Positions 1-64,000 of a DNA stretch of 64,000 nucleotides are shown here, in pieces. Position numbers and translations under genes: made by a program. The stretch covers positions 1 to 64,000 of the forward strand of contig NZ_PKIZ01000011.1 in assembly GCF_002847825.1 (NCBI RefSeq), written 5' to 3'. Source of the stretch: Kytococcus schroeteri. GTDB lineage: Bacteria; Actinomycetota; Actinomycetes; Actinomycetales; Dermatophilaceae. The stretch's first letter is position 1. Every line of letters starts with the position of its first letter. The notes under the pieces were generated by a model. It did no database searches. It was not told where the DNA came from and worked only from the letters and a program-made list of their open reading frames with translations.

Positions 1-28
1 GTGTGGGAGAGTAGGACACCGCCGAACT
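1..28 (+). rRNA. rrf: 5S ribosomal RNA, 3' end only
   Basis: The first bases read GTGTGGGAGAGTAGGACACC followed by GCCGAAC, which is the conserved 3' end of actinobacterial 5S rRNA (the GAGAGTAGG loop and the closing strand CGCCGAAC). The rest of the gene lies outside the window. A strong terminator hairpin follows directly, as expected at the end of an rRNA operon. The exact mature 3' end is uncertain by a few bases. Confidence 0.85.
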
Positions 29-36
29 CAACGTTT

Positions 37-76
37 GTTTCAGCCCCGCCCAACTGTTGTTGGGCGGGGCTGAAAC
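37..76 (+). terminator. rRNA operon terminator hairpin
   Basis: This is a perfect 18-bp inverted repeat (37-54 with 59-76) around a TGTT loop. It sits 9 bases after the 5S rRNA end. No long T tract follows, which is common in high-GC actinobacteria. From here to about 240 I see nothing else that can be supported. Confidence 0.8.
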
Positions 77-241
77 CATTCCCGGGGGTTGTGTTGGGGG
101 TGGGCCGTGCGCGTCCCCATGGGGAAGGGAGAGGGTTCGTGTCCATCGGGGATGGGTGGGCCTGGATCGCACGCCCAGGCGGGGGTGGGTGCGGGGGGCG
201 CTGATGCCGTGACCGGCAGTTCGCACCAGGGGTGGCGCGGG

Positions 242-255
242 TCACACTTGTGTGA
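242..255. promoter_or_regulatory. small palindrome upstream of the oxidase gene
   Basis: TCACACTTGTGTGA has 6-bp arms around TT and lies about 40 bases before the proposed start of the FAD/Fe-S oxidase. Its position and symmetry suit an operator for a dimeric regulator. The regulator is unknown and a chance palindrome cannot be excluded. Confidence 0.3.
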
Positions 256-290
256 TGACATGGCGGTCCGCACCGTGTTCTGGAGGTTCT

Positions 291-3209
291 GTGGCCGTCG
301 TGTCCTCGTCCCGCCTGGTGGCTCGCCTGAGGGCAGTTGGCCTGTCCGACGTCCGCGACGACGCAGCCATCCGTGGCACCCACTCCAGTGACGCCTCGCT
401 CTACCGCGTGGAGCCTCAGGCCGTGGTGTTCCCCCGGCACGCCGACGAGGTCACCCTGGCGGTCCAGACCGCGCGGGCAGAGGGACTGCCACTCACCGCT
501 CGGGGTGCAGGGACGTCCATTGCGGGCAACGCCATCGGCCCGGGAATCGTCCTCGACTTCCGCCGGCACATGCAACAGGTCCTCGAGCTCGACCCCGAGG
601 CCGGGACGGCTCGCGTGCAACCCGGTGTGGTCCAGGCCCGCCTGCAGGACGCAGCGCGGCCGCACGGCCTGCGGTTCGGCCCTGACCCGTCGACGTCCAC
701 GCGCTGCACCATCGGGGGGATGATCGGTAACAACGCGTGCGGCAGCCGCAGCCTCGCCTACGGACGCACCTCGGACAACGTGCTGGGAGCCCGGGGTGTC
801 TGGGCGGACGGGAGCCCCCTGGACACGTCGCCCGTGGACGCCGGTACCGCGGCCCTGCGGGAGCGGCTCGCGTCGGTGGTGGCGAGTGACCTCGCCACCG
901 TGCGCACCGAGTTCGCCCGCTTCGGGCGCCAGGCGAGCGGTTACGCCCTCGAGCACCTGCTGCCGGAGAAGGGCGTTGACCTGGCGCGCTTCCTCGTCGG
1001 CTCCGAGGGCACGCTCGCCGTCCTCACGGAGGCCACCGTCCGCCTGGTGAGGGCACCGGCCCACACCCGCCTGGTGGTCATCGGCTTCGACACGATGCCC
1101 GCCGCTGCGGATGCCGTCCCCACGCTCCTGACACAGGGGCTCACGGCCTGCGAGGGGCTGGACCGCCGGCTCGTGGACGTGCTCGTGGAGCGGCGCGGTC
1201 CGGCATCGGTGCCGGAACTGCCCCGCGGCGATGCCTGGCTCTTCTGCGAGGTGGCAGCGGAGACCGCCGGGGAGCTGGAGGCCGCCTCCACCGCGCTCGT
1301 GGCCACCGCCCGCATCGATGCCGGGGCCGTGGACGTGCGGGCCGTGCCCAAAGCCACCGAGGCGGCGGCGCTGTGGCGCATCCGGTCCGACGGGGCGGGC
1401 CTGGCGGGGCGGTCCCCGGCAGGACGCCCTGCGTGGGCGGGCTGGGAGGACGCCGCCGTGCCCCCGGAGCGGCTGGGGGAGTACCTCCGCGGGTTCGACG
1501 ACCTGCTTGCCGCGTACGACCTCTCCGCGGCGCCCTACGGGCACTTCGGTGAGGGGTGCATGCACGTGCGCCTGGACCTGCCGCTCGGCGCACCGGGTGG
1601 TGTGGCGCGGTCCCGGGCCTTCCTCGAGGACGCCGCGCGCCTCGTGGCCGGCTTCGGTGGCTCGTGCTCCGGTGAGCACGGCGACGGCCGCGCCCGCAGC
1701 GAGCTGCTGCCCCTCATGTACTCCGAACGCGCGCTGGCGCTCTTCGGCGCGGTGAAGCACGCGTGCGACCCCGACGGGCTGCTCAACCCGGGGGTGCTCG
1801 TGGACCCGGCGCCCCTCGACGCCGACCTGCGCCTGCCCGGTGCCACCTGCGACCTGCCCACCCCGGCGTTCGCCTACCCCGAGGACGGCGGCAGCTTCTC
1901 CGCGGCCGTGCACCGCTGCACGGGCGTGGGCAAGTGCACCGCTGACGGGGTGCTCGACGGCGCGCAGACGGTGATGTGTCCGTCCTGGCTGGCCACCCGC
2001 GAGGAGGAGCACTCCACCCGGGGGCGGGCGCGCCTGCTGCAGGAGGTGGTCAACGGCAGCAGTGAGCTCACGGTGGACTCCCCAGCGGTGCACGACGCGC
2101 TGGACCTGTGCCTCTCGTGCAAGGGGTGCTCGTCGGACTGCCCCACCGGGGTGGACATGGCCACGCTGAAGTCCGAGGTGCTGCACCAGACCTACCGCCG
2201 CCGGCTGCGGCCGGTGACGCACTACTCGCTCGGCTGGCTGCCGCTGTGGACCGTGGCCGCCAGCCGGATGCCCCGCGTGGCCAACGCAGCGATGCAGGTG
2301 GTCCGCCGGGTGCCGGGGGCGATGCGGGTGGCCGGCATCGACCCGCGGCGGGGGCTGCCCACCTTCGCGCGGCGTCCCTTCTGGTCCGATGCGGGGAACC
2401 GTGCCCGGGCGGCGCGTCCGGTGACGGCGGACGCGGCATCGAGCGGGCGGGTGGTGCTCTTCGTGGACACCTTCAGCAACGCGTTCACCCCGCAGTCCGC
2501 CACGGCCGCCGTGCGCGTGCTCGAGGCCGCTGGGCTCACCGTGGAGCTCCTGCCGCGGCGCACCTGCTGCGGCCTGACCTGGATCACCACCGGGCAGCTC
2601 GACACCGCCCGCCAGCTGCTGCGGCGCACCGTGGACCAGCTGCTGCCGTACGTGGAGGCCGGGGTGCTGGTGGTCGGCATCGAGCCGTCGTGCACCGGCG
2701 TGCTGCGCAAGGACGCCGTCGAGCTGCTGGCCGACGACACCGCCCGCCGGGTGGCCGCCAGCACCTTCACGCTGGCCGAGGTGCTCGCGCGGGTCGGGTG
2801 GGAACCGCCCCGCCTGGACGGGCTGCGCGTGCTGGCCCAACCGCACTGCCACCACCACGCCGTCATGGGGTGGGAGGCCGACCGGGCACTGCTGGAGGGG
2901 GCCGGCGCCCAGGTGGAGGCGCTGGCCGGGTGCTGCGGGCTGGCCGGAAACTTCGGCGTGGAGGCAGGGCACTACGAGGTGTCGGTGGCCGTGGCCGAGC
3001 AGCACCTGCTGCCGGCGCTGCGGCGCGGCGGGCACGACGTGGTGCTCACCGACGGCTTCTCGTGCCGCCTGCAGGCCGACGACCTGGGTGGCGCGCAGGG
3101 CCGGCACCTGGCCGAGCTGCTCGCCGAGCACCTGGGCGAGGCGCCCCGCATCGAGGGGCGGGGCGCGCCCGACGACCGCCCCCACCCCATCGACGAGGAG
3201 GAACGATGA
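291..3209 (+). CDS. FAD- and 4Fe-4S-containing oxidoreductase, YdiJ-like (candidate D-2-hydroxyglutarate dehydrogenase)
   Basis: Large 972-residue flavoprotein. The N-terminal FAD-binding type 4 domain includes GMIGNNACGSRS near residue 143. An FAD-oxidase C domain follows, with GEHGDGRARSELL near 460. Then come Fe-S motifs (RCTGVGKC with MCPS near 543-565; CLSCKGCSSDCP near 607) and two CCG motifs near 759 and 881. This order and length match E. coli YdiJ, which oxidises D-2-hydroxyglutarate; D-lactate dehydrogenases of similar build are the alternative. I chose the GTG at 291 because GGAGG lies at 282-286; an upstream GTG at 252 is possible. It overlaps the next gene by ATGA, and an HglS-like gene nearby supports the D-2-hydroxyglutarate role. 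Substrate is inferred. Confidence 0.8.
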   Translation: MAVVSSSRLVARLRAVGLSDVRDDAAIRGTHSSDASLYRVEPQAVVFPRHADEVTLAVQTARAEGLPLTARGAGTSIAGNAIGPGIVLDFRRHMQQVLELDPEAGTARVQPGVVQARLQDAARPHGLRFGPDPSTSTRCTIGGMIGNNACGSRSLAYGRTSDNVLGARGVWADGSPLDTSPVDAGTAALRERLASVVASDLATVRTEFARFGRQASGYALEHLLPEKGVDLARFLVGSEGTLAVLTEATVRLVRAPAHTRLVVIGFDTMPAAADAVPTLLTQGLTACEGLDRRLVDVLVERRGPASVPELPRGDAWLFCEVAAETAGELEAASTALVATARIDAGAVDVRAVPKATEAAALWRIRSDGAGLAGRSPAGRPAWAGWEDAAVPPERLGEYLRGFDDLLAAYDLSAAPYGHFGEGCMHVRLDLPLGAPGGVARSRAFLEDAARLVAGFGGSCSGEHGDGRARSELLPLMYSERALALFGAVKHACDPDGLLNPGVLVDPAPLDADLRLPGATCDLPTPAFAYPEDGGSFSAAVHRCTGVGKCTADGVLDGAQTVMCPSWLATREEEHSTRGRARLLQEVVNGSSELTVDSPAVHDALDLCLSCKGCSSDCPTGVDMATLKSEVLHQTYRRRLRPVTHYSLGWLPLWTVAASRMPRVANAAMQVVRRVPGAMRVAGIDPRRGLPTFARRPFWSDAGNRARAARPVTADAASSGRVVLFVDTFSNAFTPQSATAAVRVLEAAGLTVELLPRRTCCGLTWITTGQLDTARQLLRRTVDQLLPYVEAGVLVVGIEPSCTGVLRKDAVELLADDTARRVAASTFTLAEVLARVGWEPPRLDGLRVLAQPHCHHHAVMGWEADRALLEGAGAQVEALAGCCGLAGNFGVEAGHYEVSVAVAEQHLLPALRRGGHDVVLTDGFSCRLQADDLGGAQGRHLAELLAEHLGEAPRIEGRGAPDDRPHPIDEEER

Positions 3210-4192
3210 GCCACGAGATGCTGGTGCTGAGCGCCCGCGAGATCGAGGACCTGCTGGACCTGGAGGGGGTGCACGCCTCGCAGATGCGTGCCTTCGAGCG
3301 GCTGGGCACGGGGGAGGCCTGCATGGCGCCCAAGGTGTCCGTGCCCGGGGCCGACGGCGCCTCGCTGCTGACCTACACCGCCCGCAGCGCGCAGGAGGCG
3401 CCCGGCGTGGTGAAGGTGATCGGCTTCCACCCGGGCAACCCGCAGCAGGGGCTCGACCCGGTGCAGGGCGCCGTGTTGGTGCTCGACGGGGCGATCGGCC
3501 GCCCCATCGCGCTGCTCGACGGGCCGGCGCTCACCACCCCGCGCACAGCGGCCGGGTCCGCCGTGGCCACCGACCTGCTGGCGCGCCGCGACGCCGCCGT
3601 GCTCACGGTGGTGGGGACCGGTGTGCAGGCCTGGGCGCACCTGCGGGCGCTGACGCGTGTGCGGTCCTTCACCACGGTGCACGTGGTGGGGCGCCGGGCC
3701 GAGGCGGCCGAGGAACTGGCCGCCCGCGCCCGTGACGAGCTGGGCCTGGCCGCGGAGGCCTCCACGGACCTGGCGGCCGTGGCGCCGGAGTCGGACGTGG
3801 TGGCGTTGTGCACCACCAGCACCACGCCGCTGCTCGACGCCGGGCCGGTGCGGCCGGGGGCGCTGGTGGTGTCCGTGGGGTCGTTCGCCCCGGACCGCAG
3901 CGAGGTGGCCCCCGATCTCGTGGGCCGGGCCGACCTGGTGGTGGTGGACGACGTGGACACCGCGTGCGCGCAGGCGGGGAGCATCATCGATGCGGTGGAC
4001 GCCGGTGCCGTGGACGCCGCGGACCCGGTGCCGCTGGGCCGGGTGGCCTGCGGGGCGCACCCGGGCCGGGCCCGCGAGGACGACGTGGTGTTCTACAACT
4101 CCGTGGGCGTGGCCGCGCAGGACGCCACTGTGGCCGAGGAGGTGCTGCGCCGGGCCCGGGAGGCCGGGGTGGGCACGGCCGTGGAGCTCTGA
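3206..4192 (+). CDS. ornithine cyclodeaminase / mu-crystallin family protein (possible ketimine reductase)
   Basis: 328 residues of the OCD/mu-crystallin family: an N-terminal dimerisation part, the TPRTAA segment near residue 111 (substrate and cofactor contacts) and a Rossmann motif GTGVQA near 137. Family members include ornithine cyclodeaminase, alanine dehydrogenase and ketimine reductases that turn delta-1-piperideine-2-carboxylate into L-pipecolate. The ATG overlaps the stop of the preceding oxidase (ATGA) and has GAGGAGGAAC upstream, so the two genes are translationally coupled. Among the nearby oxidase, ALDH7-like and HglS-like genes a ketimine reductase role fits best, but that is inference from context. 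Confidence 0.8.
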   Translation: MSHEMLVLSAREIEDLLDLEGVHASQMRAFERLGTGEACMAPKVSVPGADGASLLTYTARSAQEAPGVVKVIGFHPGNPQQGLDPVQGAVLVLDGAIGRPIALLDGPALTTPRTAAGSAVATDLLARRDAAVLTVVGTGVQAWAHLRALTRVRSFTTVHVVGRRAEAAEELAARARDELGLAAEASTDLAAVAPESDVVALCTTSTTPLLDAGPVRPGALVVSVGSFAPDRSEVAPDLVGRADLVVVDDVDTACAQAGSIIDAVDAGAVDAADPVPLGRVACGAHPGRAREDDVVFYNSVGVAAQDATVAEEVLRRAREAGVGTAVEL

Positions 4193-4222
4193 CGGGCCGG
4201 TCGGCCGGACCTGCGCGCGCAG

Positions 4223-4284
4223 AGGTCCGGCTGTGGTCCGTAGATCCGCCCTATGGGGTGTACCTCTGGACCGCAGCCGGACCT
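4223..4284. terminator. long-loop hairpin after the OCD-family gene
   Basis: Arms 4223-4239 and 4268-4284 are 17 bases long with one mismatch (AGGTCCGGCTGTGGTCC against its complement) and enclose 28 bases. The hairpin lies 30 bases after the OCD stop, between convergent genes, so it may end transcription. No T tract is present. Confidence 0.45.
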
Positions 4285-4330
4285 TTGTGCGCCGGCGGGG
4301 CGTCCGCCGGGCGTGGGCAGGCCGAGAACC

Positions 4331-4451
4331 GCACCGGTGCTGAGTTGGGCCTGACACCGCATCGAGAACCGCACCGGTGCTGAACTCGACAGTCGAGTTC
4401 AGCACCGGTGCGGACCTGGGTGGGGGTGGCAGTCGAGAACGGCACCGGTGC
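4331..4451. repeat. cluster of GCACCGGTGC palindromes with a 41-base near-perfect cruciform
   Basis: The self-complementary 10-mer GCACCGGTGC occurs four times, at 4331, 4371, 4402 and 4442, often within GAACCGCACCGGTGCTGA. Copies two and three form a perfect 20-bp inverted repeat (4371-4390 with 4392-4411, one central base). It lies between convergent genes and probably works as a bidirectional terminator. The repeated unit looks like a REP-type palindromic element. Confidence 0.65.
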
Positions 4452-4471
4452 GGGTCTCGGCCACCGGGGCG

Positions 4472-5632
4472 TCAGACGATGTTGAACTCCCGCCGCAGCC
4501 CGGCCCCGGCGAAGCGCTCGGTGCTCATGCCCGACACGTCCACCGAGAGCGCTTCGCCGCGGTACATCTCCGCCATCACCTGGCCCACCGCCGGGCCCTG
4601 CAGGAACCCGTGGCCGGAGAACCCGGTGGCGTACAGGAACCGCGAGACGCCCTCGGCCTCGCCGATGAGCGCGTTGTGGTCCGGTGTCACCTCGTAGTAG
4701 CCGGCCCAGCGGGAGGCCATGCCCACCTCCTCCAGCAGCGGCACGCGGCGCTCGGCCACCTCGATGACCTGCTCCAGCCACGCGTCGGTGTGCTCCAGCG
4801 ACCAGCCCGGCTCCTCGTCCTGGTTGGACATGCCCACCAGCAGCCCCGGGCCCTCGCGGTGGAAGTACAGGGTGCTGGAGAAGTCGATGGTGAAGGGCAC
4901 CCGGTCGGGCAGGTCCGCGATGGGCTCGGTCACCAGCAGCTCGCGGCGCACCGGGTCCACGGGCAGGTCCACGCCCACCATCTCGCCCAGCCTCCGCGAC
5001 CACGCACCGGCGCAGCAGACCACCGTGTCGGTGGCGATGTCGCCCTGGCTGGTCACCACCCCGGTGAGGGTGTCGCCGTCGCGCACCACGTCGGTCACCT
5101 CGCACTGGCGGATGATGCGCACACCCAGCGCGCGGGCGGCCCGGGCGTAGCCCTGCACCACGGACTCCGGCGTGCAGTGCCCGGCCTCCGGCGACCAGAC
5201 GCCCGCGAGGAGCCCCTCGGTGGAGGCCAGCGGCGACATCGCTGCCGCCTCCTCCACCCCGATGATCCGGCTCGCCAGGCCCAGGGAGTTCTGCAGCTCC
5301 ACGTTGCGCTCGAAGGTGTGCAGGTCCTCCTCGCGCTCGAGCAGGAACAGGTAGCCGCTCTCGTGGTAGTCGATCTCCTGGTCGAACAGCTCGGGGAAGT
5401 TCCGGAACACCTCCAGGCTGCGCATGCCCAGCTCTACGTTCACGGCATCGCTGAACTGCGCGCGTACGCCACCGGCGGCCTTGCAGGTGGAGCCGGAGCC
5501 CAGCTCGTCCTTCTCGAGCACCACCACGTCCGTGGTGCCGCCCTTGGCCAGGTGGTAGGCGGTGGACAGGCCCATGACGCCGCCGCCGATGACGACGACC
5601 TCGGCGCGGGTGGGGAAGGTCTTGTCCGACAT
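4472..5632 (-). CDS. FAD-dependent oxidoreductase, DAO family (sarcosine oxidase beta / pipecolate oxidase type)
   Basis: 386 residues with the dinucleotide-binding motif VVVIGGGVMGLSTAYHL near the N-terminus, and TGFSGHGFLQGPAVG near the C-terminus, which is typical of DAO-fold amine oxidases (SoxB, glycine oxidase, L-pipecolate oxidase). No cysteine is visible in the C-terminal FAD loop, so flavin is probably not covalently bound there. A clear AAGGAG lies six bases before the ATG. It is the last gene of a leftward run with the AGCS symporter and the amino-acid dehydrogenase. In this company oxidation of L-pipecolate or another N-alkyl amino acid is plausible; the substrate cannot be read from sequence. 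Confidence 0.8.
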   Translation of the reverse strand: MSDKTFPTRAEVVVIGGGVMGLSTAYHLAKGGTTDVVVLEKDELGSGSTCKAAGGVRAQFSDAVNVELGMRSLEVFRNFPELFDQEIDYHESGYLFLLEREEDLHTFERNVELQNSLGLASRIIGVEEAAAMSPLASTEGLLAGVWSPEAGHCTPESVVQGYARAARALGVRIIRQCEVTDVVRDGDTLTGVVTSQGDIATDTVVCCAGAWSRRLGEMVGVDLPVDPVRRELLVTEPIADLPDRVPFTIDFSSTLYFHREGPGLLVGMSNQDEEPGWSLEHTDAWLEQVIEVAERRVPLLEEVGMASRWAGYYEVTPDHNALIGEAEGVSRFLYATGFSGHGFLQGPAVGQVMAEMYRGEALSVDVSGMSTERFAGAGLRREFNIV

Positions 5633-5657
5633 GGGTACTCCTTGCGGTTCGTGCCGG

Positions 5658-7160
5658 TCAGGCGCCGGCGACGTGGTCGGGGACGCTGCGCTCGGCCTCC
5701 GGGACCTCCTCCAACTCGCCGCGCGCCAGGGCCCGGGTGTGGTCGGTCATCTCCCGGCGCAGGACGCCGGAGAGCAGGTAGAGGCCGATGAGGTTGGGCA
5801 GGGTCATGAGGAAGAACATGGAGTCCGAGAAGCCGACGACCGTGTCCAGCGAGACCGCCGCACCGACGACGATCATGAGGATCCACAGCACGTCGTAGGC
5901 GAGCTCCACGGCCCGGCTGTTGCCGAAGAGGTACCCGGCGGCCTTCTTGCCGTAGTACGAGTAGCTGAGGACCGTCGAGAACGCGAGCAGCAGGACGATC
6001 ACGGTGAGCAGCCACGGGAACACGGCGTGGACGGTGGCGAACGCCTCGGAGGTCAGGGCCACGCCGTCGGCCTCGGACGAGGTGTGCAGTCCGGTGACGA
6101 CGATGGCCAGCGCGGTCATCGTGCAGATCACCACGGAGTCGATGAACGGCTCCAAGGAGGCGACGATGCCCTCCTGGGCGGGACGACGGGTGCGGACGGT
6201 CGAGTGCGCGATGCCCGCCGAGCCGACGCCGGCCGCGTTGGAGAACAGGGCCCGCTGGATGCCGATGATGGCCACACCGACCAGGCCTCCCTCCACGCCC
6301 TCGCCGGTGAACGCCCCGGAGAAGATCTCGCTCACCGCACCGGGCAGCGAGCCGAGGTTGGCGGCCAGGATGACCAGCACGCACAGCACGTAGCTGACGG
6401 CCATGATCGGGGTCAGCCGTGAGGTCCAGCGGGCGATGGAGGTGATGCCGCCGAGGATGACCACCGCGGCGAGGACGGCCAGCACCAGGCCGACGATCCA
6501 GCCGCGGCCGGCAAGGACGCTGGAGTCGCCGCCGGTCACGTTGGTCAGCTGCACGGCCACCTGGTTGGCCTGGAAGATGTTGCCGGCGCCCAGGGCGCCG
6601 ATCATCATCGACACCGCGTAGAGCCCGGCCAGCACGATGCCGAGGGGCGCCATCCCCTTCTCCGCCAGCCCGCGCTGCAGGTAGTACATCGGGCCGCCGG
6701 AGACGCTGCCGTCGTCGTTGATGCGGCGGTACTTCGCTCCCAGGGTGGCCTCGGCGGCCTTGAGGGACATGCCGAGGAACCCGGCCAGGATGATCCACAG
6801 CGTGGCGCCGGGACCACCGATGGTGATGGCCACGGCCACGCCGGCCACGTTGCCCAGGCCGACGGTGCCGGAGAGCTCGGTAGCCATGGCCTGGTAGCTG
6901 GTGATCTCGCCGGGGTCGGTGCGCCGGTTGTGGCGCCCCTGCACGATGCCGCGCAGCTGCCGGTAGCCGTAGGCGAACTGGGGGCCGATGAGGGCCGTCA
7001 TCACCAGTCCGCCCAGCAGCAGCCAGACGACGAGGTAGGGCATCTCGGTGTCGGCCAGCGGGAAGGTGGCGAAGACCACCGAGCTCAGCCACTCGACCAC
7101 CGGGCCGAACCAGGACTCCATCCAGGCGTCCACGCCGGACTTCTCCGCGGCGGTCAGCAC
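5658..7160 (-). CDS. alanine/glycine:cation symporter family protein (AGCS)
   Basis: 500-residue integral membrane protein with about ten hydrophobic helices and clear AGCS signatures: the segment GTVGLGNVAGVAVAITIGGP (about residues 96-115), followed by GGPMYYLQ and later SNAAGVGSAGIAHS. The family imports small amino acids with Na+ or H+. The start codon is GTG, overlapping the stop of the upstream amino-acid dehydrogenase by seven bases, so it is translationally coupled and probably feeds substrate to the same pathway. The C-terminus is short and charged. Confidence 0.9.
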   Translation of the reverse strand: MLTAAEKSGVDAWMESWFGPVVEWLSSVVFATFPLADTEMPYLVVWLLLGGLVMTALIGPQFAYGYRQLRGIVQGRHNRRTDPGEITSYQAMATELSGTVGLGNVAGVAVAITIGGPGATLWIILAGFLGMSLKAAEATLGAKYRRINDDGSVSGGPMYYLQRGLAEKGMAPLGIVLAGLYAVSMMIGALGAGNIFQANQVAVQLTNVTGGDSSVLAGRGWIVGLVLAVLAAVVILGGITSIARWTSRLTPIMAVSYVLCVLVILAANLGSLPGAVSEIFSGAFTGEGVEGGLVGVAIIGIQRALFSNAAGVGSAGIAHSTVRTRRPAQEGIVASLEPFIDSVVICTMTALAIVVTGLHTSSEADGVALTSEAFATVHAVFPWLLTVIVLLLAFSTVLSYSYYGKKAAGYLFGNSRAVELAYDVLWILMIVVGAAVSLDTVVGFSDSMFFLMTLPNLIGLYLLSGVLRREMTDHTRALARGELEEVPEAERSVPDHVAGA

Positions 7161-8281
7161 GGCAGCTGCCCGCGCAGGCGCATCGCCTCGCGGACCCGGT
7201 CGCGGGCCAGCTGGCCGGCTGCCGCGTGCGGGATGGTCCCGGACTCGGCGGCGGCCTGCAGCACGGTGGTGGTGTTGGTGCGCATCCGCTCGGTGACCGT
7301 GGGCACGATCTGCGTGGTGTCCACGCCGAAGGGGGAGTAGCGGTCGCGCATGCCGAAGGCCGCGGCGATGATGCCGCCGGCGTTGGCGATGAAGTCCGGC
7401 ACCACGGTGACGCCGCGGTCGGCCAGGGCCTGCTGGGCAGCGGCGTCGGTGGGCAGGTTGGCCCCCTCCACCACCAGGCGGGCGCGGATGCCGTCGGCGT
7501 TGCCGGCGTCGATGACGCCCTGCCGCGCAGCCGGCACCAGCACGCCGGCGTCCAGGTGCAGCTCCTGCCCGGCGTCGAGCCGCTGCCCGCCGGCGTGGTC
7601 CACCAGGGCGTCGCCGTGCTCGGCGCGCAGGGCCAGCAGCTCCTCGACGTCCAGGCCGTCGGGGTCGTGCACGGCCCCGGTCGCGGTGGAGACGGCCACC
7701 ACGGTGTACCCGAGCTCCACCAGGCGCCGGGCGGTGGCGTGCCCGACGGCGCCGAAGCCCTGGATCACCACGCGCCGGTCGTCCAGGTCCGTGTGCGCCG
7801 CGGCGGCGTCGACCGCCTCGGCGACCCCGTGGCCGGTGATGCCCAGGGCGTCGTAGGCCACGCCGCCGAGGGCGGCCGGGGTGCCGGTGGCGGCACCCCG
7901 GTCACCGAGCTCGTCGCAGAGGATGGCCGCGTCCGTCTCGTCGAGCCCCATGTCCAGCCCGAAGACGTACTCCGCCGGCACCTCGTTGCGCAGCATCCGC
8001 GCGAACGCCCGCAGCGCCTCCTCCTTGCGGGGGGAGGTCGGGTCGAACCGGATGCCGGCCTTGGCGCCGCCCTGGTACAGGTCCACGGCGGCCCACTTCC
8101 ACGTCATCACGCGGGCCAGGCGGGCCACCTCCTCCACGGTGAGGTCGGGGCTCATGCGGGTGCCGCCCTTGCCCGGGCCGCGGGAGGTGTTGTCGATGAC
8201 GAGCACCCCCTGCATCCCGCTGCGCGGGTGGCTCACGGTGACGACCTTCTCCGGTCCCCACTCGTCGACGAGCTCGAACAC
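7154..8281 (-). CDS. Glu/Leu/Phe/Val-type amino acid dehydrogenase
   Basis: 375 residues. The N-terminal catalytic domain has GGAKAG with the lysine at 74 and GLDMGLDETD with the aspartate at 110. The NAD-binding domain has GFGAVG at 175-180. These are the hallmarks of leucine/valine/glutamate dehydrogenases, which oxidatively deaminate amino acids to 2-oxoacids. The start is GTG with GAGGAGG six bases upstream. The gene lies between the AGCS symporter (overlapping) and an ALDH7-like gene, suggesting it serves the same catabolic route, perhaps on lysine or 2-aminoadipate. Substrate specificity cannot be decided by eye. Confidence 0.85.
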   Translation of the reverse strand: MFELVDEWGPEKVVTVSHPRSGMQGVLVIDNTSRGPGKGGTRMSPDLTVEEVARLARVMTWKWAAVDLYQGGAKAGIRFDPTSPRKEEALRAFARMLRNEVPAEYVFGLDMGLDETDAAILCDELGDRGAATGTPAALGGVAYDALGITGHGVAEAVDAAAAHTDLDDRRVVIQGFGAVGHATARRLVELGYTVVAVSTATGAVHDPDGLDVEELLALRAEHGDALVDHAGGQRLDAGQELHLDAGVLVPAARQGVIDAGNADGIRARLVVEGANLPTDAAAQQALADRGVTVVPDFIANAGGIIAAAFGMRDRYSPFGVDTTQIVPTVTERMRTNTTTVLQAAAESGTIPHAAAGQLARDRVREAMRLRGQLPC

Positions 8282-8291
8282 GGCTGCCTCC

Positions 8292-9800
8292 TCAGAGGAA
8301 CTCGACGCCCTGCGCCAGCGGCAGCTCGTCGGAGTAGTTGACGGTGTTGGTGGCCCGCCGCATGTAGGCGCGCCACGCGTCGGAGCCGGACTCGCGGCCG
8401 CCGCCGGTGTGCTTCTCGCCGCCGAAGGCGCCGCCGATCTCCGCCCCGGAGGTGCCGATGTTCACGTTGGCGATGCCGCAGTCCGAGCCGGCGTCGCTCA
8501 CGAAGCGCTCGCCCTCGCGGACGTCGGTGGTGAAGATGGCCGAGGAGAGGCCCTGCGGCACGTCGTTCTGCAGGGCGATGGCCTCGTCGAGCTCGCGGTA
8601 GGTGAGCACGTAGAGGATCGGCGCGAAGGTCTCGGTCCGCACGACCTCGGTCTGCGCGGGCATCCGCACGATGGCCGGCTCCACGTAGTACGCGTCCGGG
8701 AACTCGTCGGCCAGCACGCGCCCGCCGCCGCAGAGCACCTCGCCGCCCTGTGCCCGCGCGTCCTCCAGGGCCTTCTGCATGGCGTCGTAGGAGGCCTTGT
8801 TCACCAGCGGGCCCACCAGGTCCTTGCCGGTGCTCGGGTCGCCGATCGTCAGGGTCCCGTAGGCCTTCACGAGGCGGTCGGTGAAGTCCGCGGCCACGTC
8901 CTCGTGGACGATGAGGCGGCGCATGGTGGTGCAGCGCTGGCCGGCGGTGCCCACGGCGGCGAAGGCGACGCCACGCAGGGCCAGGTCCAAGTCGGCCGAG
9001 GGGGCCACGATGGCGGCGTTGTTGCCGCCGAGCTCCAGCAGGCTCCGGCCGAAGCGCGCCGCCACGCGCGGCCCCACCTCGGCGCCCATGCGGGTGGAGC
9101 CGGTGGCCGAGACCAGCGGGATGCGGGTGTCGTCCACCATCTTCTCGCCGAGGGTGCGGTCGCCCAGCAGCACGTGGTGCAGGCCCTCGGGGGCGCCCAC
9201 GTCCTTGACCGCACGGGCCAACAGGGCGTCGGTGGCCAGGGCGCTGAGCAGCGTGGCCTCGGACGGCTTCCACACCACGGTGTTGCCGCACACCAGGGCG
9301 ATGGCGGTGTTCCACGCGTAGACGGCCACGGGGAAGTTGAAGGCGCTGATGACGCCCACCACGCCCAGGGGGTGCCAGGTCTCCATCATGCGGTGGCCGG
9401 GGCGCTCGGAGGGCATGGTGCGGCCGAACAGCTGGCGCGACAGGCCCACGGCCAGGTCGCAGATGTCGATCATCTCCTGCACCTCGCCGGCGGCCTCGGA
9501 CGGGATCTTGCCCGCCTCGGCGGTCACCAGCACGGCCAGGTCGTCCTTGTGCTCGGTGAGCAGCTCGCCCCAGCGCTTCACGAGGGCGCCGCGCACCGGG
9601 GCAGGGGTGTCACGCCAGGTGGTGAACACCTCCGCGGCGGTGCTGATGGCGGTGTCCAGCTCCGCCTCGGTGGTGGCCGCCAGGCCCATGAGGTCCTCGC
9701 CGGTGATGGGGGTGCGGGCCTGCAGGTCGGTGCCCTGCGGCACGGTGGCGCCGCACGCCTCGAGGGCCTGGCGCACCTTCTCGTGGATGGGGTGGGTCAT
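8292..9800 (-). CDS. aldehyde dehydrogenase, ALDH7-like (piperideine-6-carboxylate / aminoadipate semialdehyde dehydrogenase)
   Basis: 502 residues of the ALDH superfamily: catalytic cysteine at about 290 in GTAGQRCTT, general-base glutamate near 256 in LLELGGNNA, and NAD contacts in ISAFNFPVAVYAWN and WKPSEAT. GQRCTT, ELGGNNA and the FGGEKHTGGGRESGSDAW tail resemble the ALDH7/AmaB group, which oxidises aminoadipate semialdehyde to 2-aminoadipate in lysine breakdown. The ATG has AGGAGG upstream. The HglS-like gene next door, acting two steps later on 2-oxoadipate, supports this role. Confidence 0.85.
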   Translation of the reverse strand: MTHPIHEKVRQALEACGATVPQGTDLQARTPITGEDLMGLAATTEAELDTAISTAAEVFTTWRDTPAPVRGALVKRWGELLTEHKDDLAVLVTAEAGKIPSEAAGEVQEMIDICDLAVGLSRQLFGRTMPSERPGHRMMETWHPLGVVGVISAFNFPVAVYAWNTAIALVCGNTVVWKPSEATLLSALATDALLARAVKDVGAPEGLHHVLLGDRTLGEKMVDDTRIPLVSATGSTRMGAEVGPRVAARFGRSLLELGGNNAAIVAPSADLDLALRGVAFAAVGTAGQRCTTMRRLIVHEDVAADFTDRLVKAYGTLTIGDPSTGKDLVGPLVNKASYDAMQKALEDARAQGGEVLCGGGRVLADEFPDAYYVEPAIVRMPAQTEVVRTETFAPILYVLTYRELDEAIALQNDVPQGLSSAIFTTDVREGERFVSDAGSDCGIANVNIGTSGAEIGGAFGGEKHTGGGRESGSDAWRAYMRRATNTVNYSDELPLAQGVEFL

Positions 9801-9851
9801 TGCGGTTCCCTCCTGGGGTCCGTCGGGGTGGTGGTCGTTCGGTCGGGTGGT

Positions 9852-11231
9852 TCAGGGGCGCACGGCCACGCCGGTGGCGGTCTCCACGGCATCGAGGGAG
9901 GCCTGCTGCTCCGCGGCGTACAGCGCGTACGGGTCGCGGATCTCCACGCCGCAGATCTGCGAGAGGCGGGCCATGTCGAAGGCGACGCCCTGCTGCGCCT
10001 CGTCCTTGCTGCCGGCGGTGGTGAGGTTGGACTGGAAGATGCCGGCCGCGGAGCGGGGCAGGAAGTCCTCGTAGACCACGGGGGTGGCCACGAGGTGCCC
10101 GCTGGCCACCAGTTCGTGGGCGCGCCGGCCCTGCGGCAGCTCGGCCACACCCTCGGCCAGGGCGTAGGTGAAGAAGGCCAGCTCGGCCTCGGCCAGACCC
10201 ATCTCGGTGTTGGGCAGGTGCGTGGCCCACACGCGGCGCAGCACGTCGGGGCGCTCGCCGCCCTCGGTCGCCAGCAACTCGTCGGCCTCGGCCAGCATCC
10301 GGTCGTAGAGGTCGCGACCGGCCTGGGTGAGGGCCACACCGCGCTGCTCCACCTCGCCGAAGCGCACCCGCAGCGTGCCGGGGCCCACCGTGCCGTCGGC
10401 CTTGAGGAAGCGGCGCTCCTCGTCCAGGGCGCGGAAGGAGGTCTGGCGCAGCAGCACGTCCGGGCCGTCCCACGAGGGCGGGCCCTGGATCTGGTCGATC
10501 ATCTCGATGCCGCGCGCCTCCATCCGCTCGTAGAGGGCCTCGATGTCGAGCACGCGCGGGGTGAGGTGGTTGATGTGCGTGGTGGGCACGCCGCCGATGT
10601 CTGCGGCCACCGAGGAGATCTGCTCCAGCCGGCGGTACCACTCCTCGTCGACGGGCTCCTCGGAGAGCTCGAACACGGCGGTGGCGCGCTCCACCAGCTC
10701 GTCGGCCTCGTCCTCGGGCAGGCCGCCCTGCGCGGCGGCGCGGTCGGCCAGGGCCAGCAGCTCGTCGTCGAACAGGCGGCGCCGGGCCAGGAAGTCGGCC
10801 AACTCCTGCTGCAGGGACTCGTCGAAGAAGCGCGGATCGGTGGTCACCAGCATCGAGGTGAAGACGCGGAAGGGGTTGCGGGCCAGCTCGTCGCGGTCCA
10901 CGGGGCGGAAGGCGGTGCTCACCACCGGCACGGCCGAGGCGGAGTCGCGCAGGTCGTAGAAGCCCACCGGGTGCATGCCGAACGCGGCGAAGACCCGGGC
11001 CACGTGGCCCAGCTCCTCGGGCGTGCCCACGCGGATGGCGCCGTGGCGCTCGGCCGTGACGCGCTCGATGCTGCCCAGGCGCTCGGCCTCGGCCCCCAAC
11101 TGCGCGATGTGGTCGCGGTTCACGCCCTCGGAGACCTCCACCAACGTGGTGTAGGCGGGCACCTCCTGGCCGTACATGCGGGACATACGGGCGGCGAAGC
11201 GGGCGCGGAGCTCGTGCTGGGCCACGGTCAC
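9852..11231 (-). CDS. hglS: 2-oxoadipate dioxygenase/decarboxylase family protein (HglS/YdcJ, DUF1338)
   Basis: 459 residues of the DUF1338 family, a VOC-fold non-heme Fe(II) enzyme. The Pseudomonas putida member HglS converts 2-oxoadipate to D-2-hydroxyglutarate and CO2. Candidate iron ligands are visible: His63 (ERHGAIRVG), His219/222 (PTTHINHLTPR) and Glu293 (RVRFGEVEQRG), spaced much as in HglS. I start at the GTG at 11231 because AGGAGG lies six bases upstream; an ATG at 11282 would add 17 unlikely residues. A LysR regulator is divergently transcribed 141 bases away and probably controls this gene and the downstream ALDH. Confidence 0.85.
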   Translation of the reverse strand: MTVAQHELRARFAARMSRMYGQEVPAYTTLVEVSEGVNRDHIAQLGAEAERLGSIERVTAERHGAIRVGTPEELGHVARVFAAFGMHPVGFYDLRDSASAVPVVSTAFRPVDRDELARNPFRVFTSMLVTTDPRFFDESLQQELADFLARRRLFDDELLALADRAAAQGGLPEDEADELVERATAVFELSEEPVDEEWYRRLEQISSVAADIGGVPTTHINHLTPRVLDIEALYERMEARGIEMIDQIQGPPSWDGPDVLLRQTSFRALDEERRFLKADGTVGPGTLRVRFGEVEQRGVALTQAGRDLYDRMLAEADELLATEGGERPDVLRRVWATHLPNTEMGLAEAELAFFTYALAEGVAELPQGRRAHELVASGHLVATPVVYEDFLPRSAAGIFQSNLTTAGSKDEAQQGVAFDMARLSQICGVEIRDPYALYAAEQQASLDAVETATGVAVRP

Positions 11232-11283
11232 GGGGTGCCTCCTGGGGACGGGATCGGTCAGGCACACCGTGATGTGGGTCATA

Positions 11284-11335
11284 TCATCAGCACAAGCGAC
11301 AAGTCCTCACCTGAATCGTTCACCCCATCTGATGA
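11284..11335. promoter_or_regulatory. divergent hglS/LysR control region with inverted repeat
   Basis: The 141-base gap between the divergent hglS-like and LysR genes contains TCATCAG (11284-11290) mirrored by CTGATGA (11329-11335). The arms are perfect and separated by 38 bases. LysR proteins usually bind paired symmetrical sites in such gaps, so this is a candidate operator with overlapping divergent promoters. Confidence 0.4.
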
Positions 11336-11372
11336 GTCGCGGCCGCCCGGCCGGACCGGGAGGAGGCGCCCC

Positions 11373-12266
11373 GTGGCCTGGACCCTGACCCAGTTGGAGA
11401 CCTTCCGCGCCGTGGCCGAGGGTGGCTCGATGCACGCCGCCGCCGAGCGCCTGGGCTACACCCCCGGGGCGGTCTCCCAGCAGATGGCGGCCCTCTCCCG
11501 GGCCGTGGGCGGGGAGCTCTTCCTGCGCTCGGGGCGGGGCGTGGTGCTCTCCGACGCAGGCCACGGGTTCCTGCCGCTGGCGCGCCGGGTGCTCGAGGAG
11601 GACCGCGCCGCCCGCCGCGCCCTGGCCGAGCTGCGTACCGGGCGGGCCACCGTGCGGGTGGGGATCTTCGAGACCGCCGGCGCCGTCTCCTGCCGCGAGG
11701 TGCTGCGCCGCGCCGCCGTGGCCGAGCCGCCGGTGGACGTCGTCTTCGAGGAGGTCGACGTGGAGCGCGCGGTGGACGCGGTGCGCGCCGGCACCGTGGA
11801 CCTGGCCCTCTCGGTGCACTACGAGCTGGTGCCGGTCACGCTGCCCCCCGGCGTGGTGGCCATCGAGCTGCTCACCGAGCCCTTCGTGGAGGTGCGCGCC
11901 GCCGACCTGGTGGCCGACGCCCCGTGGATCGTGCCGCCGGTCACCGAGACCTTCGGCATGGCGGTGCAGGCGGCGCTGCGGCGGGCGGGGGAGGACACCG
12001 GTACCGCGCACGTGGTGACCGACACCGCGCTCATGGTGGCGCTCGCCGAGGCCGGGGTGGGGCGGGCGCTCGTGACCCCCCTGATGCTGCGGGTGCACCC
12101 GCGCGACCTCCAGGTGCACCCGGCGCCCCGCTCGGGTCGCCGCACCGTGGTGGCGCTGGCCACCGACGCCCAGCGCGAACGGGCCAGTGTCCGTGCGGTG
12201 CTCGACGGTCTGGGGGAGATCTTCCGGTCGATGCGGGGTGTGGAGGGAAATCCTCCGGTTTCCTGA
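11373..12266 (+). CDS. LysR family transcriptional regulator
   Basis: 297 residues with an N-terminal winged helix-turn-helix (LTQLETFRAVAEGGSMHAAA, then LGYTPGAVSQQMAALSRAVG) and a LysR substrate-binding domain. The GTG at 11373 is chosen because GGAGG at 11362-11366 lies six bases upstream and the HTH then begins at the usual place. It is divergent from the HglS-like/ALDH genes, the classic arrangement for a LysR activator of a catabolic operon; the effector may be lysine, aminoadipate or a related intermediate (inference). Confidence 0.9.
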   Translation: MAWTLTQLETFRAVAEGGSMHAAAERLGYTPGAVSQQMAALSRAVGGELFLRSGRGVVLSDAGHGFLPLARRVLEEDRAARRALAELRTGRATVRVGIFETAGAVSCREVLRRAAVAEPPVDVVFEEVDVERAVDAVRAGTVDLALSVHYELVPVTLPPGVVAIELLTEPFVEVRAADLVADAPWIVPPVTETFGMAVQAALRRAGEDTGTAHVVTDTALMVALAEAGVGRALVTPLMLRVHPRDLQVHPAPRSGRRTVVALATDAQRERASVRAVLDGLGEIFRSMRGVEGNPPVS

Positions 12267-12370
12267 CCCATTGACACTCCCAGCCTCCCGTGCCACGGTG
12301 TGCCGACCCCATCGATGTGGTGGGGGTCACAGGCCGCGTGGGTCGCGGCGAGGCCGGAAAGGGGCTGGGG

Positions 12371-13402
12371 ATGATCGAGCTGATGCGCCGCGAGGAGCAC
12401 GGTGCCTACACCGTGTCCACCTACCGATTCACCGAGCAGCACACCGTCTCGGTGGCGCACGAGACCCGCGCCTCGGCCCAGCTGCCGGGCAACGGGGGCA
12501 CCCGCTGGCTGCAGTACCCCTCCACCGAGGCGGCGGCCGCCGAGGCGCTCGTGCTGGCCCAGTGCATGACGCGCAAGCACTCCCTCTACGAGACCGGCTT
12601 CTGCGGCACCAAGCTCGTCATCGACGGCCCGCTGGACCTGGCCGACCGCAGCCTGGTGCACGACGCCCTGGCCGAGGTGCTGCGCCAGCACGACGGTGCC
12701 CTGTACACCGGCTGCGACCTCAACACCACGAGTGCCGACATGCGTGAGGTGGCTGCCCGCTACCCGGCGGTGCTGGACTCGCTGACCAACCCCGCGGTGT
12801 GCACCTCGACGGCCACCGGCAGCGGTGTCTTCGCCGCCTTGACCAGCACCCTGCTGCCGGGTGAGCGCCCCCGCATCGCGGTGCACGGCCTGGGCAAGGT
12901 GGGTGGCCAGGTGGCCCGGCTGGCGCGCAACGCGGGTTACGACGTGGCTGGCTTCGACGTGCGCCCCGAGGCCGCCGAGGCCCTGGGCGTGCGCGCTGTG
13001 GACTCCGACGAGCTGTTCACCGGGGGCTACGACGTGGTGGTGCTCTGCTCGCTGTCCGGCATCGTCACCGAGGAGGTGGCGGCCACCATGAACCCGCGCT
13101 GGGTGGTGGCCTCGGCCAACGCGCCGTTCGCCACCCCGGAGGCGCAGCGCACCGCCGAGGAGCGCGGCATCCACTACCTGCCGGACTACGTGGCCAACTC
13201 CGGGGCCGTGCTGTGCGACGCGCTGGAGTGGCGCGACCGTGAGCTCTACGACGCCCTCGACCAGGCCGCGGTGGACCAGTACGTCATGCGCACCATCAGC
13301 TCGCGCTCCCTGCAGGTGCTGGCCGAGTCCGGGCTGCGGGGCGTCACCCCGGAGGTGGTGGCCGCCCAGGCGTGGGCGGAGCACAGCCCCGTGCCCGCCT
13401 GA
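12371..13402 (+). CDS. second Glu/Leu/Phe/Val-type dehydrogenase, diverged
   Basis: 343 residues related to leucine/valine dehydrogenases. The catalytic lysine is retained in GFCGTKLVIDG (about 81), a GCDLNTT segment replaces the usual GxDMGT, and the nucleotide fold shows HGLGKVGGQVA near 175. The N-terminal domain differs clearly from the dehydrogenase at 7154-8281, so the two are not recent duplicates. The ATG at 12371 follows GGAAAGGGGCTGGGG. It is co-directional with the LysR gene, 104 bases downstream. It may deaminate a different amino acid of the same pathway; substrate unknown. Confidence 0.75.
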   Translation: MIELMRREEHGAYTVSTYRFTEQHTVSVAHETRASAQLPGNGGTRWLQYPSTEAAAAEALVLAQCMTRKHSLYETGFCGTKLVIDGPLDLADRSLVHDALAEVLRQHDGALYTGCDLNTTSADMREVAARYPAVLDSLTNPAVCTSTATGSGVFAALTSTLLPGERPRIAVHGLGKVGGQVARLARNAGYDVAGFDVRPEAAEALGVRAVDSDELFTGGYDVVVLCSLSGIVTEEVAATMNPRWVVASANAPFATPEAQRTAEERGIHYLPDYVANSGAVLCDALEWRDRELYDALDQAAVDQYVMRTISSRSLQVLAESGLRGVTPEVVAAQAWAEHSPVPA

Positions 13403-13491
13403 GACCGGCGGGCTGGCGGCGTGGCATGGCCCATAGCTCGGAGCACCGTGGATTCCTCGCGGTGGAGCGGTCGTTCATCCAGGTGTCGTAG

Positions 13492-14012
13492 GACAACACC
13501 CTGGGCGTCGAGGCCGCCGAGGACATCGCACGGGAGCACACCCGGGTGGACGCCGTCGTGCTGGTCACCGAGATGCCGCGCCACGCCGAGGGCACCCCGG
13601 TGGTGGCCGACGTGTTCGCCGAGCCGGACGTGTCGGTGGTGTCCCTGCCGTCGCTGGGGCTGGTCGGTCTGCGGCGGCACCTCACCACCGCGATCGTGGA
13701 GAGCGTGGTGGCCATGAAGGTGCCGTGGCGCACCGCCCGCAGCTCTCCAGCGTCCTGGCGGCCGCGGCGGCCACCGGGGCCTTCGGCATCTTCTACAGCT
13801 CCATCTGGCAGATGTCCGACGCGCTCTCGTGGTGGCGGCTCGTGGTCACGGGGGTGATTGCCGGTGCGCTGGGCTCGTCCTTCGACTCCAGCACGGACGT
13901 GCGCAGCATCACCCACGGTCAGCGGGAGCGTCAGCGCCGCATCGAGGCCGGGCGCACCGGTGACCGCCACACGGAGGCCGCGGGCGGTGGCGAGCAGGCG
14001 TCCCGCGCCTGA
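13492..14012 (+). pseudogene. decayed membrane-protein gene (stop codon plus frameshift)
   Basis: Two adjoining reading frames carry protein-like sequence. The first (13492 to about 13735) follows an in-frame TAG at 13489 and reads DNTLGVEAAEDIAREH, then VSLPSLGLVGLRRHLTTAIVE. The second (about 13725 to 14012) reads LSSVLAAAAATGAFGIFYSS with hydrophobic helices and a charged tail. Together they resemble a conserved actinobacterial membrane protein of unknown function, which I recognise only loosely. Internal stop, frameshift and absence of a start or ribosome site indicate a dead gene. The second part could in principle be read from the GTG at 13725 as a 95-residue protein. Confidence 0.5.
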
Positions 14013-14016
14013 GACG

Positions 14017-15276
14017 ATGCCGGGCATGGGCATGCTCATCACCGACATCGCTGAACTGGTCACCAACGACCCCACCCACCCGGACAGCCTGGACGCGCTG
14101 GGCCGGGCCACCGGGGCGGACGCGATGCACGCCGGGCTCGGCGTCATCCGCGACGCCGCCGTGGTGGTCGGCTCGGACGCCGAGGGCGAGCCGACCACCA
14201 TCCAGTGGGTGGGGCGCGCCGCGGACGCGCCCCAGGCCGACTGGGCGGTGTCCGTGGAGGGCAGTGCCGTCATCCCCGGGTTCGTGGACTCCCACTCCCA
14301 CCTGTGGTTCGCCGGCGACCGCTCGGCGGAGTTCGCCGCCCGCATGGCCGGCCAGGCCTACGACGGTGGCGGCATCGCCACCACCATCGAGGCCACGCGG
14401 GCCGCGCGCCCGGCGGACGTGGCCGAGCTGGTGCGCCGCCGCCTGGCGGAGATGCGCGCGCAGGGCACCACCACGGTGGAGGTCAAGACCGGCTACGGGC
14501 TCGACGTGGCGACCGAGGCCGAGGCCGCGCGCCGCCTGCGCGAGGTGACCGACGAGGTGACCTTCCTGGGCGCCCACGTGGTGCCGCCGGAGTACCGCGA
14601 CGGCGAGGCCGGTTCGCGCGAGGGCTACCTGGACCTGGTGTGCGGCGAGATGCTGCGCGAGGTGACGCCGCACGTGCGCTGGGTGGACGTGTTCTGCGAG
14701 CCCAACAGCCCGTACTCGTTCACCGGGGAGGAGTCGCGCCGCGTGCTGGAGGCCGGCCGCGATGCGGGGATGGGCCTGCGCCTGCACGGCAACCAGCTGG
14801 GCGAGGGACCCGGTGCGCAGCTGGCGGTGGAGTTCGGTGCGGCCGCGGTGGACCACTGCACGTACCTCTCCGACGCCGACGTGGAGGCCCTGGCCGGGTC
14901 CTGGGCCGATGGCGCGGACGGCACCGTGGCGGGGCTGCTGCCGGGTGTGGAGTTCAGCACCAAGCACCCGTACATCGACGCGCGGCGCCTCATCGACGCC
15001 GGGGCGAAGGTGGCGCTGGCCAGCGACTGCAACCCGGGCACCTGCTACTCGTCCTCGATGCCGTTCATGATTGCCATGGCGGTGCGCGAGATGGGCATGA
15101 CCCCGGCCGAGGCGCTGCAGGCAGCCACCGTGGGCGGGGCGCTCTCGCTGCGCCGTGAGGACGTGGGCGCCGTGCGTGTGGGTATGCGGGCCGACCTGGC
15201 GCGCATCGACGGGCCGAGTTGGCTGCACATCCCGTACCGCATGGGGGTGCCGGTGGTGCGCGCGCTGGAGGTGTGA
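14017..15276 (+). CDS. hutI: imidazolonepropionase (histidine degradation)
   Basis: 419 residues of the amidohydrolase family. Metal-site residues are visible in [12 protein letters not shown] (near 90), HGNQLGE (near 256), DHCTYL (near 278) and SDCNPGT (near 335). The KTGYG segment is typical of HutI, which hydrolyses imidazolone-5-propanoate to N-formimidoyl-L-glutamate. Three in-frame ATGs (14017, 14026, 14032) lack a good ribosome site; I give the first. No other hut gene is in the window downstream, and the neighbouring sequence is disturbed: a pseudogene before it and, after it, a CRISPR locus whose far side carries a hutI fragment. Confidence 0.9.
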
Positions 15277-15298
15277 GGCGGCGGGGCGGGTGGTTGAC

Positions 15299-15350
15299 GG
15301 CATGCAACGGGTGCAAGCCCTGAAGAGCGTGCCGCAATGGAGCCCGCCCC
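15299..15350 (-). ncRNA. candidate CreA/CreR-like crRNA: degenerate CRISPR repeat plus spacer-like tail
   Basis: On the minus strand 15350-15331 reads GGGGCGGGCTCCATTGCGGC. It matches the end of the array repeat: GGGG, then a run of 13 identical bases (GGCTCCATTGCGG), with a one-base deletion between and a last-base change. GGAGC/GCTCC pairing keeps a stem just before the tail. The spacer-like sequence starts at 15330 (ACGCTCTTCAGGGCTTG). It matches 15386-15370 at 14 of 17 positions. This resembles crRNA-like guides that direct Cascade to repress promoters (CreA, CreR). No second repeat copy is visible; the 3' end is unknown. Confidence 0.6.
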
Positions 15351-15369
15351 GCGCTCCTAGGATAGCTAA

Positions 15370-15389
15370 CAAGCGCTAAATAGCGTGAA
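15370..15389. promoter_or_regulatory. predicted target of the crRNA-like guide in the promoter region before the cas genes
   Basis: Minus-strand 15389-15387 is TTC, and 15386-15370 is ACGCTATTTAGCGCTTG. It mismatches the guide only at positions 6, 9 and 12 of the first 17. The site lies in the only AT-rich patch of the hutI-cas gap (15358-15390), where promoter elements are expected, including TAGGAT, TAGCTA and TAAATA-like hexamers. It also contains CGCTA-AA-TAGCG (15374-15385), so a protein operator is possible. Confidence 0.5.
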
Positions 15390-15419
15390 CCTTGCGCGAG
15401 TCGGCGAGTGGTGAATACA

Positions 15420-15453
15420 CTCGAGGGGCCGGGTGATCACCCGGCCCCTCGAG
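15420..15453. terminator. perfect 34-base palindrome in the hutI-cas gap
   Basis: 17-base arms (15420-15436 and 15437-15453) are perfectly complementary with no spacer, starting CTCGAGGGGCCGGG. It may terminate hutI transcription, or be the stable stem of a small RNA started in the AT-rich patch at 15358-15390. No T tract follows on either side. Confidence 0.55.
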
Positions 15454-15522
15454 GCGCTGATCCGCGAGATTAGACACCTTCACCGTATCAGCGCCGAGGG
15501 CACATATCAGAGAGGAGTTGCC

Positions 15523-15702
15523 ATGACGGCAACTGTGTGTCCGGCGTACTTGCTCGACATGTCCGACCATGTGGTCCACGAGCCGGTGCGGTGTCCGTCT
15601 GCCCGATATCTCTGGAGCCAGTGGTCTGTGGGCTCCGGGCGTCCGGTGTCTCCGGCGGAGCCCGAGTGGTCTGCATGGGAGCGGCACGACTGTGTGATGT
15701 GA
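15523..15702 (+). CDS. 59-residue protein of unknown function at the head of the cas operon
   Basis: The ATG at 15523 is preceded by AGAGAGGAG at ideal spacing, much better than most starts in the window. The product begins MTATVCPAYLLDMSDHVVHE, has four tryptophans in two clusters (YLWSQWS and EWSAWERH) and three cysteines, and no membrane segment. I do not recognise it. It ends 86 bases before cas3 and is separated from it by a strong hairpin, so it could be a leader peptide controlling readthrough, a small Cas-associated regulator, or an unrelated small protein. Confidence 0.5.
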   Translation: MTATVCPAYLLDMSDHVVHEPVRCPSARYLWSQWSVGSGRPVSPAEPEWSAWERHDCVM

Positions 15703-15705
15703 CCT

Positions 15706-15745
15706 CATGGGTGGCGCGGGTCCGGCAGGGGCCGCGCCACCCATG
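15706..15745 (+). terminator. hairpin between the small gene and cas3 (possible attenuator)
   Basis: Perfect 14-bp arms at 15706-15719 and 15732-15745 (CATGGGTGGCGCGG and complement) around a 12-base loop, followed by TTGT. It starts four bases after the small gene's stop and ends 43 bases before cas3. Such a position suits partial termination or attenuation. Confidence 0.55.
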
Positions 15746-15788
15746 TTGTCGGTGGGAGGCGGTTTGATGGGGGTATGGGAGGCAGTTG

Positions 15789-18266
15789 ATGACACACACG
15801 TTCACGCAGGTGTTCGAGGCCGCGACGGGCTCGGCGCCGTACGACTACCAGTGCCGCATCGCCAAGGAGGGCCTGCCTCCGGTGCTCACGGCGGCGACCG
15901 GGGCCGGGAAGACTGCAGCGATCGTGCTGGGGTGGCTCTACCGTCGGCAGTTCGCTGACCTCGAGACCCGGCGTGCGACTCCTCGACGGCTGGTCATCGC
16001 GCAGCCGATGCGCACGTTGACGGAGCAGACGGCGAGGTCGGTGCGTCATTGGCTTGAGGCGCTCGCCGCCGCGGGGATGCTGCAGGATGAGGTGGACGTT
16101 CACGAGCTGATGGGGGGCCTGTTCACCCGCGAGCGTCAACGGGACTGGCGGATGTCCATGGCTCGGGATGCCGTGGTCGTGGGCACGGTTGATGCGGTGG
16201 TGAGCCGCGCCTTGTTCCGGGGATATGGCGCCCGGCGGCCGGCCTACCCCATGGAGGCCGCGCTCGTCCTCAACGGTGCGCATCTCGTGGTCGACGAGAT
16301 GCAGTTGGCGGAGCAGGCGACAGCCACCCTGCGGCAGGTGGCCGCATTCCAGGCCTCGACGGCCTTGGGTGGTACATCCGAGCCCGCGGGGCTGACCTGC
16401 ATGTCGGCCACTCCCTCGACCGCGGCTCTCGACACGGTCGACTTCCGCTTCGAGGCGTCTCAGGTGATGGAGATGGGCCCCATCGACGGAGCGCTCGCCC
16501 GGCGCCTCCAAGCCGCCAAGGAGATCCGCCAGATCCCTGCGGGCAAGACCGCGCAGTTGGCTGACCAGGTGCTGGCGGCTCACCGGCTGGGGACCCTCAC
16601 GCTGGTGGTGCTCAACACGGTGGACACCGCCGCCGATGTCCACGCCAAGCTCGCCAAGGCGCTCAACAAGCAGGGAGCATCCACTGAGCTCCATCTGGTC
16701 CACAGCCAGTTCCGCCCGCACGAACGCCAAGCCCTGATGGAGCGCCTGGGTGAGCAGGAGTGGCCGGCCGAGGGGACGGTCGTGGTGGCGACGCAGGCCG
16801 TCGAGGCGGGCGTGGACCTGGACGCGGCCACTCTCGTGACCGAGGCGAGCCCGTGGCCGTCCTTCTGCCAGCGTGTGGGGCGCTGCAATCGCCGGGGGGA
16901 GATTGACGGGGCGCGTGTCCTGTGGTTCCCCGCTTTGGGCTCCGGCCCCTACGAGAAGACCGATCTTGCCTCCACGGCTGCTGTGCTGGAGACGCTTGAG
17001 GGCCAGGAGGTCACGAGTCCACAGCTGTTGAGCATGGAGGTCGAGTGGGCCGAGCCCACGCTGCACTTCCTGCGGCGGAAGGACCTGTTGGCGCTCGTCG
17101 ACACCGCTCCGGACCTCTCCGGTCAGGACCTGGATGTCTCTCGGTACATCCGGGCATCCGAGGATGCGACGGTGACGGTCGCGTGGGTTCCGGATGCCTG
17201 GCTGCCGGGGCAAGGACCTCAGGGCGGCAGCGTCGAGGACCTGCCGCGTTCTCCTCTACCGAGCCACGAGTGGCGCTGCCCGGTGCCCTTGCGGCGGCTG
17301 CGGAAGTGGGCCGAGAAGCACCCTGGTGCGCTCTTCGCGTTCGACCCCACGGCCAACCGCTGGCGCCCTGTGGCCATCCGGGACATCCGTCCCGGGATGG
17401 CGCTCGTCGCTGGGGCGTCGCGTGGCGGCTACGAGGTGGAGCGTGGTTTCTCCCTGACCCACAAGGCCGTGGTGGAACCCCTCCCAGGTGTGAACGACAT
17501 CCCGTCGGACCCGCTGCAGCAGGAAGCGAGCGATGCGGATGCTGGTCAGCGGGGTGGGGTTGAGGTGCCGGTGGTTCTCACCACTCACCTCGCGGATGCC
17601 GCCCGTGCGGCTGAGGACCTGCTCCGGGAACTCGACGTCGATCTTCGACCGGGACTGCACGAGGCCCTGGTGGCCGCGGCTCGGTCCCACGACGTGGGGA
17701 AGGTTCATCCGCAGTGGCAGGAGTTCATCCACGCTGCGGCAGGGCGTCCGGTCGAAACCGAGGGCGTTCCCCTTGCCAAGTCCGGCGGGCGTTCCCGCGC
17801 CCGTCTCCCGCACGGGCTGCGCCACGAGTTCGTGTCGGCCCTCGCGCTCCAGACCGAGGCGGGGCGTGCCTGGCTCGCGGACGAGGGCGTGGCCGTGGAC
17901 GATGCTGCGTTGGTGCGCTACCTGGTGGGGGCCCACCACGGGTACGTCCGCATCATGCCGCCGAACCCCACGGGGGACGGCTCTGGAAAGGAACTTGTCC
18001 ACTGGCTCGGGCTGCAGCACGGTGAGCCCGTCCCATGGATCGACCCCCGCACAGGTGAGCGGCTGGCTGACGCGGGTCACGCCGATTTCGTGCGAGGCGC
18101 CGCCCGGGTGGCGGGGTCCGCGGACCAGGAGCCCCTGCAGACCTGGTCGGAGATGACCACCTCGCTGTTGAGTCTGCACGGTCCGTTCCGTCTGGCGTGG
18201 ATGGAAGCTGTAGTCCGCGTGGCTGACTGGCGGGCGAGTGAGCACCCCACGGTGGAGGAGATCTGA
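15789..18266 (+). CDS. cas3: CRISPR-associated helicase/nuclease Cas3, type I-G, C-terminal HD domain
   Basis: 825 residues. Superfamily 2 helicase motifs come first: TGAGKT (about 37-42), the Walker B box VVDEMQ (near 169) and QRVGRCNRRG (near 361). An HD nuclease domain follows at the C-terminus: SHDVGKVHPQWQEF (near 633), then LRHEFVSALA and GAHHGYVR. Helicase before HD is the I-G/I-U arrangement, the reverse of most Cas3 proteins. The enzyme unwinds and degrades DNA recognised by the crRNA complex. The ATG at 15789 has GGGAGG six bases upstream; a TTG precedes it. It is two bases from csx17, so the operon is continuous. Confidence 0.95.
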   Translation: MTHTFTQVFEAATGSAPYDYQCRIAKEGLPPVLTAATGAGKTAAIVLGWLYRRQFADLETRRATPRRLVIAQPMRTLTEQTARSVRHWLEALAAAGMLQDEVDVHELMGGLFTRERQRDWRMSMARDAVVVGTVDAVVSRALFRGYGARRPAYPMEAALVLNGAHLVVDEMQLAEQATATLRQVAAFQASTALGGTSEPAGLTCMSATPSTAALDTVDFRFEASQVMEMGPIDGALARRLQAAKEIRQIPAGKTAQLADQVLAAHRLGTLTLVVLNTVDTAADVHAKLAKALNKQGASTELHLVHSQFRPHERQALMERLGEQEWPAEGTVVVATQAVEAGVDLDAATLVTEASPWPSFCQRVGRCNRRGEIDGARVLWFPALGSGPYEKTDLASTAAVLETLEGQEVTSPQLLSMEVEWAEPTLHFLRRKDLLALVDTAPDLSGQDLDVSRYIRASEDATVTVAWVPDAWLPGQGPQGGSVEDLPRSPLPSHEWRCPVPLRRLRKWAEKHPGALFAFDPTANRWRPVAIRDIRPGMALVAGASRGGYEVERGFSLTHKAVVEPLPGVNDIPSDPLQQEASDADAGQRGGVEVPVVLTTHLADAARAAEDLLRELDVDLRPGLHEALVAAARSHDVGKVHPQWQEFIHAAAGRPVETEGVPLAKSGGRSRARLPHGLRHEFVSALALQTEAGRAWLADEGVAVDDAALVRYLVGAHHGYVRIMPPNPTGDGSGKELVHWLGLQHGEPVPWIDPRTGERLADAGHADFVRGAARVAGSADQEPLQTWSEMTTSLLSLHGPFRLAWMEAVVRVADWRASEHPTVEEI

Positions 18267-18268
18267 CC

Positions 18269-20470
18269 ATGCGACACGAACTTCGCGGGCTGGAACCGCG
18301 GAACTTCGCCCGGTACCTCGCCGCGCTGGGTCTCGCGCGGGTGGTCGCCGAACAGGCTGACCCCGAGTTGCGTCTCGGGTGGGACGGCCTGACCTTCGTG
18401 CTCGAGACGTCCGTGGAGGACCTCGGGGCCTGGATGGTCGAGGCATACCGGCCCACGCCCGTCCTGAGCCCCTGGAACAACGGTTCCGGATACGGCCCCA
18501 AGGACAAGAAGCCGCGGGAGTTCGTCGACCGCATCGTCGCCGCGCCGGGGGAGCGCTTTAGCGCATTCCGTGAGATCGATGCGCTGAGTCGTGAGGTGCG
18601 GGAGCGGGAGTCGGAAAAGGAGGCGATCGTCAGGTCTCTGCGCAACTGGCTCCCCGACGAGGGTCTTGCGTGGTTGGACGCGGCCATCATCCTCACCTCG
18701 ACGGACGACAAGGACGTGCTCCAGTTCCCACCACTTCTCGGAACAGGCGGGAATGACGGGAGGCTGGAGTTCTCCACGACCTTCCACCAGAACCTTGCGC
18801 TGGTGATGCCTGAGCTGGGTGCGAGCCGTGCCGTCACTCAGGGGTGGGCGCTCGACCTGCTGAACGGGACAAGCGGGCAGAAACTGGCCCCGAAGTCCTT
18901 GGGGCAGTTCGACGCCGCTGCGGCAGGTGGTGTCGGGGGTTCGCCCTTGGACGACACCCCGTCCGTGGGCAATCCGTGGGCCTACGTCCTCCTCGTCGAG
19001 GGCGCGATGATGTTCGCCGGGTCGGCAGCCAAGCGTCTTGGTCATGGCGGGGTGGGGCGGGCGAGTCTCCCCTTCACCGTGGCCAGCAGCCCTGACGGTC
19101 CAGGTGCCGGTGCCAGCGGCGAGGAGGTTAGGGGTGAGGTCTGGGCACCCGTCGTCGATGCCTCGCCGCAACTTCTGGACTACTCGAGTTGGAGTCACCT
19201 CTTCGTACAGGCCAAGGGACAGTGGGGTGGTCGTACACCCACGACTGCATCGCAGATGTACGGCGCCGTGCACGCCCATGGTGTGGATCGGCGCATCGAC
19301 AGGTTCATGCGCTTCGCGATCTCCCAGCGCAACGGCTTGGCCTTCATGGCCGAGCTGCGGGAGGTCGTCCAGAACCAGCCCGCGCCAGGGATGGACGTTG
19401 CCCTGCAGCTGGAGCGCCGCCTGGGCATGTTCCGTCGCCTGCCCGGGCTCGCGTCCAAGCGCGCACTCCGGCGGGCGGAGTCGGCCCAGCTCGCGTTCGC
19501 GCGAGAGCCTTCCGCGAGGAACCTCCTGGGTGCGCTCGCCGCGCTCACCCACGTGGAAGCGGTGGGCATGCGCACCCCGCGCGGCCGCGAGGCGGTGACC
19601 CGTGGTGTGCGTCGTCCCGATGCCGCGCTGTCCCTGGACCTGCTCCGAGGGGGTGAGGGCACGTTGCAGTCATCCGAGTGGCGGGTGGGTGCAGCACTGG
19701 CCAGCGGTCGCGCCTCGGTCCCGGGCGGTGGCGCATGGACTGGGGCGCCCCGCGCCGGCGCACAGCGTGGGGTGAGGAGTTCCACCAGACCCGTGCGGGA
19801 TCTGGTGATCGGGTGGCATGACCACGAGGACCACTGGCACCCGCCGGTCGCCTCAGGGCTGGCCGAAGGCGATCTGGAGCGCTTGCTCTCCGGTGTGGCC
19901 CAGTGGGTCGCGACGCACGCTCCGAACGGGGGCGGCGACCTGACGCGAGGCGTGAGGATTGCCGAGGATCACGGCTTCGTCTGTGCTCAGGAGGATCTGC
20001 ACGCCTGGGTGCGTGGCGAACTGGATGACCGGGAGGTGGCTATGGCCTTCACGGCCTTCCTTGCGGTGGACTTCGGGGAGGCGCGAGGCCGGAGCCTGCC
20101 TGCGGAGGGGTGGTTCGACCCGTCATTGGCGATCCTCCAGGCCTTTGCCGCGGGCCGTGTGCGGGACGGGTACGCCGAGGACGCGGCGGGCGCGGCCCGC
20201 GGGGTGGAACCGCAATGGATCGCCCAACTCGTGGCCGGGACCCCTGAGGCGACCACGCGCGCCGTGGCAGCGGCAGCGGGTGTCCTGAACCGTTCTGGTG
20301 TCTGGCAGCCCCGGGGGAGCCACGTGGAAACGCGACGGGTCGCTGTCCACGCGCCTTTGCCACTTGTCCCGGGGCGACGCCTGGCGGCGGCGTTGTGCGG
20401 GCCGTCCAGTCCCCACCCCGTCACCCGCTGGGCTGTTTCCGATGCCCTGTCCACCGACACCACCCGATGA
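18269..20470 (+). CDS. csx17: type I-G CRISPR large subunit Csx17 (Cas8u2)
   Basis: 733 residues. The family signature LSPWNNGSGY is at about residue 66 and the protein begins with the usual MRHELRGLEPRNFARYLAALG. Csx17 is the large-subunit candidate of type I-G, expected to recognise the PAM. It starts two bases after cas3 and ends just before csb1. Length is in the usual 650-800 range and no damage is visible. Confidence 0.9.
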   Translation: MRHELRGLEPRNFARYLAALGLARVVAEQADPELRLGWDGLTFVLETSVEDLGAWMVEAYRPTPVLSPWNNGSGYGPKDKKPREFVDRIVAAPGERFSAFREIDALSREVRERESEKEAIVRSLRNWLPDEGLAWLDAAIILTSTDDKDVLQFPPLLGTGGNDGRLEFSTTFHQNLALVMPELGASRAVTQGWALDLLNGTSGQKLAPKSLGQFDAAAAGGVGGSPLDDTPSVGNPWAYVLLVEGAMMFAGSAAKRLGHGGVGRASLPFTVASSPDGPGAGASGEEVRGEVWAPVVDASPQLLDYSSWSHLFVQAKGQWGGRTPTTASQMYGAVHAHGVDRRIDRFMRFAISQRNGLAFMAELREVVQNQPAPGMDVALQLERRLGMFRRLPGLASKRALRRAESAQLAFAREPSARNLLGALAALTHVEAVGMRTPRGREAVTRGVRRPDAALSLDLLRGGEGTLQSSEWRVGAALASGRASVPGGGAWTGAPRAGAQRGVRSSTRPVRDLVIGWHDHEDHWHPPVASGLAEGDLERLLSGVAQWVATHAPNGGGDLTRGVRIAEDHGFVCAQEDLHAWVRGELDDREVAMAFTAFLAVDFGEARGRSLPAEGWFDPSLAILQAFAAGRVRDGYAEDAAGAARGVEPQWIAQLVAGTPEATTRAVAAAAGVLNRSGVWQPRGSHVETRRVAVHAPLPLVPGRRLAAALCGPSSPHPVTRWAVSDALSTDTTR

Positions 20471-20481
20471 AGGAGATCATC

Positions 20482-21456
20482 ATGCGAGCAACACGCACCA
20501 CGTACACCATTCCGTTGACCCCGGTTGCGGGGGACCGCTTCCAGCCGACCGGCTTTCCGGACCTCGGGCCCGCGGAGTTCTCCCGGTGGGACGCGGACCG
20601 CAAGGACTGGGTCAACGCGCTGCACGTGGAGTCGCCCCAGTCCATGGCCAACCGGCTGGAGGCGACCACGTGGCTGGAGGGTGAGGACGTCCAGCCGTCG
20701 GTCCTCGAGGGATTGCCGTACGTGCAGGTCGTCGAGGAGCGGGATGGGGAGGACGCCTTCGTGACGTGCTCTCGGCGTGAGGCGCACCGTCTGGCCAGCG
20801 CATACGTGATGAACGCCGTGACGGAGACCGGTGAGACCGGTCGCGACTGGCTCATGGCAGAGCTGGGCGCTGGCAAGGACGACCCGGCCAACAGGTACCA
20901 CCAAGTGCATCGTGCGGTCCTCCGCATGGACCCGCTGTCGCTCGTGCACGGTGTCTTCTTTGCGCAGAAGGACTTCGGCTGGCAGCCGAAGGTGGCCCGG
21001 GCGGTCACGAGCTTCATCGACGCCACCAACGTACGCCCCGCGCACAGCGGTGGCGTGAAGACCGACGTGGTCCGCACCACGGCGTCCGAGGGCGCCGGGT
21101 CCAAGGAGGGCTACGGCATGGTGCCGCACCAGCGCCTGGAGTTCACGGCGGAGAAGATCACGGCGTACGTCACCGTCGACCACGAGCAGATCCGTTCCTA
21201 CGCCTTGGGAGACGAGGGCACGGAGCTGCTGGAGTCCCTCGTGGAGTACGAGCTCGCGGTGCTCTTCAGCGGTGGTCTTCGCCTGCGTACGGCCTGTGAC
21301 TTCCAGGTCATCACCGAGGAGGTGCTGGTGTCCGGTGAGGAGGGCGCGCTGCCGCAGGTCGACACCGCCGAGAAGCGCGTTCGGGCAGCCATCGAGGCTG
21401 CCCGGGGAGCTGGGCTCCTCGGTGATGTGACCACCCTGCGCAAGGTGGCTCGATGA
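20482..21456 (+). CDS. csb1: type I-G CRISPR backbone protein Csb1 (Cas7, GSU0053 family)
   Basis: 324 residues. The order of Csb1 elements is recognisable: ESPQSMANRLE, the DPLSLVHGVFF stretch, then RAVTSFIDATNV and the C-terminal RLRTACDFQV. Csb1 coats the crRNA as the Cas7 backbone. I prefer the ATG at 20482, which has AAGGAG six bases upstream; an ATG at 20467 is in frame but sits on that ribosome site. The stop overlaps the csb2 start (ATGA), coupling their translation. Confidence 0.9.
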   Translation: MRATRTTYTIPLTPVAGDRFQPTGFPDLGPAEFSRWDADRKDWVNALHVESPQSMANRLEATTWLEGEDVQPSVLEGLPYVQVVEERDGEDAFVTCSRREAHRLASAYVMNAVTETGETGRDWLMAELGAGKDDPANRYHQVHRAVLRMDPLSLVHGVFFAQKDFGWQPKVARAVTSFIDATNVRPAHSGGVKTDVVRTTASEGAGSKEGYGMVPHQRLEFTAEKITAYVTVDHEQIRSYALGDEGTELLESLVEYELAVLFSGGLRLRTACDFQVITEEVLVSGEEGALPQVDTAEKRVRAAIEAARGAGLLGDVTTLRKVAR

Positions 21457-23036
21457 CTGGTGACGTCCCGGGAGCAGGCCTCCAGGTCCATGTGCGCTAT
21501 CTGCACGGGCAGGTCCGCGCCACCCCGTGGAACGTGGCTCTCAACTCCGGCGAGGTGGAGTGGCCGCCGTCCCCGTGGAGGATCGCCCGGGCGCTCCTGT
21601 CGGTGTGGCACCTCCGCCGGCCGGGGTTCGACGCCGCACTGGTGGAGCGGGTGGCGGCTGCCGTTGCCGAGCCCGCGTGGTACCTCACCCCGGAGACACG
21701 GCAGGGCCACACGCGTCACTACCTGCCGCTCTCGACACACCGTCGCGATGCGACGGGCGGCACAGCCAAGGCCCTGGACCCGCACCTGAGCATCGACCCC
21801 AGCGCCCCGGTGGTGGTCCACTGGCCCTCGCCCGACCTGGGCGAGGCGGAGGTGGAGGTGGCCAGGGAACTGTTCGCCGCGGTCACCTACCTCGGACGTG
21901 CCGAGTCCGTGGTGGAGGCACGGCTCGTCCTGCCGGGCACCGCTGAGCACGTCGATCCGGGGTCCGACCTGTCCTCGTGGTGGCGCCCCGGAGCAGGAGG
22001 GGCCACTCGAGTGCTGTGCGGTGACGGTGGTGTCACGCGGTCCCAGCTCGAGGTGGCCCCCGCTGACATCCGCAAGGCGAAGCTGTCCCTCCCCCAGGGG
22101 GCGCGGTGGGTCGACTACGCGGAGCCGGGTTCACCGACAGTGGCCACCAGTCGGGCCGGGGAAAACTCCCGTACTGCGCCGACCGCCATCAGGTGGAGGC
22201 TGTCGACCACCCCGGAGATGCGAGGGGGCATCGGGGTCCTGGCCACTGAGGCGTTGAGACGTCTGGCTCTTGGCCGGGCGCTGCCCCGGGAGCGTGAGAA
22301 GCTCCTGGCCGGGGGCGTGGGGGCCCAACGACAGCGGGAGCTGCTCCGCGGCAAGACGGTCGAGAACGACCCTGTGCGGGACCACATGCACGCGTCGTGG
22401 TTCTGGTTGGGGGACCCCCTCTGGGGTGTTGACGGCGCCAGTCGCTCCCCGATGGGTCTGGCCCACCCTCGCCGGACGGTGGTGCGCGACCTGGCTCTGT
22501 GGGTCCCCGAGGGACTGCCCACCGTGGACGGCATCACGGCGACGTTGGCGGGACTGGTCGACAACGGCTACCCCTCGGCGGGCGCGAGCGGCTACGTCCC
22601 GGAGGGTTTCGTCAGCGGTTCCCTGCAGGTGATGGGTGTCGGGGACTGGTCCCAGGTGATCCCCGAGCTTGCGGGGCCGGCGGACACCTGGGTGGCGGAG
22701 ACGCCCTATCTGCCCGTGCGCCACCGTAAGCAGAAGCGGGACGCGGACGTGGAGCGCTACGTGGAAGATGACGTCCGCCGCGAACTGGCCCACCGTTCCC
22801 GGCTGTGGGAGGTCCTGGGGGTGCAGGCACCGGAGGTGGTGTCGGTCGAGGTCGGGGTCACTCCAGCGGATCAGGAGGCGGCTCGTCTCCACCGGCGGTA
22901 CCGGTGGTCGCAGTCTGCGGCGTCCCGGCGGGACGCGTTCGCGGTGCGTCTGCACCTGGCCCGTCCCTTCCCCGGACCCTTGTCCCTGGGAGCGCTGAGC
23001 CACTTCGGCTTCGGACGTTTCCGGCCGGAGCGTTAG
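21453..23036 (+). CDS. csb2: type I-G CRISPR protein Csb2 (Cas5-Cas6 fusion, GSU0054 family)
   Basis: 527 residues. The N-terminal signature EWPPSPWRIARALL and the C-terminal glycine-rich LGALSHFGFGRF are typical of Csb2. This protein joins a Cas5-like part, which holds the crRNA 5' handle, and a Cas6-like repeat endonuclease. It therefore should both process the array transcript and sit in the effector. The start overlaps csb1 by four bases, and the stop lies eight bases before cas4-cas1. Confidence 0.9.
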   Translation: MTGDVPGAGLQVHVRYLHGQVRATPWNVALNSGEVEWPPSPWRIARALLSVWHLRRPGFDAALVERVAAAVAEPAWYLTPETRQGHTRHYLPLSTHRRDATGGTAKALDPHLSIDPSAPVVVHWPSPDLGEAEVEVARELFAAVTYLGRAESVVEARLVLPGTAEHVDPGSDLSSWWRPGAGGATRVLCGDGGVTRSQLEVAPADIRKAKLSLPQGARWVDYAEPGSPTVATSRAGENSRTAPTAIRWRLSTTPEMRGGIGVLATEALRRLALGRALPREREKLLAGGVGAQRQRELLRGKTVENDPVRDHMHASWFWLGDPLWGVDGASRSPMGLAHPRRTVVRDLALWVPEGLPTVDGITATLAGLVDNGYPSAGASGYVPEGFVSGSLQVMGVGDWSQVIPELAGPADTWVAETPYLPVRHRKQKRDADVERYVEDDVRRELAHRSRLWEVLGVQAPEVVSVEVGVTPADQEAARLHRRYRWSQSAASRRDAFAVRLHLARPFPGPLSLGALSHFGFGRFRPER

Positions 23037-23044
23037 GGGCTGCC

Positions 23045-24691
23045 ATGGAGGACCAGCCGGAGCTCCTGCCTGCGCGCATGCTCAACGAACACGTCTACTG
23101 CCCCCGCCTCTTCTACCTCGAGTGGGTCAATCGGGAGTGGGCGAGCAACGACGACACCGACCTGGGCGATGCGGAACACCGCGCCACGGACCGTCGTGGG
23201 GGCAGGATGCCTGAGCCGTCTGACCCCGCGCCGCCTCAGCGGACGGCCCAGGTGAGGGTGGAGTCCGAGGAGCTCGGACTGGCGGCTGTCATCGACCGGG
23301 TGGACCATGCCGATGGCTCGTGCTCCCCGTTGGACGTCAAGAAGGGGCGGGCTCCCGACGACGCGGATGCGTGGCCCGCCGACAGGGTGCAGGTCTTCGC
23401 CCAGGCCGCGTTGCTCGAGCACGCCGGGTACACGGTCCGCGAGGCACGCCTCTCCTACCGAGGGGGAGGCGGGGTGGTGTCGCTGCTCTGGGGTGAGGCC
23501 GAGCGGGAGGAGCTGCACGCGGCGGTGCAGGCAGCTCGCGCCACCGCCTCACAGCTGCAGGCACCTCTGCCGCTGGTGGACAGCCCCAAGTGCGTCCGGT
23601 GCTCCTTGGCCGGTCTGTGCATGCCTGACGAGGTGAATGCGCTCCTCGGGCGTTCTGACCTACCGCCTCGTCGGATCGTTCCTCGCGCCCCCGACCAGCG
23701 CCCTCTGTACGTCACGATCCCGGGCGCACGCGTCGGGGTCTCGGGTGGGCGCCTGGTGGTGACCCTCAACGGTGAGCCGCTGTCCTCAGCTCGCTTGGAG
23801 GACGTGAGCCACGTGGCCGTGTTCGGGAACGTCCAGGTGAGCACCCAGGCCATGACCGCACTGTGGAAGCGCGGTCAGGTGATTCTGTGGCTCTCGCGAG
23901 GCGGATGGTTGAACGGGTGGTCACAGCCGCCCATGGGAAAGCACGTGGAGCTTCGGCGCAAGCAGGTTCATGCCCATGCCCAGGGCGTGTCCGAGGCGGC
24001 CCGGATGATCCGCGGGAAGGTGCGCAATCAGCGCACCCTCCTGCGGCGCAGTGCCAAGGCCGCCCCGCCCGCGGAGGTCCTGCGTGCGCTACGGACACTG
24101 GCCGACTCGGCTCTGGACGCTACGACCCGCGAGGAGTTGCTCGGCATCGAGGGGACAGCCGCCCGTCTCTACTTCGAGCACTTCGCTCGGATGGTCGTCC
24201 CCGACCATCCGTGGGCGGGGGAGTTCGAACAGAACGGACGGCAGCGCCGTCCTGCTCCTGACCCGATCAACGCCCTGCTGGGTTTCACGTACTCGCTCTT
24301 GGCCAAGGAACTGACGGTGGCGTGCCTCGGCGTGGGCCTCGATCCCTACCTCGGAGTGCTCCACCGGTCGCGGTACGGCAGGCCCAGCCTCGCGCTGGAC
24401 CTTGCCGAGGAGTTTCGCCCCCTGATCGCGGACTCCGTTGTGCTCCAGGTGGTCAACAACCGGGAGGTTGGTGAAACCGCCGTTCGGCGGGGTCCCCTCG
24501 GAGTCACGTTGACTCAGGACGGTCGGAGAGCGGTGTTGCGCGCGTTCGAGCGCCGCTTGGAGAGCGAGGTGACGCACCCGGTGTTCGGGTACCGCATCTC
24601 CTACCGGCGGGTTCTCGATGTCCAGGTCCGGATGTTGGCGGGTGTCTTCCTGGGGGAACTCCGCGAGTACGTGCCCATGGAGACGAGGTGA
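23045..24691 (+). CDS. cas4-cas1: Cas4-Cas1 fusion protein for spacer acquisition
   Basis: 548 residues. The Cas4 half (about 1-205) has NEHVYCPRLFYLEWV, the nuclease motif PLDVKKG near 95-101 and the Fe-S cysteines CVRC-x5-C near 183-192. The Cas1 half has the metal ligands Glu in EGTAARLYFEHF (near 370), His in LHRSRYG (near 440) and LDLAEEFRP (near 455). Fused Cas4-Cas1 is characteristic of I-G. Cas4 trims prespacers and checks the PAM, and Cas1 integrates them. All catalytic residues seem intact, so adaptation is probably active. Confidence 0.95.
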   Translation: MEDQPELLPARMLNEHVYCPRLFYLEWVNREWASNDDTDLGDAEHRATDRRGGRMPEPSDPAPPQRTAQVRVESEELGLAAVIDRVDHADGSCSPLDVKKGRAPDDADAWPADRVQVFAQAALLEHAGYTVREARLSYRGGGGVVSLLWGEAEREELHAAVQAARATASQLQAPLPLVDSPKCVRCSLAGLCMPDEVNALLGRSDLPPRRIVPRAPDQRPLYVTIPGARVGVSGGRLVVTLNGEPLSSARLEDVSHVAVFGNVQVSTQAMTALWKRGQVILWLSRGGWLNGWSQPPMGKHVELRRKQVHAHAQGVSEAARMIRGKVRNQRTLLRRSAKAAPPAEVLRALRTLADSALDATTREELLGIEGTAARLYFEHFARMVVPDHPWAGEFEQNGRQRRPAPDPINALLGFTYSLLAKELTVACLGVGLDPYLGVLHRSRYGRPSLALDLAEEFRPLIADSVVLQVVNNREVGETAVRRGPLGVTLTQDGRRAVLRAFERRLESEVTHPVFGYRISYRRVLDVQVRMLAGVFLGELREYVPMETR

Positions 24692-24695
24692 CGCG

Positions 24696-24980
24696 GTGGC
24701 CAGGAGACGGCACCTGATCGCGTACGACATCGCTGACGAGCGTCGGCTCCGCCGGGTCGTCAAGGTCATGGAGTCGTACGGAGAGCGACTCCAGTACTCG
24801 GTCTTCTTGTGTGACATGAGCCCTGGAGGGCTGGCGCGTTGGCGCTCGGAGATCCTGGACGTGATCGACCTCAGTGTGGACTCGGTGGTCGTGATCGACG
24901 TCGGTTCTCCGGGTCAGGAAGATCTCACGGTCATTGGGGCGCCGCGTACGCTGCCCCGCAGCGGCGCCATGATCGTGTGA
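24696..24980 (+). CDS. cas2: CRISPR-associated protein Cas2
   Basis: 94 residues with the Cas2 ferredoxin-fold start HLIAYDIADERRLRRVVKVM, then LQYSVFLCDMSP. The GTG at 24696 puts the YDI strand at the usual position (about residue 8) and lies four bases after the cas4-cas1 stop. Cas2 dimers bridge two Cas1 dimers during spacer integration. It is the last cas gene, 169 bases before the array. Confidence 0.92.
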   Translation: MARRRHLIAYDIADERRLRRVVKVMESYGERLQYSVFLCDMSPGGLARWRSEILDVIDLSVDSVVVIDVGSPGQEDLTVIGAPRTLPRSGAMIV

Positions 24981-25149
24981 TTGCGAGACCTGACTTACGA
25001 CAGATCCACCCGGGGAGGTCTCGCAGCGCGCAACGTGGCGCCCTGAGATCCTTCTCAATCGCACAGTGCACGATGTGACCGGACAGATTGGAACAGCTCT
25101 CGAACCCTTGGGGTTCCCCCCCTCCGCGGTAAGCGCTTTCGCGCGAGCC
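24981..25149 (+). promoter_or_regulatory. CRISPR leader
   Basis: 169 bases between cas2 and the first repeat, less GC-rich than the surroundings in its middle part. It includes a small inverted repeat GAACCC/GGGTTC around 25100-25117 and ends GCGCGAGCC at the first repeat. The position and the intact repeats on this side versus altered repeats at the far end indicate that new spacers are added here and that the array is transcribed rightwards. Confidence 0.7.
24982..25025. terminator. hairpin after cas2
   Basis: Perfect 10-bp arms TGCGAGACCT (24982-24991) and AGGTCTCGCA (25016-25025) enclose 24 bases and begin one base after the cas2 stop. They may end the cas transcript ahead of the array leader. 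Confidence 0.5.
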
Positions 25150-27594
25150 GTGACCTCTCCCTCCGGGGAGAGGCTCCATTGCGGGGTCGGTGGCCAGATG
25201 AAGAGCGAGCGCACCGAGCAGGGTGACCTCTCCCTCCGGGGAGAGGCTCCATTGCGGGGAGCACGACGACGGTCACAGCGTCGCAGCCGGCTTCGGGTGA
25301 CCTCTCCCTCCGGGGAGAGGCTCCATTGCGGGCGCCAGCTGGGCGGCATCTTCCTCCAGACGGGCCGCAGTGACCTCTCCCTCCGGGGAGAGGCTCCATT
25401 GCGGGGGCCCGGAACAGGGTGACTTCCTTGGTGTAGGCGTAGTGACCTCTCCCTCCGGGGAGAGGCTCCATTGCGGGAACCCCGGTGCCGCCCAGGCGGT
25501 CCAGCTCAAGGCCAGTGACCTCTCCCTCCGGGGAGAGGCTCCATTGCGGGTGAGTCCATCGCTCCGGCCCTTCGTGGGCTGCGGCTCGAGTGACCTCTCC
25601 CTCCGGGGAGAGGCTCCATTGCGGGGGCAGGTCCGTCTCCGCCGTCGCGGCGATGGCCTCAGTGACCTCTCCCTCCGGGGAGAGGCTCCATTGCGGGTGC
25701 ATGTCCCGCTGGTACCGCTCTCGGGCGGCCCGGCGGGTGACCTCTCCCTCCGGGGAGAGGCTCCATTGCGGGATGAGTCCCAGGGACTCGAGGCGCTTGA
25801 GGGCGCGCTGGTGACCTCTCCCTCCGGGGAGAGGCTCCATTGCGGGGGCCGTGCCGCCGAGCTGAACCTCACGGCACCGACGGTGACCTCTCCCTCCGGG
25901 GAGAGGCTCCATTGCGGGCGTGCCGATGGCCTCGGCCCGGGCGGCAGCGTTCTGTGACCTCTCCCTCCGGGGAGAGGCTCCATTGCGGGTCGTCCATGGG
26001 GTCCTCAGTGGGCTCCTCGTCCAGGAGTGACCTCTCCCTCCGGGGAGAGGCTCCATTGCGGGCTTGATCTGCCGCTCCACGTCTGCGACCTGCTTCCGCG
26101 TGACCTCTCCCTCCGGGGAGAGGCTCCATTGCGGGAGCGTCTCGGACTCCAGGTTGTCCCACGCCTTGACCAGTGACCTCTCCCTCCGGGGAGAGGCTCC
26201 ATTGCGGGCATGCGGTGAGGTTTCTGGTGTCATCCAGTGCCTTGGGTGACCTCTCCCTCCGGGGAGAGGCTCCATTGCGGGCCCGGCAGCTCGCCCGCGA
26301 CGGCCACCACGGCGTCCACGTGACCTCTCCCTCCGGGGAGAGGCTCCATTGCGGGGAGGTCCCCACCTTCGAGCTCGCCACCCGGTGGATCGGTGACCTC
26401 TCCCTCCGGGGAGAGGCTCCATTGCGGGGCCGCGAAGACGGACGGGACGGACGAGTCTCACCGAGTGACCTCTCCCTCCGGGGAGAGGCTCCATTGCGGG
26501 GGTCGCCCGGCGGCGCCGCTGTCGCACGTCTCGGATGCAGGTGACCTCTCCCTCCGGGGAGAGGCTCCATTGCGGGGCTGGCATGAGGTTTCTCCTTGGT
26601 GGGCGCACGGAGGGTGACCTCTCCCTCCGGGGAGAGGCTCCATTGCGGGTGACCGCCCTTGGCGATCTCGGAGAGCAGGTTGTAAGTGACCTCTCCCTCC
26701 GGGGAGAGGCTCCATTGCGGGGGGCCGTCCGGGTGGCGGGCTCGCAGGCCGGGCACAAGTGACCTCTCCCTCCGGGGAGAGGCTCCATTGCGGGACCGCG
26801 AAGGTCGCCCAGTTCTTGAAGGTCCGGGCTGGTGACCTCTCCCTCCGGGGAGAGGCTCCATTGCGGGCGGCTCGACACGTGGAACGCCCTCCGCGCCGCA
26901 CAGGTGACCTCTCCCTCCGGGGAGAGGCTCCATTGCGGGTCGCCGGCGCGCAGCAGCAGTTCGGGGGCGGCCGTGGGTGACCTCTCCCTCCGGGGAGAGG
27001 CTCCATTGCGGGTGCCTGATGCTCACAGCGCGCGGCGGCGTCTACACGGTGACCTCTCCCTCCGGGGAGAGGCTCCATTGCGGGCCAGAGGGGGAGACGG
27101 TCAGTCTCACCGCGCCCCTGGGTGACCTCTCCCTCCGGGGAGAGGCTCCATTGCGGGATCTGCTTGATCTGCTCGCGGGACGCCTGCGCGAGCGCGTGAC
27201 CTCTCCCTCCGGGGAGAGGCTCCATTGAGGGTGCGCCTCGGTGACCCGGCGCTTGGCCTCGGCCACCTGTGACCTCTCCCTCCGGGGAGAGGCTCCATTG
27301 CGGGCTGGACCTCGCGGGCAAGGTGGTGGGCACGCGCGGCAGTGACCTCTCCCTCCGGGGAGAGGCTCCATTGCGGGTTGGTGACCACAGCGGCGGCGCC
27401 ACGGCCGACCAGGGTGACCTCTCCCTCCGGGGAGAGGCTCCATTGCGGGCTCGCCACCGAAAGCGTCGATCGCAGGTCCGCCCCGTGACCTCTCCCTCCG
27501 GGGAGAGGCTCCATTGCGGCCGCGGCTACCTCAACCTCCGCACCGGCTCCGCCGACACGTGACCTCTCCCTCCGGGGAGAGGCTCCATTGCGGG
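25150..27594 (+). CRISPR. CRISPR array, 34 repeats of 36 bases and 33 spacers
   Basis: The repeat starts GTGACCTCTCCCTCC and ends GGCTCCATTGCGGG. It contains the stem CCTCTCC/GGAGAGG with a six-base loop, and the 3' tail gives a predicted crRNA handle ATTGCGGG. First repeat 25150-25185, last 27559-27594; spacers are 35-40 bases, mostly 36-38. Only two repeats differ: number 29 (27196; TTGAGGG) and number 33 (27485; last base C). Both are at the cas-distal end, as expected for the oldest part. Several spacers read as protein-coding on the minus strand (for example 26650-26685 and 27158-27195), consistent with origin from phage or plasmid genes. Confidence 0.99.
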
Positions 27595-27689
27595 GTCCGG
27601 GGCGAGCCATGGCCATTCGAGTGTCTCCGCCCGCCTCAAGGCCGGTTGAGAGACTCGGCCTCTGACACCCGTCCGACCCCAGGAGCCCC

Positions 27690-28023
27690 GTGAACGCCCC
27701 CGCCACCGCCGTCGTCCTGCTGGCACTCGCCGCGCTCCTCTCCCACGGGCTCTCGCTCGTGCTCGGCCCCGGCCGGGCGGAGCGCCGCCGGGAGCTTGAG
27801 GAGCTGGGCGTGGTTCCCCTTCGTGACGCTGTGGGTGGCCTGTGCCGTGGTGGTGCTGGTGACCCGCGGCCTCTCTGGTGGCGGCGGCATCGGCCACCTG
27901 CTCAGGAGCATCGACGCCGGGGCGAAGGTGGCGCTGGCCAGCAACTGCCGACCCGGGCACCTGCTACTCCAGCTCGATGCCGTTCATGATCGCCATGGCG
28001 GTGCGCGCGCTGGAGGTGTGAGG
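27690..28023 (+). pseudogene. chimeric remnant: start of a small membrane-protein gene fused to a deleted hutI fragment
   Basis: 27690-27908 begins like the intact gene at 28430 (MNAPATAVVLLALAALLSHG, with AGGAG before the GTG). It carries an extra base near 27806-27820 that breaks the frame. From 27909 the sequence switches to a hutI piece matching 14991-15100, with an added base near 27945. After GGTGCGCG it jumps to the hutI 3' end, CGCTGGAGGTGTGAGG, skipping the intervening part between two GGTGCGCG copies. No complete protein can be made. Confidence 0.75.
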
Positions 28024-28084
28024 GCGGGGCAGCGCGGTCTGTCCGCACCATCCGTGGGAGTCATGACAGTGGCATGCTGGTCAC

Positions 28085-28384
28085 GTGAGCACAGGAGGGG
28101 ACGGCAGGACGGGCAGCGGCGTGGCATCCGGGCGAGGGGGTCCCCGTCGCTCGGTGTGGCGGCTGCCGTGGAAACCGGTGACCGGCGACTGGCTGAAGTT
28201 GATGTGGGACCTCATGTTCCACGGGCCCGTGGGCAACAACCCCATCGCGGACTTCCTCTCGCTCCTGGCGCTCATCCCGTTCCTGGTGGTGCTGGCGCTC
28301 TGGCTCGGGGAGATGGTGGTGGAGTTGGTGCTGTGGCCGTTCGTCGTGGCTGGCCGTGCCGTGCAGCTTCTGTGGGCCGGTTGA
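28085..28384 (+). CDS. small membrane protein of unknown function
   Basis: 99 residues from a GTG at 28085. A charged, glycine-rich N-terminus is followed by WKPVTGDWLKLMWDLMFHG and one long hydrophobic segment, with a second weaker one near the C-terminus (LVLWPFVVAGRAVQLLWAG). No strong ribosome site is visible, so the start is uncertain. I do not recognise the family. It sits between the chimeric remnant and the 131-residue membrane-protein gene, in the disturbed region behind the CRISPR array. Confidence 0.5.
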   Translation: MSTGGDGRTGSGVASGRGGPRRSVWRLPWKPVTGDWLKLMWDLMFHGPVGNNPIADFLSLLALIPFLVVLALWLGEMVVELVLWPFVVAGRAVQLLWAG

Positions 28385-28429
28385 GACACTGACGCCGTCC
28401 AGCCGCACCCAGACCCGCCCAGGAGTTCT

Positions 28430-28825
28430 GTGAACGCCCTCGCCACCGCCGTCGTCCTGCTCGCGCTCGCCGCCCTCATCGCCCACGGGGTGTCGCTCGT
28501 GGTCGGCCCGGGGCGGGCGGACCGCCGTCGCGAGCTGGAGGAGCTGGGCGTGGTGCCTTTCGTGGCGCTGTGGGGGTTCAGCGCCTTGCTGCTGATCGTG
28601 GTCCGCAGCCTCCACGGCGATGCCGGACTCGCCCACCTGCTCACCACCACCGGTGTCTGGACGAGCGCGCTGGGTGTGGCGTTCGCGCTGGCCGGCGGTG
28701 CGTTCGCCGCCACCCGCTGGCTGCTGGGCAGGGGGCCGGACCGCCCGTCCTGGAACATGCCGGTCGCCAGCATCTCGGCCGGCGCCGCGGCCGCACTGGT
28801 GGGCATGAGCACCTTGCCGCTCTGA
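28430..28825 (+). CDS. small four-helix membrane protein of unknown function
   Basis: 131 residues from a GTG with CCCAGGAG upstream. It has four probable membrane helices: residues 1-22, about 45-62, about 73-98 and the C-terminal SISAGAAAALVGMSTLPL. A basic loop RADRRRELEELG follows the first helix. A broken relative starts at 27690, and copies of its 3' end recur at 29392 and 30511, so this gene marks a duplication and insertion hotspot. Function unknown. Confidence 0.65.
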   Translation: MNALATAVVLLALAALIAHGVSLVVGPGRADRRRELEELGVVPFVALWGFSALLLIVVRSLHGDAGLAHLLTTTGVWTSALGVAFALAGGAFAATRWLLGRGPDRPSWNMPVASISAGAAAALVGMSTLPL

Positions 28826-28841
28826 CAGGCTGGTCGGCCCC

Positions 28842-29183
28842 TCAGGCAGTCGACCCGACGGCTTCCTCGTGATGGGATCGGTCACCACTCCTGACGCTGT
28901 TGACGATCTCCACGGCTCCCAGTGCCAGCGCGAGGAACGGCCACGCGTCCAGCGCGTCACCGCGGAGGGCCCAGACGAACCCGGCCGTAACGGAGGCGCC
29001 GGCCACGAGCCACCCCAGAACCCGCTGCGGTGCACCGGCCAGCCACATGGTGACGACCAAGAAGGCGGCGAGTATGCAAAGGGTGGTCACGTACGCCGTG
29101 CCAGCGGAGGCCAAGGCCCAACTCAGAGCACCGGTGGCGGCAACGATCGCCAGCGTCCAGACGGACTTGTAGGTCGCAGACAT
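28842..29183 (-). CDS. small membrane protein of unknown function
   Basis: 113 residues. The ATG at 29183 has GAGGAGTGAGG directly upstream. It has three to four hydrophobic helices, beginning MSATYKSVWTLAIVAATGA, and a short charged tail (RSGDRSHHEEA). It runs opposite to its neighbours and lies between two copies of the 28430-gene 3' end (28771-28829 and 29392-29444), as if inserted there. No family recognised. Confidence 0.6.
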   Translation of the reverse strand: MSATYKSVWTLAIVAATGALSWALASAGTAYVTTLCILAAFLVVTMWLAGAPQRVLGWLVAGASVTAGFVWALRGDALDAWPFLALALGAVEIVNSVRSGDRSHHEEAVGSTA

Positions 29184-29391
29184 CCTCACTCCTCGGGCGG
29201 TCAGCCGATCGGGCTCGTTCGACGCCGGCACGCCGAACCGTGGACGAGATGTGTTGTGTGCACGGGTTCCCCTCATGAATCGATGGCGCAGGGCCTTTCT
29301 TGCGTGAGTGTCCCCACCGTCTCGCTCGCTGGGGTCGGAGGAAACCCGAGCGAGCGAATCTTGACGGAGTGTTGAAGGACGCCCCCCGCCG

Positions 29392-29444
29392 TCGGCCGGC
29401 GCCGCGGCCGCCCTGGTGGGGATGAGCACCCTGCCGCTCTGAGG
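29392..29444 (+). repeat. copy B of the 28430-gene 3' end
   Basis: This stretch matches the last codons and stop of the gene at 28430 (28773-28829). It encodes SAGAAAALVGMSTLPL and ends TGAGCACCCTGCCGCTCTGAGG, with nothing of that gene before it. The rest of the 355-base gap 29184-29538 holds only a GATG-TG-CATC palindrome near 29485 and the ribosome site of the next gene. Confidence 0.75.
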
Positions 29445-29538
29445 TGTGCGCCGGCATGTGGATGCCGTGACGCGGGAAGTCGGTGGTGATGTGCATCATG
29501 GCCGGGAGACTGCGAACTGAGGATACGAGGAGAGCGCG

Positions 29539-30513
29539 ATGGGGCGCGGCGGTACCACCTTTCTGTTCCTGAGCGGCGCGCTGCGGCACGCTGAGAGCCA
29601 GCAGGCCATGCGGGGTCTGCACGCGGAACTCGACGCACTGCGTGCCGACCAGGCGGTGAACCAGCATCAGGCTGCCCAGCTGGCCCATGAACAGCTGCTC
29701 GAGGCTCAACGGCAAAGTGATCTGCAGGCCCGTGCGAACTTTGCCCACTGGAGGCAGACCCCGGACGGTCAGCACTATCTCGCCTGGCAGGACGCTGCCC
29801 TGCCCCTGTTGGACGTCGCTCGCGAGCGTGATGCCTTCGTGCGTGGGCGGGTTGTCAGTGCATGGGCGGAGGAGGAGCGAACCAAACCGGTCAGGCCGCC
29901 GGAGCACTACGTGCACGGCACGCCTCAGGGGCCACGCGTCCCACGTCTGTGGATCCCGGCCTTGGTGTGCCTTGTCCTGTGGATCGTCTGCATCGCAGCG
30001 GCCGCGCCGTACATCGCCAACGACGAGCAGGAGCTCACCCCGCTGACGTGGGCCCTCTCGTTGGGTGTTCTTTTCCTGCCGGGCATCGCGATCCTGCTCG
30101 CCGCGATCTGGGGGATCATGTTGTTGGTCAGCGCCCGGGAGATGCAGGCACACCGCCGGTACAAGCGGCAGGCTGTTGCGTGGAACGCCTGGAGGTCCGC
30201 GGCTCACGAGCGGATCGGTGCGTGGACGGACACCCCACCCCAGTGGACGGCAGACGCGACCCGGGACGATGCCTACCTTGCCCGGGTGAACCAACTGGTC
30301 GACTCGGCCGCCGAGCTCCTGCCCCCGCCGGAGTCCCTGCCGGACCTGTACCTGCCCGAGATCGGGGAGCGGTACGTCGCTGGCACGGTGGCACACCAAG
30401 CTGTCCTTGACCTGGCGGCGCTCGCCGAGAAGCAGCGTGCGACCACCCGCGAGGCGTTGGACGAGATCGCGCGGTTGGGGCACGAGCACGGCGTGTACGA
30501 GGACGACGTCTGA
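29539..30513 (+). CDS. coiled-coil membrane protein of unknown function
   Basis: 324 residues. The N-terminal 85 residues form a predicted coiled coil rich in Gln, Ala and Leu (QQAMRGLHAELDALRADQAV onward). Two membrane helices follow at about 134-154 and 172-195. The C-terminal half is soluble and tryptophan-containing. An ATG with GGAGAG upstream is used. The stop codon overlaps the third copy of the 28430-gene 3' end (30511-30532). The N-terminal layout recalls phage or secretion-associated helical proteins, but I recognise no family. Confidence 0.7.
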   Translation: MGRGGTTFLFLSGALRHAESQQAMRGLHAELDALRADQAVNQHQAAQLAHEQLLEAQRQSDLQARANFAHWRQTPDGQHYLAWQDAALPLLDVARERDAFVRGRVVSAWAEEERTKPVRPPEHYVHGTPQGPRVPRLWIPALVCLVLWIVCIAAAAPYIANDEQELTPLTWALSLGVLFLPGIAILLAAIWGIMLLVSAREMQAHRRYKRQAVAWNAWRSAAHERIGAWTDTPPQWTADATRDDAYLARVNQLVDSAAELLPPPESLPDLYLPEIGERYVAGTVAHQAVLDLAALAEKQRATTREALDEIARLGHEHGVYEDDV

Positions 30514-30532
30514 GCACCCTGCCGCTCTGAGG
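30511..30532 (+). repeat. copy C of the 28430-gene 3' end (22 bases)
   Basis: These 22 bases (TGAGCACCCTGCCGCTCTGA plus GG) are identical to 29423-29444 and nearly identical to 28806-28829. They begin exactly at the stop codon of the coiled-coil gene, so each inserted gene in this stretch is followed by the same tail. Confidence 0.75.
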
Positions 30533-30596
30533 CGCTTCACCGGGCCCGGCCCGCGCGCCCTGCCCGGTACCCCGCGCCCCACGTATCCTGCGCACC

Positions 30597-31796
30597 ATGC
30601 CCGCCCTCCCCCTCGCCGACCTGGCCGCCCTCCGCGAGGCGTGGCTCACCAACCTCACCGCAGAGCTGCCCGCCGCCCGCAACCTCCGCGAGCGCATCCA
30701 CGCCGCCCCGCACCTCTCCGGCGACGAGGAGGCCACGGCCCTGCTGCTGGAGGACGCCCTCGACCTGCGCATGGAGCGCATCGCCCAGACCGGCCGCATC
30801 GGCCGCATCGGACCCGCCGGCGGCCCCTCGGTCATGCTCCGCGCGGAGATGGACGCCCTGCCCGTCGAGGAGGCCACCGGCGCCCCCTACGCCTCCACCA
30901 ACGGGGCCATGCACGCCTGCGGGCACGACGTGCACATGGCCGCCCTGGTGGCCTGCGTGCGCGCCGCCCGCGGCCTGGACCTGCCGGTGGGCCTGGTGCC
31001 GCTGCTGCAGCCCCGCGAGGAGGCCCCGCCGCACGGCGCCTACGACGTGGTGAGCAGCGGCGTCCTCGACGAGCACCAGGTGGGCGTCTCGGTGGGCGCC
31101 CACGTGCACGCTGCCGTGCCGTTGGGCAGCGTGTCCACCGGCGGGGGAGTGGTCAACGCCGCCGCCGACAGCTTCCACATCACGGTGCACGGGTCCGGCG
31201 GGCACGGCGCCTACCCGCACACCGGCAACGACGTGATGGCGGCCGTGGCCACCATCGCGCTGGGCCTGCAGGACGTGGTGCGCAAGGTGGTGAACCCCAT
31301 GCGCCCCGTGGTGCTGACCGTCGGTCACCTCGAGGCCGGGCCGGACGCGGACAACGTATTGCCCGAGGACGGGCGCATCCGCGGCACGCTGCGCACCGTG
31401 GACGCCGACGACCGCGCCCGCGTGCAGGACGCGGTGCGCCTGCACGCCCTGCGCATCGCCGAGGCATTCGGGGTGCGCGCGGAGGTCTCGCACACCCGGG
31501 GGATGCCGGTGCTGGCCAACGACGAGCGGCTCGTTGGCTTCACCGACCGCTGGCTCATGGAGTCCGGCATCCGCGCCGCCGAGCCGATGCGCTCGATGGG
31601 GGCCGACGACTTCTCGTTCTTCACCGACCGCATGCCCGGGCTCATGGCCTTCGTGGGCACGCGCCCCCTCGACGGCGAGGGCGGCCCCGGCCTGCACGAC
31701 GCGCGCTTCCTGCCGCCCGCCGAGGTGATCGGCACCATGGCGCGCACGCTGGTGGCCGGCTACCTCGGCGGTGTGCAGGTGCTGGCCGAGGGCTGA
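30597..31796 (+). CDS. M20 family amidohydrolase / peptidase
   Basis: 399 residues. Metal-site signatures of M20D amidohydrolases (N-acyl amino acid hydrolases) are visible: MLRAEMDALPVEE near residue 79, MHACGHDVHMAAL near 103, and PREEAPPHGAYD near 138. A lid domain around HGSGGHGAYPHTGND and the C-terminal histidine HDARFLPP follow. The family removes acyl groups from amino acids such as hippurate or IAA conjugates. The ATG lacks a strong ribosome site, but the protein begins where relatives do. It stands alone after the hotspot and is convergent with the NlpC/P60 gene. Confidence 0.88.
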   Translation: MPALPLADLAALREAWLTNLTAELPAARNLRERIHAAPHLSGDEEATALLLEDALDLRMERIAQTGRIGRIGPAGGPSVMLRAEMDALPVEEATGAPYASTNGAMHACGHDVHMAALVACVRAARGLDLPVGLVPLLQPREEAPPHGAYDVVSSGVLDEHQVGVSVGAHVHAAVPLGSVSTGGGVVNAAADSFHITVHGSGGHGAYPHTGNDVMAAVATIALGLQDVVRKVVNPMRPVVLTVGHLEAGPDADNVLPEDGRIRGTLRTVDADDRARVQDAVRLHALRIAEAFGVRAEVSHTRGMPVLANDERLVGFTDRWLMESGIRAAEPMRSMGADDFSFFTDRMPGLMAFVGTRPLDGEGGPGLHDARFLPPAEVIGTMARTLVAGYLGGVQVLAEG

Positions 31797-31820
31797 GGCG
31801 CGGGCGCGGAGCCCGGTGCC

Positions 31821-32893
31821 TCAGGCGAACACGCGGCTCACGGTGCCCAGACGGTGGAAGCCGTGCAGGCGGGCCGAGTCGCGGCGCACCTTCACCGAGT
31901 ACATCGAGTCCACCACCTGGCCCCCGCCCAGGTAGACCGCCACGTGCTGGATGGCGCCCCGGGCGTCGGTGTACCAGACGAGGTCGCCCCGCGTGCGCTG
32001 CCGCAGCGGCACCCTGCGCAGTCGCGGGTTGGCGTAGAGGGTCCGCGTGGTGCGGGTGCCGGGGTGCTGGTGGGTGTGCACGGTCACGGGCAGCGGCTGC
32101 ACGCCGGCCGCGTGCATGGCCTGCAGCACCAGTCCGGAGCAGTCGAAGCCGTACTTGTACGGCCCGGCGCCACCCCACGTGTAGTCGGCGCCGGACTGCT
32201 CGCGGGCGAACCGGATCATCGCCTCGATGCGGGGGGCCGGCCCGGCCTGCAGCCCCAGGCGCGGCTGCTGCTGCCAGCCGTCCAGACGGAAGCCCTCGGC
32301 GTTGAAGCCCAGGGCGCGCCAGGTGGCCGGGCCCACGAGGCCGTCCACCGCCAGCCCGCGGCGCCTCTGGAAGGTGCGCACCGCGGCCACCGCCTCGGGC
32401 GTCATGCGGTGCAGCAGCTCCGAGTGGGGCACGCGCAGGCGCTTCAGCAGCAGCTTGACGCGGGTGCCGCAGTAGCCCGGGCGGATGGTGGTGCCGCGCG
32501 GCGCCGCCGCGATGCGGGCGACCGGCTGCAGCAGGCCGGGGCCGTTGCCGCCGGTGGGGTCCGGGTAGATGCGGTCCAGCAGGGCGTCCAGCCGGCGCTT
32601 GGTGGCCGCCCCGGCGATGCCGTCGGCGGCCAGCCCCTGACGGCGCTGGAAGGCACGGACCGCCCGGGTGGTGCTGGCGCCGTACACGCCGTCGATGCGG
32701 ATCGATGCCCCGCCGACCTTGTTGAGGGCCCACTGCAGGCGCGAGACGTAACCACCCCGTGAGCCGGGGCGGAGGGTGGACGGGCCCAGCCGGCTGACGT
32801 CCCAGGCCAGGGCGGGTGTGGTGAGCGTGGTGCCGCCGCCCACGACGGCCGCCCCGCAGCCGTCAGGAGCGTGCGTCGGGCAAGGTGCTGCAT
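31821..32893 (-). CDS. secreted NlpC/P60 cell-wall hydrolase with two peptidoglycan-binding domains, frameshifted in the signal peptide
   Basis: Mature part: two PG_binding_1 repeats (LQWALNKVGGASIRIDGVYG and LRVPHSELLHRMTPEAVAAV, each ending in a FQRRxGL motif) and a C-terminal NlpC/P60 domain with the catalytic Cys in KYGFDCSGLVLQAMH and His in AIQHVAVYLGGG. The natural start is the ATG at 32893 with GAGGG upstream. It encodes MQHLARRTLLTAAG, the front of a Tat-like signal. The hydrophobic rest (AAVVGGGTTLTTPALA) is in another frame. One base appears missing in the CCCC run at 32852-32855. Either export is lost, or this is a sequencing error or slippage site. Confidence 0.75.
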
Positions 32894-33025
32894 GGTGCTT
32901 TCCCTCAGGAGGGCGTGGTGCCGAGTGCGTCTCCCCACGATAGGCCGCCCGGTGGTGGTCCGGGTGCGTGACGCCCGACCGTGGGCGGACGATGGTGCCG
33001 TCCACGCCTCCCTACCCTCGACCCG

Positions 33026-34414
33026 ATGCCTGACCAGACCCGCGCCCGCGCCGAGGACCTCGAGCTCCTCCGCTGGGCCTACACGCTCACCGACTCCACG
33101 CGGCGGCACCCCGTGCTCGCCGACGCGGTGCTCGGCGTGGCCGTGGTCACCGTCTTCACCCTGGCCACCGCCTGGACCCTGCCGTGGTGGGCCCTGCTGT
33201 GGTCGGCCGCCTACCTGGGGGCCTACCTGCTGCGCTCGGCGGGGCTGCCGCTCATGCTCGCGGCGCTGTCCGTGCTGGGCGTGGCCCAGGTGGCGTTCAC
33301 CGACATCGTGGTGCCGGGCAACTTCCTCGTGCCGCTGGCGGTCTACCAGGCCACCAGCCGGGGCCGGCGCCGGGTGCGGGTGGTCACTCTGGTGCTCCTG
33401 CTGCTGGCCGCCCTGCTGGCCGGCATCGACTTCGCCCCCACCGGCGTGGCCGCCGTCGCAATGGTGGTGATCTACGCCATCGGGCTGTTCCTGCCGTGGC
33501 TGCTGGGCGACCTGGTGCGTCACCGCCGCGGGCTGCTGGCCCGGGAGTCCGCCCAGCGCGAGGCCCTGGCCCGCGACCGCGAGCAGCGCGCCCAGCTGGC
33601 CGTCACCTCCGAGCGGGCCGCCATCGCCCGCGAGATGCACGACATCATCGCCCACTCGCTCTCGGTGGTGATCGTCCAGGCCGACGGCGGCCGGTACGCC
33701 GCTCAGGCCGGGCAGCTCGAGGGGGCGCAGACCGCGCTCGACCAGATCGCCACCACCGCCCGTGAGGCCCTCGGGGAGACTCGCCGCCTGGTGGGTGTGC
33801 TGCGCGACCCCGCCAGCGGTGCCGAGTACACCCCCGGCCAGGGTCTGGGGGACCTGCCGGCCCTCATCGGGCGGCTGGAGGACTCGCACCTGCCCGTGCA
33901 GGCCATCCTCGACCCCACCCTCGCCGAGGCGATGGGCCTGGAGCCCGAGGGCGGCGTGCCCCAGACGGAGGTCAGCACATCGCTCTCGGCGGCCGCCTAC
34001 CGGGTGGTGCAGGAGGCCACCACCAACGTCATCAAGCATGCCGGCGCCATCACCGTGCTGCGCATCCGGGTGCGGGTGGAGGGCACCGACCTCACCGTGA
34101 GCGTGGCCGACGACGGCGAGGGCCCGACCGCCCGCGACGCCGGGGGAGGGCACGGCATCCTCGGCATGCACGAGCGCGTGGCCGCCCTGGGGGGCGAGCT
34201 GCTCACCGGCATGCGCAGCGGCGGCGGGTTCCTGGTGCGGGCCCGGTTCCCGCTGGATCCTGGGGCCGTGCGCCGCCGTCGCAGCAGGCAGACTGACTAC
34301 GTCCCCGACACGGTGGAGGAGGAGATGGCCATGGCCGTCACCGACCCCCACCACACCGACCCACCCGCCCCGGGCGCGTCCCCCGCCCCCGAGCACACCC
34401 TGGAGACCCCATGA
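33026..34414 (+). CDS. two-component sensor histidine kinase (NarL-type partner, HisKA_3)
   Basis: 462 residues. The N-terminal half has five to six membrane helices and no large outside domain. The dimerisation domain carries the phospho-accepting His in REMHDIIAHSLSVVIVQADG (near 204), and the ATPase domain shows VVQEATTNVIKHA (N box) and GGGHGILGMHERV. This is the DesK/LiaS-like kinase class common in actinobacteria. A charged tail of about 45 residues extends beyond the ATPase domain. Its stop overlaps the response regulator start by ATGA, so the pair is co-translated. The signal is unknown; membrane stress is a typical input. Confidence 0.92.
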   Translation: MPDQTRARAEDLELLRWAYTLTDSTRRHPVLADAVLGVAVVTVFTLATAWTLPWWALLWSAAYLGAYLLRSAGLPLMLAALSVLGVAQVAFTDIVVPGNFLVPLAVYQATSRGRRRVRVVTLVLLLLAALLAGIDFAPTGVAAVAMVVIYAIGLFLPWLLGDLVRHRRGLLARESAQREALARDREQRAQLAVTSERAAIAREMHDIIAHSLSVVIVQADGGRYAAQAGQLEGAQTALDQIATTAREALGETRRLVGVLRDPASGAEYTPGQGLGDLPALIGRLEDSHLPVQAILDPTLAEAMGLEPEGGVPQTEVSTSLSAAAYRVVQEATTNVIKHAGAITVLRIRVRVEGTDLTVSVADDGEGPTARDAGGGHGILGMHERVAALGGELLTGMRSGGGFLVRARFPLDPGAVRRRRSRQTDYVPDTVEEEMAMAVTDPHHTDPPAPGASPAPEHTLETP

Positions 34415-35142
34415 CCTCGCGCATCTTCCTCGTGGACGACCAGTCCCTCGTGCGTGCCGGCTTCCGCATGGTGCTGGACGCCCAGCCGGACATGACCGTC
34501 GTCGGCGAGGCCCCCGACGGGCAGTCGGCCGTGGACCAGCTCAAGACCATCGCCGCCGACGTGGTGCTGATGGACATCCGCATGCCCCGCATGGACGGCA
34601 TCGAGGCCACGCGGGTGCTGCTGGGCCGCGACAAGCACCCCGCCGACGCCGACCCCAAGGTCGTGGTGCTCACCACCTTCGACATGGACGAGTACGCCTA
34701 CGCCGCTCTGGAGGCCGGCGCGTCCGGCTTCCTGCTCAAGGACGCCGGCCCCGAGGAGCTGCTCACCGCCATCCGTGCCGTGGCCTCCGGTGACGCCGTC
34801 GTGGCGCCCTCCACCACGCGCCGCCTGCTGGAGCGCTTCGTGCCCACCCTGAGCGCCGAGGCCGAGGAGGTGGCCAGCCCCGCCGAGCAGCAGGAGTACC
34901 TGCGCGAGGTGCTCACCGAGCGCGAGTTCGAGGTGTTCGAGCTGGTGGCCGCGGGCCTGAGCAACACGGAGATCGCCAAGGAGCTCTTCGTGGCCGAGGC
35001 CACCATCAAGACCCACATCGGCCGCCTGCTGTTCAAGCTGGGCTGCCGCGACCGCGTGCAGCTGGTCATCACCGCCTACGAGGCCGGCATCGTGGGCCCG
35101 CCCGGCGGCACCCGCCCGGCTCCGGGCACCCCCGGCGCCTGA
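34411..35142 (+). CDS. LuxR/NarL family response regulator
   Basis: 243 residues. The receiver domain has the acidic pocket at residues 9-10 (FLVDDQ), the phospho-acceptor Asp55 in VLMDIRMPRMDG and the lysine in FLLKDAG near 110. The C-terminal LuxR helix-turn-helix is LTEREFEVFELVAAGLSNTE and onward near 168-210. An insert of about 25 residues (SAEAEEVASPAEQQ) lengthens the linker. It overlaps the kinase gene by four bases and is its obvious partner. Confidence 0.93.
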   Translation: MTSRIFLVDDQSLVRAGFRMVLDAQPDMTVVGEAPDGQSAVDQLKTIAADVVLMDIRMPRMDGIEATRVLLGRDKHPADADPKVVVLTTFDMDEYAYAALEAGASGFLLKDAGPEELLTAIRAVASGDAVVAPSTTRRLLERFVPTLSAEAEEVASPAEQQEYLREVLTEREFEVFELVAAGLSNTEIAKELFVAEATIKTHIGRLLFKLGCRDRVQLVITAYEAGIVGPPGGTRPAPGTPGA

Positions 35143-35207
35143 GCCTCCTCGCGTACGGTGGGGGCGCCCGGCGGCACGGTCGGGCCCCCTACCGAGAGCG
35201 AGTCACC

Positions 35208-35423
35208 ATGCAGTCCGTCATCTCCTGGGTCGTCAGCATCGTGCTGGCGGTCCTCGTCTTCACAGGGCTCCGCTACGCCCTCATCGAGTGGTTCGGGATG
35301 AGCCCCGAGGTGGCCCGCTGGGTCTCCCTCGTGCTGGGCCTGGTCATCCTCATCCCGGGCCGTCAGGCGCTGCGATCGATGACGACGCGCGGCGACGACC
35401 GTCCGGCGGCACCCCGCCGCTGA
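35208..35423 (+). CDS. small two-helix membrane protein of unknown function
   Basis: 71 residues from the ATG at 35208. Helix one is ISWVVSIVLAVLVFTGLRYA and helix two VARWVSLVLGLVILIPG, with a basic C-terminal tail. It follows the response regulator by 65 bases in the same direction and may be part of that unit or its target. No family recognised. A terminator hairpin lies downstream. Confidence 0.6.
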   Translation: MQSVISWVVSIVLAVLVFTGLRYALIEWFGMSPEVARWVSLVLGLVILIPGRQALRSMTTRGDDRPAAPRR

Positions 35424-35454
35424 GGAAACCCTCCCCCCTGGGGATGACGGAGCC

Positions 35455-35483
35455 GCCGGCAGGGCGCGGGCGGCCCTGCCGGC
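35455..35483 (+). terminator. hairpin after the small membrane-protein gene
   Basis: Perfect 11-bp arms (GCCGGCAGGGC at 35455-35465 and its complement at 35473-35483) with a seven-base loop, 32 bases after the stop. There is no T tract. Confidence 0.45.
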
Positions 35484-35539
35484 GACGGACTTCCCGCCCG
35501 ATGCGGCCCTCGTAGCCTCGTGGGCGAGGGGAACGACAG

Positions 35540-35580
35540 AGGCGTTCCGCGGTCCGGTGAGGGGACGTCGCGGAACGCCT
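35540..35580 (+). terminator. terminator between convergent genes
   Basis: Arms AGGCGTTCCGCG (35540-35551) and complement (35569-35580) form a perfect 12-bp stem with a 17-base loop, followed by TTGTCGT. It lies 26 bases beyond the end of the leftward E2 gene and 117 after the rightward gene, so it can serve both. Confidence 0.6.
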
Positions 35581-35606
35581 TTGTCGTGCCCGGGGGCGGG
35601 GAGGGG

Positions 35607-37091
35607 TCAGAGCTCGCTGAGCAGCACCGCCGGGTTCTCCACGCAGTCGGCCACGAAGCGCAGGAAGCCCCCGGCCGTGCCGCCGTCGCACACGCGGTGG
35701 TCGAAGGTGAAGCCCAGCTGGGCCACCTTGCGCACCGCCAGCTCGCCGTCCACGGCCCACGGCCGGTCGATGATGCGGCCCACGCCCAGCATCGCGGCCT
35801 CGGGGTGGTTGATGATCGGAGTGGAGCCGTCCACGCCGAACACGCCGTAGTTGTTGAGCGTGAACGTGCCGCCGGTGAGCTGCGCCGGGGTGAGGCGCCC
35901 TTCGCGGGCCAGGCCGGTCAGCTCGCGCAGGGCGGCGGCCAGCTCGGCGGTGGACATGTCCTGTGCGTCGTGCACCACCGGCACCACCAGGCCGCGGGGC
36001 GACTGGGCGGCGAAGCCCAGGTTGACCCGTGCGTGGCGCTGGACGGCCACGGCGGTGCCGTCGACCATCTCGACGGAGGCGTTGAGCGCCGGGAAGCGGT
36101 GCAGGCCGGCCACCACGATGCGGGCCACCAGCGGCAGCACGCCGATGCCGGCCTCCGGACGGGCCGCCTTGAGCGCGTCCTTGGTGCGCAGCAGCTCGGT
36201 GGCGTCGGCGTCCACCCAGGTGGTGGCGTCGGGGATCTCCGAGCGGCTGGCCGTGAGGCGCTCACTCATCATGCGCATGAGGCCGGTGAGCGGGGTGCGC
36301 TCGTCGGACAGGCGCGGGGCGTCGTCGACCGGGGCAGCCTCGCGGCCGGGTGCGGTCGGCGCGGTGGGCGACGAGGTGGCCGGCTGGGGCGCGGTGGCCT
36401 GCGCGGCGGCCGCGGCGCCCGGGGCGGCAGCGGCCTCCACGTCGGCGCGACGGATCACGCCATCGGGGGCCGAGGGGGTGATGCCCGTCAGGTCGAGGCC
36501 CTTCTCCGCGGCCAGGCGGCGCACCAGCGGGGAGATGACCTTGGGCGCCCCCAGGGTGGGCTGCGCGGGTGCGGACTGCGTCGTCGACGGCTCGGACGGC
36601 TGCTCGGTGGCAGGCCGTGCCGCCGGTTGCGAGGCAGCCCCGCGGGCGACGCGACGGCGCCGCGCGCCGCCCCCGTGGCCGGTGCCGAAGCCGATGAGCA
36701 CGGCGCCGGACCCCTCGTCGGTGGTCTCGCCGCCCTCGGTGGGCACGGTGGACCCGGCGCGCTCCTCGGTGCGGTACTGGTCGTGGCCCGCGCGGGGGTC
36801 GCCGCCGGCATCGGAGGTGGCCCCGGTGGAGGCCCCGCCCGAGGCGCCGGTGGCCCCGCCCACGGAGATGAGCGGGCGGCCCACCTCCATGACCTGGCCG
36901 ACCTCGCCGTGCAGCGCCGAGACGGTGCCCGCGAACGGGATCGGCACCTCCACGGTGGCCTTGGCGGTCTCCACGGTCACCACGTTCTGGTCGATGGTGA
37001 CCTCGTCGCCCACGGCCACGAGCCACTCCACGACCTCGGCCTCGGTGAGTCCCTCGCCGAGGTCCGGCAGCATGAACACCTGCTCGCTCAT
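35607..37091 (-). CDS. branched-chain 2-oxoacid dehydrogenase E2 (dihydrolipoamide acyltransferase)
   Basis: 494 residues. The N-terminal lipoyl domain has the lipoylated Lys44 in VETAKATVEVP. A long Ala/Pro/Thr linker carries a basic stretch. The E1/E3-binding domain (SPLVRRLAAEKGLDLTGITP, near 187) follows, then the catalytic domain ends with FTFDHRVCDGG, where His and Asp perform acyl transfer. It moves the acyl group from E1 to CoA. The ATG at 37091 overlaps the E1-beta stop (ATGA) and has GGGAGG upstream. Only one lipoyl domain and the E1-alpha/beta layout favour a branched-chain complex over pyruvate dehydrogenase. No E3 gene is nearby. Confidence 0.9.
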   Translation of the reverse strand: MSEQVFMLPDLGEGLTEAEVVEWLVAVGDEVTIDQNVVTVETAKATVEVPIPFAGTVSALHGEVGQVMEVGRPLISVGGATGASGGASTGATSDAGGDPRAGHDQYRTEERAGSTVPTEGGETTDEGSGAVLIGFGTGHGGGARRRRVARGAASQPAARPATEQPSEPSTTQSAPAQPTLGAPKVISPLVRRLAAEKGLDLTGITPSAPDGVIRRADVEAAAAPGAAAAAQATAPQPATSSPTAPTAPGREAAPVDDAPRLSDERTPLTGLMRMMSERLTASRSEIPDATTWVDADATELLRTKDALKAARPEAGIGVLPLVARIVVAGLHRFPALNASVEMVDGTAVAVQRHARVNLGFAAQSPRGLVVPVVHDAQDMSTAELAAALRELTGLAREGRLTPAQLTGGTFTLNNYGVFGVDGSTPIINHPEAAMLGVGRIIDRPWAVDGELAVRKVAQLGFTFDHRVCDGGTAGGFLRFVADCVENPAVLLSEL

Positions 37092-38116
37092 CGGGCACCT
37101 CCCTGTGCGTCGGCGGACGCCCCCGCGTGGGTGAGGTCCGGCTGGTCGTCCCACTGCAGGCGCTCGATGGCGTCGAGCACGCGGTCCACGTTCGGCAGCT
37201 GGGTGTGCTCGAGCTTCGGTGCGGGGTAGGGGATGTCGAAGCCGGTGACGCGCAGCACCGGAGCGGCCAGCGAGTGGAAGCAGCGCTCCTGCACGCGGGC
37301 GGCCACCTCGGCGGCCACGCCGCCGAAGCCCTGGGCCTCGGACACCACGACGCACCGGCCCGTCCTGCGCACGGAGCGCGCCACGCCCTCGTCGTCGAAC
37401 GGGACGATGGTGCGCAGGTCCACCACCTCGCAGTCGTAGCCCAGCTCGGCGGCGGCCTCGGCGGCCTGCAGGCAGGTCCGCAGCTGCGGGCCGTAGGTCA
37501 CCAGCGTCACGTCGGAGCCCTCGCGGCGCACCACGGAGGTGCCGAAGGGCTCGCGCTCCACAGGCAGCTCGACCTCCTCCTTGGTCCAGTAGCCCACCTT
37601 GGGCTCCATGAAGACCACCGGGTCGTCGCTGGAGATCGCCTCGCGCAGCAGGGAGTAGGCGTCCGCGGGGGTGGCCGGCGTGACCACCTTGAGGCCCGGG
37701 GTGTGCGCGTAGTAGCCCTCGGAGGAGTCGCAGTGGTGCTCCACACCGCCGATGCCGCCGGCGTAGGGCACGCGGATCACCATCGGCAGCTGCACCGAGC
37801 CGCGGGTGCGGTTGCGCATCTTGGCCACGTGGCTCACCACCTGCTCGAAGGCGGGGTAGCCGAACGCGTCGAACTGCATCTCGACCACGGGGCGGAAGCC
37901 CTCAATGGCCAGGCCGACGGCGAAGCCCATGATGCCGGCCTCGGCCAGCGGGGTGTCGAAGCAGCGCTCCTCGCCGAAGTCGCGGGTGAGGCCGTCGGTG
38001 ATGCGGAAGACGCCGCCCAGGGTGCCGACGTCCTCGCCGAACACGAGCACCTTCTCGTCGGCGGTCATCGCGTCGCGCAGGGCCTGGTTGAGGGCCTGAG
38101 CCATGGTCACGGTCAT
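37088..38116 (-). CDS. branched-chain 2-oxoacid dehydrogenase E1 beta subunit
   Basis: 342 residues of the transketolase-like pyrimidine-binding and C-terminal domains. Typical segments are LVFGEDVGTLGGVFRITDGL, TPLAEAGIMGFAVGLAI, SSEGYYAHTPGLKVVTPATP and DLRTIVPFD. With E1-alpha it binds thiamine diphosphate and decarboxylates 2-oxoacids from Val, Leu and Ile. The ATG has AGGAGG eight bases upstream. It overlaps both neighbours by four bases, so E1-alpha, E1-beta and E2 form a tightly coupled operon. Confidence 0.92.
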   Translation of the reverse strand: MTVTMAQALNQALRDAMTADEKVLVFGEDVGTLGGVFRITDGLTRDFGEERCFDTPLAEAGIMGFAVGLAIEGFRPVVEMQFDAFGYPAFEQVVSHVAKMRNRTRGSVQLPMVIRVPYAGGIGGVEHHCDSSEGYYAHTPGLKVVTPATPADAYSLLREAISSDDPVVFMEPKVGYWTKEEVELPVEREPFGTSVVRREGSDVTLVTYGPQLRTCLQAAEAAAELGYDCEVVDLRTIVPFDDEGVARSVRRTGRCVVVSEAQGFGGVAAEVAARVQERCFHSLAAPVLRVTGFDIPYPAPKLEHTQLPNVDRVLDAIERLQWDDQPDLTHAGASADAQGGAR

Positions 38117-39240
38117 CGGGTGGCCTCCTGGGCGGTGTGGTCCTGGTCGGCGCGGGCGGCGGCCAGCTCGGCCTCCACGACGGCCCGCTGCTCCAGCAGC
38201 TGCGGGGTGGGCTCGGCGAAGACGTGCTCGAACAGCTCCAGCGGGTCGTGCTGGACGTCGGCGTTCATGCGCTCGCGCAGGCGGGCGGACTGCTCCTCGC
38301 CCTCGGCGTGGATCGCCTCGACGGCGGCCTCGTCGAGCAGGCCCTGGGACAGCAGGTAGCGCTCCAGACGCACGATCGGGTCCTTGGCCACCCAGCCCTC
38401 CACCTCGGAGTCCTCGCGGTAGCGGGTGGCGTCGTCGGCGTTGGTGTGGGCGTCCATGCGGTAGGTGTGCAGCTCCAGCAGGGTGGGACCGCCGCCGCTG
38501 CGGGCGCGCTCCAGGGCGGCGTCCATGACCGCGGCCACGGCGGCGGCGTCGTTGCCGTCCACCTGCTCGGACGGGATGCCGTAGCCGATGCCCTTGTACG
38601 CCAGCGAGGGTGCCTTGGTCTGCTTGGAGAGCGGCACGGAGATGGCGTACGTGTTGTTCTGCACCACGAAGACCACCGGGGCGTTGAACACGGCGGCGAA
38701 GTTGAGGCCCTCGTGGAAGTCGCCCTCGGAGGTGGCGCCGTCGCCGATGAAGGCGAGCACCGCGGCATCGGAGCCCTTGCGGGCCAGGGCCGAGCCGGTG
38801 CCGGCGGCGTGCACCAGCTGGGTGGCCAGCGGCGTGCACTGCGGGGCGGTGCGGGTGGCGGCCACGTCGTAGCCGGCGTGCCAGTCGCCCTTGAGGAGCG
38901 TGAGCACCTCCACCGGGTCGATGCCGCGGGTCACCAGCGCCATCGAGTCGCGGTAGGTGGGGAAGAACCAGTCGTCCTCGCGCAGCGCCTGGGCGCAGGC
39001 CACCTGGCAGGCGTCCTGGCCGTGGCTGGAGGGGTACACCGCCAGGCGGCCCTGCTTGGTGAGGGCCGTGGCCTGCTTGTCGAAGCGACGGCCCAGCACC
39101 ATGCCCCGGTGCAGGGCGAGCAGGCGGTCGGCCTCGGGGAGGCGGTAGCCGCGGGGGTGGGTCTGGGCGGTCAGCTCGCCGCCGGGGGCGATGAACTGGA
39201 CCGGTTCGCTGCTGGGCAGCAGGTCCTGCGGGGTGGGCAT
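38113..39240 (-). CDS. branched-chain 2-oxoacid dehydrogenase E1 alpha subunit
   Basis: 375 residues. The thiamine diphosphate motif GDGATSEGDFHEGLNFAAVF ends in VVQNN, and the regulatory-loop sequence HTYRMDAHTNADDATRYR follows. The HGQDA and PTYRDSMAL segments fit the BCKDH/PDH alpha family. It is the first gene of the leftward operon, starting 203 bases before the divergent DUF222 gene. The preference for branched-chain over pyruvate substrate is inferred from the family. Confidence 0.9.
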   Translation of the reverse strand: MPTPQDLLPSSEPVQFIAPGGELTAQTHPRGYRLPEADRLLALHRGMVLGRRFDKQATALTKQGRLAVYPSSHGQDACQVACAQALREDDWFFPTYRDSMALVTRGIDPVEVLTLLKGDWHAGYDVAATRTAPQCTPLATQLVHAAGTGSALARKGSDAAVLAFIGDGATSEGDFHEGLNFAAVFNAPVVFVVQNNTYAISVPLSKQTKAPSLAYKGIGYGIPSEQVDGNDAAAVAAVMDAALERARSGGGPTLLELHTYRMDAHTNADDATRYREDSEVEGWVAKDPIVRLERYLLSQGLLDEAAVEAIHAEGEEQSARLRERMNADVQHDPLELFEHVFAEPTPQLLEQRAVVEAELAAARADQDHTAQEATR

Positions 39241-39342
39241 GGGTCCTCCCGGGTGGTGTGACGTGGGCCACCACGCAGTATGGCTCAGGTCGCGTGCAGG
39301 GTGTGGTGGGGCGGGGCCGGGCGTCGCCGGGCGGATGGTGTG

Positions 39343-39383
39343 TCGAACAGATGTTGCATTGAATCGTAAGTGTGTTGTATGGT
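39343..39383 (+). promoter_or_regulatory. promoter with SOS-box-like operator upstream of the DUF222/HNH gene
   Basis: TCGAAC-AGAT-GTTGCA (39343-39358) matches the actinobacterial LexA box TCGAAC-N4-GTTCGA except for two bases in the right half. It overlaps a likely -35 TTGCAT (39354-39359), with a -10 TATGGT (39378-39383) 18 bases further on. Some mycobacterial 13E12 (DUF222) genes are LexA-controlled, which supports DNA-damage regulation here. Confidence 0.5.
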
Positions 39384-39443
39384 GGGGGTGTCGATCGGAG
39401 GTGGGGGCGCCGTGGTGCGTTCCCGACGCGAGGGGGCACGGGG

Positions 39444-40865
39444 GTGATCGGTGTGAAGCGGCAGGACGGCGGGGTCGGTGGTGCGTGGACGGATCCCGGG
39501 GGACCAGCGGCCGGGAGGGCGGACGACGCGGCGTGCCTGTTCGCGCGGGCTGAGGGGGTCATCGCAGGGCTGCAGACCGTGCGGCCGGAGCTGTGGCGGG
39601 TGGCGTCCGACGACCTGGCGCCCCTGGTGGGGATGCTGAGCGATCTCGTGCGGGCGGCCGAGGCGGCGATGACGGGACTGACGGCCGAGGCGTACACCCG
39701 GGGCGTGGTCGACGAGTCCCGGGCAGCAGGCACCACGGCCTGGGTGCGTCAGCAGGCGGGCATCGTGGACGCGGGCCGGGCCCACGCCATCGCCACCGTG
39801 GGCGAGGCCACCACGGAGCCGGGGACAGGTCCGCTGGCCGATGCGGTCTGGGGTGGCGGGGTCTCGGTCGGTGCTGCGCACGTGATGCTGCGGGAGGCCG
39901 AGAAGGTGCGGCCCGTGCTGCCCGGGGCAGACCGGGCGGAGGTGCTGGGCCACTACCTCACGCACGCGGAGAACCTGGCCGCCATGGGGCACACAGCGGG
40001 TGACCGTGCGCTGCGGCAGCTGTCGCGCGAGATCATCGCCCGCTTCGGCCAGCACGCCCTCGACGAGCAGGACGACCACGCCAAGGAGTGCTCGGTGCTC
40101 ACCGAGCGGACGCTGTCCACCGGGCTGGTGCGCTTCACGTGGGAGCTCAACCAGCCCGACGCCGCGCGGGTGCGTGCGGCGGTGGACGGGCTGGCAGCTC
40201 CACGGCCCGGGCGGGACGTGGACGGGGAGGTCGTGCGGGACCCTCGGTCCCCGGCTCGTCGCCGCGCGGACGCCCTGCTGGAGCTGGTGGAGCGTGCGCA
40301 GGCGGCTGACCGAGACGGCACGGCCGGGGGCTGTGGCCTGTCGGGCTCCACCACGCTCGTGGTGACCCTGGACCACCAGGCGCTCGTCTCCGAGCTGGCG
40401 CGGCGGCCTCGTGGCCCCCGCGGGGTGGGATGGGGGCGGGGACTGGCCGACACGGTGGAGGACGCCGGACCGGCAGGTTTTGCCACCACGGTCAACGGAG
40501 AGGTCATGACCCCGGCGCAGGTGAGGCAGGCTGCCTGTGACGCGCAGGTGGTCCCGGTGGTCCTCGGCAAGGACTCGGTGCCGCTGGACGTGGGGGAGGC
40601 GGAGCGGTTCGCGACCGGTTCCCAACGGATGGCCCTGGCGCGCCGCGACGGTGGCTGCTCCTTCGAGGGGTGTGGACGTCCACCGGGCTGGTGCCACGCG
40701 CACCACATCACCCACTGGATCGACGGCGGGCCGACGGACCTGGACAACCTGGTGCTGCTCTGTTCGCGGCACCACACCGTGGTGCACCGGGACGGCCTGA
40801 CGGCCACTCGCACCGGGAACCGGTGGGTGTGGCACCCGCCCGGTGAGTCCACCGAGCCTGGATGA
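39444..40865 (+). CDS. DUF222 / HNH endonuclease family protein (13E12 repeat family)
   Basis: About 473 residues. A helical DUF222 domain fills the N-terminal two thirds (DLVRAAEAAMTGLTAEAYTR; VSVGAAHVMLREAEKV). A C-terminal HNH nuclease domain has CSFEGCGRPPGWCHAHHITH, then DLDNLVLLCSRHHTVVH, with paired cysteines and catalytic histidines intact. These genes are multicopy in many actinobacteria and may be mobile; the biological role is unclear. The start is uncertain: GTG at 39444 has GAGGGGG upstream, but GTG 39453 is also possible. A LexA-like box lies in the promoter. Confidence 0.85.
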   Translation: MIGVKRQDGGVGGAWTDPGGPAAGRADDAACLFARAEGVIAGLQTVRPELWRVASDDLAPLVGMLSDLVRAAEAAMTGLTAEAYTRGVVDESRAAGTTAWVRQQAGIVDAGRAHAIATVGEATTEPGTGPLADAVWGGGVSVGAAHVMLREAEKVRPVLPGADRAEVLGHYLTHAENLAAMGHTAGDRALRQLSREIIARFGQHALDEQDDHAKECSVLTERTLSTGLVRFTWELNQPDAARVRAAVDGLAAPRPGRDVDGEVVRDPRSPARRRADALLELVERAQAADRDGTAGGCGLSGSTTLVVTLDHQALVSELARRPRGPRGVGWGRGLADTVEDAGPAGFATTVNGEVMTPAQVRQAACDAQVVPVVLGKDSVPLDVGEAERFATGSQRMALARRDGGCSFEGCGRPPGWCHAHHITHWIDGGPTDLDNLVLLCSRHHTVVHRDGLTATRTGNRWVWHPPGESTEPG

Positions 40866-40885
40866 GGCCCTCGTAGGGTGGCGCC

Positions 40886-41767
40886 ATGCGTCGAACCGCC
40901 CTGCTGGCCCTGCCCGTCACCGCCGCCGTGGGGATGGCCGGTGCCGCGGTGGGGGCCCTGTGGGGTGCGCGGCAGATCAGCGGGCCGCAGCGCCCGCCCG
41001 TGCCCTACGGGTTCACGCCCTACGAGGTGCGGGTGCCCGACGACGCGGTGGAGGACGTGGAACTTCACGCGGCCGACGGCACGCGCCTGGCGGGCTGGTG
41101 GCTGCAGGGGGAGTCCGGCCGGGTGGCGGTGGTGTGCCACGGCCACCGCGGTTCCAAGGCGGACATGCTCGGCATCGGGCCGGGGCTGTGGCGCGAGGGG
41201 TGGTCGGTCCTGCTCCTCGACTTCCGCGGCAACGGGGACTCCGCCGACGGCCCGCAGTCCCTGGCGCACTACGAGCAGCTCGACCTCGAGGCCGCCCTCG
41301 ACTGGGTGGCCGCCCGGCGCCCGGGTGCCGGCATCGACCTCGTCGGGTTCTCGATGGGTGCCGCCGTCGTCCTGCAGGTGGCCGCCCGGGACCAGCGGGT
41401 GGCACGGGTGGTTGCGGACTCGTCCTTCGCCGACATGCGCGACGTGGTGGCGACGGCGGCTCGCGGCATGCGGCTGCCCCCGGTGCCGCTGGTGCACCTG
41501 GTGGACCGCGTCACGCGATGGCGCTACGGGTACCGGTTCAGCGAGGTGGAGCCGGTGGAAGTGGTGGCCGACATCGCACCGCGCCCGCTGCTGCTCGTGC
41601 ACGGCACCGAGGACTCCGTGATCCCCGTGGCCCACGCCCACCGGCTGGCGGCTGCGGCCGGCCAGGGGGCCGAGCTGCGCATCGTGGACGGGGTGGACCA
41701 CTGCGGGGCCTACTTCGCCGACCGGCCCGGCTACATCCGGGCCGTGGCGGACTTCCTTCGCGGCTGA
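40886..41767 (+). CDS. alpha/beta hydrolase, membrane-anchored or secreted
   Basis: 293 residues. An N-terminal hydrophobic segment (LLALPVTAAVGMAGAAVGAL) serves as signal or anchor. The hydrolase fold has the oxyanion HGHRGSKADM, the nucleophile Ser in VGFSMGAAVVL, Asp in LLLVHGTEDSVIP and His in GVDHCGAYF. A full catalytic triad is visible. Relatives are annotated as lipases, esterases or dienelactone hydrolase-like proteins; the substrate is unknown. It starts 20 bases after the DUF222 gene and may be cotranscribed. Confidence 0.85.
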   Translation: MRRTALLALPVTAAVGMAGAAVGALWGARQISGPQRPPVPYGFTPYEVRVPDDAVEDVELHAADGTRLAGWWLQGESGRVAVVCHGHRGSKADMLGIGPGLWREGWSVLLLDFRGNGDSADGPQSLAHYEQLDLEAALDWVAARRPGAGIDLVGFSMGAAVVLQVAARDQRVARVVADSSFADMRDVVATAARGMRLPPVPLVHLVDRVTRWRYGYRFSEVEPVEVVADIAPRPLLLVHGTEDSVIPVAHAHRLAAAAGQGAELRIVDGVDHCGAYFADRPGYIRAVADFLRG

Positions 41768-41906
41768 GGCGAGGTCGGTCCCCGACCACCGGCCACCGTG
41801 GCGCACCTGCTGTGCGGCCCATGGTCACGTTCCGACAGTGTCGGGCGGAGAGATGAGTGTCCTACGGTCAGGAGTGCCCGACCGCTGGCCATTCCCGGAA
41901 GATCAC

Positions 41907-42683
41907 ATGCCCACTCATCCCGCCGGTCGTCCCGATCCCGTCTCGGATCCCCGCACCCCCTCCCCAGGCCGTGCTGCGCCCTCGCCGCGGCTCATGGTCC
42001 CTCTCGTGGGTGCTGGTCTGGGAATGGCTGTCTACCTCGGTCTGCGCCCCTACGGTGACCACTCACAGGACCCTGCCGTGGCCTTGGCCGCCTTCGCCCA
42101 GCCACTCTGGGTGGTGGCCCACCTGGCAGGCATGGCGGCACTCGCCTCGGTGGGTTGGGTGGCGGTGCGCTGCTCCGAGCTGGTTCCCGGAAAGGCCTCC
42201 CGCATCGCGCGCTGGTGCGGTTGGTGCGGTCTGGTGGATGCCGGTCTGGTGATGCCCTACTACGGGGTCGAGGCGCTGGCCCTGCACGAGCTGGGTCGTG
42301 CCGTGTCAGCAGAGGATCTCGCCCCGGATCAGGCCATGGCACTGGTCGAGGCGGTCCGCGGCAACTTCGTGGGCGTGTCCCTGTTCGCTGCCGGTCTGCT
42401 GATGCTCGCTGCGGCCGGGCTGCTGGCGGCCCTGGCGTGGCAGCGGGCAGCCCACGGGGGCCTGCGGTGGGCGGGCTGGCCACTGGGCGGTCTGGTGGCG
42501 CTCGTGCTGCCGCAGTACTACCTGCCGCCGGCAGGACGGGTGACCTTCGGTGTCGCCTTCGCCGTGGCCGCCCTCGCATGGGCGGGCGCCGCATGGGCCC
42601 AGAGCCCCCGGCACGGTCTCCGGCGCGCCCCCGGGGGCGACCTCGGGGGCGACCCCGGGGGCGACCTCCGACGCGACCTCTGA
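41907..42683 (+). CDS. membrane protein of unknown function
   Basis: 258 residues with about six hydrophobic helices from residue 30 onward (LMVPLVGAGLGMAVYLGL first), preceded by a proline-rich N-terminus. The ATG at 41907 has CCGGAAG upstream; ATG 41853 and GTG 41838 are alternatives. The C-terminus is a short tandem repeat of Gly-Gly-Asp-Leu/Pro units encoded by repeated GGGGGCGACC blocks (42638-42680), which could vary in copy number. No family recognised. Confidence 0.7.
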   Translation: MPTHPAGRPDPVSDPRTPSPGRAAPSPRLMVPLVGAGLGMAVYLGLRPYGDHSQDPAVALAAFAQPLWVVAHLAGMAALASVGWVAVRCSELVPGKASRIARWCGWCGLVDAGLVMPYYGVEALALHELGRAVSAEDLAPDQAMALVEAVRGNFVGVSLFAAGLLMLAAAGLLAALAWQRAAHGGLRWAGWPLGGLVALVLPQYYLPPAGRVTFGVAFAVAALAWAGAAWAQSPRHGLRRAPGGDLGGDPGGDLRRDL

Positions 42684-42745
42684 CCTGCGGGGCAGCCCCT
42701 CACACCACCTGACCTGCACCCGTCGGCCCGGCCCGGAACAGCGCT

Positions 42746-42783
42746 CGGCGCCCCGCCCACCGCATCGGGTGGACGGGGCGCCG
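42746..42783. terminator. bidirectional terminator between convergent genes
   Basis: 16-base arms (42746-42761 and 42768-42783) with a single mismatch around the loop GCATCG. It lies between the membrane-protein gene and the DUF4235 gene and is the only strong structure in the gap. Confidence 0.65.
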
Positions 42784-42807
42784 GGGCGCTGGGCCGAGCC
42801 TTGTGAC

Positions 42808-43173
42808 TCAGGCCTTGGCGGCGGCCTTCTTGGCGTCCTTGCGGTTGCCCTCGGAGGCCAGCTTGGCCTGGGCCTTGGCGCGGGACTGCTCCTCGGTGAG
42901 ACCCAGGCGCTTGGTGAGCTCCGGCGGCAGCATGCCGTTGTTCTTCATGTAGAAGTGCGAGGCCTGACGGTTGGCCAGCATCTTGGCCACACCCACCGCG
43001 GCGCCGGAGAGCAGCGCGAAGGCGGCGGCCTCCTTGATGCCCACCTCCGGGTCGTCCGGGTTCTGGGCCGAGCGGCCGGTGGTGATCTTCCAGGTGCCGT
43101 CGGCCACCTTGGAGGCCACGACGCTGGCCACGATCGGCAGCGCGGTCGCGAGGGCCTTGTACGCGAGGTTCAT
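42808..43173 (-). CDS. DUF4235 family protein
   Basis: 121 residues. The sequence MNLAYKALATALPIVASVVA, then VADGTWKITTG and a second hydrophobic stretch (AAAFALLSGAAVGVAKMLAN), is typical of DUF4235, small actinobacterial membrane proteins of unknown role. The C-terminus is Lys/Ala-rich (RKDAKKAAAKA). The ATG at 43173 has AAGGAGAG upstream. Confidence 0.85.
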   Translation of the reverse strand: MNLAYKALATALPIVASVVASKVADGTWKITTGRSAQNPDDPEVGIKEAAAFALLSGAAVGVAKMLANRQASHFYMKNNGMLPPELTKRLGLTEEQSRAKAQAKLASEGNRKDAKKAAAKA

Positions 43174-43357
43174 GCAACTCTCCTTCGCCTGCTGGGCGCC
43201 GGCGCGGTGTGCGCGGCGGTCGTGCAATCGTTCCCGAGTCTGTCACGACGCACCCGCCCCCGCCCGGTGGTGCGGTGTGACCTCCGCCGGGTGGCATGGC
43301 GCGGCCGCCACCGGGTCGGCCGACCGGCGCGCGGGTCAGGGGGTATGTTCGGGGCCA

Positions 43358-43441
43358 CGACAGGGGAGCGCCCGGAGCGTTGAGAGTGCGGGAGACCGCA
43401 GACCCTTGGAACCTGGCCGGGACCGCCGGCGGAGGAAGTCG
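43358..43441 (+). promoter_or_regulatory. TPP (THI element) riboswitch
   Basis: The aptamer core is recognisable: CAGGGGAGC at the 5' side, the TTGAGAGTGCGG loop at 43380, ACCCTTGGAACCTGGCCGGG in the middle and GCCGGCGGAGGAAGTC at the 3' side. These match the conserved THI blocks (CUGAGA, ACCCUUUGAACCUG, and the final CAGCGnAGGGA-like block). It ends about 15 bases before the thiB start with its GGAG ribosome site, so thiamine pyrophosphate probably blocks translation of the transporter. Confidence 0.92.
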
Positions 43442-43455
43442 ACACAGGAGCGCAC

Positions 43456-44631
43456 ATGCCCACCACCGCACAGCCCACTCGCCCCTCCCCGCACCGCAGC
43501 ACCACGGCCGTCCGGGCCCCCCGTCGCGCGGTCACGACGGGTCTGGCCGCCGTCACCGCCCTCGGCCTGCTGGCGGGGTGCTCCCTGGGCGGCCAGGGTG
43601 AGGGGTCCGACCAGGAGTCCTCGTCGCCCTCGCAGGGTTCCGGCGACGGCGCCTCCGACGGTGACCTGGAGGGCCGCACCGTCACTCTCGTGACCCACGA
43701 CTCGTTCAACCCGCCGAAGGGTGCGCTCAAGGAGTTCACCAAGGACACCGGCATCACGGTCAAGGTGCTGAAGTCCGGCGATGCCGGGGCGCTCACCAAC
43801 AAGCTGGTGCTCACCAAGGAGAAGCCGCTGGGCGACGTGGTCTTCGGCATCGACAACACGTTCGGCGGCCGGGCCCTGGCCGAGGGCGTGGTGGCCGAGC
43901 ACGGTGTGTCGCTGCCCCAGGGGGTCGACCGGCACACCATCGAGACCGACGGGGGCGCCCGCCTGGCCCCGGTGGACTACGGCGACGTCTGCGTCAACGT
44001 GGACGACACGTGGTTCGAGAAGAAGGGCGTCAACCCGCCCCAGGGTCTCGACGACCTCACCAAGCCCGAGTACAAGGGCCTGTTCGTCACCCCCGGTGCC
44101 GCCACGTCGAGCCCCGGTCTGGCCTTCCTGCTGGCCACCATCGGTGCCAAGGGCGACGACGGCTGGGAGCAGTACTGGAAGGACCTCGTGGCCAACGACG
44201 CCAAGATCACCGCCGGCTGGGAGGACGCGTACACCGTCGACTTCACCGCCGGCGGCGGCAAGGGGGACCGGCCCATCGTGCTCAGCTACGCCTCCAGCCC
44301 GCCCTTCACCGTGCCCGAGGGGGGCAAGGAGCCCACCACCTCGGCCCTGCTGGACACCTGCTTCCGCCAGGTGGAGTACGCCGGCGTGCTCGAGGGCGCC
44401 GAGGAGCCCGAGGCGGGCGCGAAACTGGTGGAGTACCTGCTGGGCAAGGACTTCCAGGCCGGGCTGCCGGAGTCGATGTACGTCTACCCGGTGCGCTCGG
44501 ACGTGGAGCTCCCGGCCGAGTGGGAGAAGTGGGCCCCGTCCGCCAAGGAGCCCATCGAGGTGGACGCCGCCCGCATCCAGGAGCACCGCGAGGAGTGGCT
44601 GACGCGCTGGAGCGAGGCCACCGGCCAGTGA
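43456..44631 (+). CDS. thiB: thiamine ABC transporter substrate-binding lipoprotein
   Basis: 391 residues. A basic N-terminus and hydrophobic stretch end in a lipobox LLAGC with the lipidated Cys42. A Ser/Gly/Asp-rich linker and a Fe/thiamine-type extracellular binding domain follow (VTLVTHDSFNPPKGALKEFT; GIDNTFGGRAL; DYGDVCVNVDDTWF). The family binds thiamine or its phosphates outside the cell. A TPP riboswitch precedes it, and thiP and thiA follow with stop/start overlaps, which fixes the function firmly. Confidence 0.92.
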   Translation: MPTTAQPTRPSPHRSTTAVRAPRRAVTTGLAAVTALGLLAGCSLGGQGEGSDQESSSPSQGSGDGASDGDLEGRTVTLVTHDSFNPPKGALKEFTKDTGITVKVLKSGDAGALTNKLVLTKEKPLGDVVFGIDNTFGGRALAEGVVAEHGVSLPQGVDRHTIETDGGARLAPVDYGDVCVNVDDTWFEKKGVNPPQGLDDLTKPEYKGLFVTPGAATSSPGLAFLLATIGAKGDDGWEQYWKDLVANDAKITAGWEDAYTVDFTAGGGKGDRPIVLSYASSPPFTVPEGGKEPTTSALLDTCFRQVEYAGVLEGAEEPEAGAKLVEYLLGKDFQAGLPESMYVYPVRSDVELPAEWEKWAPSAKEPIEVDAARIQEHREEWLTRWSEATGQ

Positions 44632-46286
44632 GGCGCTCCCGCGGAGGGGCGTGGGTCCCCCTGCTCTGGGCGGCCCTGCCCCTGGCCTTCCTGGCCGTCT
44701 TCTTCGTGCTGCCCGTCGGCACGATGGTGGGACGCGGCCTGGCCCCGCACGGCCAGCTCGACCTCTCGGTGGTGCCCGAGGTGCTGGGCCGCAGCCGCAC
44801 CCTGCGCGTGCTCGGCTTCACCGTGGCGATGGCGCTGGCCGGCACCGCGGTGACCGTGCTGCTCGGCGTGCCCACGGCCTTCGCCCTGTACCGGCTGCGC
44901 CTGCCGCTGCGGGGCCTGCTGCGCTCGTGGGTGGTCATGCCCTTCGTCATGCCCACCGTGGTGGTGGGCGTGATGTTCCGCAGCCTGCTCAGCCCGCAGG
45001 GGCCGCTGGGATTCCTGGGCTGGGACGGCACGCCGTGGGCCATCGGGGCGGCGTTCGTGTTCTTCAACCTGGCCGTGGTGGTGCGCACCGTGGGCGGGGC
45101 CTGGGCCGGGCTGGACCGCCGCGCCGAGGAGGCCGCCGCCTCGCTGGGTGCGGCGCCCTGGCAGGTGCTGCGCGACATCACCCTGCCCCGCCTGGCCCCG
45201 GCCATCACGAGCGCCGCGGTGGTGGTCTTCCTGTTCTGCAGCACCGCCTTCGGGGTGGTGCTCACCCTCGGCGGGTTGCGCCACCGCACCCTGGAGACCG
45301 AGATCTACCTGCTGACCACCCAGTACCTGGACCTGCGGGCCGCCGCCGTGCTCTCGGTGCTGCAGGTGGTGACCGTGGCCCTGCTCGTGGGGACGGCCGC
45401 CCGGCTGCGCGGCTCCGCGCGGGCCACGGGGGCGGGGGCGGCGCCGCGCCCGGTGCGCCGGGGCGACCTGCCCGCGGTGGCCGTGGCTGTGGCCGTGCTG
45501 GCCTTCGTCACCGCACCGGTGGCCACCTTGGTGGTGCGCTCGCTGCAGGTGCGCACCGCGGAGGGGACTGCCTGGTCGCTGCGCAACTACCGCGCTCTGT
45601 CCTCCCCGGAGGCGGCCGCCGACGCCGGCCTCCAGGTCACTGTGCTCCAGGCGCTGGAGAACTCCTGGCGCGCCGCGGTGGACGGCACGATGGTGGCGCT
45701 CGTGCTGGGGGTGCTCGTCGCCATCGCGCTCTCGCGGCCCACCCGCACGCCGGCCCGGGCGGCCACCGTCCGCGTGCTCGACCTGCTCTTCATGGTGCCG
45801 CTGGGGGTCTCCGCGGTGACGGTGGGCTTCGGCTTCCTCATCGCCCTGGACTCCCCGCCGGTGGACCTGCGCAGCTCACCGCTGCTCGTCCCGTTGGCGC
45901 AGGCGCTCGTGGCCGCCCCGCTGGTGGTGCGCACCCTGACCCCGGTGCTCCAGGGCATCGACGACCGGCAGCGGCAGGTGGCCGCCTCCCTGGGGGCCCC
46001 GCCGTGGCGGCAGTTCCTCACCGTGGACGCCCGCCTGGCCGCCCGCCCCGCTGCCGCTGCGGCTGGCTTCGCGCTCGCGGTGTGCCTGGGGGAGTTCGGC
46101 GCCACGAGCTTCCTGGCCCGACCGGACGCCCCGACCGTCCCCGTCGTCATCGCCGAGCTGGTGGGCCGTCCCGGCGGCTCCGGCTTCGGCCTCGCCCTGG
46201 CGGCCAGCGTGCTGCTGGCCGCCGTGACCGTGGCCGTCATGGCCGTGGTCGACCGCCTCGCCCCGTCCGCCGGAGGTTCCTGGTGA
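44628..46286 (+). CDS. thiP: thiamine ABC transporter permease
   Basis: 552 residues, a tandem duplication of the ABC permease domain with about twelve helices. Two EAA-type cytoplasmic loops are visible: EEAAASLGAAPWQVLRDITL and RQVAASLGAPPWRQFLTVDA, one per half. The GTG start overlaps the thiB stop (GTGA). The fused double permease is usual for ThiP. It forms the channel with ThiB and the ATPase. Confidence 0.92.
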   Translation: MRRSRGGAWVPLLWAALPLAFLAVFFVLPVGTMVGRGLAPHGQLDLSVVPEVLGRSRTLRVLGFTVAMALAGTAVTVLLGVPTAFALYRLRLPLRGLLRSWVVMPFVMPTVVVGVMFRSLLSPQGPLGFLGWDGTPWAIGAAFVFFNLAVVVRTVGGAWAGLDRRAEEAAASLGAAPWQVLRDITLPRLAPAITSAAVVVFLFCSTAFGVVLTLGGLRHRTLETEIYLLTTQYLDLRAAAVLSVLQVVTVALLVGTAARLRGSARATGAGAAPRPVRRGDLPAVAVAVAVLAFVTAPVATLVVRSLQVRTAEGTAWSLRNYRALSSPEAAADAGLQVTVLQALENSWRAAVDGTMVALVLGVLVAIALSRPTRTPARAATVRVLDLLFMVPLGVSAVTVGFGFLIALDSPPVDLRSSPLLVPLAQALVAAPLVVRTLTPVLQGIDDRQRQVAASLGAPPWRQFLTVDARLAARPAAAAAGFALAVCLGEFGATSFLARPDAPTVPVVIAELVGRPGGSGFGLALAASVLLAAVTVAVMAVVDRLAPSAGGSW

Positions 46287-47029
46287 CGTCATCCGATGCC
46301 GAGCCCACCCGCCCCGCCGAGACCGACCGCCCTGCCGAGACCGACCGCCCCGCTGGCCTGGAGGTGCGCGGCGCCACCGTGGACTTCCCCGCGCGCCGTG
46401 GCTCCGTCCGCGCCCTGGACGCCGTGGACCTCGACCTGCCCCGCGGCACCATGACCGCCGTCCTCGGCCCCTCCGGGTGCGGCAAGAGCACGCTGCTGCG
46501 TGTGGTGGCCGGCCTCGAGCAGGTCGCAGCCGGCACGGTGTGCTTCGGCGGACGGGAGGTCACCGGCGTGCCACCGCACCGCCGCAACTTCGTGCTCGTC
46601 TTCCAGGACGGCCAGTTGTTCGACCACCTCTCCGTGGCCGACAACGTGGGCTACGCCCTGCGCCTGCGCGGCGTCTCCCGCGCCGCCCGCCGGCAGCGCA
46701 CGGCCGAGCTGCTGGAGCAGGTGGGCCTGCCCGGCACCCAGGACCGCGACCCGCGCACCCTCTCCGGCGGCCAGCGGCAGCGTGTGGCCCTGGCGCGGGG
46801 GCTGGCCGCGGACCCGGACGTGCTCCTGCTCGACGAGCCCCTCAGCGCCCTCGACCGCGACCTGCGCGTGGCCCTGGGGCAGGACCTGCGGCGCCTCGTG
46901 GCCGAGAGCTCGACCACCGCGCTGCTGGTGACCCACGACCACGACGAGGCCCGGCTGGCCGACGCCGTGGTGCTCATGGACGCCGGCCGGGTGCTGCGCC
47001 GCGGCTCCCCGGAGGAGGTCCTCGGCTGA
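46283..47029 (+). CDS. thiA: thiamine ABC transporter ATP-binding protein
   Basis: 248 residues. Walker A GPSGCGKST (62-70), Q loop VFQDGQLF, signature LSGGQRQRVALARGLA and Walker B VLLLDEPLSALD are all present. The GTG start overlaps the thiP stop and has CGGAGG upstream. The first 25 residues contain a short tandem repeat (RPAETD twice) from an 18-base DNA repeat at 46313-46350. It powers thiamine uptake. The name thiA is used loosely; thiQ is the enterobacterial symbol. Confidence 0.92.
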   Translation: MTSSDAEPTRPAETDRPAETDRPAGLEVRGATVDFPARRGSVRALDAVDLDLPRGTMTAVLGPSGCGKSTLLRVVAGLEQVAAGTVCFGGREVTGVPPHRRNFVLVFQDGQLFDHLSVADNVGYALRLRGVSRAARRQRTAELLEQVGLPGTQDRDPRTLSGGQRQRVALARGLAADPDVLLLDEPLSALDRDLRVALGQDLRRLVAESSTTALLVTHDHDEARLADAVVLMDAGRVLRRGSPEEVLG

Positions 47030-47071
47030 CTGCGGTGGCACTCGTGCCGCCGGCGGGCGACGATGGTGGGC

Positions 47072-47785
47072 ATGACCCAGACCCCCACCGGTGACCTCGC
47101 CGCACGCCTGGCCGCCATCACCCACCGCTTCCGTGCCTCCGAGGAGGTGGAGGACCTCGCCGCGGAGATCTGCCGCGCGGCCCGCGAACTCGTGGGCGAG
47201 GGGTGCGAGGTGGCCGTGACGCTGCTGCGGGCCGGGGGCCGCATCGACACCGTGGCCGCGACGGTACCGGTCTGCTTCGAGGTGGACCGCTTCCAGGAGC
47301 AGTACGGCGAGGGGCCGTGCGTCTCGGCCGTCCGGGAGGCCCCGGTGACCCACCTGCCCGACACGGCCACCGACACCACCTGGCCCCGCTTCAGCCGCTG
47401 GGCCGCCGACCACGGCGTGGCCTCGATGATGGGCGTGCGCCTGCACACCTTCGAGGGGGCGGTCGACGAGGTCGGCGGCGCCGGCCTGGGGGCGCTGAAC
47501 TTCTACGCCGACGCCCCGCACCGTTTCGACGACGACGCAGAGCACCGGGCTCGCCTGGTGGAGGCCCCCGCCTCGCTGGCGCTGAGCCACCGCCAGCACA
47601 TCAGCCACCTGCACCGCGCCCTGGACAGCCGGGACCTCATCGGGCAGGCCAAGGGTGTGCTCATGGAGCGCACTGGGGCCGGCCCCGAGGGGGCCTTTGA
47701 GTTGCTGCGCCAGCGCTCCCGCACCACCAACGTGCGGCTGGCCGAGGTGGCCCGCGAGGTCGTCACCGGGGACACAGGGGACTGA
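47072..47785 (+). CDS. GAF-ANTAR domain RNA-binding antiterminator
   Basis: 237 residues. An N-terminal GAF sensor domain (CFEVDRFQEQYGEGPCVSAV is typical of the actinobacterial group) is followed by the ANTAR three-helix domain (RDLIGQAKGVLMERTGAGPE through VREVV-like helix). ANTAR proteins bind paired hairpins in nascent RNA and prevent termination. Starts at 47063 and 47072 are both possible, neither with a strong ribosome site. It follows thiA by 42 bases but is probably a separate unit. Confidence 0.85.
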   Translation: MTQTPTGDLAARLAAITHRFRASEEVEDLAAEICRAARELVGEGCEVAVTLLRAGGRIDTVAATVPVCFEVDRFQEQYGEGPCVSAVREAPVTHLPDTATDTTWPRFSRWAADHGVASMMGVRLHTFEGAVDEVGGAGLGALNFYADAPHRFDDDAEHRARLVEAPASLALSHRQHISHLHRALDSRDLIGQAKGVLMERTGAGPEGAFELLRQRSRTTNVRLAEVAREVVTGDTGD

Positions 47786-47793
47786 TGGATGCG

Positions 47794-47830
47794 CCGGAGG
47801 GCGGCCCGTCGGTGACGGACCGCCCTCCGG
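47794..47830. terminator. bidirectional terminator
   Basis: 17-base arms (47794-47810 and 47814-47830) with one mismatch around GGT, between convergent genes ending at 47785 and 47849. The stem is strong and GC-rich. Confidence 0.7.
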
Positions 47831-47848
47831 GTGTGTGGGGTGCGGGGG

Positions 47849-49333
47849 TCACTCGGTGGAGAGCCACCCCTGCTGCAGACCCACCACTGCCGCGATGAAG
47901 CCCACGAGCATGATGCCGAACACGACCCACTCGTAGCCCTTCATGGCCGGGCGCACGCGCCCCTCCTTCTGGGCCCACAGGTAGACCAGTAGGCCGGGCA
48001 CGTAGAACAGCATGGTCATGAGCAGGTAGTTCAGGCCGCCGGCGTAGATCAGCCACAGCGAGTAGAGCGCGGCGATGGCGGCCATCACCACGTGCACCAT
48101 CGAGGCGCCCCGGCCGTTGCGGTGGCGCCAGGCCAGGGCCGCGCCGTAGAGGGCCGAGAGCAGATAGGGCAGCAGGATCATCGAGCCGGCCATGAGGATG
48201 ACCACCAGGTAGTTGGACCCGGCGAAGTGGGCGTAGATGATCGAGGCCTGCAGCGCGAGGGCGCTCACGAGCACCGACCACGTGGCGGTGCCGTGCTTGT
48301 TCTCCGTGGCCAGGCCGCGGGGCATGGCGCCGTCGCGGGCGGTGACGCTGAGGATCTCGGCGCACAGCAGCATCCAGGCCAGCAGGGCGCCGATGACGGA
48401 GACCAGCAGGCCCACGCTCACCAGGCCGGCACCCCAGGGGCCGACGGCCTCCTTGAGCACGCCTGCCATGGACGGGTCCTGCAGGCCGGCCAGCTCGGCC
48501 TGGCTGAGGATGCCGGCGCTGAGCATGTTGACCGCCACCAGCAGGGCGATGACGCCGAGGAAGCCCACCACGGTGGCCTTGGAGATGTCCTTGCGGTTGC
48601 GGGCGCGCTGGGAGTACACGGTGGCGCCCTCGATGCCGACGAACATCCACACGGTCACGATCATCATGCCGCGCACCTGGGTGAGAATGCTGTCGCCGGT
48701 GGTCTCGTGGCCCCAGAAGTCGGTGGAGAAGACGCCGTAGTCCCAGGCCACGGCCGTGAGCACCACGAAGGCCAGGATGGGCACGATCTTGGCGATGGTG
48801 ATGACCAGGTTGAAGCCCGCGGCCTCCCGGACGCCGCGCAGCATGAGGGCCACGTAGAGCCACAGCAGCACGGTCTGCCCGGCCAAGGAGGCGAGCGTGT
48901 TGCCCTCGCCAAAGATGCTCGGCCACCAGAGGCCGAGCGTGGAGAAGACGAGGATGAAGTAGGAGAGGTTGCCCAGCAGGGCGCTGATCCAGTAGCCCCA
49001 GGCCGAGGAGAAGCCGAGGAAGCGACCGAAGCCGTCGCGGGCGTACCCGTAGACGCCGCCGTCGGGGTTCGGGGCCAGTCGGGCCAGGAGCGTGAAGGTC
49101 AGGGCGAGCATGAGCATGCCGACGCCGGTGATGCCCCACCCGATGAGGAGGGGGCCGGGGGCCGCGGCCTGTGCCATGTTCATGGGCAGGCCGAAGATGC
49201 CGCCGCCGACCATGGAGCCGACGACCAGCGCGGTGAGCTGCGGCAGGCCGAGGGTCGACTGCTTCTGGTCGCCGTCGGTGCCGCCGGAGCCGCTGGTGGG
49301 CTCGGTGTCAGGGGTGGTGAGGGGGGTTGCCAT
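47849..49333 (-). CDS. APC family amino acid permease / antiporter (basic amino acid type)
   Basis: 494 residues with twelve to thirteen helices. The first helix holds the APC signature VVGSMVGGGIFGLPMNMA, and PNPDGGVYGYARDGFGRFLG matches the second conserved region of the basic amino acid/polyamine antiporter (APA) group, such as ArcD or lysine/cadaverine exchangers. The cytoplasmic RARNRKDISKATV loop fits too. The ATG at 49333 is preferred over 49348 as it sits before the hydrophilic N-terminus. Arginine, lysine or ornithine is the likely substrate, by family only. Confidence 0.85.
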   Translation of the reverse strand: MATPLTTPDTEPTSGSGGTDGDQKQSTLGLPQLTALVVGSMVGGGIFGLPMNMAQAAAPGPLLIGWGITGVGMLMLALTFTLLARLAPNPDGGVYGYARDGFGRFLGFSSAWGYWISALLGNLSYFILVFSTLGLWWPSIFGEGNTLASLAGQTVLLWLYVALMLRGVREAAGFNLVITIAKIVPILAFVVLTAVAWDYGVFSTDFWGHETTGDSILTQVRGMMIVTVWMFVGIEGATVYSQRARNRKDISKATVVGFLGVIALLVAVNMLSAGILSQAELAGLQDPSMAGVLKEAVGPWGAGLVSVGLLVSVIGALLAWMLLCAEILSVTARDGAMPRGLATENKHGTATWSVLVSALALQASIIYAHFAGSNYLVVILMAGSMILLPYLLSALYGAALAWRHRNGRGASMVHVVMAAIAALYSLWLIYAGGLNYLLMTMLFYVPGLLVYLWAQKEGRVRPAMKGYEWVVFGIMLVGFIAAVVGLQQGWLSTE

Positions 49334-49468
49334 GCGCACATTCTGCACGGCTCGGGCCCGGTTCCCGGGGTGCCGAGCGTGACGCTCCCCGCATCAGCTG
49401 TGCGGCCGGTCACACGCTCGTGGGGCGATTCGTTGACGTGGTGCCGAATGCGGGGGAGGGGAGAGGGT

Positions 49469-49500
49469 CTTGCACGACGGGCAAGTTTGCACGCAGTGCA
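49469..49500. promoter_or_regulatory. candidate TetR operators upstream of the TetR-MMPL pair
   Basis: TGCAC-GCA-GTGCA (49488-49500) is a perfect inverted repeat, and CTTGC-N7-GCAAG (49469-49485) is a second. The heptamer TTGCACG occurs twice, 17 bases apart. Lying 23-54 bases before the TetR start, they are likely autoregulatory operators. Confidence 0.5.
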
Positions 49501-49522
49501 TCTTCCTTCCTACGCTGGTGCC

Positions 49523-50195
49523 ATGTCACTGAGAGCGGCCCACAAGGAACGCACGCGGGCAGCCCTCGTGGCTGCCCGCGGCCCGGGTCGTCGACTCCGA
49601 CGGCATCGCCGCGCTGACGGCCGAGGCCGTGGCCGAGCAGGCCGGCGTCTCGCGCCGCACCCTCTTCAACTACTTCGGCAGCGTCGAGGAGTGCCTGCTG
49701 GCCCCGGTCGGCTCCGCGCTGGAGGCGGTCGTGGCCGAGTTCGACCGGGCGCCGGCCGGCACGCCGCCGCTCGACGTGCTCCGTGAGGCCCTGCCGCGCG
49801 TGTTCGACGAGGCGCGTTTCGAGCACTTCGCCCGCATCCGCGCCGTGGCCACCTCCAGCCCCACCCTCGAGCGGGCCGAGGCCACGTTGGTGGCCCGCTG
49901 CGTCGCCGATGCCGTGCACCTGCTGAGCGATCGCCTGCGCACCCCCGGCGGGTCGGTCGACCGGCTCTACCTCGGGGGGCTGGTCCGCAGCGGCCTCGGC
50001 GTCATCGAGACCGCGGCCGGGGTCTGGCTGGAGGAGACCTCCGGGCGGGCCGACGCGGACTCCCGCGCCCTCTTCCTCGAGCACGCCCGCCGTGCCCTGG
50101 ACCACCTGCGTGCCGGGTACGGCAGCGCCCCCGCTTCCCCCGAACCCTCCCTCGACACGACCACCCTCCCCACGACCCCGGAAGGACGGGCCTGA
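49523..50195 (+). pseudogene. TetR family regulator, frameshifted after residue 18
   Basis: The ATG at 49523 encodes MSLRAAHKERTRAALVAA. The HTH and the rest continue in another frame (ARVVDSDGIAALTAEAVAEQ, then AGVSRRTLFNYFGS) to the stop at 50193. Removing one C from the CCC run at 49575-49577 restores a 223-residue TetR protein. The break is a single-base insertion: recent mutation or sequencing error. A downstream in-frame start could give a truncated protein without a complete HTH. The stop overlaps the MMPL start (TGATG), so it was the local repressor of that exporter. Confidence 0.75.
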
Positions 50196-52948
50196 TGGCC
50201 GAACGTCTCTACTCCCTCGGCCACTGGGCCTCCCGCCACGTGTGGCCGGTCCTGCTGGCCTGGCTCCTCGTGCTCGGCGCCGTCGGCGGTGCCGCCGCGG
50301 CCTTCTCCAAGCCGCTGAGCACCGAGTTCACCATTCCCGGCACCGAGTTCCAGCGGGTCAATGACCAGCTGAAGTCCGAGCTGCCCGACGCCGCCGGCGG
50401 TGTGGGCACCGTCGTGTTCTCCACGCGGGACGGCTCGGAGTTCACCTCCGAGCAGCGCCGCGCCATCGCCGCCACCGTCAAGGACTTCGCCGACTCCGAG
50501 GGCGTGACCGGGGCGGAGAACCCCTTCGCCCTGCAGAAGCGCATCGACGGCAGCGGCGACGAGCTGGAGAAGGGCCGCAAGGAGCTGGCCTCCGGTCGCA
50601 AGGAGGTGGAGGCCGGGCGCGAGAAGCTCGAGAAGGCGAAGGCCGACCTCGCCGACGGCCGCAAGCAGCTGGAGAAGGGCCGCAAGGAGCTGGCCTCCGG
50701 CCGCAAGCAGCTCGAGGGCAAGCGCACCGAGCTGGAGCAGGCCGAGGAGCAGCTCGCCGCCCTGCGCGCCCAGGCCGGGCCGGACGACCCCCGCGTGCAG
50801 GGCATGACCGCCCAGCTCGAGCAGGGCCGCGCCCGCCTCGAGGCCGGCGAGAAGGAGCTCGAGGCCGGGCAGGCCGAGCTGGAGCGCAACGAGAAGAAGC
50901 TCCGCGCCGGCCAGCAGCAGGTGCGCCAGAACGAGAAGAAGCTCGACGACGCCGAGTCCGACCTCGCCGACGGCCGCACGCAGCTGGAGCAGGGCGAGGC
51001 CCAGCAGAAGATGTCCGAGGGCATGCGCTTCGTCGCCTCCTCCGGCACCACCGCGTACACCCAGATCCGCTTCACCGAGCAGCTCAGCAGCCTGCCCATC
51101 GAGCAGCGCGAGGCCGTCATGGCCAAGGCCGACGGGCTGTCCGAGCACGGCATCACCACCACCTTCTCGGAGGAGATGAGCCAGGACGCGAGCTCCATCA
51201 TGGGGCCCGGCGAGATCATCGGCCTGGCCGTGGCCGCCCTCGTGCTGCTGGTCATGCTCCGCGGCCTGCTCGCCGCCGGGCTGCCGCTGGTCAACGCCGT
51301 CATCGGCGTGGCCGTCGGGGTCGGGGCCGCCATGGCCCTCAGCTCGGTGGTGACGATGCAGAGCATCACCCCGGCGCTGGCCGTGATGCTCGGCCTGGCG
51401 GTCGGCATCGACTACACGCTGTTCATCCTGCACCGCCACCGCACCCAGATGGCCTCCGGCATGGACAAGCACGAGTCCCTCGGCCTGGCCACCGGCACCG
51501 CGGGCAACGCCGTGGGCGTGGCCGGCGCCACGGTCGTCATCGCCCTGGCGGCGCTCACCCTCACCGGCATCCCCTTCCTGTCCGTGATGGGCCTGGTGGC
51601 CGCCGGCACCGTGCTGGTGGCGGTGCTGCTGACCTGGACCCTGGGGCCGGCGCTCATGTCGCTCCTCGGTGACCGCGTGCTCGGCCGTCGTGGTCGCGCC
51701 GCCCGCCGCGCCGAGCTGGACGCCCGCGCCCACGCCGCCACCCCGGCCGAGAAGCGCGCCGCCGGTGGTGCGACCTCGGCCTGGAAGCACGTCACGCCCG
51801 AGGACGACCACCCCCGCTGGACCCGCTGGGTGACCCGTGCCCCGTGGCTCACCGTGGCCGCCGTGGTGGCCGTCCTGGGCACGATGGCGTGGCCGGTCAC
51901 CGACATGCGCCTGGGCATGCCCGACGGCTCCACCGCCCCTGCGGCGTCGCAGGGCTACCAGACCTTCGACACCATCCGCGAGGAGTTCGGTCCCGGTGCC
52001 AACGGCGCCCTGGTGGCCATGGCCGAGGCGCCCGAGGGTCTGAGCAAGGCCGAGGTGGCCGAGCGCCAGACCTCCATCGGGATGGCCCTCAAGGACGTCG
52101 AGGGCGTGGACCACGTGGTGCCCATCGGCACCAGCGAGGACCGCTCGGTGATGGCCTTCCAGATCACGCCGACCACCGGCCCCGGCGACGCGGCCACCGT
52201 GGACACCGTCAACCGCCTGCGCGACGCCGCCACCGGCATCGAGCAGGAGGACCACGTGGAGCTGGGCTTCACCGGCCTCACCGTGGCCAACATCGACGTC
52301 TCCGACGCACTGGCCAGCAGCCTGCCGCTGTACCTGGCCGTGGTGGTGGGCCTCAGCCTGCTGCTGCTGGTGCTCGTCTTCCGCAGCCTGCTCGTGCCGC
52401 TGGTGGCCACCGCCGGCTTCCTGCTGAGCGTCGGGGCGGCCTTCGGTGCCGTCGTCGCGGTCTACCAGTGGGGCTGGCTGGGCCCGGTCTTCGCGGTCAA
52501 CGAGGGCGGACCCATCCTGTCCTTCCTGCCCACCATCGTCATCGGTGTGCTCTTCGGGCTGGCCATGGATTACCAGATGTTCCTCGTCTCCGGCATGCGC
52601 GAGGCCTGGGCCCACGGGGCCAGCGCCCGCGAGGCGGTGCACAAGGGCTTCGGCGCCGGGGTCTCGGTGGTCACGGCCGCCGCGCTCATCATGGTGTCGG
52701 TGTTCGCCGGCTTCATCCACGCCGAGCTGGTGATGATCCGGCCGATGGGTCTGGGCCTGGCGCTGGGCGTGCTCGTGGACGCCTTCGTGGTGCGCATGAC
52801 GCTCACCCCGGCCCTCATGCACCTCCTGGGCGAGAAGGCGTGGTGGATGCCGCGCTGGCTCGACCGGCTGCTGCCGGACCTCGACGTGGAGGGCGCCAAG
52901 CTGCAGCGCAGCCACGGTGTGGACGCCGAGGGGCACACCACGGCGTGA
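50195..52948 (+). CDS. MMPL/RND family exporter with long coiled-coil outside loop
   Basis: 917 residues, two repeats of one helix, a large outside loop and five helices. Conserved MMPL stretches include GLAVGIDYTLFILHRHRTQM and LFGLAMDYQMFLVSGMREAW with the proton-relay Asp-Tyr pairs. The first loop (about 125-275) holds heptad-like blocks of EKGRKELASGRKEVEAGREK type, predicted to be a long coiled coil as in YhgE/Pip proteins. Substrates of such exporters are lipids, siderophores or drugs. The start overlaps the TetR stop, so regulator and exporter are cotranscribed. Confidence 0.92.
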   Translation: MAERLYSLGHWASRHVWPVLLAWLLVLGAVGGAAAAFSKPLSTEFTIPGTEFQRVNDQLKSELPDAAGGVGTVVFSTRDGSEFTSEQRRAIAATVKDFADSEGVTGAENPFALQKRIDGSGDELEKGRKELASGRKEVEAGREKLEKAKADLADGRKQLEKGRKELASGRKQLEGKRTELEQAEEQLAALRAQAGPDDPRVQGMTAQLEQGRARLEAGEKELEAGQAELERNEKKLRAGQQQVRQNEKKLDDAESDLADGRTQLEQGEAQQKMSEGMRFVASSGTTAYTQIRFTEQLSSLPIEQREAVMAKADGLSEHGITTTFSEEMSQDASSIMGPGEIIGLAVAALVLLVMLRGLLAAGLPLVNAVIGVAVGVGAAMALSSVVTMQSITPALAVMLGLAVGIDYTLFILHRHRTQMASGMDKHESLGLATGTAGNAVGVAGATVVIALAALTLTGIPFLSVMGLVAAGTVLVAVLLTWTLGPALMSLLGDRVLGRRGRAARRAELDARAHAATPAEKRAAGGATSAWKHVTPEDDHPRWTRWVTRAPWLTVAAVVAVLGTMAWPVTDMRLGMPDGSTAPAASQGYQTFDTIREEFGPGANGALVAMAEAPEGLSKAEVAERQTSIGMALKDVEGVDHVVPIGTSEDRSVMAFQITPTTGPGDAATVDTVNRLRDAATGIEQEDHVELGFTGLTVANIDVSDALASSLPLYLAVVVGLSLLLLVLVFRSLLVPLVATAGFLLSVGAAFGAVVAVYQWGWLGPVFAVNEGGPILSFLPTIVIGVLFGLAMDYQMFLVSGMREAWAHGASAREAVHKGFGAGVSVVTAAALIMVSVFAGFIHAELVMIRPMGLGLALGVLVDAFVVRMTLTPALMHLLGEKAWWMPRWLDRLLPDLDVEGAKLQRSHGVDAEGHTTA

Positions 52949-52990
52949 CCCGACGGTCGGGGGCAGGTGGCCCGCCGTAGGCTGCCCCCG

Positions 52991-54199
52991 ATGACGACGC
53001 AGGCGGCGCAGGTGCAGGAGAAGGCCTTCTCGAGGGAGGTCTGGATCCTCATCGGCGCCGCCTTCGTCGTGGCCGTGGGCTTCGGCATCGTGGCCCCGGC
53101 CATCCCGCAGTTCGCCCGGAGCTTCGGGGTGGGCCCCACCGCCGCGGCCACCATCGTGTCCACCTTCGCCGCCTTCCGGCTGCTCTTCGCCCCGGTGGGA
53201 GGGCGCCTCTCGGAGCGGTTCGGCGAACGGCCCGTCTACCTCGTGGGCCTGCTCGTGGTGGCGCTCTCCACGGCCGCGGCCGGGCTGGCCTCGAGCTACG
53301 GCTGGTTGCTGGCCTTCCGGTCCGTCGGCGGCATCGGCTCCACGATGTTCACCGTCTCGGCGGTGGCGCTCCTCGTGCGGCTCTCCCCGCCCACCCACCG
53401 GGGGCGGGTCTCGGCCGCCTACGGCTCGGCCTTCCTGCTGGGCAACGTCTTCGGACCCGTGCTCGGGGGGCTGCTCGCGCCGCTGGGGCTGCGCGCGCCC
53501 TTCCTCATCTACGGCGGCTCGCTGCTGGTGGCCGCGGTCGTGGTGGGCCTGGGGATCCGCCCCGAGGCCATCCGATCGCCGGCCGGGGTCGGGGCCGTGC
53601 CGCCGCGCATGAGCGTCCGCGAGGCCTGGGGCGACCCGGTCTACCGTGCCTGCCTCACCAGCGGCTTCGCCAACGGGTGGGCCAACTTCGGCGTCCGTGT
53701 GGCGCTGGTGCCGCTGTTCGTGGTGGAGGTGCTCCACGCCGGTCCGCAGACCGCCGGGTTCGCGCTGGCCGCGTTCGCCGTGGGCAACGTGGCCGTGCTC
53801 AACCACGCCGGACGTCTGAGCGACCGCATCGGCCGCCGCCCGCTGGTGCTGGGCGGGTTGGTGCTCTGCGGCGTGTTCACGGCCTTCTCCGGCGTCATCA
53901 CCAACGTGTGGGTGTACCTCGCGGTGATGGCGGTGGCGGGCGTCGGCGCCGGTCTGCTCAACCCCGCGCAGCAGGCCGCCGTGGCCGACGTGGTGGGCAA
54001 CGAACGCTCCGCCGGCACGGTGCTCGCCGGCTTCCAGATGGCGCAGGACGTGGGCGCCATCCTCGGCCCGATCCTCGTCGGGCTGGTGGCCGAGCACTAC
54101 GGCTACGGGGTGGCCTTCGCCCTCACCGGCGTGGTGATGGGGGTGGCGCTGCTGGTGTGGATCGGTCGCCGCGAGACCGCCCGCGCCGCCGTGCACTGA
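52991..54199 (+). CDS. MFS transporter (drug efflux type)
   Basis: 402 residues with twelve helices. Motif A is visible between helices two and three (GGRLSERFGERPVYLVG) and its echo in the second half (AGRLSDRIGRRPLVLGG). The C-terminal half has GLLNPAQQAAVADVVG. Family members export drugs or metabolites by proton antiport. The ATG at 52991 has no strong ribosome site. It follows the MMPL gene by 42 bases and may be coexpressed with it. Confidence 0.88.
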   Translation: MTTQAAQVQEKAFSREVWILIGAAFVVAVGFGIVAPAIPQFARSFGVGPTAAATIVSTFAAFRLLFAPVGGRLSERFGERPVYLVGLLVVALSTAAAGLASSYGWLLAFRSVGGIGSTMFTVSAVALLVRLSPPTHRGRVSAAYGSAFLLGNVFGPVLGGLLAPLGLRAPFLIYGGSLLVAAVVVGLGIRPEAIRSPAGVGAVPPRMSVREAWGDPVYRACLTSGFANGWANFGVRVALVPLFVVEVLHAGPQTAGFALAAFAVGNVAVLNHAGRLSDRIGRRPLVLGGLVLCGVFTAFSGVITNVWVYLAVMAVAGVGAGLLNPAQQAAVADVVGNERSAGTVLAGFQMAQDVGAILGPILVGLVAEHYGYGVAFALTGVVMGVALLVWIGRRETARAAVH

Positions 54200-54360
54200 C
54201 CCGGCCCACACCCCCTCGCCGCTCACAGGTTCCTGGGGGCAGATCCACAGCGCCACCACAGCGCCTCCGGGGGTGTTCTCCCAGAGTCGCCCCGTTGTCC
54301 ACCCGTCACCGGCAACCGCTGCCGGTCCGGGGTCCTCCCGGGAGACGACAGGAGTGCGTC

Positions 54361-55008
54361 ATGGCACCTCGCTTCAGCAAGCCCCTCACCCTGGCGGCCG
54401 TCGCCGTCGCCGGTGCGTCCGTCGCCCTCGCCGCCCCGGCCCTCGCCGACGGGCACACGGGCGGCAGCGGCCAGGCCTCCAGTTCCACTGCCAGCAGCGT
54501 GACCCCCGGCGGCCAGGTCACGGCGGGGGACCAGGCGGCCCCCGGTCGGCAGGGCGACACCGACCGGGAGCGTCCCGACGACGTGCGCGGCCCGCAGGAC
54601 GGCCCCGGCGGCCACCACGGCCACGGCCCGCAGGGCGGCCCGGAGCACGAGCACCGTGGCGGGCCCTCCCTCGACGCGGCCGCCGAGACCCTGGGCCTGA
54701 CCACCGACCAGCTCCGCGAGAAGCTCGGGGACCAGACCCTGGGCGAGGTCGCGGACGCTGCCGGCGTGGACCGCGAGACGCTCGTGGACGCGATGCTCGC
54801 CGACGAGAAGGAGCGCCTCACCGAGATGCTCGACGAGCAGCTGCCCGAGCCGGGTGAGCGCGGCGACCACGGTGAGCAGGGCGATCGCGGCGACCACGGC
54901 GACCACGGCGAGCGCAGCGAGCAGGCCCCCTCCGCCGGGGACGGTGAGACCTCCGACGACGCGGCGACCACCGCGCCCGCCCCGGACGCCGCTGCCTCGG
55001 CCTCCTGA
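54361..55008 (+). CDS. secreted acidic protein with His/Asp/Gly-rich tail, function unknown
   Basis: 215 residues. A signal peptide (FSKPLTLAAVAVAGASVALA with cleavage after ALA-D) is followed by a Gly/Ser/Gln-rich stretch. A small helical domain follows (LGLTTDQLREKLGDQTLGEV and LVDAMLADEKERLTEMLDEQ), a type found in several exported actinobacterial proteins. The tail has imperfect GDHGEQGDRGDHGDHG repeats. The histidine and acidic residues could bind metal. No family name is certain. Confidence 0.7.
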   Translation: MAPRFSKPLTLAAVAVAGASVALAAPALADGHTGGSGQASSSTASSVTPGGQVTAGDQAAPGRQGDTDRERPDDVRGPQDGPGGHHGHGPQGGPEHEHRGGPSLDAAAETLGLTTDQLREKLGDQTLGEVADAAGVDRETLVDAMLADEKERLTEMLDEQLPEPGERGDHGEQGDRGDHGDHGERSEQAPSAGDGETSDDAATTAPAPDAAASAS

Positions 55009-55017
55009 GGACCTCGC

Positions 55018-56208
55018 TCAGTGCGCCGCGGAGTCGCCCCCGGCCTCGGCCGTGGCCGCCTCCGCGGCGCTGCGCGGCAGGGCCAGTGCCAGCGAGGCCA
55101 CGGCCAGCGCAGTGGTGGTGGGCACCACCATCGCGCCGCCCATGCCCCAGTGCAGGCTCGTCCACCCGATGAGGGCGGGGCCCGCCAGGAAGGTCAGGTA
55201 GCCCGCGCCGGCCACCACGGCCAGCATCCGTCCGCCGCCGAGGTGCCCGGCCATGCCGTAGATCAGGGGCGCCAGGACGGCCACGCCCGTGCCCACCAGC
55301 AGCCAGCCGAGCAGCACCACCCAGAACGCGTCCTGGGTGACACCCACCAGGTAGCCCACGGCCGCGATGCCGGCGCCCCCGGCCAGGGCGGTGCGGGCGC
55401 CGAGGCGCTCCACCAGCCAGTCACCGCACAGGCGCAGGGTCACCATCGCAGCCGAGAACACGGCCAGCCCCGCCGCGCCCCGGCCGGGGGAGACGCCGGT
55501 GACGTCGGTGACGTGGATGGTGGACCAGTCCCAGCCGGTCCCCTCGGTGATGCCGAAGAGCACCGCCATCGCGGCCAGCAGCCAGGTCACCGCCGGCAGC
55601 CGGGTGCGGTGGCCCTCCTCGGTGCGGTGGGAGACCACGGGGGTGTCCGGCGTGCCAGGTGCGGTGACGGCCAGGAGACCGCCGGCCAGCACGACGGCCG
55701 CCAGCGTGGCCGCCACCACCGTGCCACCCGGCCCGTCGGTGAGCAGCCCGGCGAGCAGCACCGCGCTGGCCCCCAGGAGCGACCCGACCGAGAAGAACGC
55801 GTGCAGGGTGCTGAGGATGCGCCGGCCCGACCGCTTCTCGGCGTGCACGGCCATGGCGTTCATGGAGACGTCCATGGCCCCGTTGCCCAGGCCCAGCAGC
55901 ACCGCGGCCGCCAGCACCATCGGCCAGGAGGTCGCCGCCGCGAGCACGGCGAAGGCCACCAGCATCACCCCCGCGCCCACCACGGTGGGGCGGCGTGCGC
56001 CGATGCGGTCGGCGAGGCGCCCGGTCACCTGCATGGTCACCGCCGCTGAGCAGCCGAGCACCACGAGCAGCACGCTCACGTCGCCCTCGTGGATGCCGAC
56101 GCGCTGCCGGACGCTGGCCAGCAGCCCGCCCCAGGTGCCGATGAGGAAGCCGTTGACCACGAAGATCGCGGCCGTGTGCGGGGCGGCGGTGAGGGCGGGG
56201 CGCAGCAT
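55018..56208 (-). CDS. MFS transporter
   Basis: 396 residues with twelve helices. Typical segments are FLIGTWGGLLASVRQRVGIH, GRLADRIGARRPTVVGAGV and LGLGNGAMDVSMNAMAVHAE. The last is characteristic of the MFS group that includes fucose/sugar permease-like and Bsc6-type proteins. I prefer ATG 56208, nine bases after GGGAGG; ATG 56217 and GTG 56232 are in frame. It is convergent with the secreted-protein gene and divergent from the CPBP gene. Substrate unknown. Confidence 0.85.
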   Translation of the reverse strand: MLRPALTAAPHTAAIFVVNGFLIGTWGGLLASVRQRVGIHEGDVSVLLVVLGCSAAVTMQVTGRLADRIGARRPTVVGAGVMLVAFAVLAAATSWPMVLAAAVLLGLGNGAMDVSMNAMAVHAEKRSGRRILSTLHAFFSVGSLLGASAVLLAGLLTDGPGGTVVAATLAAVVLAGGLLAVTAPGTPDTPVVSHRTEEGHRTRLPAVTWLLAAMAVLFGITEGTGWDWSTIHVTDVTGVSPGRGAAGLAVFSAAMVTLRLCGDWLVERLGARTALAGGAGIAAVGYLVGVTQDAFWVVLLGWLLVGTGVAVLAPLIYGMAGHLGGGRMLAVVAGAGYLTFLAGPALIGWTSLHWGMGGAMVVPTTTALAVASLALALPRSAAEAATAEAGGDSAAH

Positions 56209-56252
56209 GGGCCGCATCCTCCCAGACCCCACGTCGCCGTAGCCTTCCGTGC

Positions 56253-57086
56253 ATGAACCGTTCCGTGCTGCGCACCGAGGTCTGGCTGGTGCTCGGCCTC
56301 TCCCTCGGGGCCTCGGCCGTCTGGTCGCTGCTGCGGCTGGTGGACCTGCTCACGCGGCCCGGCGGGCTGGCGGGCGCCACCACGCGCATGAACGTGCCGG
56401 CCGACCCGGGGCGCCCGTGGCTGTCGGTGGCCACGGAGCTGGTGGGAGTGGGCCTCGCCCTCGTGCCGGCCGCCCTGGTGCTGTTCCTCCTCGGCCGCGA
56501 TGCCGTGACGGGCCGGGATGACGCTGCGGCGCCGGGCACGACGGGTGCCACGGGCCGGGGCGCCGCGGACACCCGGGACGCGGACCGCCCCCTCCTGGCC
56601 GGGGCCCGCCGTCTCGGCCTCGACCTGCGCCGCCCCGGGCGAGACCTGCGCGACGCCACGCTGCTGGCCGCCCTCATCGGCATCCCCGGGCTGGGGCTCT
56701 ACCTGGTGGCCACGGCGGCCGGGGTGAACACCACCGTGCAGGCGGCCTCCGAGGGGGCGCCGTGGTGGTCGCTGGGTCTCCTCGTGCTGGCGGCCGTGAA
56801 GAACGGCGTGCTCGAGGAGGTGGTGCTGGCCTACCTGCTCACCCGCGCCCGGCAGCTCGGCCGGGGGCCGGTGGCGGCGGTGGTGGCGGTGGCCCTGCTG
56901 CGCGGCTGCTACCACCTCTACCAGGGCATCGGCGGGGGAGTGGGCAACGTGGCCATGGGCCTGCTGCTGGGGGCCTGGTTCCTGCGCACGCGCCGCGTGG
57001 CGCCGTTGGTGGGGGCGCACGTGCTCATCGACCTCGTGGCCTTCGTCGGGTACGCGCTCGTGGCCCCGCAGGTCGACTGGCTCTGA
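56253..57086 (+). CDS. CPBP family intramembrane metalloprotease (CAAX/Abi type)
   Basis: 277 residues, about seven helices. The family's catalytic motifs are in order: the Glu-Glu pair in NGVLEEVVLAYLLTRARQLG (near 189), then RGCYHLYQGIGGGVGNVAMG with His, and AHVLIDLVAF with His and Asp. A hydrophilic loop of about 50 residues rich in Ala/Gly/Thr separates helices three and four. Members process peptides or are linked to bacteriocin immunity. It starts 44 bases from the divergent MFS gene. Confidence 0.85.
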   Translation: MNRSVLRTEVWLVLGLSLGASAVWSLLRLVDLLTRPGGLAGATTRMNVPADPGRPWLSVATELVGVGLALVPAALVLFLLGRDAVTGRDDAAAPGTTGATGRGAADTRDADRPLLAGARRLGLDLRRPGRDLRDATLLAALIGIPGLGLYLVATAAGVNTTVQAASEGAPWWSLGLLVLAAVKNGVLEEVVLAYLLTRARQLGRGPVAAVVAVALLRGCYHLYQGIGGGVGNVAMGLLLGAWFLRTRRVAPLVGAHVLIDLVAFVGYALVAPQVDWL

Positions 57087-57098
57087 GCGAGCCGCGGG

Positions 57099-57117
57099 TG
57101 AGGTCAGCCTCACCTCA
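57099..57117. promoter_or_regulatory. DtxR/IdeR iron box
   Basis: TGAGGTCAGCCTCACCTCA agrees with the consensus TTAGGTTAGGCTAACCTAA at 15 of 19 positions, with symmetric changes. It lies 15 bases before the siderophore-interacting protein gene, overlapping its likely promoter, so iron should repress that gene. Confidence 0.75.
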
Positions 57118-57131
57118 CGTAGGCTGCGCGC

Positions 57132-58064
57132 ATGGCCCAGCCGACCTTCCGTGACTTCCGTGCCACCGTCGCCGCCGTGCGCCGGGTCTCACCGAGCTTC
57201 GTCCGCGTCACCCTGCGCGATCCGGACCTGCGCCGCTTCGGCGACACCTGTCTGGACCAGCGCATCAAGCTCGTGTTCCCCCTCGAGGCCGGCCCCGACG
57301 CACAGCCGGACGCCGATCCCTTCGCCAGCTTCCCCACCGGCGACACCTGGTACCTGGAGTGGCGCGAGATGCCCGAGGACCGCCGCAACACCTTCCGCAC
57401 CTACACCCCCTCGGCCGTGCGCCGCTCCGAGGGCGAGGTGGACGTGGACGTGGCCGTGCACGGCGACACCGGCCCGGGGTCCCGCTGGGCGCTGGGCGTG
57501 CAGGTTGGGGACCCGGTCATGCTCTGGGGGCCCGATGCCGAGGTGCCCGGCCACGAGGCGGCCGGCGTGGACTGGACGCCCGGCACGGCCGAGCGCTTCC
57601 TGCTGGCCGGCGACGAGACGGCACTGCCCGCCATCGTGAACGTCCTGCGCGTCCTCGACCCGCTGGCCACCGGCCAGGCCTTCCTCGAGGTGCCCTCGGC
57701 CGACGACGTGCGTCCCGTCATCGCGCCGACGGGGGTGGACGTGGTCTGGCTCCCGCGCGATGCCGGGCAGGCACCGGGGGAGCGCCTCGTCGCCGAGCTG
57801 CCGGCGCGCCTGACGGTGGAGCCCGGGGCGTCAGGGGTCGCGGCGGATACCCACGCCTCCGACGCCCCGGACGTCACCGACGACGCCGAGGCCGTGCCGT
57901 GGGAGCTCGCCGAGGTGACCGGCGCCGGGCAGGCCTACGCCTGGCTGGCCGCCGAGTCCGGCACCGTGAAGGCCCTGCGCCGCCACCTCGTGCGAGAGCG
58001 CGGCTGGGACCGCCGGCAGGTCGCCTTCATGGGCTACTGGAAGCAGGGCGTCAGCCAGGTCTGA
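57132..58064 (+). CDS. siderophore-interacting protein (ViuB/SIP family ferric-siderophore reductase)
   Basis: 310 residues. The FAD-binding 9 domain has FVRVTLRDPDLRRF and the flavin motif NTFRTYTPSAVR near 93. The SIP domain has FLLAGDETALPAIVNVLRVL, and the C-terminal VAFMGYWKQGVSQ is the family's YW-rich end. It reduces ferric siderophores in the cytoplasm to release iron. An insert of about 20 acidic residues (HASDAPDVTDDAEAV) lies before the last part. An iron box upstream supports the role. Confidence 0.9.
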   Translation: MAQPTFRDFRATVAAVRRVSPSFVRVTLRDPDLRRFGDTCLDQRIKLVFPLEAGPDAQPDADPFASFPTGDTWYLEWREMPEDRRNTFRTYTPSAVRRSEGEVDVDVAVHGDTGPGSRWALGVQVGDPVMLWGPDAEVPGHEAAGVDWTPGTAERFLLAGDETALPAIVNVLRVLDPLATGQAFLEVPSADDVRPVIAPTGVDVVWLPRDAGQAPGERLVAELPARLTVEPGASGVAADTHASDAPDVTDDAEAVPWELAEVTGAGQAYAWLAAESGTVKALRRHLVRERGWDRRQVAFMGYWKQGVSQV

Positions 58065-58068
58065 CCGC

Positions 58069-59250
58069 TCAGAGGGCGGCCACCAGGTAGCCGTCGTGCT
58101 CGTCGTCCCACCACAGCTCGGCCACGTCCTCGGTGTCGGCGGCCTTGCAGAACTGCAGGAAGCTCGAGTACCCGAGGGCCTTCTCGGTGAACTCGCTCTC
58201 GTGGTGGCGCAGGCGGTCCTTGAGACCGGACAGCGGCACGCCGTCGCCCTCGGGGTCCTCCTCGTCGAGCACGCGGCGCAGCAGGTCGAAGGCCACCTCG
58301 CGGTCGGCCTCGCCGGGCAGCTCCACTACCGGGTCGCCTGAGGAGGGGCCGTCCGAGAGGGTGATGACGCCCCGGTCGTCGAGGTGCTTGAGCAGCTCGC
58401 CGAAGGCGCGGAAGCCGAAGTCGGCCTCGGAGAAGGTGGGGTCCTTGCGTAGCAGGGTGCGCTTCAGTGCCGATGCCGTGACGGCCCCGCTGGTGGTGCG
58501 TGCCAGGCCGGCCACCGTCTGGGCCACGAGCGGCGCGATGGCGCCCGTTCCCTGGTTGGCGGTGGCCACCTCCTCGCCGTCCGGGGTGGTCTTGGCGCCG
58601 CGGCCCCGGCCCGAGGACTTGCCGCCCTTGGGCTTCTCCTCGGCCTTCCCGGCCTCGGGGGTGGTGGGGGTGTCCGTGCTCTCCGGTGGGCCGGCATCGG
58701 CCTTGGCGGAGGCCTTGGTCTTGCCCTTGCCGCGGCCGCCGGAGGACTTCTTGGAGTCCTCGGCGGGCACGTGCGGGTCCACGCCGTCGAGGGTGTCGTA
58801 GAAGAGGAACTCGTCGCAGCTGGGCGGCAGCATCGCCGAGGTGGAGTTGCGCACGCCCACGCCGATGACGTTCTTGTTCAGCTCGCGCAGCTTGTGCACC
58901 AACGGGGTGAAGTCGGAGTCACCGGTGCAGATGGCGAAGGTGGTGATGTAGTCGCGCTCGAAGGCCATCTCGATGGCGTCGACCACCATCTTGATGTCGG
59001 CGGCGTTCTTGCGGCTGGCCCCCATGCGCTGGGGCATCTCGATGAGCTCCACGTGGCTGCGGGTCAGCATGCGGCGGTCCTCGTCGAAGTAGGACCAGTC
59101 CGCGTACGCCTTGCGCACCACCACGCGGCCGCGTTCGGCCAGGGCGTCGGCGATGGGCTTGAGCTCGAAGGCCATGCCCCCGAGGTGGTCGCGTGCCCCG
59201 AGCGCGAGGTTCTCGTAGTCGACGAACAGTGCGATGCGGTCTTCTTCCAC
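58069..59250 (-). CDS. NYN-domain nuclease-like protein with C-terminal OST-HTH/LOTUS domains
   Basis: 393 residues. The N-terminal NYN (PIN-like) domain has the acidic metal-site residues in ALFVDYENLALG, NAADIKMVVDAIEM and CTGDSDFTPLVHKL. A Lys/Gly/Ser-rich linker (about 170-230) follows. The C-terminal part has two winged-helix blocks of the LOTUS type (LLRKDPTFSEADFGFRAFGE and LRHHESEFTEKALGYSSFLQ). Such proteins are predicted to bind and cut RNA. The GTG at 59250 begins at the NYN domain; an ATG at 59298 is less likely. The target is unknown. Confidence 0.85.
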   Translation of the reverse strand: MEEDRIALFVDYENLALGARDHLGGMAFELKPIADALAERGRVVVRKAYADWSYFDEDRRMLTRSHVELIEMPQRMGASRKNAADIKMVVDAIEMAFERDYITTFAICTGDSDFTPLVHKLRELNKNVIGVGVRNSTSAMLPPSCDEFLFYDTLDGVDPHVPAEDSKKSSGGRGKGKTKASAKADAGPPESTDTPTTPEAGKAEEKPKGGKSSGRGRGAKTTPDGEEVATANQGTGAIAPLVAQTVAGLARTTSGAVTASALKRTLLRKDPTFSEADFGFRAFGELLKHLDDRGVITLSDGPSSGDPVVELPGEADREVAFDLLRRVLDEEDPEGDGVPLSGLKDRLRHHESEFTEKALGYSSFLQFCKAADTEDVAELWWDDEHDGYLVAAL

Positions 59251-59307
59251 CCGCCCGAGCCTACGCGACCCGGTCCCGGCCAGTACCGAAGCATGCACCC
59301 CCTTGCA

Positions 59308-59325
59308 TATGCGCGGAATCGCATA
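59308..59325. promoter_or_regulatory. palindrome before the ArsR gene
   Basis: TATGCG-CGGAAT-CGCATA (59308-59325) is a perfect inverted repeat. It overlaps GCATATGC (59305-59312) and CATACT, a possible -10 (59322-59327). It lies 13 bases before the ArsR start and is AT-rich for this genome, fitting the operator of an ArsR/SmtB metal sensor. Confidence 0.55.
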
Positions 59326-59338
59326 CTACGATCAGGGC

Positions 59339-59686
59339 ATGGACCACGAGGACGTCGACCTCCGTACTCGCGCCGCCGCCATGTTCCGGGTGCTCTCCTC
59401 GCCCATCCGCCTGCAGCTCCTGGAGCTGCTGGCCGGTGGGGAGCGGACCGTCACCCAGCTCGTGGAGGCCACGGGTCACTCCCAGCCGCTGGTCTCCCAG
59501 CACCTGCGCGTGCTGCGCGACCAGTGCCTGGTGACCACCCGGCGACAGGGGCGGGAGTCGCACTACTCGGTCCTGGACGACCACGTGCTCCACGTGGTCG
59601 CCGACGCCCTGGCGCACGCCCGGGAGCACTGCCACGACGACCCCGGCCCCGGGGCCACCGAGAAGCACGACCAGGAGGACGCATGA
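59339..59686 (+). CDS. ArsR/SmtB family metal-responsive repressor
   Basis: 115 residues with the winged helix LSSPIRLQLLELLAGGERTV and recognition helix TGHSQPLVSQHLRVLRDQCL. The last helix carries Asp-x-His-x10-His-x3-His (DDHVLHVVADALAHAREH), the alpha-5 zinc site of SmtB/CzrA proteins. The C-terminal tail adds more His and Cys. It should release DNA when zinc or a similar metal is bound. Its stop overlaps the start of the His/Cys-rich protein gene (ATGA), so the two are coexpressed. Zinc over cobalt or nickel is inferred. Confidence 0.88.
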   Translation: MDHEDVDLRTRAAAMFRVLSSPIRLQLLELLAGGERTVTQLVEATGHSQPLVSQHLRVLRDQCLVTTRRQGRESHYSVLDDHVLHVVADALAHAREHCHDDPGPGATEKHDQEDA

Positions 59687-59997
59687 CCACCACCGCCCAC
59701 CCCACCCACGAGACCCACGCCCACACCCACGGCCCCAACTGCGGCCACCAGGCCGTGGTGCACCTGAACCACGTGGACTACCTGCACGACGGCCACGCCC
59801 ACCGTGAGCACGAGGGCCACTACGACGAGTGCGCCACCTGCACCTGCGGCTGCGAGGGCCCCTGCGCCACCTGCGCCAGCACGGAGTGCTCCTGCACCGA
59901 GTGCGTGCACGCCACCTGCGAGTGCTCCAACTGCTCCGACAGCTGCAGCACCTGCACCTGCACGCAGTGCACCTGCTCCACCTGCCAGCACGGCTGA
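59683..59997 (+). CDS. His/Cys-rich putative metal-binding protein (metallothionein-like tail)
   Basis: 104 residues with 19 cysteines and 15 histidines. The first half is His-rich (THETHAHTHGPNCGHQ, YLHDGHAHREHEGHYDE). It matches small zinc-associated proteins common in actinobacteria, which normally end about here. The second half is an added Cys-rich region of 18 cysteines in about 53 residues, as CxC and CxxC pairs (CATCTCGCEGPCATC through CTCSTCQHG). No signal peptide, so it is probably a cytoplasmic metal store or chaperone. It is coupled to the ArsR gene; a very strong terminator follows. Confidence 0.85.
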   Translation: MTTTAHPTHETHAHTHGPNCGHQAVVHLNHVDYLHDGHAHREHEGHYDECATCTCGCEGPCATCASTECSCTECVHATCECSNCSDSCSTCTCTQCTCSTCQHG

Positions 59998-60010
59998 GCA
60001 GGCCTCCCGG

Positions 60011-60057
60011 CACGACGGAGGGGGCGGACCACCTGGTGGTCCGCCCCCTCCGTCGTG
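60011..60057. terminator. very strong bidirectional terminator
   Basis: Perfect 23-bp arms (60011-60033 and 60035-60057) around one central T lie between convergent genes ending at 59997 and 60068. This is the longest perfect inverted repeat in the window. Confidence 0.75.
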
Positions 60058-60067
60058 CGTGCCGGGG

Positions 60068-60592
60068 TCAGCCGTCCAGGACGTCATGGCGCAGCGCCCA
60101 CCAGTTGACGGGCACGGCGGCCAGGGCGAGCGCGGTGCGCGGGTGGGAGACGCCGCGGCGCGCCACCCAGGCGATGGCCTGGCGCTCGAGCCACAGTCCA
60201 CCGGCGGCGCCGGCCGCCAGCAGCACCACGCCGGGGAAGACGATGCGCTGCCAGGGGATCTCCGGCTCGTCGAGGCCCTGGGCCGTGCTCGGGAGCTCGG
60301 CCTCGGTGGGGTGCTCCGCGAGCTGCGTGGTGTCCTCACCGGCCACGGGCTCGGCGCCCTCGGTGAGGCTCCACGAGGCCTCGGCGGTGCCGGGGGCCAC
60401 CGGGTCGGGGCGCAGTGCGATGGTGGCCGCGGCGCCGGCGATGATCAGCCCCTGCACGGGCCAGCGGCGGCGCCAGTCCGGGATCCACTCCGGCAGCGCG
60501 GTGCTCGCGGTGACCAGGCCGGTCAGGACCAGCGCCGGGGCCAGCTGGAAGGCGTCCCGGCGCACGGTCTGCTGGGGCAGCGAGCGGTCCAC
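60068..60592 (-). CDS. membrane protein of unknown function
   Basis: 174 residues from a GTG at 60592. Two hydrophobic helices sit near the N-terminus (FQLAPALVLTGLVTAS; VQGLIIAGAAATIAL). An acidic linker of about 45 residues follows, then two more (IVFPGVVLLAAGAAGGLW and TALALAAVPVNWWAL). The start lies directly after the stop of the PEBP gene, so the two are coupled. No family recognised. Confidence 0.65.
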   Translation of the reverse strand: MDRSLPQQTVRRDAFQLAPALVLTGLVTASTALPEWIPDWRRRWPVQGLIIAGAAATIALRPDPVAPGTAEASWSLTEGAEPVAGEDTTQLAEHPTEAELPSTAQGLDEPEIPWQRIVFPGVVLLAAGAAGGLWLERQAIAWVARRGVSHPRTALALAAVPVNWWALRHDVLDG

Positions 60593-61132
60593 TCAGTCCT
60601 CCCGGGCCTGGTAGGTGCCGGTGAGGGTCCCCCGGCCGATGGTGTGGAACAGCATCGTGAACGCGGCCACGGTGGCGCTGGCCGAGTTGTCCAGCCCCAG
60701 GTCCTCGGTGTCCAGGGCGTGCACGGCCAGGATGTAGCGGTGCGGGCGGTCGCCGGGGGGCGGGGCCATGCCGGCCCAGGCCTTGGCGCCGGTGTCGGCC
60801 GAGACCATGAAGGCGCCCTCGGGCAGGTTGTGGCCGCCCTCGGCGCCGGCGTCCGCGGCCAGCTCGGTGACCGAGGCGGGGATGTTCAGGACCGTCCAGT
60901 GCCAGAAGCCGGCCGGCGTGGGGGCGTCCGGGTCGAAGCAGGACACGGCGAAGGACTTGGTGCCCTCGGGGGCACCGGTCCACGAGAGCTGCGGGGAGGT
61001 CTCGTCGCCCTCGGCGGCGTGGCGGCGCGACATCGGCTCGTGGTTGCGCAGGTCGGCGCTGGTGACGGTGAAGTCGGCGGTCTTCGGCAGCAGGCTGTAG
61101 GGCTCGGGGGCCTCGGGGCGGTGCAGGTCCAT
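60593..61132 (-). CDS. YbhB/YbcL (PEBP) family protein
   Basis: 179 residues of the phosphatidylethanolamine-binding/Raf-kinase-inhibitor-like family. It has SPQLSWTGAPEGTKSFAVSC, the ligand-pocket motif FDPDAPTPAGFWHWTVLNIP, and PPPGDRPHRYILAVHALD. Bacterial members have no settled function. The ATG at 61132 gives the usual length and start; ATG 61168 would add 12 residues. It is divergent from the TIGR03086 gene at 61285. Confidence 0.88.
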   Translation of the reverse strand: MDLHRPEAPEPYSLLPKTADFTVTSADLRNHEPMSRRHAAEGDETSPQLSWTGAPEGTKSFAVSCFDPDAPTPAGFWHWTVLNIPASVTELAADAGAEGGHNLPEGAFMVSADTGAKAWAGMAPPPGDRPHRYILAVHALDTEDLGLDNSASATVAAFTMLFHTIGRGTLTGTYQARED

Positions 61133-61284
61133 GGGCCCACCGTATGCGTCCGGTGTGGCGTGCGTCATCCCGGCGGGGTGTGGCCGCCCGGCCCGTCCCC
61201 AGCCGGTCGTGGCGGCCGCCGTTCGTCCACAGGTCCGCCGGGCGGGGGCGGGGCAGGCCGGGCGCCGACGGATAGCGTGCGCGC

Positions 61285-61872
61285 ATGACCACTGCACCCA
61301 GCACGTCGCGCCAGGCCATCGACCTGCTGCCGGAGTCCGCCCGCGCCTTCGCCGTGGTGCTCGAGCGGTTGCCCGACGACGCCTGGGGCCGCCCCACGCC
61401 ATGCAGCGAGTGGTCGGTCAAGGACGTGGTGAACCACGTGGTGGCCGAGCACGAGTGGGTGCCCCACCTGCTGCGGGGGGAGGGCGTGGAGCAGGTGGGG
61501 GACCGGTACGACGGGGACCGGCTCGGCGGCTCGCCGGCTGCTGCCCGCCGTGCGTGGCAGATGGCGATGCTGGGCTCGCTCCAGGCGTGGGCGCAGGTGG
61601 AGGAGGTGGACCAGCCGGTGGCCTTCTCCGGCGGCATGCAGACCGCGGGGGAGTACGCCCACCAGATGCTCGTGGACCTCACCGTGCACGCCTGGGACGT
61701 GGCGCAGGGCGGTGGGGTCTCGGTGCCGGTGCTCCCCGACGCCGTGGGCGTCGCCTTCGCCTACGAGAAGCCGCGGGTGGCGCAGGGCGAGGCCGCCGGT
61801 CTCTTTGCGCCGCCCAGGCGGCCCCGCTCGGACCATCCGATGGACCAGCTCGTCGCGCTGCTGGGGCGCTGA
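61285..61872 (+). CDS. TIGR03086 family metal-binding protein (DinB / mycothiol-dependent isomerase-like)
   Basis: 195 residues. The family signatures WGRPTPCSEWSVKDVVNHVV and AHQMLVDLTVHAWDVAQ are present; the histidines in VNHV and VHAWD are the predicted metal ligands. This fold is shared with mycothiol-dependent maleylpyruvate isomerase and DinB proteins, and mycothiol is confined to actinobacteria. Reaction unknown. The next gene starts two bases after its stop. Confidence 0.85.
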   Translation: MTTAPSTSRQAIDLLPESARAFAVVLERLPDDAWGRPTPCSEWSVKDVVNHVVAEHEWVPHLLRGEGVEQVGDRYDGDRLGGSPAAARRAWQMAMLGSLQAWAQVEEVDQPVAFSGGMQTAGEYAHQMLVDLTVHAWDVAQGGGVSVPVLPDAVGVAFAYEKPRVAQGEAAGLFAPPRRPRSDHPMDQLVALLGR

Positions 61873-61873
61873 C

Positions 61874-62992
61874 GTGGCGCTCGCTCCCCTGACCGACCTG
61901 CCGCCCACCCCGCGGGTGGTGCTGGACCGCGCCCGACTGCAGGCCAATGTCGACCGCATGGCCGCGACGGCCGCCGAGCGCGGCCAGGCCCTGCGACCCC
62001 ACGCCAAGACCCACAAGTGCCCGCAGGTGGCCGCCCTGCAGCTGGCAGCCGGTGCGGTGGGCCTCACCGTGGCCACGCTGGGGGAGGCCGAGGCGTTCGC
62101 CGAGGCCGGGTGCGGCGACCTGCTCATCGCCTACCCGGTGTGGTGGACGTCCGACCAGGCGTGGCGTGCCGCGGAGCTGGCCACCCGGGTGCGGCTGGCG
62201 GTGGGCGTGGACTCCGTGGAAGGTGTGCAGCACCTGGCCGAGCTGTGGCAGGTACCGCGGGGGCGCACCCGGGAGCCCGCCGCGGGGCCGGTGGCCCTGC
62301 CGGAGCTCGTGGTGGAGGTGGACAGCGGCCACCACCGCAGCGGGTGCGCCCCGCAGGAGGCCCGCGCGGTGGCGCGTGCCGGCATCGAGACCGGGTTCGT
62401 GGTGCGCGGCCTGTTCACCTTCCCCGGACACAGCTACACGCCCGCGGGCCGGCGGGAGGTGGTGCGCCAGGAGGCCGACGCGGTGGCCGAGGCTGCCCGC
62501 GGCCTGCGCGCCGCCGGGGTGCCGACCCCGCACGTCTCCGGCGGGTCCACCCCCTCGGTGGCCCTGGAGGAGGCCGGTTTCGACGAGTTGCGCCCGGGCG
62601 TCTACGTGTTCGGCGACGCGCAGCAGTGGGAGCTGGGCACGTGTGCGCCCCAGGACATCGCGCTCACCGTGCACTCCACGGTGGTCTCGCACGCCGGTGG
62701 GCGCCTCGTCCTGGACGCCGGGAGCAAGGCCCTCGGTGCGGACCGGGCCGGCTGGGCCACCGGCTTCGGGCGGTTGCTGGACCACCCGGGTGCGCGCATC
62801 GAGGTGCTCAGCGAGCACCACGCGGTGGCGGTGCTGCCGGACGGCGAGCCGCTGCCGCCGCGGGGCAGCGTGGTGCGCGTGGTGCCCAACCACGTGTGCA
62901 ACGCGGTCAACCTGGCCGAGGAGCTGCTCGTGGCCGACGACGGTGTGGTCACCGAGCGGTGGCCCGTCGCGGCGCGGGGACGCAACAGCTGA
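61874..62992 (+). CDS. D-threonine aldolase / D-serine dehydratase-like PLP enzyme
   Basis: 372 residues of the fold-type III (alanine racemase N-terminal) family. The PLP lysine is Lys45 in RPHAKTHKCPQVAAL. The C-terminal metal motif PNHVCNAVN (near 338-346) with His and Cys is characteristic of D-threonine aldolases and eukaryotic-type D-serine dehydratases. HVSGGSTPS binds the PLP phosphate. Likely substrates are D-3-hydroxy amino acids. The GTG at 61874 is two bases after the preceding stop, so the genes are cotranscribed. Confidence 0.88.
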   Translation: MALAPLTDLPPTPRVVLDRARLQANVDRMAATAAERGQALRPHAKTHKCPQVAALQLAAGAVGLTVATLGEAEAFAEAGCGDLLIAYPVWWTSDQAWRAAELATRVRLAVGVDSVEGVQHLAELWQVPRGRTREPAAGPVALPELVVEVDSGHHRSGCAPQEARAVARAGIETGFVVRGLFTFPGHSYTPAGRREVVRQEADAVAEAARGLRAAGVPTPHVSGGSTPSVALEEAGFDELRPGVYVFGDAQQWELGTCAPQDIALTVHSTVVSHAGGRLVLDAGSKALGADRAGWATGFGRLLDHPGARIEVLSEHHAVAVLPDGEPLPPRGSVVRVVPNHVCNAVNLAEELLVADDGVVTERWPVAARGRNS

Positions 62993-63022
62993 GGGGCGGG
63001 ACTCGGCGTCGGCTCCGCCGGG

Positions 63023-64000
63023 TCACCGGCAGGCGGAACGGGCCTTGGTGAGCATCTCCTCGTACTCCGCCCGCGGGTCCGAGGCCAGCACCACGGCCCC
63101 GCCGGCCCCCACCGTGACGCGTCCGCCGTGCACGACGGCGGTGCGGATGACGATGGCCAGGTCGGCCGTCCCGGTGGCCGACAGGTAGCCGAGCGTGCCG
63201 GCGTAGATCCCGCGCGGTCGGCCCTCGAGCTGGTCGAGCAGGTCGGTGGAGCGGGCCTTGGGGGCTCCCGTCATCGAGCCGCCGGGGAAGGCCGCGCGCA
63301 GCAGGTCCACCACCCCGGCCCCCTCGCGCAGGCGCCCGGTCACCGTCGTGACCAGCTGGTGCACCGTCGCGTGGGTCTCCACCGCCATGAGGCGGGGCAC
63401 CCGGACCGTGCCCGGCCGGCAGACGCGCGCCAGGTCGTTGCGCAGCAGGTCCACGACCATGAGGTTCTCGGCGCGGGTCTTGGGGTCCGTGGCCAGGGCG
63501 GCGGCGCGGGCAGCGTCCTCGGCCGGGTCGTCGCTGCGGGCCGCGGTGCCCTTGATGGGGCGGGTCTCCACCGAGCCGTGGGCGTCCACGTGCAGGAAGC
63601 GCTCCGGGCTGGAGCACAGCACGGCGGTGCCGCCGTCCTGCAGCAGGGCGGCGAAGGGCGCCGGGTTGGTGCGCCGCTGGCGCAGGTAGGTCGGCAGCAC
63701 CTCCCCGGTGAAGGGGGCGTCCACGGCCGTGGTGAGGCACAGCTCGTAGGACTCGCCCTCGCGCAACCACCGGCGGGCGGTCTCCACGTGCTCGGCGTAG
63801 GTGGCGGCGTCCACGAGCAGGGAGCCCTCCACGTCGGCCACCAGTGGTGTGCCCGCTGGCCGGGGCAGGAGCAGCGGGTCCGGTCCTGGGCCCGTGTCCG
63901 CGCCGGGTTCGCCCTCGCCGAGCAGGGCCCGCTGCGTGGAGGCGGCCCAGGCCTCTGCAGCGGTCACGGCGGCCGGCTCGTCGGGGCAGTGGGCCACCAC
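63023..64000 (-). CDS. pabB: aminodeoxychorismate synthase component I, C-terminal part (cut by window edge)
   Basis: At least 325 residues of the chorismate-binding domain; the N-terminus lies beyond base 64000. VETRPIKGTAAR has the PIKGT lysine that marks PabB (anthranilate synthase has PIAGT). RAENLMVVDLLRNDLARVC, HQLVTTVTGRL and FPGGSMTGAPKARSTDLLDQ are further family signatures. It makes 4-amino-4-deoxychorismate for folate synthesis with PabA. No overlap with the upstream D-threonine aldolase-like gene, which is convergent. Confidence 0.9.
   Translation of the reverse strand: MVAHCPDEPAAVTAAEAWAASTQRALLGEGEPGADTGPGPDPLLLPRPAGTPLVADVEGSLLVDAATYAEHVETARRWLREGESYELCLTTAVDAPFTGEVLPTYLRQRRTNPAPFAALLQDGGTAVLCSSPERFLHVDAHGSVETRPIKGTAARSDDPAEDAARAAALATDPKTRAENLMVVDLLRNDLARVCRPGTVRVPRLMAVETHATVHQLVTTVTGRLREGAGVVDLLRAAFPGGSMTGAPKARSTDLLDQLEGRPRGIYAGTLGYLSATGTADLAIVIRTAVVHGGRVTVGAGGAVVLASDPRAEYEEMLTKARSACR

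Follow-up and report, generated by a model that had tools for sequence, protein, structure and literature searches.

The described systems closest to the element considered here are CreTA, CreR and CrePA. CreTA, with its guide RNA CreA, is described from type I-B haloarchaea and others; it has a ΨR1-ΨS-ΨR2 architecture with degenerated repeats and is found beside cas genes (PMC8501985, PMC9458426). CreA of H. hubeiense acts through pairing at guide positions 1-5 and 7-11 behind a TTC PAM, with positions 6 and 12 being irrelevant, and altering any single base of the ten-base seed reduced transformants approximately 10^4-fold (PMC8501985). CreR (cas-regulating RNA), reported by Liu et al. 2023 as cited in two reviews (PMC13131331 and PMC12737573), is active in I-B, I-E and V-A according to the first review and wide in type I and V-A according to the second; a third source mentions it without subtypes (PMC12948488). 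CrePA pairs a crRNA-like guide with the CreP toxin, which is typically a KilA-N protein (PMC12737573). The type I-G effector flips every sixth crRNA base, Csb2 cuts 4 nt past the repeat stem to give an 8-nt handle, and I-G lacks a Cas11 gene and does not hold the 5′ handle by Cas5; the same paper gives TTN as a PAM reported for this type (PMC9638904), and TAT is reported for the I-G system of B. lactis (PMC12915315). In the literature searched, mostly titles and the starts of abstracts, we found no description of a CreR- or CreA-type guide in I-G or I-U, and one of the CreTA papers has "type I-G" only within a cited title (PMC9458426); the 2023 CreR survey may list I-G loci.

The window, the whole 64-kb stretch of Kytococcus schroeteri DNA that we analysed, has a G+C content of 73%, and its plus strand encodes a complete type I-G operon. 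The full set that defines the type (Cas3g, Csx17/Cas8g, Csb1/Cas7g, Csb2/Cas5-6g, Cas4-1, Cas2 and an array) is present, with the effector genes in frame:

15786-18266, plus strand: cas3g
18269-20470, plus strand: csx17 (cas8g)
20395-21456, plus strand: csb1 (cas7g), given as the longest ORF; the real start may be later
21453-23036, plus strand: csb2 (cas5-cas6 fusion)
23033-24691, plus strand: cas4-cas1 fusion
24696-24980, plus strand: cas2
25150-27594, plus strand: CRISPR array of 34 repeats of 36 nt

The closest proteins to the cas3 of the window stand at 58% and 47%; viral contigs held no close relatives of it, and plasmids gave only distant ones. Late in the array, the repeat at 27196-27231 reads ATTGAGGG in place of ATTGCGGG, and the repeat at 27485 has a GCGGC end, as does the degenerate repeat ΨR1 described below. 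The 3′ end of the amidohydrolase gene that precedes the operon is doubled after the array (14991-15088/27909-28007 and 15252-15287/27997-28030, approximately 92% identical), so that a copy of the gene end lies on either side of the cas-CRISPR island, as if duplication or recombination had inserted it there. A second duplicated stretch (27678-27817/28418-28557, 86%) surrounds a gene fragment after the array.

Upstream of cas3, the minus strand contains a degenerate mini-CRISPR (15366-15281) consisting of ΨR1 with the I-G handle ATTGCGGC at its end, a 36-nt guide and the left arm of ΨR2, both outer repeat arms having been lost. The window has what distinguishes CreR, a degenerate CRISPR repeat outside the array and beside cas genes, and the ΨR1-ΨS(-ΨR2) order with degenerated repeats that distinguishes CreTA. 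The parts of the element and its presumed target are as follows:

15331-15366, minus strand: ΨR1, degenerate I-G repeat, in which 15344-15332 is identical to array repeat positions 23-35
15338-15331, minus strand: handle ATTGCGGC within ΨR1
15295-15330, minus strand: guide (ΨS) of 36 nt, its length inferred from the start of ΨR2-like sequence in related loci
15280-15294, minus strand: ΨR2 remnant, left arm only, placed in register with the array repeat by eye
15343-15352, minus strand: left arm GCGGGGCGGG of a stem spanning the guide
15281-15290, minus strand: right arm CCCGCCCCGC of the same stem
15370-15386, minus strand: target of guide positions 1-17, matched at 14/17 with mismatches at 6, 9 and 12
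15387-15389, minus strand: PAM TTC

A preliminary description of this DNA, the sequence and coordinates of which are correct, had noted 13 consecutive bases in common with the 3′ part of the array repeat, and these are indeed found at 15344-15332 (GGCTCCATTGCGG). The GGGG that it placed ahead of them as a further repeat remnant is one base out of register with the repeat. Its small stem, GGAGC/GCTCC, can be made out, although a longer one, GCGGGGCGGG/CCCGCCCCGC, lies around the handle and guide; likewise, its repeat remnant and guide stand, but the actual element is longer, with the 36-nt guide at 15330-15295 being followed by the ΨR2 remnant. The overlapping 15342-15331 (minus) reads CTCCATTGCGGC, with a final C as in many other I-G repeats where the array consensus of the window has G; across both strands of the 64 kb, nothing else outside the array matches the generic I-G handle perfectly. 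No Rfam family matched window positions 13000-29000 at the gathering threshold. The description further held that the guide ACGCTCTTCAGGGCTTG matches ACGCTATTTAGCGCTTG at 15386-15370 (minus) at 14 of 17 positions, with TTC in front and mismatches at 6, 9 and 12, and this is exactly what the sequence contains.

Could the likeness to the repeat and to nearby sequence have arisen by chance? The 13-base match was noticed post hoc and, while it is the longest match to the array repeat outside the array in the window, three 11-mers rank next. Against this, when the guide was shuffled 5000 times, not one version reached 14/17 behind TTN within the same 960 bp, and among up to 5000 17-mers drawn at random from the window a single one did; the element also recurs, as described below, in 12/77 loci where approximately 0.7 would be expected and in 2/21 new loci. 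We consider chance highly improbable. Pairing in the window includes nine of the ten seed positions (1-5 and 7-11), the exception being position 9, and also positions 13-17, past which matching drops to background. The mismatched seed base at position 9 weakens a repression reading because single changes in the seed of H. hubeiense CreA were so costly. The assignment of TTC as the PAM is a weak point as well, since B. lactis I-G is reported with TAT and the PAM here is a predicted one.

To place the element among its relatives, we drew on I-G cas3 loci from species genomes, using the best 80 of at least 475 confirmed. A fixed scan covered up to 900 nt before cas3 and called for an I-G handle with at most 1 mismatch in 11, a TTN target and at least 9/10 matches at positions 1-5 and 7-11. 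Loci L056, L062 and L078, in which the contig ends at or inside cas3, were excluded from the upstream scans; the scan took in 78 regions, and dropping L061, whose matches come from its own array, left 77, the window included. Handle, TTN target and seed were found together in 12/77 upstream regions: the window, L004 (Intrasporangium), L005 (Ca. Aeolococcus), L021 (Ectothiorhodospiraceae), L027 and L055 (Bacillota), L028 (Dehalococcoidia), L031 (Thioalkalivibrio halophilus, with GTTGAAGA as the counterpart of the handle ATTGCGGC), L033 (Gemmataceae), L073 (Reyranella), L074 (Hyphomonadaceae) and L079 (Spirochaetia). The chance level was a mean of 0.68 (maximum 2) over 40 permuted handle patterns and a mean of 0.75 (maximum 3) over 20 Markov sets. 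L074 and L079, which are without a clear ΨR2, may be among the approximately one false positive expected. Blocks elsewhere in the same loci passed the fixed scan in 8/1072 cases, one of which resembles another real module (L028). A relaxed handle scan of six loci, as distinct from the fixed scan, added L091, a Mobilicoccus MAG of the same family as the Intrasporangium genome; among four other actinobacterial loci it was the only convincing one. The unchanged scan was positive in 2/21 further loci (L103 and L110), both with mismatches at exactly 6 and 12 of the first 12 positions and a hairpin-bearing ΨR2 36 nt on; this set left out L119, L120, L121 and L124, in which the match starts deep in the profile, and the duplicate L113. 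No module was detected in 65/77 upstream regions or in 19/21 new loci. A separate test for the repeat tail within 700 nt before cas3 of 41 array-bearing loci, the window among them, gave matches at p<0.05 on the minus strand in 6/41 and on the plus strand in 3/41, with combined p values of 0.002 and 0.90, respectively.

Several further loci were inspected individually. L094, of the family of L031, has two repeats approximately 25-120 nt before cas3 with a 36-nt guide and a well-kept second repeat, and within the 5.3 kb examined the guide has no matching target. L024 has a repeat just before cas3, for which no guide-target pair was found. L087 was rejected as a module, having one weak pair only, inside its own repeats, and L084/L089 were set aside as carrying just a csb1 fragment. 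Within L028, positions 9619-9588 were considered as ΨR1 and rejected, being its ΨR2 and having no TTN target; ΨR1 lies at 9667-9656. The same genome has a second ΨR1-guide-ΨR2 module, approximately 8 kb ahead of the I-G cas3, with its guide starting at 2213 on the minus strand and its target at 2382 on the plus strand. This TTC-flanked target matches at 16/17 with a sole mismatch at 12 and lies before an ORF. Matches to cas3 are also found upstream of the I-G cas3 in that genome, at a distance of 2 to 6 kb.

A first regularity, of the kind that a type I effector would leave, concerns the positions at which such guides fail to match, chiefly 6 and 12, which are bases that the I-G effector flips out. 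Across 13 loci, the numbers of matches at guide positions 1-12 were 13, 13, 12, 12, 13, 2, 13, 13, 11, 13, 12 and 3; those at positions 13-18 were 13, 10, 9, 9, 6 and 6, with 1 to 6 beyond. Both scans selected on positions 1-5 and 7-11, which explains the high counts there, and placed no constraint on 6 and 12; the informative observations are positions 13-18, which neither scan used, and an unselected test. The latter required matches at any 10 of the first 12 guide positions, with no PAM and no favoured positions (L061 dropped). TTN preceded 9/37 of the resulting upstream pairs versus 9/190 in null blocks. The nine upstream TTN pairs had 16 mismatches, 14 of which fall at position 6 (8) or position 12 (6), whereas the nine null TTN pairs had 15, of which 1 was at position 6 and 3 at position 12 (4/15). 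The window pair, with three mismatches in the first 12 positions (9/12), is outside those nine upstream pairs. All ten seed positions were matched in 8/13 loci (L004, L021, L028, L031, L033, L055, L073 and L091), as they also were in L103 and L110; one was missed in the window (9), L074 (9), L005 (4), L079 (3) and L027 (11).

A second regularity concerns the RNA that the element would encode. In most of the 13 loci a repeat-like 5′ end follows 36 nt of guide, as judged by eye. The resulting ΨR2 bears a hairpin in L005, L021, L028, L031 and L033 and is reduced to its left arm in the window, L004, L027, L055 and L091. In these last five, what is left of ΨR2 can pair across the guide with the ΨR1 arm that immediately precedes the handle linker, forming 10 uninterrupted Watson-Crick pairs in the window, 8 in L004, 8 in L027, 15 in L055 and 11 in L091; the left arm of this stem ends 12 nt before the guide (14 in L091) and the right arm starts 39-45 nt into it. 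Stems of at least 8 bp were formed by same-locus arms in 5/13 cases and by cross-locus arms in 0/156, the latter never reaching even 7 pairs. Composition therefore does not explain the spanning stems. Shuffling within single loci gave p values of 0.016 for the window, 0.056 for L004, 0/500 for both L027 and L055, and 0.004 for L091. The arms are wholly different in sequence among the five loci, and such differing yet complementary arms resemble compensatory change, which would imply a transcribed, structured RNA. We infer that the closed loop would protect both RNA ends.

These two regularities bear on whether the element is no more than the functionless remains of a former mini-array or self-targeting spacer. 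Decay of this kind would account for the degeneracy of both repeats, the mismatched seed base, and the lack of a module in many relatives of positive loci (0/4 other matches in the family of L031 and 0/2 others in that of L073). It sits poorly with mismatches that gather at 6 and 12 in different loci while PAM and handle are kept, and with arms that have diverged from the array repeat and are complementary nonetheless in five loci. A relic is, in our judgment, improbable.

What the guide would control depends on the gap of approximately 500 bp between cas3 and the amidohydrolase gene (13858-15276), named hutI in the preliminary description. The target is approximately 400 nt ahead of cas3, and the following features lie between them:

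15392-15421, plus strand: promoter-like hexamers TTGCGC-18-TACACT facing cas3, beside the PAM, seen by eye and absent from the output of the consensus scan
15420-15453, no strand assigned: perfect 34-bp palindrome CTCGAGGGGCCGGGTGATCACCCGGCCCCTCGAG, between the target and the small ORF
15523-15702, plus strand: orphan small ORF of 59 aa
15701-15750, plus strand: strong hairpin between the small ORF and cas3

The consensus sigma-70 scan returned no promoter in the gap of the window, in L027 or in L073. In L004, L028 and L055, the target overlaps or borders sigma-70-like promoters directed towards cas3, with the matches in the AT-rich L055 being at chance level (4 found versus a shuffle mean of 2.4). 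Small ORFs between target and cas3 are also present in L004 (73 aa, 2243-2464) and L091 (84 aa). Their GC3 is coding-like (0.75 in the window, 0.79 in L004 and 0.95 in L091), and all three have hairpins before and after them, those of L004 and L091 including hairpins at a place similar to that of the window palindrome. No Pfam, PADLOC or NCBIfam model matched the 59-aa ORF, and the ORFs of L004 and L091 had no family match. A homologue search returned none for the window ORF and only itself for that of L091, and the predicted structures of these two were of low confidence (mean pLDDT 40.0 and 48.5, respectively). Alignments among the three ORFs were no better than shuffles (p 0.09-0.14), and with the alignments at that level an apparent Cys/His pattern common to them was dropped. 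Among the new loci, small ORFs with a hydrophobic stretch lie downstream of the targeted site in L103 (4396-4268, minus, 43 aa) and L110 (1318-1124, minus, 65 aa); these are candidate peptide toxins and had no family match above the cut-off.

The small ORFs raise the question of whether the guide is a CreA-like antitoxin. In that case, the effector would repress only 15523-15702 as the gene of an orphan toxin, cells would depend on the effector, and cas3 would have its own promoter. The window, L004, L091, L103 and L110 fit repression of a toxin because small ORFs lie downstream of their targets, hydrophobic ones in L103 and L110 and coding-like ones with flanking hairpins in the other three, and CreTA adjoining cas genes is known in haloarchaea (PMC8501985). 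Nevertheless, the window ORF, a putative toxin gene, shows neither a hydrophobic stretch nor a known domain, and the short stretch past the hairpin shows no clear cas3 promoter either by eye or in the consensus scan. In addition, the targets in L027 and L073 lie only 76 and 118 nt, respectively, from cas3, with no ORF longer than 16 aa in between. We regard a unit made of the toxin alone as unlikely, and rate above it a CreR-like arrangement in which a single transcript, comprising the 59-aa ORF and the cas genes, is held down by the guide; this arrangement is probable, if well short of certain. One transcript over the ORF and the cas genes is the more likely because no clear separate cas3 promoter is seen after the hairpin at 15701-15750, although that hairpin could itself end the transcript ahead of cas3, which counts against CreR-like control. 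L027, L073 and L033 fit autorepression of cas because the target lies near cas3 without an ORF of more than 16 aa between or, in L033, because the gene between the two (3021-3548) encodes a sigma-70-type factor, ending just before cas3. The guide of L033 may control this sigma factor ahead of the cas genes.

We propose that the CreR-like arrangement would operate in the window as follows. The minus-strand mini-CRISPR would be transcribed and its guide RNA loaded into Csx17-Csb1-Csb2. At the TTC-flanked site, the loaded effector would hold down the promoter facing cas3 instead of cleaving, and the repressed transcript would begin with the 59-aa ORF and continue into the cas genes. Relief would come once array crRNAs or anti-CRISPR proteins draw the effector away. 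That the element specifies a crRNA-like guide by which the I-G effector represses a promoter near cas3 had been the central suggestion of the preliminary description, and it gains support from the mismatches at 6 and 12 and from recurrence: remnant and target, the conservation of which in related I-G loci that description had made a touchstone, are present together with the seed in 11 other loci by the fixed scan, in L091 by the relaxed scan and in 2/21 new loci. We put the probability of guide-directed repression by the I-G effector, whichever unit is controlled, at about 0.87.

Comparison with the described systems shows where the element of the window would belong. It shares with CreR a mini-CRISPR near cas genes as the source of a crRNA-like RNA, the partial guide match and the presumed target before the cas operon, all of which are here predicted from sequence; it differs in the type I-G effector, in the inner repeat arms that pair across the guide in five loci, and in the orphan ORF between target and cas3. 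With CreA it has in common the ΨR1-ΨS-ΨR2 order, a presumed seed at 1-5 and 7-11, a putative TTC PAM, 6th and 12th bases that would be dispensable and the site beside cas genes (PMC8501985, PMC9458426), whereas its guide is on the strand opposite the presumed target gene, one seed base is mismatched and both outer repeat arms are lost. The likeness to CrePA lies in a crRNA-like guide whose presumed target is perhaps the promoter of a protein gene (PMC12737573); the 59-aa ORF has no KilA-N domain, and we do not assign the locus to CrePA. Guide-based self-control of cas genes in I-G would apparently be a new extension of the CreR/CreA kind, subject to what the 2023 survey lists. A bolder proposal, which we hold to be somewhat unlikely, is that I-G effectors in several phyla have built-in regulatory guides, some of them closed loops, and that the actinobacterial ones silence orphan, fast-evolving CRISPR-addiction toxins of CreT/CreP-like nature, the product of the 59-aa gene included.

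If true, the reach of such control into I-G, a minimal type I effector, would suggest that the use of Cascade as a repressor is a general property. The guides are short and can be tested in many genomes, and one of them (L031) comes from Thioalkalivibrio, the genus of the solved I-G effector. The mismatch fingerprint, together with the stem that spans the guide, provides a search signature and, if the small ORFs are toxins, this signature would also lead to new addiction genes that sense anti-CRISPR proteins.
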